Shown here in pieces: positions 1-30,919 of a stretch of DNA of 30,919 nt. Positions within the stretch are counted from its first letter, which is position 1; every line of letters begins with the position of its first letter. The notes under the pieces were generated by a model. It ran no database searches, was not told where the DNA came from, and worked only from the letters and a program-made list of their open reading frames with translations. A program made the translations under genes and the position numbers. Source of the DNA: Phycisphaerales bacterium UBA7708 (lineage in GTDB: Bacteria; Planctomycetota; Phycisphaerae; Sedimentisphaerales; Anaerohalosphaeraceae); NCBI GenBank assembly GCA_002482415.1, contig DLFY01000004.1, positions 15,278 to 46,196 of the forward strand, given 5' to 3'.

Positions 1-2
1 CA

Positions 3-572
3 TTTTACACAGACTCGTCGGTTTTTGATGCAATCACCCAGATTGTCGTCACCGAGGATTTCGAGTCGGTTGTTCCGAAGAATACGGCTCTGCCGTCGTT
101 TACCAGTAATGGAATCACTTATGTTGGTCTGGCCGGGTCACCGTTTGCGAATGTCTGGGTTGCCAGCGCCGGTTATACCAATTTTGGCGTCAAGCCCACG
201 ACCAGCAGCGTGCTGACCGCCAACGGCAATGAAGATTTCAGCGTGGTCATTCAGCTCAGCTTCCCGGCGACTGCGGTGGCGTTTGATACCTATCTGAATC
301 AGTACGGCCCCGCGACCATCACCGTAAAGACCGCCGGCGGGCAGACGGGGCAGTTTGTTCTGTCACATGATCCGACCCAGATCGGCTTTTTCGGCGTGAC
401 CTCCAGCGATCCGATTACCAGCATTCGTTGGACAACCGTCAAAGGCGGTATTGTTAACACCGGTATCGATAATGTGCAGGTCGGCTATGTTGTTCCCGCT
501 CCGGGCGCTCTGCTGCTGGGTGCGTTTGGAACCGGGCTGGTTGGCTATCTGCGTCGCAGACATGCCGCATAA
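3..572 (+). CDS. PEP-CTERM (VPxxxP-type) sorted exported protein, 5' end outside window
   Basis: The reading frame is open from the first bases of the window to the TAA at 570-572, so this is the C-terminal 189 residues of a longer protein. The last 27 residues carry the sorting signal: a VPAPGA motif, a hydrophobic stretch (LLLGAFGTGLVGYL) and a basic RRR tail. Such tails target proteins to the exosortase pathway, where they are cleaved at the membrane on the way to the surface or exopolysaccharide. The rest is rich in Thr, Val, Gly and Ser with few charged residues, as in surface beta-sandwich proteins, and I recognise no catalytic motif. A strong terminator follows 18 bases after the stop. 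The sorting call is firm. The function of the body is unknown. Confidence 0.85.
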   Translation, partial: FYTDSSVFDAITQIVVTEDFESVVPKNTALPSFTSNGITYVGLAGSPFANVWVASAGYTNFGVKPTTSSVLTANGNEDFSVVIQLSFPATAVAFDTYLNQYGPATITVKTAGGQTGQFVLSHDPTQIGFFGVTSSDPITSIRWTTVKGGIVNTGIDNVQVGYVVPAPGALLLGAFGTGLVGYLRRRHAA

Positions 573-590
573 TTGAATTTTCTGATTTTC

Positions 591-629
591 AAAAAGGACC
601 ACAGACACAGGCTGTCTGTGGTCCTTTTT
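591..629 (+). terminator. Strong intrinsic terminator after the PEP-CTERM gene
   Basis: A perfect 17-bp inverted repeat (591-607 with 613-629) has a five-base loop (CAGGC) and ends in a T run. It closes the PEP-CTERM transcription unit. The A run at the left foot means it could also terminate transcription from the other strand. Confidence 0.9.
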
Positions 630-761
630 ATTTTGTTCTCGCTCTTCACTGCGTCCAAATCCTCCTTGACCCTGAGATAGTCCCTCTATATGATGTGGCA
701 GGTCCAGTGAAACAGTGTGCCTGCGGACAGGTTCGGATTTTTATCAGTATCGGGTATTGTC

Positions 762-1427
762 ATGGGAAAAAAGTCAGACTATTGCATTATCTTTCCGCAT
801 ATTCCCAAATGTTTCGGCACATCGCTGAGAACTCAGCTTGAACAGGCCGACATTCGGGTCTTTTTTGATTATGATCATCCTCCGCACCATGCGGCATATT
901 TTCAGAAAGCCTGTCAGCGAAGGAATTGGGAATACAGTCTGCTTGATTTCGGGTCGTTTGATCTGGTGTTCGGCCATTTTCCCATTGAGCGCTATTGCCG
1001 CCCGAATTATCGTTATATTACCCTGCTGAGGGAGCCTCTCGAGCGAGCGGTGTCGCAGTTTTTCTACTGGAAGTATGGGATTCCAGCCGAGAATCGCCTG
1101 GCCTTTGTCCGCAACCCTGATCTTGAGAAGATTCAGCGCGGCCAAATGGATTTTCTGGAGTTCATCAAAATCCATCACATCGATGCGTTTTATCGGTCTT
1201 TTCTGGGGGACGTGAAGCCGTCTGATTTTTTGCTGGTGGGATTTACACAGCGGTATCCGGACTTTATCAACCGCTTGTCTGAGTATCTGCCGATTCGGCT
1301 AAGCCCGGAGGTGCACCTGCGAAAAGGACCGAAGGATGCCCTGGATTCAGGCGTCCTTAAAACCGCCCGCGATTTGCTGAGTCGTGAAATAGCGTGGTAT
1401 GAGAGTTTTTATCAGTACTGGACATAA
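762..1427 (+). CDS. Sulfotransferase family protein (Sulfotransfer_2-like)
   Basis: Predicted PAPS-dependent sulfotransferase of 221 residues, which would move a sulfo group from PAPS to a carbohydrate or protein. Residues 12-21 (PHIPKCFGTS) match the 5'-phosphosulfate-binding loop of the family. Residues 90-98 (REPLERAVS) match the 3'-phosphate-binding R-x-P-x-x-R-x-x-S motif. Both are seen directly. I chose the ATG at 762 because the conserved fold starts there. An in-frame GTG at 717 would add 15 residues with no resemblance to the family. Neither start has a convincing Shine-Dalgarno sequence. No signal peptide is visible, so it should act in the cytoplasm. It lies between two surface-protein genes, and sulfation of exopolysaccharide is a reasonable but unproven role. 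It shares a terminator with the convergent gene. Confidence 0.82.
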   Translation: MGKKSDYCIIFPHIPKCFGTSLRTQLEQADIRVFFDYDHPPHHAAYFQKACQRRNWEYSLLDFGSFDLVFGHFPIERYCRPNYRYITLLREPLERAVSQFFYWKYGIPAENRLAFVRNPDLEKIQRGQMDFLEFIKIHHIDAFYRSFLGDVKPSDFLLVGFTQRYPDFINRLSEYLPIRLSPEVHLRKGPKDALDSGVLKTARDLLSREIAWYESFYQYWT

Positions 1428-1491
1428 GACGCAAAGGGTGTCTGTGCCAGGCTTTTTTGGTGGAGTGGGGCTGAACCACAGCAGGCAATGA

Positions 1492-1522
1492 AAAACCGCC
1501 GGGCGGAATTCCCGGCGGTTTT
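1492..1522. terminator. Bidirectional terminator between convergent genes
   Basis: A perfect 12-bp inverted repeat (1492-1503 with 1511-1522) has a seven-base loop, with an A run on the left and a T run on the right. It can stop transcription from both the sulfotransferase gene (+) and the PEP-CTERM gene (-). Confidence 0.88.
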
Positions 1523-1554
1523 CAATACCCAGGGTGTGTCAAACCTGTTTGTCA

Positions 1555-2184
1555 TTATTTTTTTCGCCGCAGCATAGGCAGGGCACCGAGGCTGAGCATG
1601 ATTAAGGTCGCCGGTTCCGGGATGGCCACCGACAGATAGGCGGCATTGGCCGTCTCGCCGCTGTCAAAAGTCAGACTGCTGTAGCCTTTGCTCGGAAGGC
1701 TGAAGACGGCCCATTGATAGCCTTTTTCAATATCGGACTGAATAAAGCTGGTTACGTCAATACTGTGCCATCCTGGCGAGGTCAGAATATCTGCGATTTT
1801 CACATCGCCGCCCAGGAGCTGACTGGCCAGACCGGTTGCGGTAGAAGAATCCGTACGATGATAAATCTGTCCGCCGGAGCCGGAGCATTCGGTGACATAT
1901 ATATTTAATGTGGCCTGCTGGACTGCCGCACCGGCAGGCAGTGATGCCAGCGAAAATTGCATGAATACATCGGAAGAAGCACCATACGGAGAATCGTACC
2001 AGTGGCCGGCCCAGTTCGATGCGGTGCTGCCGTCAAATCCGGTGCTTTCCCACGGGAACCCATACCCATACCGCGCTTTACCGCTATGGCCATCGCCTTG
2101 CGGGGCCACTTTGGAAATTACCGTTCCTGCCGTACACAGAGAAGTCAATGCACATACCAGCAAAGCAGCACAGAGTTTTTTCAT
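1555..2184 (-). CDS. PEP-CTERM protein with DNRLRE/CBM96-like domain
   Basis: Exported protein of 209 residues. The start is the ATG at 2184, behind a GGGAG ribosome site. It opens a classic signal peptide (MKKLCAALLVCALTSLCTAG). An upstream extension to 2277 would bury that signal. The middle part has the hallmarks of the DNRLRE/CBM96-like beta-sandwich: a 'W-H-S-I-D-V-T-S-F-I' strand, then 'F-S-L-P' and a closing 'F-D-S-G-E' element. This family often binds carbohydrate or forms surface stalks. The C terminus has the PEP-CTERM signature (IPEPATL), a hydrophobic stretch and an RRKK tail. It is probably delivered to the surface by exosortase. The domain assignment is from memory of the family pattern, while the signal peptide and sorting tail are plain in the sequence. 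Confidence 0.85.
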   Translation of the reverse strand: MKKLCAALLVCALTSLCTAGTVISKVAPQGDGHSGKARYGYGFPWESTGFDGSTASNWAGHWYDSPYGASSDVFMQFSLASLPAGAAVQQATLNIYVTECSGSGGQIYHRTDSSTATGLASQLLGGDVKIADILTSPGWHSIDVTSFIQSDIEKGYQWAVFSLPSKGYSSLTFDSGETANAAYLSVAIPEPATLIMLSLGALPMLRRKK

Positions 2185-2542
2185 CGTCGGTTTCTCCCAA
2201 AAAAGACAAGTATTGTTTAATTTACATACTTTAGTACTGTGATTAATGCCCGGGCGAAATCGCCGCCAGGCCCCCATAGAAGATTGGTGATACAGTCGAA
2301 ATAATCAAGCTGCCGACTGCACAAATTACGTAAGGCAGAGTATATCAAAAAAACAATAAAAAAGCAACCGGATTGGCGATTCCGGCGCTGCTAATTTGAG
2401 ATTTTAGCGATAGTCCAGCCGACAAACGGTATAATTGGTACAGACCGATTAAATTGCGGGGTCGGCCAGTTATGGGACCATGTCAAGGCTAAGCCCTGTG
2501 GTTTGAAATAAGGATGCTGTGCCGGAGCCAGCTTCGGTGTAT
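2185..2542. other. Non-coding stretch upstream of the PEP-CTERM gene
   Basis: The 358 bases lie between the start of the minus-strand PEP-CTERM gene and the stop of the minus-strand TM2 gene. They must hold the PEP-CTERM promoter. The part nearest the gene (2195-2240) is AT-rich, but I find no clear -35/-10 pair. An A-rich run lies at 2347-2364. No RNA gene, repeat or terminator is recognisable. Confidence 0.5.
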
Positions 2543-2767
2543 CTATTTACCCAGCTTGACGATATTACCGTCAGCGTCTCTAAAGGCGCCGGCAATGAGG
2601 AGAATCAGGTCTATCAGCCACCAGATTCCCAGTCCCCCGCCTGTCAGCAGGAACAGGATGCCGGTGCCGATCTTGCCGACATACATCCGGTGAAGACCGA
2701 ATGGAGCCAGGAACAGCAGAAACAATAAACACGCGATGCCGCTCTTATCGGATGTGTTTTGTGTCAC
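2543..2767 (-). CDS. TM2 domain-containing small membrane protein
   Basis: A 74-residue protein with a GTG start at 2767, chosen because AAAGGAG lies seven bases upstream. The open frame extends to 2959, but that extension has no membrane or domain character. The protein is almost entirely a TM2 domain: a first membrane helix (IACLLFLLFLAPFG), the conserved L-H-R-M-Y-V-G turn, a short G-x-x-x-F-L-L-T-G-G-G-L-G-I-W-W segment and a second helix with the family's W-x-x-D motif (WWLIDL). The cytoplasmic tail ends in D-A-D-G-N. TM2 proteins are widespread two-helix membrane proteins of unknown biochemical role. The bases up to rsmB on the other strand form a divergent promoter region. Confidence 0.85.
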   Translation of the reverse strand: MTQNTSDKSGIACLLFLLFLAPFGLHRMYVGKIGTGILFLLTGGGLGIWWLIDLILLIAGAFRDADGNIVKLGK

Positions 2768-3013
2768 GGCGCATCTCCTTTTTACAGACACTTCTTTGAC
2801 AGGTTTATAACGAAATACTACCCTGCGACAGGCGAATTGTACCTGAAACCGATTGAATGGCAAATGGAAATTTTCCCGGGGAGGGTGTGATTGAAAATAC
2901 CATTCATGAATATAGAAAAGTCTGAAGAGTGGAGGGCGGTCGCAGGTCGCTCGTGCCATTTACGGGGAGGAAATGAGCTTTTCATTTGGGCAGGGGTGAA
3001 TTATGATGGGGGA

Positions 3014-4414
3014 ATGGAATCAAAACACGAGAAGATAGACAAACGTATGCTGTCGGCGCGGGTGGTAGCGGCGGAGGTGCTGCAGAAGCTGGACTTCACC
3101 AGGCATGATATGTCCGCCCGGCTGGAACAGTGGATGGGCCGGACCGACCAGCGAGCGAGGGCGACGGACTTAGTCAACGGGGTGATTCGCAATTTGTCGG
3201 CGATTGACCTGGTTTTGTCGCAGGCGGCTAAGATTCGGATGGACCACACGGATAAAAAGATTTTAGCTCTTTTGCGAACAGGGACTTACGAGCTGATTTA
3301 TGTGCCCCGCACGCCGGAGTATGCGGTTGTCAACGAGGCAGTCGAAATCGCAAGCAAACTTTCGCGCAAGGCTGGGGGATTTGTTAATGCCGTCTTGCGC
3401 AACGTTCAGCGGGCGATTGAGTTACGGTCAGTGGCGCTGGCCGGACAGCCGCCGCGAAAGATTCTGCCGGTGGACGCGGAGGCGGGCTGCCTGTTTAAAA
3501 CAGAAATATTGCCTGAACCCCGGCAGGATTTAGCGATATTTCTGGGTACGGCTTTTTCGCTGCCTGCCTGGCTTGTCCGGCGGTGGCTGGTCGAGTTCGG
3601 GCCGGAGGCGACAAAACAAATCTGCATGGCCTCCAATCGCCGGCCTGCGGTGGTGCTTCGTCCCAATACGCTGCAGACGACGACTGCCGAGCTTGCCGTC
3701 CTGCTTGCGTCCGAGGGGGTTGAGGTGAGTCCGACGCCCGATGGGACGGGATTGACGCTGCTGCAGGCGGTGGATATCGCGGGGCTGAGTGCGTTTGAGA
3801 AGGGCTTGTTCTTTGTGCAGGATCAGGCGGCATACGAGGCGATTCATCTGCTGCCGGTGCAGGCGGGCTGGAGGATACTGGATTTATGTGCGGCGCCGGG
3901 AACAAAAACGGCGGTTCTGGCGGGCTTATTGCGGAATACGGGACAACTTTATGCCAGCGATGCGGATAAAGTTCGTCTGCAAAAGGTGCGGCAAAATTGC
4001 CAGCGTTTGAAACTGGGCCATGTTGACATTGTCGAACCGGAACATCTCACATCATTTCTTGCATCCAATCCAATGATTGATGCGGTAGTTGCGGATGTGC
4101 CGTGTTCGAATACCGGGGTATTGGCCCGACGGTGCGAGGCACGCTGGCGGCTGGAGGAAAAAGCCATCGGGTCGCTGGCTGCGGTGCAGAAACAACTTTT
4201 GCACCAGGCGTTATCCATTGTCCGGCCCGGCGGGTATGTGCTGTATTCGACATGCAGTATTCTGGCCGAGGAAAACCAGATGCTGGTGCGACAGGTGCTC
4301 AGTGAGCGTCAGGATGGGCGTTTGGTAAAAGAAAACGTGATTGTGCCGCAAATAACACCTGTTGATAAAATTGATCACGACGGCGGATACGCGGTATCAG
4401 TATTGAAAACGTGA
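3014..4414 (+). CDS. rsmB: 16S rRNA m5C967 methyltransferase RsmB
   Basis: S-adenosylmethionine-dependent RNA methyltransferase that modifies C967 of 16S rRNA in the cytoplasm. In the 466-residue reading, residues 12-135 form the NusB-like RNA-binding domain typical of RsmB/Sun (note V-N-G-V-I-R-N at 54-60 and G-G-F-V-N-A-V-L-R-N at 121-130). Residues about 180-466 form the methyltransferase. It has SAM motif I (ILDLCAAPGTKT, 288-299), motif IV with the P-C-S cysteine (C364) and motif VI with the catalytic T-C-S cysteine (C414). The length is slightly above the E. coli enzyme. The start is uncertain. The ATG at 3014 has GGGGGA directly upstream, with poor spacing. An in-frame GTG at 2996 and a longer frame from 2891 also exist. 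Homology favours 3014. Confidence 0.92.
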   Translation: MESKHEKIDKRMLSARVVAAEVLQKLDFTRHDMSARLEQWMGRTDQRARATDLVNGVIRNLSAIDLVLSQAAKIRMDHTDKKILALLRTGTYELIYVPRTPEYAVVNEAVEIASKLSRKAGGFVNAVLRNVQRAIELRSVALAGQPPRKILPVDAEAGCLFKTEILPEPRQDLAIFLGTAFSLPAWLVRRWLVEFGPEATKQICMASNRRPAVVLRPNTLQTTTAELAVLLASEGVEVSPTPDGTGLTLLQAVDIAGLSAFEKGLFFVQDQAAYEAIHLLPVQAGWRILDLCAAPGTKTAVLAGLLRNTGQLYASDADKVRLQKVRQNCQRLKLGHVDIVEPEHLTSFLASNPMIDAVVADVPCSNTGVLARRCEARWRLEEKAIGSLAAVQKQLLHQALSIVRPGGYVLYSTCSILAEENQMLVRQVLSERQDGRLVKENVIVPQITPVDKIDHDGGYAVSVLKT

Positions 4415-4667
4415 TTTTTGCAACGAGTTTCCACAGGTTATCCACAATCGTGATTTGCATTGTTAATAGTGTGTTAAAAATAAAATTTTTTCGCTCGTAA
4501 GTGCTGGTTATTGCAATGCCTTTTCGGTGTGGAAAAGAATCTGTTAAAATCCCTGTTGAAACCTTGATTGAACACGTCTATGATTTGCCCATTGCTGATG
4601 ACTACAGGAGGACCTGTATCGATGAGTAACTGCTTTGTTAAACAACACTAAACCCTTGGAGTAAACG
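4415..4667 (+). promoter_or_regulatory. dnaA upstream region with DnaA boxes; candidate oriC or autoregulatory site
   Basis: Between rsmB and dnaA. A perfect DnaA box TTATCCACA lies at 4438-4446. A perfect inverted TTTTCCACA lies at 4528-4536 (read on the minus strand). One-mismatch boxes lie at 4427-4435 (GTTTCCACA) and, inverted, at 4470-4478. Between the box pairs lies a strongly AT-rich stretch (about 4459-4491) that could serve as an unwinding element. A possible -10 (TAAAAT, 4545-4550) lies just after the inverted box, so DnaA binding could also repress its own promoter. The boxes are seen directly. Origin function is inference, because other bacteria use the same layout for autoregulation only. 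Confidence 0.6.
4622..4651 (+). CDS. Nine-codon leader ORF upstream of dnaA
   Basis: ATG-to-TAA mini-ORF encoding MSNCFVKQH, ending 16 bases before the dnaA start. A strong AGGAGG lies ten bases upstream of its ATG, a better ribosome site than that of dnaA itself. The site sits inside a small perfect hairpin (ACAGG at 4604-4608, CCTGT at 4613-4617), which could mask it. Leader peptides of this kind can couple translation of the downstream gene to initiation upstream. Whether it is translated is unknown. Confidence 0.4.
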   Translation: MSNCFVKQH

Positions 4668-6053
4668 ATGCAGATTTCGTTCACGGAAGAAACTAAAGCG
4701 ATTTATGAACATATTGCCCTATCCGTTGGTGAGGCAAAATATAAAATCTGGTTTAAGAGCAGCTCGCGTTTTACGCTGACCGAACAGGGTCTGGATATTG
4801 CTGTTCCCAACAGTTTTATTGCAAGCTGGATTGAAAATCATTTTGCCAAAGCGATTCGCGATGCGATGAAGGCGGTGACGGGGTCGGAAGGGCCGGTACA
4901 GTTTTCGATTGATTCGACGCTGGTGCCTGCGCCGCGCAAGGCCCCCGCAGCCAAGACACGTCCTATCGTAACGATTGAAGGTGTGACCCAGCAGGCCGAG
5001 TTTGTTCCTCCGCTGAAACTGACGTTCGATACCTTTGTTGTCGGCGATAAAAATCAACTGGCGTTTAATGCGGCCAAAACCGTGGTTCGTGAGGAGAAAA
5101 GTCCGTTCAATCCCCTGTTTTATCATGGCGGGTATGGCGTCGGCAAGACGCACCTGCTGCAGGGGATTTGCAATGAATATGCCCGCAGCCGGCCGGGGGC
5201 CAAGTGGATGTATGTGTCGGCGGAAGATTTTGCGAACCAGTATGTGCTGGCGCTGAAGACACAGAAACTGGAACAATTCCGCACACGATTCCGCAATCTG
5301 GATCTGCTGGCGATTGACGACATCCATTTTCTGGCCAATAAGACCGGTATGCAGGAGGAATTTCTGCATACCTTTAATAGTATTGACCTGGCAGGCAAAC
5401 AGATTGTGCTGGCCTCCGATGCGCACCCCAAGCAGATCGGGCAGCTTTGCGATAAGTTAGTCAGCCGGTTTGTGTCGGGGATGGTGGTGCGGATGGATTC
5501 GCCGGACTTTGAGACACGATGCGAAATCTGCCGGCGGAAGGCGGCGTCGATGAAGCAGAAACTCAGTGAGGAGGTCATCGAACTTCTGGCCGACCAGGTG
5601 ACCACCAGCGTGCGCGAGCTGGAGGGGGCACTGCTCAAGCTGATTGCATTCGGCTCGGTGTGCGGGCAGAAGATTACGCCGGCAGCGGCGCGGGAGCTGT
5701 TGTCGGAACACATTATCCGCAACGACCCGGTGGTGCACAGTTCGGATATCACTTCGGCGGTGGCGGCGTATTTCGGCGTCAGTTCCAACGAGATTCATTC
5801 GAGCAAGAAAGACCGTTCCATCAGCCTGGCCCGGTCGTTCTGTATGTTTTTGACACGGCGGCTGACCAAGATGTCGTTCCCGGAAATCGGCAAGACGCTG
5901 GGGGATAAGAATCATGCGACGGTGATTCTGGCCTGCCGCAAGATTGAACAGGCTGTCGAGACCAATCAGCGGCTGCAATGGAAGACCGAGGCGGGCTTCC
6001 GCAATGCCCCGGCCAAGGATGTCCTGCAGGAACTGCTCGAATCCATTCAGTAA
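4668..6053 (+). CDS. dnaA: Chromosomal replication initiator DnaA, paralogue 1 (divergent DNA-reading motif)
   Basis: AAA+ initiator of 461 residues. Residues 1-85 are the DnaA N-terminal interaction domain, including the conserved Y-x-x-W-F region (25-29). Residues 86-112 are a linker, about 113-340 the AAA+ module and about 350-461 the helix-turn-helix DNA-binding domain. Walker A is GGYGVGKT (154-161), Walker B is LLAIDD (213-218), the arginine-finger region is LVSRF (264-268), and sensor 2 is VRELEG (315-320). The DnaA signature helix, normally G-G-R-D-H-[ST]-T-V, reads G-D-K-N-H-A-T-V (412-419). So the Arg, Asp and first Ser/Thr positions are changed. In E. coli the Asp, His and first Thr touch bases of the DnaA box, so this copy may read a modified box. 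A ribosome site (GGAG) lies 6 bases upstream. A second, more canonical DnaA is at 28722. Confidence 0.92.
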   Translation: MQISFTEETKAIYEHIALSVGEAKYKIWFKSSSRFTLTEQGLDIAVPNSFIASWIENHFAKAIRDAMKAVTGSEGPVQFSIDSTLVPAPRKAPAAKTRPIVTIEGVTQQAEFVPPLKLTFDTFVVGDKNQLAFNAAKTVVREEKSPFNPLFYHGGYGVGKTHLLQGICNEYARSRPGAKWMYVSAEDFANQYVLALKTQKLEQFRTRFRNLDLLAIDDIHFLANKTGMQEEFLHTFNSIDLAGKQIVLASDAHPKQIGQLCDKLVSRFVSGMVVRMDSPDFETRCEICRRKAASMKQKLSEEVIELLADQVTTSVRELEGALLKLIAFGSVCGQKITPAAARELLSEHIIRNDPVVHSSDITSAVAAYFGVSSNEIHSSKKDRSISLARSFCMFLTRRLTKMSFPEIGKTLGDKNHATVILACRKIEQAVETNQRLQWKTEAGFRNAPAKDVLQELLESIQ

Positions 6054-6113
6054 AACCATTTGCGGCGGCGTCCAAAGACTGCTATGATGTTCATAGCATG
6101 AAAGGACTTCGCG

Positions 6114-7565
6114 ATGGAAAAAATGCGTTTTATTCTCAGTGTGAATGTGATGCTTGCTGCGGCGGTTCTGGCACAGGCAGGCACGGTGCGGCCTGCGGAT
6201 AACGGAGGGGCACTGGTCAATCCCGGGATGGGATGGACGCTGCATTTCTATTCCAACATCATTCAAAATTACGGTTCGCGGCTGGAGCCGGCGGATACGC
6301 TGGACGACTGGCCGGGGCTGTCGGTGATATATCTGCGGGTGCCGTGGTCATTTCTGGAGCCGCGGGAAGGACAATTTAACTGGAGCCTGTTTGATACCCC
6401 GGCTCAGAAATGGATTGATCACGGCAAGCAGATTGCCATCCGCGTGACCTGTTCGGAGAGCTGGATGCGGTATGCCACGCCCAGGTGGGTGCAGGAGGCC
6501 GGGGCGAAGGGGGTGGATTTTGAATTCGGCAAAGGCGTCAAGGACGGCGGGCCGCAGTGGGAGCCGGATTTTGCCGACCCGGTGTTTTTGAGCAAGCTGG
6601 AGGCATTCTTGGCGGCGATGGCGGCCCGGTATGACGGCAATCCCAATGTGGCGTTTATTGATATCGGGTCATTCGGGATGTGGGGCGAGGGGCACACCGG
6701 CAACAGCACGAAACTGTCGGAGGAAGCGACCTTAAAAATAGTCAAACAGCATATCGACCTGCATCAGAAATATTTTACCCGGACGCAATTGTGCATCAGT
6801 GATGATGTGGCCGGGCATGACAAGCCGGGCAGCCATTTTCCGGTTACGGATTATGCCCTGTCGCAGGGGGTGACGCTGCGGGATGACAGCATTCTGGTGC
6901 AGCCGGCGCCGCGGTCGTGGTATCATGCCCAGATGGCCGAGGCGTTCTGGCCGACGATGCCGGTGATTCTGGAGCATGAGCATTACGGCTCGTCCAAGGC
7001 GCGCGGGGCCTGGGATGGGAAGCTGCTGATTCAGGCGGTAGAGGACTATCACGCCAGTTACATGTCGATTCACTGGTGGCCGCGGGAGATGCTGGAGGAC
7101 AACCGCCAAACAGTCCATCAGATCAATCAGCGGCTGGGGTATCGGCTCTTGCCGGAGGAAATCTCATGGCCGGATGAGGTCGCCATCGGGAAACCTTTCG
7201 AGGTGTCGATGCGATGGGTGAATACGGGAGCGGCGCCCTGTTATGGCGGCGGGTATGCGACGGTGACGCTCAAGGATGACAAGGGCGGCATTGTGTTGGT
7301 GCATGTGGATGAGTTGTTTAATGTGCGGGAGCTTAAGCCTGCGGAGAAAGGCAAGGCCGTCGGGCAGGAGCGGACGATGCGAGTGGTGATCGCGATGGCA
7401 CATCAGGACCCGATGGGCACGTTTGCTCCGGCGGTCAAACCGGGGACGATGGATGTGTTTATTTCGGTCGGCAAGCGGGATGGGACGCCGGTGATTGCCC
7501 TGCCGCTGGGGGAACATGACGGACATCGGCGTTACAAAATTGGGTCGATGCGCGTCATTAAATAG
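6114..7565 (+). CDS. Secreted DUF4832-type glycoside-hydrolase-like protein
   Basis: A 483-residue exported protein with an N-terminal signal peptide (residues 1-22, ending AQAG). The body begins with N-P-G-M-G-W (36-41), the usual opening of DUF4832 proteins. It continues as a TIM-barrel with clan-A-like glycosidase features: Y-L-R-V-P-W then L-E-P-x-E-G-Q-F-N-W (73-90), and F-G-M-W-G-E-G-H (187-194). E192 at a strand end is a plausible acid/base residue. After about residue 345 a beta-sandwich domain follows. AAAGGA lies about eight bases before the ATG; an alternative ATG three codons later would give an equally good signal peptide. It starts 60 bases after dnaA, and a GH20 hexosaminidase lies downstream, which suggests polysaccharide breakdown. 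The family label is from motif memory and the substrate is unknown. Confidence 0.75.
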   Translation: MEKMRFILSVNVMLAAAVLAQAGTVRPADNGGALVNPGMGWTLHFYSNIIQNYGSRLEPADTLDDWPGLSVIYLRVPWSFLEPREGQFNWSLFDTPAQKWIDHGKQIAIRVTCSESWMRYATPRWVQEAGAKGVDFEFGKGVKDGGPQWEPDFADPVFLSKLEAFLAAMAARYDGNPNVAFIDIGSFGMWGEGHTGNSTKLSEEATLKIVKQHIDLHQKYFTRTQLCISDDVAGHDKPGSHFPVTDYALSQGVTLRDDSILVQPAPRSWYHAQMAEAFWPTMPVILEHEHYGSSKARGAWDGKLLIQAVEDYHASYMSIHWWPREMLEDNRQTVHQINQRLGYRLLPEEISWPDEVAIGKPFEVSMRWVNTGAAPCYGGGYATVTLKDDKGGIVLVHVDELFNVRELKPAEKGKAVGQERTMRVVIAMAHQDPMGTFAPAVKPGTMDVFISVGKRDGTPVIALPLGEHDGHRRYKIGSMRVIK

Positions 7566-7656
7566 AGATCAATATACAAAACAACCTTACGCTTGAAGAC
7601 AGTGAGAATCTTCTGAAAGTATGTTGCATATTCAACTGCCTAACTGGAAATATCAG

Positions 7657-8151
7657 ATGAAGAAAATAATACAGACAATTGCAGTCATAATGCTGTTTTG
7701 TGCAATGGGAACTCTGTCCATCTATACGACCAATGCTTCTTCAGTCAAAAAACATGAAGACATACACGACTATCCTCTGCCGCTGTCTGTGGAGGCCTTG
7801 ATTCCAAGACATGCTGAGATAATATGGGATTCGGTGATTTACCGAGGCCCGGAAAATGAAGAAAAGATTGCTGTACTCTACAGTACTCCCATGCTCGGCC
7901 ATAATGATTCTCTTAAATATCTTGAATTATTCATGGTTGATGAAAAGGGTTCTGCCACACCACAAGACAGAATTTATTTGGGAGGACGGGGATTATATGC
8001 CGTCGATAAAGTCACACCGTCAGACCAATCCATTACCATACATGCCAGAGAACATCAGGACGACGATCCCATGTGTAATCCCACACGACATATCGATATT
8101 ATCATTAAACATGGGAGAGGTGTTATTACGATTTCCAAGCAATATCCATAA
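7657..8151 (+). CDS. Orphan exported protein, unknown function
   Basis: A 164-residue protein that I do not recognise. The ATG at 7657 opens a good signal peptide (MKKIIQTIAVIMLFCAMGT then a small-residue region to about 30). An ATG at 7621 would place 12 polar residues before it. The mature part is polar, with a repeated pattern of short beta-like segments (I-W-D-S-V-I-Y, K-I-A-V-L-Y, Y-L-E-L-F-M-V-D, I-T-I-H-A-R, I-D-I-I-I-K) and a single cysteine. It could be a small beta-sandwich or an anchor-less periplasmic protein. It is visibly AT-richer than the glycosidase genes on either side, which suggests later arrival. The ribosome site is weak (CTGGAA). Confidence 0.6.
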   Translation: MKKIIQTIAVIMLFCAMGTLSIYTTNASSVKKHEDIHDYPLPLSVEALIPRHAEIIWDSVIYRGPENEEKIAVLYSTPMLGHNDSLKYLELFMVDEKGSATPQDRIYLGGRGLYAVDKVTPSDQSITIHAREHQDDDPMCNPTRHIDIIIKHGRGVITISKQYP

Positions 8152-8268
8152 GATTCCATTTTATTTATATGTAATGAACGGTAAAATGGCAGGAGAAAAA
8201 AAGCCAACAAAAGACCGAAGCATTTAAAGCACAACTACTACATAAATTCAGGATAAACGGAGTGGATT

Positions 8269-10533
8269 ATGAGACAAAGAACAGGGTTTTGGGCGGCGGC
8301 GGTTATGGTATTGACATTATCCCAATTACAGGCGGCTGAGGGAATCAGCGTTATCCCGCAGCCGGTATCGATGCAGGTCAATCAAGGGCAGTTTGCGCTG
8401 TCGGCGGATACGGTGATTGTCGCCGATGCGGAACTGCAGGACAAGGCAGGGCAGTTGGCGGAAGCTCTTCGGCCGGCAACGGGATTTCCATTCACGATTC
8501 AATCGGCTGCGGCGGGCAATGCGATTCGTCTGAAGCTGGATGCGTCGCTGGAACGGCTGGGCAAGGAAGGCTATCGGCTGACGGTCAAACCCGACGGGAT
8601 TGTCATCGACGCGCCGGCCAAGGCCGGTGTGTTTTACGGCATCCAGACCCTGCGGCAGCTTCTGCCGGAGGCGATTTATGCGGTTGACAAGCAAAGCGGG
8701 ATTGCCTGGACGGTGCCGTGTGTGGAGATTGAGGACTATCCGCGGTTTGTGTGGCGCGGGATGCACCTGGATGTGGCACGGTATTTTATGCCGGCGGAGT
8801 TTGTCAAGAAATATATTGACCTGCTTGCGATGCACAAGATGAATACGTTTCACTGGCATCTGACCGAAGATCAGGGCTGGCGAATCGAAATCAAAAAATA
8901 TCCAAAGCTGACGGAAATCGGGGCCTGGCGGGATGAAACAATTGTCGGCCATGCCGGACGCAGCGGAAATCAGTATGATGGGGTTCGTCACGGCGGCTTC
9001 TACACGCAGCAGCAGGTGCGGGAAATTGTCGCGTATGCCAAACAGCGGCATGTCAATATCGTTCCGGAAATTGAGATGCCCGGACATTCCCAGGCGGCGA
9101 TTGCGGCTTACCCGGAACTGGGCTGTACGGACAAACCGCTGAAGGTTATGACGACCTGGGGCGTGAATGAAAATGTCTTTAATGTCAATGAAGTGACGGT
9201 TACGTTTCTGCAGGATGTGCTGCTGGAAGTGATGGAGTTGTTTGATTCGCCGTATATCCATATTGGCGGCGACGAGGTGCCCAAGAAGCAGTGGAAGGAA
9301 AATGCCTACGCTCAGGCCAAGATCAAAGAGCTGGGGCTCAAAAACGAGGAAGAACTGCAAAGCTGGTTTATCAAGCGTATCGATACGTTTGTTACGCAGC
9401 ATGGCCGTCGAATCATCGGATGGGACGAAATTCTTGAAGGCGGACTGGCGCCGGGGGCGACGGTGATGAGCTGGCGCGGCGAGGCCGGAGGGATTGCTGC
9501 GGCCAAATCGGGGCATGATGTGGTGATGGCATCCAACAGCCATCTGTACTTTGACTATTATCAGGCCGATCCCAAAACTGAACCACTGGCCATTGGCGGA
9601 TTTCTGCCACTGGAAAAAGTGTACAGCTATGACCCTATCCCGGCGGTGCTGAGCGGCCAGCAGGCCAAGCATATTCTGGGTGCTCAGGGGCAGATCTGGG
9701 CCGAATATGTCCCCAATCCAAAACATGCTGAATATATGGCCTTTCCGCGTGCATCGGCGCTGGCGGAGGTGGTGTGGTCGCCCAAACAGGCACGGAATTA
9801 TGACCAGTTCATTGAGCGGATGATGACGCATGCCCAGCGGCTGAGCCGGCTGGATGTCAATTACTGTCCGCTGGAGAAGACCGGTCTGCTGCGGCCGCAG
9901 ATTCGCCGCGACAAGCTCGGGCAGGTCAGCATCGTATGTCATCCATCCTCAACGGCGGTGTTTTATACCCTTGACGGCAGCACGCCGACTGAAACATCGC
10001 AGCGGTATCAGCAGGCATTTGATTATCCGCAGGGCGGCACGGTACGGGCGGTTGCGGTATGGAAAGGCCGGAGCGGGCCGGTCAGTGAAGCGGTCTTTGG
10101 CCCCAGCAAGCGGGGCTGGACGATATTGTCCTTCAGCAGCCATCAGGCCGGGGAAGAAGCCGTCAATGCGATTGACGATAATCCCGAAACGCTGTGGCAC
10201 ACGGCATACGGGGACAACACGCCCTCGCATCCGCATACACTGGATATCGACCTGGGCAAAACCTGTACGCTCAAGGGGGCAACCTATACCCCGCGCTCCA
10301 ATGGGGCCAATGGCACGGTTCAGGAGTGTGAATTTTATACGAGCCAAGACGGCAAGAGCTGGACTCTGGCCGGCAAAGGCAGCTTTGGCGACATCAAGCA
10401 GAATATGACCGAGCATCGGGTGCTGTTTGCAGCGCCGGTGAAAGCGAAGTATCTGCGGTTTGTTTCGATTCGTGAAATCAACGGCGGGGCGTGGGCCTCG
10501 GCGGGTGAAATCGGGATTATTTCGGGAGATTAA
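8269..10533 (+). CDS. GH20 beta-N-acetylhexosaminidase with C-terminal F5/8-type domain
   Basis: Exo-enzyme that removes terminal beta-linked GlcNAc or GalNAc by substrate-assisted catalysis. It has 754 residues: a signal peptide (1-23), a GH20 N-terminal domain (about 26-155), a GH20 TIM-barrel (about 157-510), a chitobiase-type C-terminal segment with Y-T-L-D-G-S-T-P-T (566-574), and an F5/8 type C (CBM32-like) domain (about 613-754). The catalytic pair is D335-E336 in H-I-G-G-D-E-V. Other family marks are F-H-W-H-L-T-E-D-Q-G-W-R (194-205), P-E-I-E-M-P-G-H (266-273) and G-W-D-E (384-387). The start has a GGAG ribosome site. The signal peptide puts it in the periplasm or outside. The stop overlaps the ribosome-site region of the next gene, so the two are probably co-translated. 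Confidence 0.95.
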   Translation: MRQRTGFWAAAVMVLTLSQLQAAEGISVIPQPVSMQVNQGQFALSADTVIVADAELQDKAGQLAEALRPATGFPFTIQSAAAGNAIRLKLDASLERLGKEGYRLTVKPDGIVIDAPAKAGVFYGIQTLRQLLPEAIYAVDKQSGIAWTVPCVEIEDYPRFVWRGMHLDVARYFMPAEFVKKYIDLLAMHKMNTFHWHLTEDQGWRIEIKKYPKLTEIGAWRDETIVGHAGRSGNQYDGVRHGGFYTQQQVREIVAYAKQRHVNIVPEIEMPGHSQAAIAAYPELGCTDKPLKVMTTWGVNENVFNVNEVTVTFLQDVLLEVMELFDSPYIHIGGDEVPKKQWKENAYAQAKIKELGLKNEEELQSWFIKRIDTFVTQHGRRIIGWDEILEGGLAPGATVMSWRGEAGGIAAAKSGHDVVMASNSHLYFDYYQADPKTEPLAIGGFLPLEKVYSYDPIPAVLSGQQAKHILGAQGQIWAEYVPNPKHAEYMAFPRASALAEVVWSPKQARNYDQFIERMMTHAQRLSRLDVNYCPLEKTGLLRPQIRRDKLGQVSIVCHPSSTAVFYTLDGSTPTETSQRYQQAFDYPQGGTVRAVAVWKGRSGPVSEAVFGPSKRGWTILSFSSHQAGEEAVNAIDDNPETLWHTAYGDNTPSHPHTLDIDLGKTCTLKGATYTPRSNGANGTVQECEFYTSQDGKSWTLAGKGSFGDIKQNMTEHRVLFAAPVKAKYLRFVSIREINGGAWASAGEIGIISGD

Positions 10534-10537
10534 TCGG

Positions 10538-11896
10538 ATGCAGTCTTTGAAGATAATGGTTCTGTGCTGCGGTATCCTGATGGCGTCGGCGGTATGTCTT
10601 GCCCAGCAGCAGGACACTGCCGAACAGATGAGCTGGCTGGATAACGGGCAGATTAAACTGGGCGTGGATTTGAATCTCGGCGGGGCGGTAACGTATCTGG
10701 CCGATGCGAAGACCGGCGAGAATCTGATCAACAGCTATGACTGGGGACGGCAGGTGCAGATGTCGTTTTATTCCGGGCCGAATCCGTTTATCCCTGCGGG
10801 CAAGAAAATCCAGCCTCACTGGCAGGGACTGGGGTGGAATCCGATTCAGTCGGGGGACTGCTTCGGCCACCGCTCCAAAGTGATTACGCATACCAACGAC
10901 GGCAAGACGATTTATGTCCAGTGCATCCCGATGATCTGGCCGCTGGAAAACGCGCCGGGGGAATGCACGTTTGAATGCATCTACCGGCTGGATGGCCGGG
11001 CGGTGCAGGTGACCAGTCGATTGAATAACGTACGTCCCGACAAGACCTGGTATGGCGCCAGAGATCAGGAATTGCCGGCGGTTTATACCAATGGGCCGTA
11101 TCACAAGCTGATGACCTATACGGGCGACAAACCCTATACCGGAGGTGCGCTGGTTGAGATACCCAAGAAACCCGGCGCCAGCGGGATTTGGGCGGACCCG
11201 TGGAACGCGACGGAGAACTGGGCGGCGTTAGTCAATGACGGCGATTTCGGGCTGGGGGTGTGGCATCCAGGCGTGTACCGGTTTATCGGCGGATTCGCCT
11301 GCGGGCAGCCGGGCAAAGGCGGGCCCAAGGATGCGCCGACCGGGTATATCTCGCCGATTCATCGGGAGATGCTGGACTGGAATATCGTCTATGAGTACCG
11401 TTATGTTCTGATTGTCGATTCGCTGAGTAATATTCGAAAGTACATTTATGCCCATGCCGACAAAGCGACGCTGCCGCGATATGATTTTACGCAGGACCGG
11501 CAGCACTGGATTTATACGAATGCCCGGGATGCGGGCTGGCCGATTCAGGGGTATCTGGAGATTCACGCCGACGGCAGCGATGTTCAGCTTTACAGCCCGG
11601 AGGCGTTCTGGCGGGCGGAGCCGGGGCATAAGCTGGTGATTACCGCGGCGGGAAAGAAAAACGAAGGGGCCAAAACATATCAGGCCCAGGTGTTCTGGAA
11701 GACGGCGGGCAATGCGTTCAGTGAGAAAAACAGCTTGAGTTTTTCTATTGCCGCCGATGAGTCGTTTGCGACCTATACACTGGATATTGGAACCCATGCG
11801 GGGTATCAGGGTGTGATTACGGGACTGCGGCTGGATCCGTTTCATACGGCCGGGGCGGACGAGTGGGTCCGGATTCGGTCGATTGAGATTCGGTGA
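10538..11896 (+). CDS. Uncharacterised secreted protein coupled to the GH20 gene
   Basis: A 452-residue protein with a signal peptide (residues about 1-22). The ATG at 10538 lies four bases after the GH20 stop and uses a GGGAG site inside the end of that gene. An open frame from 10460 would delete the signal, so I reject it. The N-terminal part (L-D-N-G-Q-I-K-L-G-V-D, G-G-A-V-T-Y-L, G-x-N-L-I-N) resembles the opening of aldose-epimerase-like beta-sandwich domains. The last 90 residues resemble the sugar-binding-like beta-sandwich that ends many secreted polysaccharide enzymes (L-R-L-D-P-F-H at 430-436, then W-V-R-I-R-S-I-E-I). I see no certain catalytic pair. Context points to glycan recognition or modification alongside the hexosaminidase. 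Confidence 0.75.
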   Translation: MQSLKIMVLCCGILMASAVCLAQQQDTAEQMSWLDNGQIKLGVDLNLGGAVTYLADAKTGENLINSYDWGRQVQMSFYSGPNPFIPAGKKIQPHWQGLGWNPIQSGDCFGHRSKVITHTNDGKTIYVQCIPMIWPLENAPGECTFECIYRLDGRAVQVTSRLNNVRPDKTWYGARDQELPAVYTNGPYHKLMTYTGDKPYTGGALVEIPKKPGASGIWADPWNATENWAALVNDGDFGLGVWHPGVYRFIGGFACGQPGKGGPKDAPTGYISPIHREMLDWNIVYEYRYVLIVDSLSNIRKYIYAHADKATLPRYDFTQDRQHWIYTNARDAGWPIQGYLEIHADGSDVQLYSPEAFWRAEPGHKLVITAAGKKNEGAKTYQAQVFWKTAGNAFSEKNSLSFSIAADESFATYTLDIGTHAGYQGVITGLRLDPFHTAGADEWVRIRSIEIR

Positions 11897-12205
11897 GGGT
11901 TATAGAAAGGCCGCTTTGTGTCGCCCCGCTGGGGCTTTGAGAAAAGCCAGATTGCTTTCCGGGCGTTTCCACGCCCGGCTATTTTCTTTCGCCCCTTCGG
12001 GGCTTTATTTTTTCTTGCCTGTCCGGAGGCTTACGCCTCCGGCTATGAAACTTAGGAGCCCTCCGGGGTCAAAATAATGATCTGTTTTCGACAGCAATTA
12101 GGCTGATGATACAATCACAAAGGCCGCTATTTATGATCTCTTCGGGTTAGAATGACAGGTTGTTTTCTACAGAGCCGATTGAATGAGCAGACAGAAGTAC
12201 AAGAA
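11897..12205. repeat. Hairpin-rich non-coding block, possibly a small mobile element
   Basis: No gene fits here. Four compact hairpins follow each other: 11923-11935 (GCCCC/GGGGC), 11959-11978 (8-bp arms, loop TTCC), 11991-12003 (GCCCC/GGGGC) and 12023-12042 (8-bp arms, loop TTAC). The second and fourth are followed by the same CCGGCTA tail. A perfect 10-base direct repeat, AAAGGCCGCT, lies at 11906-11915 and 12119-12128 and brackets all four. This could be a target duplication around a MITE-like insertion, or chance. Downstream, the block runs into the pfp terminator. Confidence 0.5.
11991..12014 (+). terminator. Intrinsic terminator of the glycoside-hydrolase gene group
   Basis: A five-bp GC stem (GCCCC at 11991-11995, GGGGC at 11999-12003) with loop TTC is followed by a T-rich run (TTTATTTTTTC). 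It lies about 100 bases downstream of the last gene on the plus strand, within the hairpin block. Confidence 0.65.
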
Positions 12206-12237
12206 AAAAGCCCGGCGGGGTGAACCGTCGGGCTTTT
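12206..12237 (-). terminator. Terminator downstream of pfp
   Basis: 13-base arms (12206-12218 and 12225-12237) pair with a single mismatch around a six-base loop. An A run on the left becomes a U run in the minus-strand transcript. It lies 36 bases after the pfp stop. Confidence 0.85.
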
Positions 12238-12272
12238 GTGTTTGATGGAAGTTAAAGCTGCCGGGGCAGGAT

Positions 12273-13469
12273 TTAGACTTTCGGATAGCCGCCGAGGAAT
12301 TCGGTTCTGGGCAGCGTGCCGCACAGCGGAGCGGCGTATTCGACGAAGGCCGCAGTCATGCCGTTGCCATCCTTGTTGATGAATTCATCGGGGACGGATT
12401 TGGTCTTTTCGGCGACTTCGGACAGGTTGGTGCGGAAGTATTCCACGCCGTATTTGGCGCCGGAGCCGGTGCGTTTCATCGCTACCGAGCCGTTATCTTC
12501 CTTCATGGCGTACTGAACGGCTTTGCGGCCGCATTCGCGGGCTTCCTTGACGTCGGTTTCCGACTGGAGGCCGGCGAAGCTGCGCTGCAGGTAGCCGAAG
12601 GTATCGGCCCGGACGCGCTTGATGCCGAGTTTGCCTTTGATCTGGCCGGCCAGGAAGTCGGCCAGGGCGCCGGTGCCGGAAAGCTGCACGTTGCCGTGGG
12701 CATCACGTTCGGCGTTGGCGGCCAGTTTTTCGGCCCATGTAACATGGTCCACATCGCCTATGCCTTCGCTGACGGCGATGACGCAGCGGCCGAGTTTCTT
12801 ATAGACACCTTCGACGTCGGCGAGGAATTTTTCCATCGTGACCGGCCGTTCGGGGATGTAAATCAAATGCGGGCCGTCGTCTTCGCGGGTTTTGGCCAGG
12901 GCTGCGGCGCCGGTCAGGAAGCCGGCATGACGTCCCATGATGACGTCGATCTTGACGCCCGGCAAAGCCCGGTTGTCGAGGTCGTCGCCCATGACGGCAC
13001 AGGCCACAAATTTGGCGGCGGTGCCGTAGCCGGGGCAGTGGTCGGTGACGCGGAGGTCGTTGTCGATGGTCTTGGGGACGTGGAAGGCCCTGAGGTCATA
13101 GCCGCATTTTTCGGCCATGTTGTTGATGATGTAGCAGGTGTTGGCGCTGTCGTTGCCGCCGATGTAGAAGAAATAGCGGATGTCGCGCTTCTTGAAGACT
13201 TCCAGAACCTGAGCACAGTAGGCCTCGTCGGGCTTGTCGCGGCTGGAACCCAGCGCCGAGGACGGCGAGCCGGCCACGCATTCGAGGGTGTCGATCGACA
13301 GCTTTTTGAGGTCGATAAAGTGTTCTTTTTTGATGCCGGCAACCGCATGAATCGCACCGTAGAGGTTGGTGATATCCTTGCATTTGCAGGCTTCTTCGAT
13401 GACGCCGACCAACGAGGCGTTGATAACCCCGGTCGGGCCGCCAGACTGACTGACTATCGCATTTGCCAT
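12273..13469 (-). CDS. pfp: Pyrophosphate-dependent 6-phosphofructokinase
   Basis: Cytoplasmic glycolytic enzyme of 398 residues, interconverting fructose 6-phosphate and fructose 1,6-bisphosphate. The PFK fold is clear: phosphate loop S-Q-S-G-G-P-T (7-13), G-G-N-D-S (104-108), P-K-T-I-D-N-D (132-138) with the catalytic Asp, and M-G-R-H-A-G (178-183). In E. coli numbering, Gly104 is replaced by Asp (G-G-N-D) and Gly124 by Lys (P-K-T-I-D). These are the two exchanges known to mark pyrophosphate instead of ATP as phosphoryl donor. The usual Asp103 is Asn here, which I believe occurs in a subgroup of PPi enzymes. AAAGG lies about seven bases before the ATG. No partner gene is adjacent. PPi use would make the step reversible. 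Confidence 0.9.
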   Translation of the reverse strand: MANAIVSQSGGPTGVINASLVGVIEEACKCKDITNLYGAIHAVAGIKKEHFIDLKKLSIDTLECVAGSPSSALGSSRDKPDEAYCAQVLEVFKKRDIRYFFYIGGNDSANTCYIINNMAEKCGYDLRAFHVPKTIDNDLRVTDHCPGYGTAAKFVACAVMGDDLDNRALPGVKIDVIMGRHAGFLTGAAALAKTREDDGPHLIYIPERPVTMEKFLADVEGVYKKLGRCVIAVSEGIGDVDHVTWAEKLAANAERDAHGNVQLSGTGALADFLAGQIKGKLGIKRVRADTFGYLQRSFAGLQSETDVKEARECGRKAVQYAMKEDNGSVAMKRTGSGAKYGVEYFRTNLSEVAEKTKSVPDEFINKDGNGMTAAFVEYAAPLCGTLPRTEFLGGYPKV

Positions 13470-13798
13470 AATTAAACCTTTCCAGACTTGATGCGTCTTG
13501 TTATAAGAATTCCTTGATTGGCAGGCGATTATACAAAACCGGGCCGTAAAATCAAGGAAAGAACGGGCAGGAATTCGATTGGGGGGAGGTTTAAGGCATT
13601 GTCTTGGACTTTTCCTGTCCGATATACTTGATTTGTGAAGGGTGTGTGTTTTATGGTTCTGAATTTGGATATTGAAAATCGCTTGACAAGCACTGGCCGG
13701 GCGGATAGTAAAGGCTTGGAATTGAATACAGCACTATTGGGCTGAGGGAGTCTGAGGGCCTGATGGAATCAGAACAAGTATGGATAGGGATGCAAACA
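13470..13798. promoter_or_regulatory. Divergent promoter region between pfp and the lipoprotein gene
   Basis: 329 bases without a convincing gene. On the plus strand a perfect -35 (TTGACA, 13683-13688) is followed, after 17 bases, by a weak -10 (TAGTAA, 13706-13711). It could drive the lipoprotein gene. For pfp, TATAAC lies about 25 bases before its ribosome site on the minus strand, but no good -35 is visible. I see no repeat or RNA gene. Confidence 0.4.
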
Positions 13799-14692
13799 AT
13801 GAAGGACAATAGAATCTTCCGAGTTTTAGGCAAACAAGCAGTATCTGGCTGTATGAATGGATTGAACCGGTGCTTATTTGCTCTGGCGTTGGTAGTACTT
13901 TTTGGATGCAAAAAACCAACAGACACCCAGCCCGGTGCCGTTGATATTTATTCCATCATGATTGGCAATAAAGAAATAGATCAGGGCGGAACCATTCCTT
14001 ATGATTTGCACGAAAAACTTAATCACAGGGTGACTATTTATATTAATGACAATCCGATTCACAGCACCTTAGAGACGTGTATTCTTGTGATTAATCCGTT
14101 TATCAGGCCGGGAGAAAATGTTGTAAAGATACGGTCCGAAGGGGCTCAGCATATAGAAGTTATGGCAACTATTGGCACTTCGGCTTTAACTGTAAAAGAG
14201 AGAAAATATTTCCAACACGGTTTTAACGAACAAAATAATAGCTTTGAATATACTTTTTCAGCAGAGATTAAACATGTGTATCCTGTTTATAAGCCTGAAA
14301 ACCAACTGTCAGCAATAACAAATCGGGACGATTCCTTGCCGTTGGAATTAGTGAAGTCTATTATTTCGTTATCAGAGAATAGGCGTTTTGACGATGCGGC
14401 ATCTTTAATTATTGAAGGGCCGCGATACTGGCTGCCTTATGCAGAGAAGAATTACTCGTCAGAATGGATTCAAGCATTCAAGGAGAATTTCTCATCCTTG
14501 TGCACCAGCGGTGGTTATCATTTCCAGAGCTACAACCCCGATGAATACATTGTGGAATATGGAAAAAGCCTGATTCTGATTTACAGAAAAGATGGAGGCA
14601 ATGCTGTCTTCAGTTCAAAATATCGAAATGCGCCGACCATAGCAGCTTATATTGATGGGAAATATATTTTGTGGTCGTGCGCTCCGCTCTAA
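13799..14692 (+). CDS. Putative lipoprotein, unknown function
   Basis: I do not recognise this family. The N-terminal part contains a lipoprotein signal: a basic start (MNGLNRC), a hydrophobic core (LFALALVVL) and the lipobox L-F-G-C followed by KK. The mature protein would be a lipid-anchored, roughly 260-residue periplasmic or outer-membrane protein. Start choice is open. The ATG at 13799 is preceded by GGATAGGG but gives an unusually long signal (Cys at 37). The ATG at 13853 gives a normal 18-residue signal but no ribosome site. After the Cys comes a beta-rich region to about residue 145, then a mixed region with no motif I can name. The gene is AT-rich relative to its neighbours and ends just before a flavoprotein gene with its own ribosome site. 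Confidence 0.65.
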   Translation: MKDNRIFRVLGKQAVSGCMNGLNRCLFALALVVLFGCKKPTDTQPGAVDIYSIMIGNKEIDQGGTIPYDLHEKLNHRVTIYINDNPIHSTLETCILVINPFIRPGENVVKIRSEGAQHIEVMATIGTSALTVKERKYFQHGFNEQNNSFEYTFSAEIKHVYPVYKPENQLSAITNRDDSLPLELVKSIISLSENRRFDDAASLIIEGPRYWLPYAEKNYSSEWIQAFKENFSSLCTSGGYHFQSYNPDEYIVEYGKSLILIYRKDGGNAVFSSKYRNAPTIAAYIDGKYILWSCAPL

Positions 14693-14797
14693 TTAATGCC
14701 GTGTATAACCAGGTTGCGGGATAGGACATCTGAGTCTTATATGTCCTGTACGTGGATTACAACAGAAAAGTATTTATTTTTCAGTCAGGAGATAGCC

Positions 14798-15430
14798 ATG
14801 AAGGTCATATTAATCAACGGAAGTCCCAATAAAAACGGGTGTACGTATACGGCGCTGGAGGAGGTGGGCAGGATGCTCAATGCCGAGGGGATTGAGACCG
14901 ATTTTTTTCACATTGGGACAAAGCCGTTGTCCGGATGCATTGCCTGCCGGAAGTGCCAGGAGCTGGGACGCTGCGTTTTTTCGGATAAGGTCAATGAATT
15001 TCTGGATATCGCCAAAGACGCCGACGGGTTTGTGTTCGGGTCGCCGGTGTATTATGCCTCTGCGGCGGGGGCATTGACCTGTTTTATGGATCGCGTGTTT
15101 TTTGCCAACGCCTTATCCGGCAGGCAATGTTTTTATTTGAAGCCGGCCGCCGCGGTGGTCAGCGCCCGACGGGCGGGAACGACGGCGACATTCGACCAGC
15201 TTAACAAATATTTTACCATCTCCCAGATGCCGGTGATCTCGTCGCGATACTGGAATATGGTGCATGGCTTTACTCCCGAGGATGTCAAACAGGACCTGGA
15301 GGGGATGCAGATTATGCGGGTGCTGGGCAGGAATATGGCCTGGTTTTTGAAATGCAAAGAGGCCGGCATGAAAGCGGGGATTGCATTGCCCGAACGGGAA
15401 GACACGATCTTTACAAACTTTATCCGATAG
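14798..15430 (+). CDS. Iron-sulfur flavoprotein-like NAD(P)H-dependent FMN reductase
   Basis: Cytoplasmic flavodoxin-fold redox protein of 210 residues. The phosphate-binding loop is N-G-S-P-N-K-N-G-C-T (7-16). The second FMN loop is G-S-P-V-Y-Y-A-S. Between them four cysteines are spaced C47-x2-C50-x2-C53-x5-C59, the compact spacing that binds a 4Fe-4S cluster in iron-sulfur flavoproteins (Isf) of anaerobes. Such proteins shuttle electrons, for example in reductive detoxification. The start at 14798 has GGAG nine bases upstream; the frame from 14696 lacks one and adds unrelated residues. A terminator lies directly after the stop. Cluster binding is inferred from the cysteine spacing only, and the electron partner is unknown. 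Confidence 0.85.
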   Translation: MKVILINGSPNKNGCTYTALEEVGRMLNAEGIETDFFHIGTKPLSGCIACRKCQELGRCVFSDKVNEFLDIAKDADGFVFGSPVYYASAAGALTCFMDRVFFANALSGRQCFYLKPAAAVVSARRAGTTATFDQLNKYFTISQMPVISSRYWNMVHGFTPEDVKQDLEGMQIMRVLGRNMAWFLKCKEAGMKAGIALPEREDTIFTNFIR

Positions 15431-15438
15431 GCGCAAAA

Positions 15439-15467
15439 AAAACGGCGACCGGAGGCGTCGCCGTTTT
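15439..15467. terminator. Bidirectional terminator between the flavoprotein and parA genes
   Basis: A perfect 11-bp inverted repeat (15439-15449 with 15457-15467) has a seven-base loop, with A and T runs at its feet. It serves the plus-strand flavoprotein gene and the minus-strand parA gene. Confidence 0.88.
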
Positions 15468-15491
15468 AGGGTTTTATATTCGTAATAGCTT

Positions 15492-16694
15492 CTACTGGAC
15501 GTTGAGGATCGAGTTGAAGTCGCCGAAGGGGTTCATTTCGGTCATTTCGTTGTAGGGATCCTGCTGCCACTGGCCGTCGACGACCAGGCGATAGCGATAG
15601 GTGCCCTTGTCCAGCGGCATTTTAATCTGCCAGTTGCCGTTGTCGCCGACTTTTTCCAGCGGGGTCTGTTCGGGTTTCCAGCCGTTGAAGTCGCCGGCGA
15701 TGTGGACGGCCTGAGCCCGGGGATACAGGGCCGAGAAGACCACCGAGCCGTTGACCTGGCGGGCGCCGTAGAAATCGGCCAGCTTCTGTTCGAGCGTGGT
15801 CCTGGGCTGTTCGGGCTCAATGGACATCTTGGGCTCTTTAATCGAGGCCAGCAGTTCATCGGCACTGGCGCTGATGGATTTCAGGCGGGTCTGGAGGGTG
15901 TTGACCAGTTCGGCCTTGTGGGTCTGGGTATCGGAACCGACCAGTTCATCGGCCAGGGCCAGGAAGTCCTTGAAGCCTTTGCTGGCCGGGTCGTATTCGC
16001 TGATCGGCTGGCCGAGGCTGGCGGCTTCCTTGAGCTTGGTATTGAAGTTGATGACGGTCTTGAACATCCGGCTGCTGAAGTGCTTGCGGAGTTCGGCCAG
16101 GATTTCACGGGCCATCTTGGTGCGGATATCGTACATGCTGGCCAGGACCATTACATTGACCCGTTCGGGGCACTGCTGGGACAGGGCATTGAGCGTATCC
16201 AACTGTTTGCTGAGGCCGTGCAGGGAGAAATAGCCCATTTCCACGGGGACGACGACATCGGTCGCGGCGCGGAGGGCATTGAAAGTCAACAGCCCCACCG
16301 ACGGCGGGCAGTCGATAATGACATAGTCGAATTCGTTGCGAATCTGGGCCAAGATGTTGCGGAGGGCGTTTTCCCGGTCCGGCTGGCCGGTGGTCTGGGT
16401 TTCAAAGGTGGCCAGGTCGATGGTGGACGGGGCCAGTTCAAACCGCTCGGAGATTTTCCAGAGAATTTCGGTAATGCGAAGCGGCTCACCGCGGGCCTGG
16501 CCGATCATGACATCGAACATGCTGTGTTCGATCTGTTCTTCCGGCACCGCCAGCCCGACGGCACAATGCGACTGGGGATCCATATCCACCAGCAATGTCC
16601 GATAACCACGATTGGCCATGGCACTGGCCAGATTTATCGAAATCGTTGTCTTGCCAACTCCGCCTTTTTGGTTAATGACAGCTATGGCTCTCAT
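15492..16694 (-). CDS. ParA/Soj ATPase fused to a glycogen-binding (CBM48/AMPK-type) domain
   Basis: A 400-residue fusion. Residues 1-250 are a complete ParA ATPase: deviant Walker A K-G-G-V-G-K-T-T (10-17), D-M-D-P-Q (37-41) and Walker B V-I-I-D-C-P-P-S (125-132). ParA proteins form ATP-dependent patterns on DNA or membranes to position DNA or other cargo. Residues 251-315 form a polar, probably helical linker. Residues 317-399 are an early-set/CBM48-like domain: V-V-F-S-A, V-H-I-A-G-D-F-N-G-W (330-339), G-N-W, then Y-R-Y-R-L-V-V-D-G-Q-W (366-376) and D-P (379-380). This is the arrangement of AMPK beta-subunit and isoamylase glycogen-binding modules. The ATG at 16694 has AAGGAAG six bases upstream, and ParA homology starts there. 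No parB is adjacent. The fusion suggests positioning of glycogen or another polysaccharide cargo, or sugar-state sensing. Confidence 0.9.
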   Translation of the reverse strand: MRAIAVINQKGGVGKTTISINLASAMANRGYRTLLVDMDPQSHCAVGLAVPEEQIEHSMFDVMIGQARGEPLRITEILWKISERFELAPSTIDLATFETQTTGQPDRENALRNILAQIRNEFDYVIIDCPPSVGLLTFNALRAATDVVVPVEMGYFSLHGLSKQLDTLNALSQQCPERVNVMVLASMYDIRTKMAREILAELRKHFSSRMFKTVINFNTKLKEAASLGQPISEYDPASKGFKDFLALADELVGSDTQTHKAELVNTLQTRLKSISASADELLASIKEPKMSIEPEQPRTTLEQKLADFYGARQVNGSVVFSALYPRAQAVHIAGDFNGWKPEQTPLEKVGDNGNWQIKMPLDKGTYRYRLVVDGQWQQDPYNEMTEMNPFGDFNSILNVQ

Positions 16695-17118
16695 AGGCAC
16701 TTCCTTGCGACCCCCCGGTTTCATCCTTGAAACTTTTTTTACCGAATTTGCCGTCGCGCCGGTTTTTTTATAAATTTATTTATCCCGGCTATCCTGTCAG
16801 GCGCTTCGGTTCACATTCCTGATTATCAATACTGATACTATTTACAGTATATTATCGGAGTCATCGACCAAAACTTTATGATTTCTTCAATTTTTATCGG
16901 ACAAAATTAAAAAAAACCGCATTTTTAATCCTGATAGAGCAGTTTCGGCCCGGAGTTGCCCTATTTTATCAAAAAAGTGTATATTTTTGCCCCGATTGCC
17001 GATATAATGTTAAAGTTCATAAAATTCCAGGCTATATTCCGCTCAGATCTAAATCTAACACCGTACCATCCGGGATAGCGTTACGTCCCGGCGGAGTGCC
17101 TGGCTGGAGAAACAAACT
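16695..17118. promoter_or_regulatory. AT-rich intergenic region upstream of parA with long inverted repeat
   Basis: 424 bases without a gene, between divergent parA (-) and a small ORF (+). The main structure is an imperfect inverted repeat: GATTATCAATACTG at 16821-16834 and CAGTATATTATC at 16845-16856. The arms match at 11 of 12 positions once a two-base bulge is allowed, around a ten-base centre. It could be the parA operator or a partition site. A second palindrome (CCGGGA/TCCCGG, 17070-17091, loop containing GTTACG) lies before the small ORF. No parS-type GTTTCAC palindrome, RNA gene or further ORF is seen. Confidence 0.5.
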
Positions 17119-17322
17119 ATGACAGAAGAACAGATTATTCAATGGATGCATCAAAAAGTGCGTCGGGATGGCTTTGTGAATGCCACCACGCTGGCCGAGA
17201 GTTTCCTTGCGGTACACCACATTACGGATGCCCTCGATCCTGATTTTTCAAAGACCCTGGACGCTGGTTTTAAGGTTGCCCAGGAAATCCGCGACCATCG
17301 GCTGCATGCGATGGCCTGCTGA
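17119..17322 (+). CDS. Small hypothetical protein (67 aa)
   Basis: A short protein that I do not recognise. It starts at an ATG with CTGGAGA about nine bases upstream, a sound ribosome site. It is mostly charged and probably helical, with a possible helix-turn-helix-like stretch around residues 18-40. No membrane segment or signal peptide is visible. It stands alone between the parA upstream region and the GNAT gene. Coding is supported by the ribosome site and the amino-acid make-up, but not by a family. Confidence 0.5.
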   Translation: MTEEQIIQWMHQKVRRDGFVNATTLAESFLAVHHITDALDPDFSKTLDAGFKVAQEIRDHRLHAMAC

Positions 17323-17586
17323 AACAGGATTGCCGCCGTCCGGTTTACGGATGGCTCCACAATACGATAAGTCGTTTTAAGTCAACGTGATATAACAAGT
17401 TTATAAGGAGCGGGATGAATCTGGCAGGACTTTTCTGCCCAGAAACGAGGGGGATGTTGTGTCATCATTTCTCAGCCAGTCATTTGTTTCAATCGATTGT
17501 CCCCTTTTTATTCTGTCAATTTGGACCTGTTTTGCTGTTGGCGGTGTCAAAAAACGTCAAGACATTGAGTTTCGAAAGGGTATTAA

Positions 17587-18078
17587 ATGAAATATCAATT
17601 ACGGCCTTTGGGGCCGGATCATAAAACATCCGTGATGGATATTTTCAACTATTACATCCAAAACAGTTTTTCGGCCTTTTTTACGACGTGTCTGCCGCAT
17701 GGATGCTTTGATGCCTTACTGCAGGCGTGCCGGGGGTATCCGGCGCTGGCGCTGGAGGATGAGTCCGGACAGGCGGTGGGATTTGGGCTGCTCAAGCCTT
17801 TTCATCCGGGGGATGCGGTCAAACGAACGGCGGAGCTGTCGTATTTCATCACGCCGGACTGTACGCGGCAGGGACTGGGCAGGATGCTGCTCGAAAAGAT
17901 GACCGAGGAGGCTCGCAAGATGGGAATTGATAATCTGGTTGCCAGCGTTTCCTCACAAAATGAAGCCAGTCTCCGGTTTCATCAGCAAAACGGCTTTTCG
18001 GAAGCGGGACGCATCCGGTCGGCCGGTCGGAAGTTCGAGCAGGAGTTTGATATTGTGATCTTTCAGAAAAGGGTATAA
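17587..18078 (+). CDS. GNAT-family N-acetyltransferase (phosphinothricin-acetyltransferase-like)
   Basis: Cytoplasmic acetyl-CoA-dependent acetyltransferase of 163 residues. The GNAT fold is clear. Motif A is A-E-L-S-Y-F-I-T-P then R-Q-G-L-G-R (98-103), the pyrophosphate loop that binds acetyl-CoA. Motif B is V-x-S-x-N-E-A-S-L-R-F-H-Q-Q-N-G-F (about 120-138). The early F-N-Y-Y-I-Q-N-S-F-S-A-F and this motif B resemble the phosphinothricin (Pat/Bar) subgroup, so an amino-acid-like amine is a plausible acceptor, but substrates in this family cannot be read from sequence. AAAGGG precedes the ATG. A structured intergenic repeat begins six bases after the stop. Confidence 0.85.
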   Translation: MKYQLRPLGPDHKTSVMDIFNYYIQNSFSAFFTTCLPHGCFDALLQACRGYPALALEDESGQAVGFGLLKPFHPGDAVKRTAELSYFITPDCTRQGLGRMLLEKMTEEARKMGIDNLVASVSSQNEASLRFHQQNGFSEAGRIRSAGRKFEQEFDIVIFQKRV

Positions 18079-18083
18079 CGTTG

Positions 18084-18180
18084 AGGTTCGACCCCATTCG
18101 GAATCGGGGGGAGATTGCGGCGTTTTGACACCGGGCCGGCGCCCGGCGATATTCAGGTTGGACCCTGACGGGTCGGGAGA
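18084..18180 (+). repeat. Structured intergenic repeat, copy A (X-Y-X arrangement)
   Basis: Begins six bases after the GNAT stop. Unit X (18084-18113) is a hairpin with arms ATT/AAT and loop CGG inside an outer CCCC/GGGG stem. Unit Y (18119-18151) holds a perfect CCGGGC/GCCCGG palindrome and is identical over 33 bases to copy B. A second, variant X (18155-18179) follows, with inner arms GAC/GTC, and its GGGAG end provides the ribosome site of the next gene. Confidence 0.75.
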
Positions 18181-18183
18181 AAT

Positions 18184-18732
18184 ATGGATAAGAATAACAG
18201 AATATCCCTTGATTATCTGCTCAATGAAATAAAGGAAGCTTTTAAGGATGTCCCTTGCCCCAAAGATGAAGATATTCTTCTTGCAGGAATGGCAGAGGCG
18301 GAGTATTTCGGCAATCTCACGGCAGGATTGCGCGGTGTAAAATGGATTGATCTGGCGGCTCATTGCTATTCCAGTGAAACAGATTTCTATTCCTGGCCGT
18401 GGCTTTCAGACTTAACATCGGTTGCCTACCGTTATTATTTACCCGGTTATATGATGATTGCCATAAGATATTATGATAAATGCGCTGTCGAGGATCTTGT
18501 CGAAAGTCTTATTCTCAAGGGAGACTTCTTAATTCCTGAGTTTTCTGATGAACTGCGAAACGAATTGGCCGGGAGACGAAGAGAAAAATATGATCTATTT
18601 TCATTACCCCAAAAACATGTGATTAGATTGTTTTTAGGGTATCTTGATGTAACACATCTGGAAGATATTCAATATTGGAAACCTGAACTTACACCTCAGG
18701 CTGCTTTAAAACAGTATTGGGAGGAATTTTAA
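18184..18732 (+). CDS. DUF6714-like protein, unknown function
   Basis: A soluble, acidic 182-residue protein. The ATG has GGGAG five bases upstream, contributed by the preceding repeat. The pattern resembles DUF6714: an N-terminal I-x-x-A-F helix (residues 16-20), a W-x-x-L region, and the central S-V-A-Y-R-Y-Y-L-P-G-Y-M segment (80-91). The resemblance is from memory and moderate. No signal peptide or membrane span is seen. Small lone genes of this type often sit in accessory islands, some as immunity or toxin-neutralising proteins, but nothing here proves that. The gene is AT-richer than its neighbours and is bracketed by copies A and B of the structured repeat. Confidence 0.65.
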   Translation: MDKNNRISLDYLLNEIKEAFKDVPCPKDEDILLAGMAEAEYFGNLTAGLRGVKWIDLAAHCYSSETDFYSWPWLSDLTSVAYRYYLPGYMMIAIRYYDKCAVEDLVESLILKGDFLIPEFSDELRNELAGRRREKYDLFSLPQKHVIRLFLGYLDVTHLEDIQYWKPELTPQAALKQYWEEF

Positions 18733-18743
18733 GTTTGAAAGTC

Positions 18744-18807
18744 AGGTTTGACCCTATCCGGGATCGGGAGGCGTGGCGTTTTGACACCGGGCCGGCGCCC
18801 GGCGATA
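18744..18807 (+). repeat. Structured intergenic repeat, copy B (X-Y arrangement)
   Basis: Begins 12 bases after the stop of the DUF6714-like gene. Unit X (18744-18773) is about 80% like the X of copy A, and its changed stem bases compensate (ATC/GAT instead of ATT/AAT). Unit Y (18775-18807) is identical to copy A over 33 bases. It lacks the second X seen in copy A. Confidence 0.75.
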
Positions 18808-18844
18808 GCCGGACAGATTGGACTCAATTTTCAGCAGGATTGGC

Positions 18845-19144
18845 ATGAGCATCAAAGATATCAAAACGTGGTCCCGAAAACGGCAGTATCTTGTTTTTGG
18901 ATATATTTTTATTTATTTGTCTCTTGAGTTTTTAGTATGGACACGGGCTACGGTTTGCGCACTGTATGTATTACACCTTGTTATCCTGCAGCCGTGGATG
19001 ACCCTGGCAGCGTTTCTAACGAATCAGCTTCCCGATGCACTCCGGTATTCCACCTATTGTACCCCGATCATAAAAGCCGCCAGCTTCCTGCTGAATTTAC
19101 TGATTTTGCTGTACCTGACCCAGTCTGAAAAGAAAAAGAAGTGA
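18845..19144 (+). CDS. Small integral membrane protein, unknown function
   Basis: A 99-residue protein with probably three membrane helices (about 15-33, 35-58 and 74-92), a basic N terminus (K-x-W-S-R-K-R) and a KKKK tail. The ATG at 18845 has an AGGA about seven bases upstream. The frame can be extended to a TTG at 18818, in the tail of repeat copy B, but that start lacks a ribosome site. No family is recognisable. The two-sided basic ends suggest that both the loop before helix 1 and the C terminus face the cytoplasm. Confidence 0.55.
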   Translation: MSIKDIKTWSRKRQYLVFGYIFIYLSLEFLVWTRATVCALYVLHLVILQPWMTLAAFLTNQLPDALRYSTYCTPIIKAASFLLNLLILLYLTQSEKKKK

Positions 19145-19165
19145 ATCGGCATCTATTCTGCTCCA

Positions 19166-19894
19166 TTACAGCAGGTCCTGGGGGGTGTCGGACTGCAGGC
19201 CGGGGATGCTTTTAACGGTGATGATTTTCTGCCAGATTTTGGTGCTCAGGCCATTGGTGAGGTCTTCGAGGTCGTTGACGGCCTCGGTGGCGACGGGGTC
19301 ATGGTAATCCTGCACATAGAGAAAGGCGACCTTGCTGACCAGCGAGAGCATTTCCGAGCAGTAATCCAGATAGCGGCAGACCTGAAAACTGTTCAGGGTC
19401 CGTTCGGGGGAATGGGCCGTACGAAGAACCGAAGTGTCTGCAAAACAGGGGTCCTTGGTCAACTGGTGTGAATCGACGACATGGGCCAGGCATCGCAGGA
19501 TGTTGACGGCCTGAATGACCTTTTGCCGCTTGAGCCGGTTTTCTATCGACACCAGAAACAGGATGGCGCCGCCGATGAGAAACAGGATATTGATTGTGCC
19601 TTCGAGGACCTGAACCATATTGACCAGGACGGTGTCGTCCTGACTGACTTTGCGCTGGGTCCATCCGAGGCCGGCAATCACAACCAATATGAACACCACC
19701 GCAAAAACAAGGATGCGGTACTTGTAGCTGGGCTGCTGGATGAGCCGGATGGTCTGGTCGGTCTGCCGGGCAATTTCGATCAGTTCCCCGCAGACCTGCC
19801 CCAGGCCGCTGCCCGGAAAACGATCTTCAATCCGCATCTGCAAACGAACGATGGTGTCGAGGACTTTTTTGCAATCCAGTACCGAATGCGACAT
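19166..19894 (-). CDS. Two-helix membrane protein, unknown function
   Basis: A 242-residue protein with a cytoplasmic N-terminal segment (about 1-58), membrane helices at about 60-78 and 98-117, and a long soluble C-terminal half rich in Leu and Asp. The topology suggests both soluble parts are cytoplasmic, with a short outside loop. AGGAG lies about six bases before the ATG. A possible promoter on the same strand has a perfect -35 (TTGACA, 19964-19959) and, 17 bases on, CAAAAT (19941-19936). No domain is recognisable, and the link to neighbours is unclear. Confidence 0.6.
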   Translation of the reverse strand: MSHSVLDCKKVLDTIVRLQMRIEDRFPGSGLGQVCGELIEIARQTDQTIRLIQQPSYKYRILVFAVVFILVVIAGLGWTQRKVSQDDTVLVNMVQVLEGTINILFLIGGAILFLVSIENRLKRQKVIQAVNILRCLAHVVDSHQLTKDPCFADTSVLRTAHSPERTLNSFQVCRYLDYCSEMLSLVSKVAFLYVQDYHDPVATEAVNDLEDLTNGLSTKIWQKIITVKSIPGLQSDTPQDLL

Positions 19895-20006
19895 TACACG
19901 CTCCTGTAATTAAGCTCATTCCATTTCCTGCAGTTATTTTGACAGAAGCAGCAGAGCGTGTCAAGTATTTTGGCGTCATCCGGAGCAGAACAGCAGACGC
20001 CCCGTG

Positions 20007-20693
20007 TCAGCGGCCCGCGTTTTTCAGGGCGGCTTCCGCTATGCGAATGCCCAGTTTTTTGGCGGTATCCACCCCGAATTCATCTTTGGTGATGTCATCA
20101 TTGTAATTATTCCACAGCGTTGCCCCCTGATGAGCACTGGGTTTTCCGCCGACGATGAACGGCTCATAGCAGAGCATTGCCGAGAGAATCTGTTCGATGA
20201 CCAGCTCCTGTCCGCCATTGCGGAAAGACCCGACGGCCAGAGCACCGACGGGCTTGTCGGCCAATCGCATGACGGGCGTTCGAACCGTGTAGAGGCGTTC
20301 GAGAAAAGCCTTGCACACGGCGCTCATAGTGCGGAAATAAACCGGTGAACCGATAATCAGGCCGCCCAGGTTGGGGGACATGAAATAGGGTTCCACATTC
20401 ACTTCGTAATCATCAAAGGGAATTTGCGGAGCGTCCGGCTTGGCGCCGCCTTTCCAGCCGGAGAGTTTCATGTCGGCCAGATCGATGAGCTGCGTTTCAA
20501 TGCGAGGGCTGACGGCCTGAGCGGCTTCGAGGGCAATCTTGACCGACGTGGCGGTAGTTTTGCCCTTGCGGGGACTGCAGCTTACACCGAGAATGATGAT
20601 TTTGGATTCCGGTTCATTTTCGGCAGCCATCGCCCCGAGCGAAAGACCTGCAACCGCAGTGATTCCCTGCGATACAAAGTTTCTTCTGTCCAT
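20007..20693 (-). CDS. Tat-exported flavodoxin-like protein (NADPH-dependent FMN reductase family)
   Basis: Flavodoxin-fold protein of 228 residues with a twin-arginine leader (D-R-R-N-F-V at 2-7, then a hydrophobic stretch to about 25), so it would be exported folded, with cofactor, to the periplasm. The FMN phosphate loop is S-C-S-P-R-K-G-K-T. A second FMN loop is G-S-P-V-Y-F-R-T. The core is the NADPH-dependent FMN reductase type. AAGGAG precedes the ATG. It is the last of the tightly spaced minus-strand genes, 37 bases after ccdA. An exported flavodoxin-like protein next to a disulfide-electron carrier suggests a role in periplasmic electron transfer, but this is inference. Confidence 0.8.
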   Translation of the reverse strand: MDRRNFVSQGITAVAGLSLGAMAAENEPESKIIILGVSCSPRKGKTTATSVKIALEAAQAVSPRIETQLIDLADMKLSGWKGGAKPDAPQIPFDDYEVNVEPYFMSPNLGGLIIGSPVYFRTMSAVCKAFLERLYTVRTPVMRLADKPVGALAVGSFRNGGQELVIEQILSAMLCYEPFIVGGKPSAHQGATLWNNYNDDITKDEFGVDTAKKLGIRIAEAALKNAGR

Positions 20694-20730
20694 AAAATCT
20701 CTCCTTATTGATATAGATTTCGATAGCGTA

Positions 20731-21435
20731 TCAGGACGCCGTATAAATCATGTATAATCCGCCCAGCAGGACCAGCACGCCGCAGATTTTCTTGAGGATG
20801 GCTGAGCCTCTGGACTGTTCGTTCCAGTTCATATAGCGCTGGACCAGTTCGGTATAGGTGCCGGCCAGGACGATGACCGAACAGTGGCCGATGCCATAGA
20901 CGGCCATCAGCAGGATGCCATAGGAGGAGACCGAGCCGGCGGCCAGCTTGAAGGTGATGGCCAGAATCGGGGCCATGTAGGCGAAGGTGCAGGGCCCCAG
21001 CGCGATGCCGAAGATCAGCCCGAGCATCCATGCGGCCAGAAGGCCTTTGCGGTGCATGCCGACCTGGCCGGGGCCGGACCAGGGGGCGGGGATGACATCC
21101 AGCAGGTGCAGGCCGACCAGAAAGAAAATCGCCGCGACGAGGTAATTGCCCCAGCCGCCGATATCGCCCATCATTCGCCCGGCGGCGTGGGTGATGGCAC
21201 CGATGGCGCCGATGGTGATTAAGATTCCAAGGGCAAACAGCGTGGAAATCCAGAAGGCCCGGCGGGTCGGCATCCGTCCCTGGCCGTTAATGAACCCGAC
21301 GATCAACGGGATGCTGGCCAGATGGCAGGGGCTGAGGATGACGCTGAGGATGCCCCAGATAAACGATGCGGGCAGCGCGATAAACCACGCCCCTTCCAGA
21401 GCCCGACTGATTTGAATAAACAGCTCCTGCATCAT
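20731..21435 (-). CDS. ccdA: CcdA/DsbD-type thiol-disulfide electron transporter
   Basis: Polytopic membrane protein of 234 residues with about six helices. It carries reducing electrons from cytoplasmic thioredoxin across the membrane to periplasmic thiol proteins. The two redox cysteines sit in the expected membrane motifs: S-P-C-H-L (C37) and G-P-C-T-F (C149), the two-cysteine core of CcdA. The ribosome site is weak (GGTGGTG), and an ATG one codon later is an alternative start. It lies 28 bases after the ABC-transporter ATPase gene and could reduce the periplasmic thioredoxin encoded upstream in the same gene row. Confidence 0.9.
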   Translation of the reverse strand: MMQELFIQISRALEGAWFIALPASFIWGILSVILSPCHLASIPLIVGFINGQGRMPTRRAFWISTLFALGILITIGAIGAITHAAGRMMGDIGGWGNYLVAAIFFLVGLHLLDVIPAPWSGPGQVGMHRKGLLAAWMLGLIFGIALGPCTFAYMAPILAITFKLAAGSVSSYGILLMAVYGIGHCSVIVLAGTYTELVQRYMNWNEQSRGSAILKKICGVLVLLGGLYMIYTAS

Positions 21436-21463
21436 GAATCACCACCGTGGATAGACAAGTGTT

Positions 21464-22183
21464 TCATTTCTTAGTCCCCGTCGGGTGTTCTTTCAACACA
21501 CCGTCTTCCATTTCCAGAATGCGATCAAAGACATCCAGAGACCGATGGTCATGGGTTACGACAATCACTCCGGAATCGTGTTCGTGGGCTACCCTGCGGA
21601 ACAATTCCATCACCTGCCTGCCGCGTACGCTGTCCAGGGCCGCCGTCGGCTCATCGGCCAGCAGGAGGGTGGGGCTATTGGCCAGGGCCCGGGCCACGGC
21701 GACCCGCTGCTGCTGTCCGCCCGACAGCTTGGCCGGCAAATAGTCGGCTCGATCCGCGACATCCAGATACTCCAGCAATTCCAAGGTTCTTTGCCGTGCC
21801 TGGCGAGGCGGAGTATGATTGATTTCCATGGCCAGCTGCACGTTTTCAGCAGCGGTCAGAAAAGGGATTAAGTTGGCTTTTTGAAACACAAAGCCCAGAT
21901 AGCGACGGCGAAACGAACGGACGTTGACTGTCAGAGCATGATGATCAAAGACCGTTTTGTCTGCAATCCTGATTGTGCCGACGTTGGGCGTTTGAATCAG
22001 CCCCAACAAGGTCAACAGGGTGGATTTTCCGGCACCGCTGGGACCCAGTAAAGCCACAATCTCGCCGCGGTGAACCTGCATGGCGGCATTGCGTACCGCA
22101 ACCACTTCGGTGTTGCCGCTGCCGTAGATTTTGGTCAATCCTTCGGCCTGTAATGCCATTTTGTTATCAGATTTCGGCTTCAT
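21464..22183 (-). CDS. ABC transporter ATP-binding protein (MacB/LolD type)
   Basis: ATPase subunit of 239 residues. Walker A is G-P-S-G-A-G-K-S (47-54), the Q-loop is F-V-F-Q-K (98-102), the signature is L-S-G-G-Q-Q (153-158), Walker B is L-L-L-A-D-E-P (173-179), and the switch histidine is in V-V-T-H-D. It resembles the MacB/LolD/FtsE group, whose partners are FtsX-like permeases. Its start overlaps the permease stop by four bases (ATGA), so translation is coupled. The complex would couple ATP hydrolysis to conformational change in the permease and adaptor and move a substrate out of the inner membrane or periplasm. Confidence 0.95.
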   Translation of the reverse strand: MKPKSDNKMALQAEGLTKIYGSGNTEVVAVRNAAMQVHRGEIVALLGPSGAGKSTLLTLLGLIQTPNVGTIRIADKTVFDHHALTVNVRSFRRRYLGFVFQKANLIPFLTAAENVQLAMEINHTPPRQARQRTLELLEYLDVADRADYLPAKLSGGQQQRVAVARALANSPTLLLADEPTAALDSVRGRQVMELFRRVAHEHDSGVIVVTHDHRSLDVFDRILEMEDGVLKEHPTGTKK

Positions 22184-23391
22184 GACAGCACCTCGTTAGG
22201 CTCGGTCCGCAGGGCACGATGGATGCCCAGCAGGCTGGAGAGCACTGAAATCACAACCACGATGCCTGCCAGCACAATTAAATCCTCCTGGAGCAGGAGC
22301 ACCCTGCGGGGAAAATGAGGAAAGGCCCACTGACCCAGAATATGGGCGAGGCCAAAACCAATCACCCCCAGCAGCATTGCCTGTTCCATAATCAGCCGAA
22401 AGATAACGGTGTTGGCGGCGCCAATGAGCTTGAGCATGGCGATATCATGCAGCTTGTCCAGGGTAAGCGTATAGAGAATCAGTGCCATGATAATCCCGGA
22501 GACGATGATCAACAGGACACGAAACAATCCCAGCTGTCTTCTGGCCCGGTCTACACTGCCCCGCAGGAGCAGTTCTTTCTGGCCGTTCTGGGTATAGACC
22601 GAGACATCGGGCCAGGCCTCAATTTGTTTTGCCACGGCATCCGCACTGAAACCCGGAAGCACCTGAACCAGCACGGCGCTGACCATCGAGGTGCCGAGGG
22701 CGGGAATCTGAGCTCCGGGGCCTGCGGCATGGTCCTGCATCTGCGGCTGAGTGCGTCCCAGTTCATGATCGGAGAGCCGATTGACACGGGCCGTGCGCTC
22801 GATGCGAATCGCCTCGGGCGGCAGATCAAATTGCACCGCCTGGGCATCCAGCAAGGTCATAAACGCCATGGAATCACCGGCAGCGGAGGTCATCCCCTCC
22901 GTCAGACCGACGACGGTGAATATCTCTTTGGCCAGCGGAATCCTGTCGCCGGGCTGCAGGCCCGAGGATTTATCGGCAACCATTTCATAATGAGCCTGCT
23001 CCAGACCCCGACCGGCAATAATCGGAAACCAGTGTCCCCGATCTGCAGGCCAGGACAATCCCTGAATCGTCAGGCGAAGCGGTTTATTGTTGAAACTGCG
23101 CTGCACAGTATGGGAGATAAATGCATACGACGACTGGACCCCGGGAACCGCAGCAATCCGGTCTTCAAGCGTGCGGGGGATGCGTGAAATCTCCGCAAAG
23201 GGCCCGCGTGTGTTTTTTTGGACGACCCACAGATCCGCATCAATACGATCCACAATCAGTGTTGCGTCCTGAACCAGTCCGCGATAAATACCGCCCATCC
23301 CCATCACCAGCATCAGCAGCATCCCGATACCCAGCGAAGTCAGGACAAATCGCCCAAAATTATGGCGTATGTCTTTAATGGCTAAATTCAT
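22180..23391 (-). CDS. FtsX-like ABC permease (MacB-type)
   Basis: Permease of 403 residues. The layout is that of MacB-type permeases: one N-terminal membrane helix (about 14-34), a large periplasmic domain (about 35-285), then three C-terminal helices (about 290-316, 330-350 and 370-395). It overlaps the gene before and the gene after by four bases each, so adaptor, permease and ATPase are translated together. Such complexes export peptides, lipids, lipoproteins or small toxic molecules by a mechano-transmission cycle. No outer-membrane partner is in the window, and the substrate cannot be read from the sequence. Confidence 0.9.
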   Translation of the reverse strand: MNLAIKDIRHNFGRFVLTSLGIGMLLMLVMGMGGIYRGLVQDATLIVDRIDADLWVVQKNTRGPFAEISRIPRTLEDRIAAVPGVQSSYAFISHTVQRSFNNKPLRLTIQGLSWPADRGHWFPIIAGRGLEQAHYEMVADKSSGLQPGDRIPLAKEIFTVVGLTEGMTSAAGDSMAFMTLLDAQAVQFDLPPEAIRIERTARVNRLSDHELGRTQPQMQDHAAGPGAQIPALGTSMVSAVLVQVLPGFSADAVAKQIEAWPDVSVYTQNGQKELLLRGSVDRARRQLGLFRVLLIIVSGIIMALILYTLTLDKLHDIAMLKLIGAANTVIFRLIMEQAMLLGVIGFGLAHILGQWAFPHFPRRVLLLQEDLIVLAGIVVVISVLSSLLGIHRALRTEPNEVLS

Positions 23392-24533
23392 GGTTCAATC
23401 CTTACAGCCCGTCCCTCGCGCGGCAATTTAAGGCCGGGCACAATGATGTCCTGTCCTGTCTGCAGGCCCTGCACAACTTCGACTTTGCCCTGTCCCTGCA
23501 AGCCCAACTGCACCTGAGTCCATCGCGCTTTTTTGCCTTCGACATAAAACACACCGGGCCGGTCCTGCCGCCAAACCATGGTCTCCTGCGGGACAATTTG
23601 CGTGTTTTCCCTGCGGTCAAGCTCTATAAACACCTCTGCGCGCTGGCCAATCGCCCAGGTGTCGGGCAATTGATCCACGGTCACATCCACCTGGACTTCC
23701 CGTGTTTCGCGGTCGGCTTGCGGTGAAATGCGTGCCACGGCGCCGCGCAATTGCGAATCGGGGTCGGAACGGAAAATAATCCGGCACGGCTGACCGAGTT
23801 TGAGCTTGCCCAGCAGGGTCTCGTCCACCCAGGCGGAAATCCACAGGGGATCCAGATAGACCATATCCAACACGATGGATCCGGGGACAGCAATATCACC
23901 GGGATCACGCGTCCGGCTGAGAATCAGGCCGTCAAATGGCGCCTCTATTTGGGTATCCGCCAGCCGTTCCTGATAATATTGCACTGCGGCCTGAGCCCTG
24001 GCGACCTGTTTTTCGGCTTCGATTTTGGAAGTTTGCTCACGGTGCAGTTCTGCTTCCGACACCTCCATTTCCTCTCTGGCTTTATCGATATCTTTGACGC
24101 TGACGGCCTGTGAATCCGTCAGCTTGGAATAACGGGAATACGTGACTCGAGCGTTTTTGGTGATCGCTTCCGTTCGATTGATTTGGGCCTGGGCCCGTTC
24201 CACCCCCGCCTGGGCAAGGGCCAGTTCCGCTTTGGCCATTTCCACCTGCTGGAGGATATCCTCGTCATCCAGCGTGACAAGAATCTGCCCTTTGCTGACC
24301 CGATCACCCTGGTCCACGTGAATCCGGGCGATTCGTCCGGAAATTTTCGGGCTGATTGCGGCACGAATATGGGCCTCCAGCGTCCCTGTACCCATCGCTT
24401 CGGCAACAATACTGTCCTGGGCAACCTTGACGGTTTTAACGGGAATGGGGGAAAAGAAAAGTCTATAAGCGACCGCACCGGCAACAATAATGATGACCAG
24501 TGATTTTAGTATTCCTTTTAAATAACGTCTCAT
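23388..24533 (-). CDS. HlyD/MacA-family periplasmic adaptor
   Basis: Membrane-fusion protein of 381 residues. After a membrane anchor (about 9-26) come a lipoyl/barrel-sandwich segment (I-S-G-R-I-A-R-I-H-V-D-Q-G-D-R-V, the usual MFP opening), a long alpha-helical hairpin rich in Ala, Glu and Gln, the second lipoyl half, and a beta-barrel end. It would link the permease to the cell exterior or periplasm. The ATG at 24533 has AAGG seven bases upstream; a TTG at 24548 lies before that ribosome site and is unlikely. Its stop overlaps the permease start by four bases. The pairing with an FtsX-type permease and ATPase makes a MacAB-like exporter. Confidence 0.92.
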   Translation of the reverse strand: MRRYLKGILKSLVIIIVAGAVAYRLFFSPIPVKTVKVAQDSIVAEAMGTGTLEAHIRAAISPKISGRIARIHVDQGDRVSKGQILVTLDDEDILQQVEMAKAELALAQAGVERAQAQINRTEAITKNARVTYSRYSKLTDSQAVSVKDIDKAREEMEVSEAELHREQTSKIEAEKQVARAQAAVQYYQERLADTQIEAPFDGLILSRTRDPGDIAVPGSIVLDMVYLDPLWISAWVDETLLGKLKLGQPCRIIFRSDPDSQLRGAVARISPQADRETREVQVDVTVDQLPDTWAIGQRAEVFIELDRRENTQIVPQETMVWRQDRPGVFYVEGKKARWTQVQLGLQGQGKVEVVQGLQTGQDIIVPGLKLPREGRAVRIEP

Positions 24534-24592
24534 CTGAGTCCTTATCAATATAATGTCGTGTGTGAAAATTCCTGGAAAAAAACACCATTAAA

Positions 24593-25903
24593 TTATTTCG
24601 GGGTGCATTCGCCGATTTTACAGGCCTTCTGGATTTGTTCGGGCGACAGTTTCATTTTGTCGGCCAGGGCCTGATGTATGGTAATCAGCTTGCCGGTCTC
24701 ATGTGGATTTTTTTCGACCCATTTTTTGAGATTGTCGGCATTGACGAAAAATCCCTGATGGAAACAGCCGGCCGAGGTCCAGGTGCCGTCCGGTTTCTTG
24801 CGCTGGCCAAACCATGCCACGGCGGTGGACGGTTCCAGTGAGGCAATGCTGCCGTTGAGGGTCTTGACGACAATCGGCTCGCCGGTGAGACGGTCTTTTT
24901 CGTGGACTTCGATATCCTTGCCGGTGCGGGCCGCGACACCGAGGGCACAATGCGAACAGCATCCCCAGGTCTGAACGCCTTCGAGGCGGACTTCGGCGGC
25001 ATCCTGCGGGTAGCAGGCCCGGTCACAAAAGCCGCAGCGGTGGGATAATTCATTTGTCTGGAGTGCGGCCAAAGTCAGGATGTTTCCGCCGGCGGCCTGC
25101 TGGGCCTGTTTGGCGGCGGCGGTATCGGCATAGGCCTGAAGGATCGGACGACCTGCGGCATCAACGCCCTGCAGATAGACTGCGTCCGACAGCGGCAGCA
25201 TCCGGCCGGATGTAAAATCAGCGACGGTGACTTTCTTTTCGAAATCAGTCTTGTCTTCGGTCAGGCAGGAATACATGATGAAATAGCAATGCGGGCCGCA
25301 CAGCCGGACATCGCCTTTGTCGGTCTTGACCATGACCAGCGTTTTGGCAGCGATATCCTTTTCGCACATGTAGCAAATCTGGTCTTTGGGGCGGGTGTCC
25401 GGCGAGGCCGGCTCCAGGCGTGAAAACTGGGGTGCAGCGGTTCCGGCAAAATCGAAGCCGAGTTCTTTCCACTTGGCCAGGATGTCTTCTTTGGAGAAAA
25501 ATCCTTCGTGGCGGAACAGTTCTGCGCCGGTTGGGGCGATGAATATCTGCGTTGGAATAAGGTTGATGCTGTAGGGTTTTTCCGCATCGGGATTTTTCCA
25601 GACATCGATGAACACCACTTCCAGCTTGCCCTGATACTCCGTCTTGAGCTGTTCAAGGATCGGGGCCATCATTTTGCAGGGGATGCATTTGTCAGCGCCC
25701 AGATCAACCAGCCGCGGCAGGGTCGAAGGCTCGTATTGGCGGGCGGCTCCTTCGGCTGCGGGAGCGGCAGAAGGAGGAGCAATTTCCGGCTGCGACGCCG
25801 TGGACGGGGGACAACAGGGTACTCCGCCGCGTTTCAGGACCACAACGGCCCCCACAGCCACCATCAACACAACAACAATTCCCATCTTGGCATACGGATT
25901 CAT
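24593..25903 (-). CDS. Membrane-anchored thioredoxin with two NosL-like Cys-rich segments
   Basis: A 436-residue protein with 18 cysteines. An N-terminal signal anchor (7-24) is followed by C30-C31 and a Pro/Ala linker. Residues 62-150 are a thioredoxin domain with active site C73-I-P-C76 and a cis-proline loop (I-P-T-Q). Residues 175-280 resemble a NosL copper-binding domain: C177-x2-C180, C202-x3-C206, then V-A-D-F-T-S-G and a Gly-Gly-x-I-L end. Residues 288-410 look like a second, longer copy: C290-x2-C293-x3-C297, C315-C316-x2-C319 and a T-G-E element. The C-terminal tail has C428-x4-C433. The ATG at 25903 has AAAGGAAG upstream. It probably works in the periplasm, taking electrons from CcdA and binding metal or thiol substrates. 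The NosL likeness is from pattern memory and needs a profile search. Confidence 0.8.
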   Translation of the reverse strand: MNPYAKMGIVVVLMVAVGAVVVLKRGGVPCCPPSTASQPEIAPPSAAPAAEGAARQYEPSTLPRLVDLGADKCIPCKMMAPILEQLKTEYQGKLEVVFIDVWKNPDAEKPYSINLIPTQIFIAPTGAELFRHEGFFSKEDILAKWKELGFDFAGTAAPQFSRLEPASPDTRPKDQICYMCEKDIAAKTLVMVKTDKGDVRLCGPHCYFIMYSCLTEDKTDFEKKVTVADFTSGRMLPLSDAVYLQGVDAAGRPILQAYADTAAAKQAQQAAGGNILTLAALQTNELSHRCGFCDRACYPQDAAEVRLEGVQTWGCCSHCALGVAARTGKDIEVHEKDRLTGEPIVVKTLNGSIASLEPSTAVAWFGQRKKPDGTWTSAGCFHQGFFVNADNLKKWVEKNPHETGKLITIHQALADKMKLSPEQIQKACKIGECTPK

Positions 25904-25969
25904 GGTTCTTCCTTTATTTATGATTCCGAGACTGTTTTGCGACAATTCCAATACAAACGATAAGGTCGA

Positions 25970-26341
25970 TTACAGCAGCGGCATGGCCGCACTGCAGGCC
26001 TTGTTGATGTTGTCTTCTGTTGCAGGGCTTTTGCCTTTTTCCAGACCGAGGTCGGCAAGCTGAAGATGCTTGAAAGTGGTAAATCCGGCCTTTTCAAGAC
26101 ATGCCTTGACACAATTCAAGGGACAGCCGTCGATGGCCAGAATGGACGAAGCGGCCTGCGTCGTTTTCATAATGCCGTCTATCCGCCCGCCGATGCCGGT
26201 CAGACAAAACATCTTGCCGGCCCCATCCCGGGTCAGTTTTCGCGCCGCCTGGTCGGCAACGGCACCCACATCCGCCGCGCCGGAACAGGCAAAAATCAGT
26301 TTCGGCCCGCCGGTACATACCTGACTATTCTGCTCTGCCAT
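25970..26341 (-). CDS. DGC-domain putative zinc-binding protein
   Basis: A 123-residue cytoplasmic protein with six cysteines: C9, C19, C46, C73, C77 and C81. The family-naming Asp-Gly-Cys motif is at 71-73 (A-I-D-G-C-P-L-N-C), and a second cysteine pair sits near the N terminus. DGC proteins are proposed zinc binders and are frequently encoded next to ArsR regulators, DUF318 permeases and small thioredoxins, exactly the neighbourhood here. The biochemical role of the family is not established as far as I know. AAGG precedes the ATG. Confidence 0.85.
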   Translation of the reverse strand: MAEQNSQVCTGGPKLIFACSGAADVGAVADQAARKLTRDGAGKMFCLTGIGGRIDGIMKTTQAASSILAIDGCPLNCVKACLEKAGFTTFKHLQLADLGLEKGKSPATEDNINKACSAAMPLL

Positions 26342-26428
26342 AAAACACCTTGCCTTTCTGATTGACGATTATTGAATTAAGATTGTCGATTTATTTCGGT
26401 TTCCACAATGTGCGGCAAACGATCACAG

Positions 26429-26668
26429 CTATTGCTGCTGAAGCATGGATTTAATGTCCGACAGGGGCGGCACTTTGCCCACAGACTTGACCTGGCCATC
26501 GACGACCAGGGCCGGGGTAATCATCACGCCGAATTTCATGATGTCGTTAATCTGCGTGACTTTTTCCAGTTCGTATGTCAGCCCGAGTTCTTTGGCCGCG
26601 GCCTCAGCCATTTCGGCAAGCTGCTTGCATTTGGGGCAGCCGGTACCCAGAATCTGTATTTTTTTCAT
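26429..26668 (-). CDS. Small CxxC thioredoxin-like protein
   Basis: A 79-residue single-domain thioredoxin fold with active site G-C11-P-K-C14, early in the chain (MKKIQILGTG), and the cis-proline loop I-T-P-A. It matches the redox-active disulfide protein 2 / MTH895-type group, which is often encoded beside DUF318 permeases. GAGGAT lies about eight bases before the ATG. It probably cycles between dithiol and disulfide in the cytoplasm and may deliver electrons to CcdA or to the permease's cargo. Confidence 0.88.
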   Translation of the reverse strand: MKKIQILGTGCPKCKQLAEMAEAAAKELGLTYELEKVTQINDIMKFGVMITPALVVDGQVKSVGKVPPLSDIKSMLQQQ

Positions 26669-26703
26669 TGCTTGATATCCTCATTCAATTTTTGAAATTA
26701 ATC

Positions 26704-28176
26704 TCAAAACAGTGCTCCATAAATTAATCCGCTGATCGTAGCCATCACAATCACCAGCGACACATAAATCACTGTTTTTTGCGTTCCCATGACCGAGCGT
26801 ATCACCAGCATACTGGGCAGGCTCAGTGCCGGACCTGCCAGCAGCAGCGCCAGGGCGGGGCCTTTGCCCATACCGCTTCCAATTAATCCCTGCAAAATCG
26901 GGACTTCGGTCAGCGTGGCAAAGTACATGAAAGCGCCGGCGACTGAGGCCAGCAGATTGGCCCGCAGCGAATTGCCGCCGACGGCCCACTCGACCCACCG
27001 ATTCGGTATCAGGCCTTCATGGCCGGGCCGACCGAGAAACGCACCGGCAAACAAAACGCCGAAAAACAGCAAAGGTAATATCTGTTTAGCGAAAGTCCAT
27101 GTCGAAGCAAACCATTCGCCGGCCTCTCCTTTGTCGGTACTGGTCATCCAGGATAAGCCGATAACGGCGGCTGTAAAAGGAATCATCACCATCATCCCCT
27201 GCATCGGCAGCATTAAAGCCAGAACTGCCACAGGAATGGCAGTAATCGCGACTTTCCACCAGACAATACCGAACCAAAGTATGAGAATGATTCCAAGAGC
27301 GGCTGAAAACAGGGCTGTTACTGCCCATTTATAAGTCCAAATCGTGGTCCATAGGCCGGGAACCGGCGTTTTTTCAACAACATCTTCCGCCGCCAGTTCT
27401 ATCTCATGACCCAGGGTGGTACTATCGAGTAGTTTCAGCCTATAGGAGCTGGCTAAGGGACCGCCGTGTTCTGGGGATTTTAAAACCGCCGCATGGAAGG
27501 TGGAGCCGTCTGTGGTTTTGAAAATAAAGTCGTTGGGCGCCCCCCAGTTGGCAAACACCAGAACTCCAATCATGACGGCAAAAAACAGGGCATTCTGCCA
27601 CAGCGGACGTTTTACCTCCGGTTCAGGCATTGCCATCTGGCCGTTGGCTTTTTCGATTTCTTCTTTGCGATAGATCACGTGCATCAGCAGGCCGATGATA
27701 ACGCTGAAGAGAATCGCACCGACGGCGCGGGCTATACCCAGTTCGATTCCGAGAATCCGAGCGGTCAGGATGATGGCAAGGATATTGATGGCCGGGCCGG
27801 AGTACAGGAAGGCCGAGGCCGGACCAAGTCCCGCCCCCATGCGATAAATCCCTGCAAACAGGGGCAGAATCGTACAGGAGCAGACCGCCAGAATCGTGCC
27901 GGATACCGACGCCACACCATAGGCGAGGATTTTATTGGCCCGGGCACCAAGATATTTCATGACCGAGGCCTGACTGACAAATACGGATATCGCTCCGGCA
28001 ATGAAAAATGCCGGCACGAGGCACAGCAGGACATGCTCCTGGGCGTACCACTTGACCAGATGCAGAGATTCCATAACGGCGTTGTCAAATCGCGGGGTGC
28101 CGATGGGCAAATAAAAACAGATCAGAAATATCCCGACAATCCACGCCAGCGTCTTCCAATGTTCATTCCAATTCAT
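26704..28176 (-). CDS. DUF318/ArsP-type permease
   Basis: Polytopic permease of 490 residues, with at least eight membrane helices. Helix 3 has the family's hallmark C99-S-C101-T-x-x-P-L-F-A-G and the following G-A-G-L-x-x-A-x-x-F-L-x-S-G-P-A-I-N (114-131). A soluble insert (about residues 215-270) rich in charged residues is longer than in compact ArsP proteins. Members studied elsewhere (ArsP) export trivalent organoarsenicals; most others are uncharacterised. The start has only a weak ribosome site and lies 20 bases after the ArsR gene, so the two may be co-transcribed. An ArsR-type regulator and redox neighbours support a metal or metalloid role. Confidence 0.9.
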   Translation of the reverse strand: MNWNEHWKTLAWIVGIFLICFYLPIGTPRFDNAVMESLHLVKWYAQEHVLLCLVPAFFIAGAISVFVSQASVMKYLGARANKILAYGVASVSGTILAVCSCTILPLFAGIYRMGAGLGPASAFLYSGPAINILAIILTARILGIELGIARAVGAILFSVIIGLLMHVIYRKEEIEKANGQMAMPEPEVKRPLWQNALFFAVMIGVLVFANWGAPNDFIFKTTDGSTFHAAVLKSPEHGGPLASSYRLKLLDSTTLGHEIELAAEDVVEKTPVPGLWTTIWTYKWAVTALFSAALGIILILWFGIVWWKVAITAIPVAVLALMLPMQGMMVMIPFTAAVIGLSWMTSTDKGEAGEWFASTWTFAKQILPLLFFGVLFAGAFLGRPGHEGLIPNRWVEWAVGGNSLRANLLASVAGAFMYFATLTEVPILQGLIGSGMGKGPALALLLAGPALSLPSMLVIRSVMGTQKTVIYVSLVIVMATISGLIYGALF

Positions 28177-28196
28177 GTCCGTTATGTCCAGTATGA

Positions 28197-28517
28197 TTAA
28201 ATAACATTCAGTAGTTTCTGTTCCCGCAGGGCGTTTTCCTTAAGCGCCTCGGTCAGGCAATCCACAAACCGCAAGATACACGGCGTGCGAACCTTATAGA
28301 TGACCTGAAGGCCCTGTTTGCGGTACTCCAGCACTCCCGCCGCGACCATAATCGACAAATGCTTTGAGATGTTGGATCGCTCGGACTTGACCGCGTCGGC
28401 AATGTCGCAGACACATTGCGGCCCATCCCGCAAATAATCCAGAATAGCCATCCGCAGCGGATGGGCAATAGCTTTGGCGACATTGGCCTGCTTGTCATAG
28501 ATAATTTGTTTTTCCAT
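28197..28517 (-). CDS. ArsR-family metalloregulator
   Basis: Winged helix-turn-helix repressor of 106 residues. The sensor motif is C35-V-C37-D in the recognition-helix area, as in arsenic/cadmium-binding ArsR/SmtB proteins. C80 and C87 near the C terminus could complete a thiolate site. The DNA-reading helix is S-N-I-S-K-H-L (48-54), followed by a beta wing. Such proteins leave DNA when their cysteines bind As(III), Cd, Pb or related ions, derepressing the operon. Its own promoter with an overlapping inverted repeat is visible directly upstream. The ligand cannot be read from sequence alone. Confidence 0.92.
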   Translation of the reverse strand: MEKQIIYDKQANVAKAIAHPLRMAILDYLRDGPQCVCDIADAVKSERSNISKHLSIMVAAGVLEYRKQGLQVIYKVRTPCILRFVDCLTEALKENALREQKLLNVI

Positions 28518-28529
28518 GTTATGTGTTCC

Positions 28530-28577
28530 TATGTGACTAATTTGTCATATAATAATATATGGCATCTTCTCTGTCAA
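28530..28577 (-). promoter_or_regulatory. Promoter and ArsR-type operator of the redox/metal gene row
   Basis: On the minus strand: -35 TTGACA (28577-28572), a 17-base spacer, and -10 TATTAT (28554-28549, one mismatch). Start-proximal, overlapping the -10, lies an inverted repeat: TATGTGAC (28530-28537) and GTCATATA (28544-28551), 7 of 8 positions pairing with a six-base centre TAATTT. Repressor bound here would block polymerase. ArsR proteins typically use operators of this size. Confidence 0.75.
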
Positions 28578-28624
28578 CAAAATTTCACATCCCGGCCGCA
28601 AGTTTTGGACTGCAGGGAATTCTT

Positions 28625-28653
28625 TTGACAGGGTTGCAGTCTGTGAGTAGATT
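28625..28653 (+). promoter_or_regulatory. Possible promoter of the second dnaA
   Basis: TTGACA at 28625-28630, a 17-base spacer, and TAGATT at 28648-28653 (four of six matches). It lies about 70 bases before the dnaA start codon. No DnaA boxes are present in the 204-base divergent region, unlike upstream of the first dnaA. Confidence 0.45.
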
Positions 28654-28721
28654 GTTTCTCCCGATTGACTTAATCGGCTGGAAAGTACTAAAACAGACCT
28701 AAAACGCATGGAATAGCGAAG

Positions 28722-30032
28722 TTGGCAAAATCACAGGATTCCAGTCAGTTATTTGAAGCGATTTTGGAACGGGCCAAGACCCTGGACCCCGTCAATATCC
28801 GCACGTGGTTTGACGACCTCGTCGTGGAGGAATTTGACGGCGGGGTTCTGCATGTCGGCTGCCCGGACGCGGCGACTGCGCAATATCTTCAGGACCGGTG
28901 CCTGTCAACGTTTACTCAGGCTGCACAGAATATTACGGGGCATCTGGTCAGTGTGCAGTTTCGTCCCATCAGCACTGCCGCGGTGGTTCCGGCCATGGTG
29001 CAAAGCGGGGTTAAGCTGCATCCGGATTATACCTTCGAGAGTTTCGTGGTCGGGCCCTGCAATCGGCTGGCCCATGCAAGCTGCATCGCCATCAGCCAGA
29101 ATCCGGGGACGATTTATAATCCCCTGTTTTTATACGGCAACTCCGGCCTGGGCAAAACCCATCTGCTGCATGCGGTGTGCCATGAAAGCCTGCGGAATAA
29201 GGCGGGATTGTCGGTACAGTTCCTCAGTTGCGAGGCATTTGTCAACGGTTTCATCAGCGCCATCGAAAAAGGACAACTGGCGGATTTCCAGAACCTGTAC
29301 CGCTCGGTGGACGTGCTGATTATCGATGATGTGCAGTTTTTGCGGGAACGCGAGCAGAGTCAGGAAGAGTTTTTTCATACCTTCAATGCGCTCTATAATA
29401 ACCAGCGGCAAATTGTACTGACCGCCGACAGTGCCCCGGCGGATTTACAGGCCCTCGAAGACCGCCTCATCAGCCGTTTCAAGTGGGGACTTGTCGCCCG
29501 GCTGGACGCTCCCAGCTACGAAACCCGCATCGCCATCGTCAAAAAGAAGGCCAGTCTTCGCGGGCTGGTGATGCCGGACGGGGTTGCCGAACTGATTGCC
29601 GAGCATGTCAAGAGCAATATCCGGGAACTGGAGGGGGCGCTGACGGTGATTTATGCCACGGCCCGCACCGCGCAGAAAGACGTCTCACTGGAACTGGCCA
29701 AGCAGGCACTGGGCTATCAGGAAAGCGAATCGGCCAAAACGCTGTCGCTGGGCGATATTATCGCGGCGGTGGCGGAGGCCTTTGATATCCGCATCACCGA
29801 CCTGCAAAGTAAAAAACGCAGCCAGAGCATCGCTCTGCCGCGGCAGGTCTGCATGTATCTGGCCCGCACGCTGACCCGTCATAGTCTTGAGGAAATCGGC
29901 GGACATCTGGGCGGGCGGGATCACTCCACTGTGCTTCACGCCTGCGCCAAGGTCGAACAGATGTATAAGACGGAGCCGGATTTTCGCGGACGCATCGACA
30001 AGCTGACCTCGCACATCACCCGCGGCCTGTAA
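28722..30032 (+). CDS. dnaA: Chromosomal replication initiator DnaA, paralogue 2 (canonical DNA-reading motif)
   Basis: AAA+ initiator of 436 residues. N-terminal domain about 8-80 (with I-R-T-W-F, 26-30), AAA+ module about 100-310, and C-terminal DNA-binding domain about 340-436. Walker A is G-N-S-G-L-G-K-T (139-146), Walker B is L-I-I-D-D (199-203), the arginine-finger region is L-I-S-R-F (249-253), and sensor 2 is I-R-E-L-E-G (300-305). The signature G-G-R-D-H-S-T-V (397-404) matches the classical DnaA box-reading motif, whereas the other copy is changed at three of these positions. The start is a TTG, with GGAA about seven bases upstream; the only nearby ATG (28708) runs into a stop after two codons. 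A weak start could keep expression low. Which copy is the main initiator is open. Confidence 0.93.
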   Translation: MAKSQDSSQLFEAILERAKTLDPVNIRTWFDDLVVEEFDGGVLHVGCPDAATAQYLQDRCLSTFTQAAQNITGHLVSVQFRPISTAAVVPAMVQSGVKLHPDYTFESFVVGPCNRLAHASCIAISQNPGTIYNPLFLYGNSGLGKTHLLHAVCHESLRNKAGLSVQFLSCEAFVNGFISAIEKGQLADFQNLYRSVDVLIIDDVQFLREREQSQEEFFHTFNALYNNQRQIVLTADSAPADLQALEDRLISRFKWGLVARLDAPSYETRIAIVKKKASLRGLVMPDGVAELIAEHVKSNIRELEGALTVIYATARTAQKDVSLELAKQALGYQESESAKTLSLGDIIAAVAEAFDIRITDLQSKKRSQSIALPRQVCMYLARTLTRHSLEEIGGHLGGRDHSTVLHACAKVEQMYKTEPDFRGRIDKLTSHITRGL

Positions 30033-30053
30033 CGGAAGTGGTGCTTCCCCCAT

Positions 30054-30088
30054 AAAAAAAGCCCCGCCATCCCTGACGGAGCTTTTTA
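30054..30088 (-). terminator. Terminator of the HtrA-like gene
   Basis: In the minus-strand transcript, a 14-base stem pairs throughout with two G-U wobbles around a short loop and ends in a U run. On the plus strand the same two positions are C-A mismatches, so the hairpin mainly serves the HtrA-like gene; the plus-strand dnaA may use it less well. Confidence 0.75.
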
Positions 30089-30109
30089 TAAATCCGAATC
30101 AGATATTGC

Positions 30110-30919
30110 TTATTTGTCTTCCAGTTTCAAAAGCACATACTGCGCCATGCGGCCGGTCTTGATCAGCAGACGGGCGCTGCGGGTTTGCTCGGTTTCCTTG
30201 AGCGCCTCGTTGAACTCACCCACGGAATTGACATACACCTGGTTGACGCTGAGGATGATCATTCCGGGGCGAATGCCGGCCCGCTGAGCGGGGGTTCGCG
30301 GTGTAACCTCGGCTACAACCACGCCCTGATCGCCTTTGGCGCCCAACTGACGGGCAGCATCCGAATCCACCGGCACCACCGACAGACCTAATTTCGTGCC
30401 GATTTCAGAGGTCTTGGTGGACATCTTGCTTTCCGACAGAGAGGCCACCTCCACCGTGATATTTTTCTCTTTGCCGTCACGGAACACCACCAGCTTGATT
30501 TTGGTTCCGGGGGCCATCAGCGACACGGTATTGCGGAAGTAATCGTTGCCGGGAACAGGTTTGCCGTTAAGCTGAGTGATAATATCACCTTGCTTGAGGC
30601 CGGCTTTGGCCGCGGGCGATTCTTCCAGTACTTCAGTGACCAGGACGCCGCCTTCGCCTTTATAGCCGAATGATTCGGCCAGTTCGGGGGTCAGGCCTTC
30701 GGGATTCATGGTAATGCCCACATACCCGCGAACGACTTTGCCGCCGGCAATAAGCTGTTCCTTGACGGCACTGGCCATATTGATGGGGATGGCCAGACCG
30801 ATGCCCATATAGCCGCCCGACTGACTGATAATGGCGGAATTGATGCCGACGGCCTTGCCGTCGAGATTCAGCAGCGGACCGCCCGAGTTGCCGGGATTGA
30901 TGGCGGCATCGGTCTGGAT
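30110..30919 (-). CDS. DegP/HtrA-family serine protease, N-terminal part outside window
   Basis: The frame is open from the right edge of the window to the stop at 30110, giving the last 269 residues of a longer protein. The catalytic serine loop G-N-S-G-G-P-L is present at residues 10-16 of the visible part (Ser 12). Two PDZ domains follow: the first at about 64-160 (R-G-Y-V-G-I, then L-K-Q-G-D-I-I) and the second at about 172-265 (G-V-V-V-A-E-V, then R-P-G-M-I-I-L). This is the DegP/DegQ layout. The His and Asp of the triad and any signal peptide lie outside the window. Such proteases degrade misfolded envelope proteins. The visible portion shows no defect. Confidence 0.93.

Follow-up and report, generated by a model that had tools for sequence, protein, structure and literature searches.

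Gene content and predicted regulation

The window, which is the whole 30,919-nucleotide stretch of DNA analysed, contains a row of ten genes on the minus strand (Table 1). The ArsR-controlled ten-gene row described in the initial annotation is confirmed. All ten frames are open and none contains a TGA codon. The periplasmic adaptor, the MacB_PCD/FtsX permease and the ATPase are adjacent and together form a MacAB-type exporter. The ATPase scores 229.9 bits against the DevA model, under its cut-off of 295.8 bits. The CcdA protein contains Cys37 and Cys149, which lie within SPC and GPC motifs. The RR motif of the flavodoxin-fold protein suggests export by the Tat pathway.

Table 1. Genes, domains and predicted control sites of the row
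Feature	Position	Strand	Basis
Sigma-70-type promoter, TTGACA-17-TATTAT	28549..28577	-	11/12 consensus matches
Predicted ArsR operator, palindrome TATATGAC-AAATTA-GTCACATA, overlaps -10 end	28530..28551	-	
ArsR/SmtB metalloregulator, 106 aa, Cys35/Cys37	28197..28517	-	PF01022 50 bits; NF033788 76 bits (cut-off 55)
ArsP_1/DUF318 permease, 490 aa	26704..28176	-	PF03773 239 bits
ArsE/MTH895-type small thioredoxin, CxxC at 11/14	26429..26668	-	TIGR00412 ('redox_disulf_2') 106.9 bits (cut-off 62)
DGC-domain protein, 7 Cys	25970..26341	-	PF08859 102.7 bits
Trx-NosL-MerB fusion protein, predicted anchor, 436 aa	24593..25903	-	Profile matches and predicted models
Fusion, thioredoxin domain, residues 56-150, CIPC at 73-76	25454..25738	-	
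Fusion, NosL-fold domain (predicted), residues 171-285	25049..25393	-	
Fusion, MerB-fold domain, residues 286-423	24635..25048	-	
HlyD/MacA-type periplasmic adaptor	23388..24533	-	TIGR01730 219.8 bits (cut-off 94.9)
MacB_PCD/FtsX exporter permease, no Cys	22180..23391	-	PF12704, PF02687
Exporter ATPase, DevA-like	21464..22183	-	PF00005 114.6 bits
CcdA/DsbD_TM electron carrier	20731..21435	-	PF02683 35.3 bits (cut-off 27.1)
FMN_red/flavodoxin-fold protein, twin-arginine N-terminus	20007..20693	-	PF03358 61.5 bits

The predicted promoter is the best of 11 promoter-like sites between positions 19000 and 28800, where 6.6 are expected. The operator pattern TATRTGA-N8-TCAYATA has only one match within the window, and the exact operator match is a single site in the window's genome; both are the site in Table 1. 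With up to two mismatches, the pattern occurs in 24 of 44 arsR upstream regions, including that of the window (0.16 expected from shuffles), a count that is partly circular because the motif was derived from about five of the 43 scanned regions and then counted in 44. The 8-base spacer, which is fixed in 29 of 30 operator matches within three mismatches, and the single exact genomic site are less circular. The first inverted-repeat scan, which allowed any arms, was weakly above shuffles (1.26 mismatches versus 1.90 in shuffles, 43 regions). The operator scans cover loci with an ArsR match of at least 45% identity and sufficient upstream DNA, and start codons were assigned by a simple length rule. 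An ArsR-family regulator in the row and a conserved predicted operator are features of an ars operon, and the proposal that the ten genes form one regulated unit is supported.

Domains of the fusion protein and the MerB-like site

The fusion protein is predicted to be anchored in the envelope. Its MerB domain was overlooked in the initial annotation. The whole-protein model has a pLDDT of 77, and thioredoxins dominate its structure-match lists, in which MerB2 comes at rank 8. For this reason, a separate model was made of the NosL-MerB part, and it gives a clear answer. The predicted structure of the middle domain has the NosL fold (7osg and 7znq are among the matches). This assignment is carried by the fold, and its sequence support is weak: the domain scores 14.4 bits against PF05573 (gathering score 24), and its profile finds NosL among solved sequences at no better than E 0.56. 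The MerB part has the MerB fold and matches Pfam PF03243. It scores under the cut-offs of both NCBIfam MerB models (NF033555, 29.5 bits versus 200; NF009710, 25.6 versus 193).

In the alignment, Cys316, Cys319 and Cys380 of the fusion correspond to Cys96, Asp99 and Cys159 of MerB. Both Hg-binding cysteine positions are thus kept, and the Asp99 position holds neither Asp nor Ser. The placement of Cys319 follows from the TGEP-motif spacing, which is equal in MerB2, and the profile alignment agrees. Equating Cys319 with MerB Cys96 on the shared letters CAL would require a three-residue shift, and this candidate was dropped. The Asp99 position is Cys in 62 of 62 cases.

Relatives and their neighbourhoods

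In the searched genome contigs, 63 loci are related to the fusion. Among 298 class genomes, 81 have matches, of which 24 are full length (one, G577, with an internal stop) and 57 are partial. The 28 best-scoring of the 57 partial genomes and 20 of the 217 non-matching genomes were carried into the genome searches; one further search took in the 24 full-length and 28 partial genomes only. Neighbourhood counts use 62 loci, with the contig-edge fragment L076 omitted. Loci are not equivalent to genomes, since several share one genome (for example L021/L026, L029/L074, L037/L049 and L057/L059), and many relatives' contigs are short. The Trx-only neighbourhood count starts from 24 loci (20 plus L108, L129, L131 and L143) and comes to 23 without L167, which has no CcdA anchor. 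Two of these four added loci (in G445 and G468) are outside the 28 genomes, and three were chosen because they hold the exporter.

The core of ArsR, ArsP, ArsE, DGC, thioredoxin and CcdA is widespread and recurs both with and without the NosL-MerB module. Of the 52 genomes that have this core, 31 have the arsenite exporter ACR3 within 10 kb and 18 have the arsenite methyltransferase ArsM within that distance. Across the relatives, genes for arsenic transport or transformation thus occur within or close to the row, which is an ars operon feature. Among the 31 loci with at least 4 kb on each side, ArsR is found in 27, ArsP in 24, ArsE in 29, CcdA in 25, ACR3 in 15 and ArsM in 7. CcdA lies on the same strand within 10 kb in 47 of the 62 fusion loci. 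The initial annotation left the metal open; the neighbourhood (ACR3, ArsM) points to arsenic. RND-type clusters, judged by eye, lie near 6 of the 62 loci.

HgcA or MerA over the cut-off was found in none of the 24 fusion genomes. Weak partial HgcA matches below the cut-off (E 1e-14 to 1e-19) occur in six of the 24 and were not counted. The search for MerT (PF02411) gave 0 of 24 fusion genomes and likewise 0 of 14 control genomes, and therefore carries no weight.

It is unlikely that the row is an organomercurial lyase system in which the MerB domain breaks down periplasmic methylmercury by cleaving its C-Hg bonds. Such a system would fit the fold, the two retained cysteine positions and the NCBI name 'organomercurial lyase' of several relatives, and MerA is missing from about half of MerB-encoding genomes (PMC8261052). 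The catalytic Asp99, however, is replaced by Cys in 62 of 62 cases, and 99Ser is the only position-99 variant named in the available text of that survey, whose table there lists no Planctomycetes MerB genome. Current models also have Hg(II) pass from MerB Cys96 straight to MerA (PMC8261052). Organomercury demethylation was rejected as the main reading on the loss of Asp99, the 0 of 24 result for MerA and HgcA and the ars genes that are the named neighbours. The NCBI name carried by these several relatives is probably a misannotation.

The NosL-MerB part may instead act on arsenic-carbon bonds as an O2-independent lyase (demethylase) for methylated arsenicals, which we consider rather unlikely. 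MerB is known to perform protonolysis of C-Hg bonds, and genomes with ArsM are enriched among those that carry the fusion (17 of 24 versus 11 of 28; Fisher p 0.029, phylogeny ignored). Asp99 is absent here too, and 9 of 28 Trx-only operons likewise have ArsM nearby. The C-As lyase already known, ArsI, is a dioxygenase, while how DMAs is demethylated is called unclear (PMC10579292). According to the same source, MMAs(III) in anoxic paddy soil is demethylated by denitrifiers that possess ArsI, and DMAs(III) is a substrate of methanogens, so the field data do not demand an unknown anaerobic lyase. The extended form of this reading is likewise doubtful. In it, a re-tooled MerB-fold enzyme, with Cys at the Asp99 position and its own thioredoxin, would make the envelope-bound NosL-MerB pair an anaerobic counterpart of ArsI that cleaves As-C bonds, or holds them reversibly, in the absence of O2, and a dedicated MacAB-type exporter would expel the product.

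An ArsEFG-like role, in which nitro- or amino-phenyl arsenicals would be reduced by the exported flavodoxin or by ArsF and expelled, is improbable. The ArsE-family model is matched over its cut-off, ArsF is found in 10 of the 62 loci, and one member of the CcdA cluster (L061) exceeds the ArsG cut-off (262 bits versus 200). Among the ten genes of the row, however, the model search found no ArsF, and the ArsG model does not pick up the CcdA protein of the window. It also seems doubtful that anaerobes have natural sources of nitrophenyl arsenicals.

The exporter and the window's own genome

MacAB-type exporters were found in ars-type rows in 10 of the 21 regions examined (one classed so solely by its adjoining operon-type thioredoxin, L145). 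The other 11 exporter regions have no ars partner, save one weak ArsR-like match (L141, 25% identity, not counted as a partner), which speaks against an ars role. The 21 regions are the window and 20 others, drawn from the 24 genomes with the permease (G642, G487 and G404 left out). The exporter tree includes identical row pairs (L020/L137, L056/L132 and L061/L130), which inflate its clustering test. In G468 (L143), the gene order is close to that of the window, with DGC and ArsE swapped, an extra ArsF-like gene and the NosL-MerB part absent. The initial annotation was to be refuted if its MacAB/CcdA half proved never to be linked to the ArsR/DUF318 half; the CcdA and exporter counts above show such linkage.

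The adaptor contains one cysteine, and the permease and ATPase contain none, so the sequence gives no sign of bound metal being passed on. The genome of the window is 85% complete, and its ACR3 and ArsM genes lie on another contig (C97), not beside the row. C97 has no credible copy of the operator (two matches at three mismatches, 1.33 expected).

A copper or general thiol-stress system, composed of a NosL-like copper chaperone, an SO_0444-type Cu/Zn permease and the exporter, also has little likelihood. NosL is a copper chaperone, and structures are available for its complex with NosDFY, an ABC transporter (7osg, 7znq); the permease matches the SO_0444 Cu/Zn model (116 bits, below the cut-off of 300), and a few loci have the RND-type clusters nearby. 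The neighbours, however, are ACR3, ArsM and ArsF.

Proposed function

The row is interpreted as an ars operon that detoxifies trivalent inorganic and/or methylated arsenic by the mechanism below, a reading to which we give slightly better than an even chance. Points that weigh against it are the placing of ACR3 and ArsM on another contig, the scarcity of cysteine in the exporter, the exporter regions that lack an ars partner, the mismatch of CcdA to the ArsG model and the neglect of phylogeny in the ArsM enrichment. ArsR would sit on the palindrome over the -10 element, an operator that its conservation supports, and would be released on binding As(III) or an organoarsenical. The ArsP-type permease, judged by its family, would move the trivalent arsenical to the periplasm. 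ArsE and the DGC protein may carry out thiol or arsenic chemistry in the cytosol. CcdA, in which both cysteines are present, would ferry reducing equivalents through the membrane to the fusion's thioredoxin domain. The two CxxC motifs are likewise in place.

We infer that the fusion is a periplasmic poly-cysteine capture protein for trivalent arsenicals, reduced by thioredoxin. Its NosL-MerB part, kept reduced by its own thioredoxin, would trap the arsenical in its MerB pocket. There, the Cys at the Asp99 place and the Cys96 and Cys159 equivalents could form a three-thiol site, a type favoured by As(III). MacAB-type exporters draw substrates from the periplasm. Here and in some relatives, the exporter would expel the cargo or adduct across the outer membrane, and the exported flavodoxin may be an accessory reductase. 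The earlier suggestion that a cytosolic thiol protein, a transmembrane electron carrier, a periplasmic thioredoxin and an exporter form a single route is supported.

On this arsenic reading, the NosL/MerB fold becomes tied to arsenic, a protein-reduced periplasmic arsenical trap is proposed, and a MacAB-type exporter is proposed as an additional ars part. The row is a concrete candidate for the handling of methylated arsenic without oxygen. MerB surveys could tally the fusion family as methylmercury degraders, since PF03243, Cys96 and Cys159 are all present; against the mercury label, Asp99 is lost and the neighbours indicate arsenic. In one survey, the MerB model was built on 41 sequences selected for having Cys96 and Cys159, some of them taken from PF03243 (PMC9948709).

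Comparison with known systems

The SAO selenoprotein system includes the MerB-like SaoL, the thioredoxin-like SaoT, the permease SaoE and ABC subunits (PMC13188914, NCBIfam). The window likewise has a MerB-like protein, a thioredoxin, an ArsP-type permease and an ABC transporter. Unlike SAO, its ten frames lack TGA and its exporter is of the MacAB type. The SaoL model has no match at E 0.001 and the permease scores 96 bits against SaoE (cut-off 325), and SAO membership was rejected on these models.

Compared with MerB and MerB2 (PDB 3f0o, 5c17), the fusion shares the fold and the Cys96 and Cys159 positions. It differs in the changes of Asp99 to Cys and Cys117 to Asp, in its predicted envelope anchor, in being joined to thioredoxin and NosL domains and in its ars neighbourhood. 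NosL of NosDFYL (PDB 7og7, 7osg) resembles the fusion in fold and as a metal protein partnered with an ABC transporter. The fusion differs from it in its own cysteine set, its joined thioredoxin and MerB domains and a permease of the MacB/FtsX type. Among the papers listed by a literature search mostly outside subscription journals, neither a Trx-NosL-MerB protein nor a MacAB-type exporter in ars operons was found described.

ArsEFG (via PMC9144182 and NCBIfam models) shares with the window an ArsE-type protein and a CcdA-fold membrane protein, and ArsF occurs in some relatives; the trio is incomplete among the ten genes. In 2010, a set of CcdA, thioredoxin and redox-active disulfide protein 2 was reported in ars operons (eight instances in seven organisms, ArsC present in seven of the eight), and ArsP was reported separately in 61 instances (PMC2963123). 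The combination that the initial annotation called new is thus new in part, given these reports and the widespread core. The window and those operons have ArsP, a small disulfide protein, thioredoxin and CcdA in common. The same source describes a longer ArsP type with a hydrophilic insert, and the PF03773 match of the window's permease covers 446 residues across 285 profile positions. To the set in the available text of PMC2963123, the window adds DGC, the NosL-MerB fusion, the MacAB-type exporter and the exported flavodoxin.

Gene order and operator region

The ten-gene row on which the initial annotation centered runs from 28517 to 20007 on the minus strand. Neither ACR3 (arsenite exporter) nor ArsM (arsenite methyltransferase) is among its own genes. 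Four weaker promoter-like sites on the same strand lie within the row.

Features of the row and of the surrounding window (gap, bases to the next gene of the row)
Feature	Position	Strand	Gap	Description
Gene 1		-	20	ArsR
Gene 2		-	35	ArsP_1/DUF318 permease
Gene 3		-	87	ArsE-type thioredoxin
Gene 4		-	66	DGC
Gene 5	24593..25903	-	59	Trx-NosL-MerB fusion, 436 residues
Gene 6		-	-4	HlyD/MacA-type adaptor
Gene 7		-	-4	MacB_PCD/FtsX permease
Gene 8		-	28	ABC ATPase
Gene 9		-	37	DsbD_TM (CcdA)
Gene 10		-		FMN_red protein, twin-arginine N-terminus
Promoter-like site	28577-28549			best site
Operator candidate	28530-28551			TATATGACAAATTAGTCACATA
DnaA-type protein	4668-6053	+		
DnaA-type protein	28722-30032	+		~23 kb from the first; without DnaA_N match; divergent from arsR
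FMN_red protein	14696-15430	+		second FMN_red protein of the window, 112.9 bits; ~4.6 kb off the row
ParA/MinD-type ATPase	15492-16724	-		fused C-terminal CBM48/AMPK glycogen-binding domain
Acido-Lenti-1 RNA (RF01687)	11959-12004	+		54.5 bits, cut-off 37

The operator candidate matches TATRTGA-N8-TCAYATA. With up to two mismatches, this motif, derived partly from the same regions, occurs upstream of 24 of 44 related arsR genes, the window included (0.16 expected from shuffles). The exact motif occurs once in the 4.38-Mb genome, at the row, and one other site has a single mismatch. There is no credible copy at the ACR3-ArsM pair on contig C97 of the same genome.

Relatives of the fusion and their neighborhoods

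The protein search gave 1970 matches out of 8000 scored candidates. In the scan of GTDB species contigs, relatives of the fusion are encoded at 63 loci, mainly in Planctomycetota (Phycisphaerae, Sedimentisphaerales). By bin names as recorded, the other carriers are Kiritimatiellae, Victivallales, Verrucomicrobia, Armatimonadetes, Firestonebacteria, Riflebacteria, one Desulfovibrio bin and, as a fragment, a Dehalococcoidia bin. Same-strand neighbors within 10 kb of 62 loci are ArsE (51), CcdA (47), ArsR (44), ArsP (41), DGC (35), the flavodoxin-fold gene Flav (27), ACR3 (23), ArsM (11) and the exporter permease (3). Homology clusters within 9 kb, each named from one representative, include a 330-aa thioredoxin (22), ACR3 (20), ArsM (11) and the ArsF family (10).

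Among 298 genomes of the window's class, 24 encode the full fusion and 57 the thioredoxin part alone. CcdA anchors 23 of the 24 Trx-only loci examined (operon-type thioredoxin, no NosL-MerB part). These 23 contain ArsE (22), ArsR (21), ArsP (21), ACR3 (15), DGC (9) and ArsM (9) but no MerB, and the NosL-MerB module therefore looks like an addition to an operon type that already existed. Within 10 kb, ACR3 occurs in 13/24 fusion genomes versus 18/28 Trx-only genomes, and ArsM in 9/24 versus 9/28. Anywhere in the genome (E 1e-40), ArsM is found in 17/24 fusion genomes, 11/28 Trx-only genomes and 6/20 without the gene, counts that ignore phylogeny.

The MacB-type permease is present in 24 of the 298 genomes (E 1e-60). 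The exporter falls within ars-type rows in 10 of 21 regions examined (the window, L129-L134, L137, L143 and L145); the other 11 are without clear ars partners. The ars label requires three changes on the permease tree, and none of 500 shuffles was that low (mean 8.2), in a test inflated by three duplicate pairs. The row at L143 (genome G468) reads ArsR-ArsP-DGC-ArsE-ArsF-Trx-adaptor-permease-ATPase-CcdA-Flav. This is the window's layout, but with DGC and ArsE swapped, an extra ArsF-like gene and no NosL-MerB; its CcdA is just 30% identical to that of the window.

The MerB-fold pocket

The fusion aligns with MerB2 (5c17) without gaps from the active-site helix through the TGEP motif (HMMER). 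Cys96, position 99 and Cys159 of MerB correspond to Cys316, Cys319 and Cys380. The Cys96, Asp99 and Cys159 equivalences also hold in a profile-profile alignment to four MerB-type relatives encoded in other planctomycete genomes (E 2.9e-6, probability 88), which places MerB Cys117 at Asp337. Among the 63 relatives compared, Cys315, Cys316 and Cys319 are conserved in all 62 with residues there, Asp337 in 62/62 and Cys380 in 63/63. The thioredoxin cysteines are kept in 59/60 and the first NosL cysteine in 60/60.

The published MerB signature is Cys96, Asp99, Cys159 and Cys117, with 99Ser and 117alt as variants (PMC8261052). The fusion has 99Cys, 117Asp and one more adjacent Cys, and the alignment thus predicts a poly-thiol site. 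Such a site suits As(III) by general chemistry.

In the MerB-type genes L003, L005 and L009, from other planctomycete genomes, Cys96 and Asp99 are retained, and an in-frame TGA, possibly a selenocysteine codon, stands where Cys159 would be encoded. Two small proteins, L011 (25 bits) and L012 (23.8 bits), carry CxxC and CxHCAL motifs, score slightly below the MerB cut-off of 27 and are possible further NosL/MerB-fold metal proteins.

Arsenic and mercury

The genes, their domains, the aligned pocket residues, the operator motif and the recurrent neighbors are observed, and the row is very probably an arsenic operon. A mercury role is a much less probable alternative; some fusion relatives carry the NCBI name 'organomercurial lyase'. 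MerA is above cut-off in none of the 24 fusion genomes; weaker matches in 23 of them, also seen in all 14 controls, are read as the wider flavoprotein family. HgcA is above cut-off in 0/24 fusion genomes, 1/28 Trx-only genomes and 4/20 without the gene. On contig C13 of genome G631 (L108), HgcA (460 bits, over cut-off) comes directly after a Trx-only ars row and before ACR3, so that a gene for mercury methylation adjoins an ars operon.

For the arsenic operon, a capture-and-export mechanism is somewhat favored. Electrons would pass from ArsE through CcdA to the thioredoxin, and the NosL-MerB part would capture a ligand, presumably arsenic, and hand it to the exporter. MacB-type exporters draw their substrates from the periplasm, which is consistent with a periplasmic trap. 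No cysteine path is visible in the permease or ATPase sequences. That the NosL-MerB part is an oxygen-independent C-As lyase is improbable. ArsI is a dioxygenase, yet according to PMC10579292 ArsI-bearing bacteria also demethylate MMAs(III) in anoxic paddy soil.

Comparison with known systems

Among the literature matches listed, mostly without subscription journals, no report was found of the Trx-NosL-MerB protein, of its 99Cys site or of a MacAB-type exporter belonging to ars operons. The row genes do not match the SAO models. ArsEFG is an already known system (PMC9144182), and the SAO selenoprotein system has a set of parts parallel to that of the row (PMC13188914).
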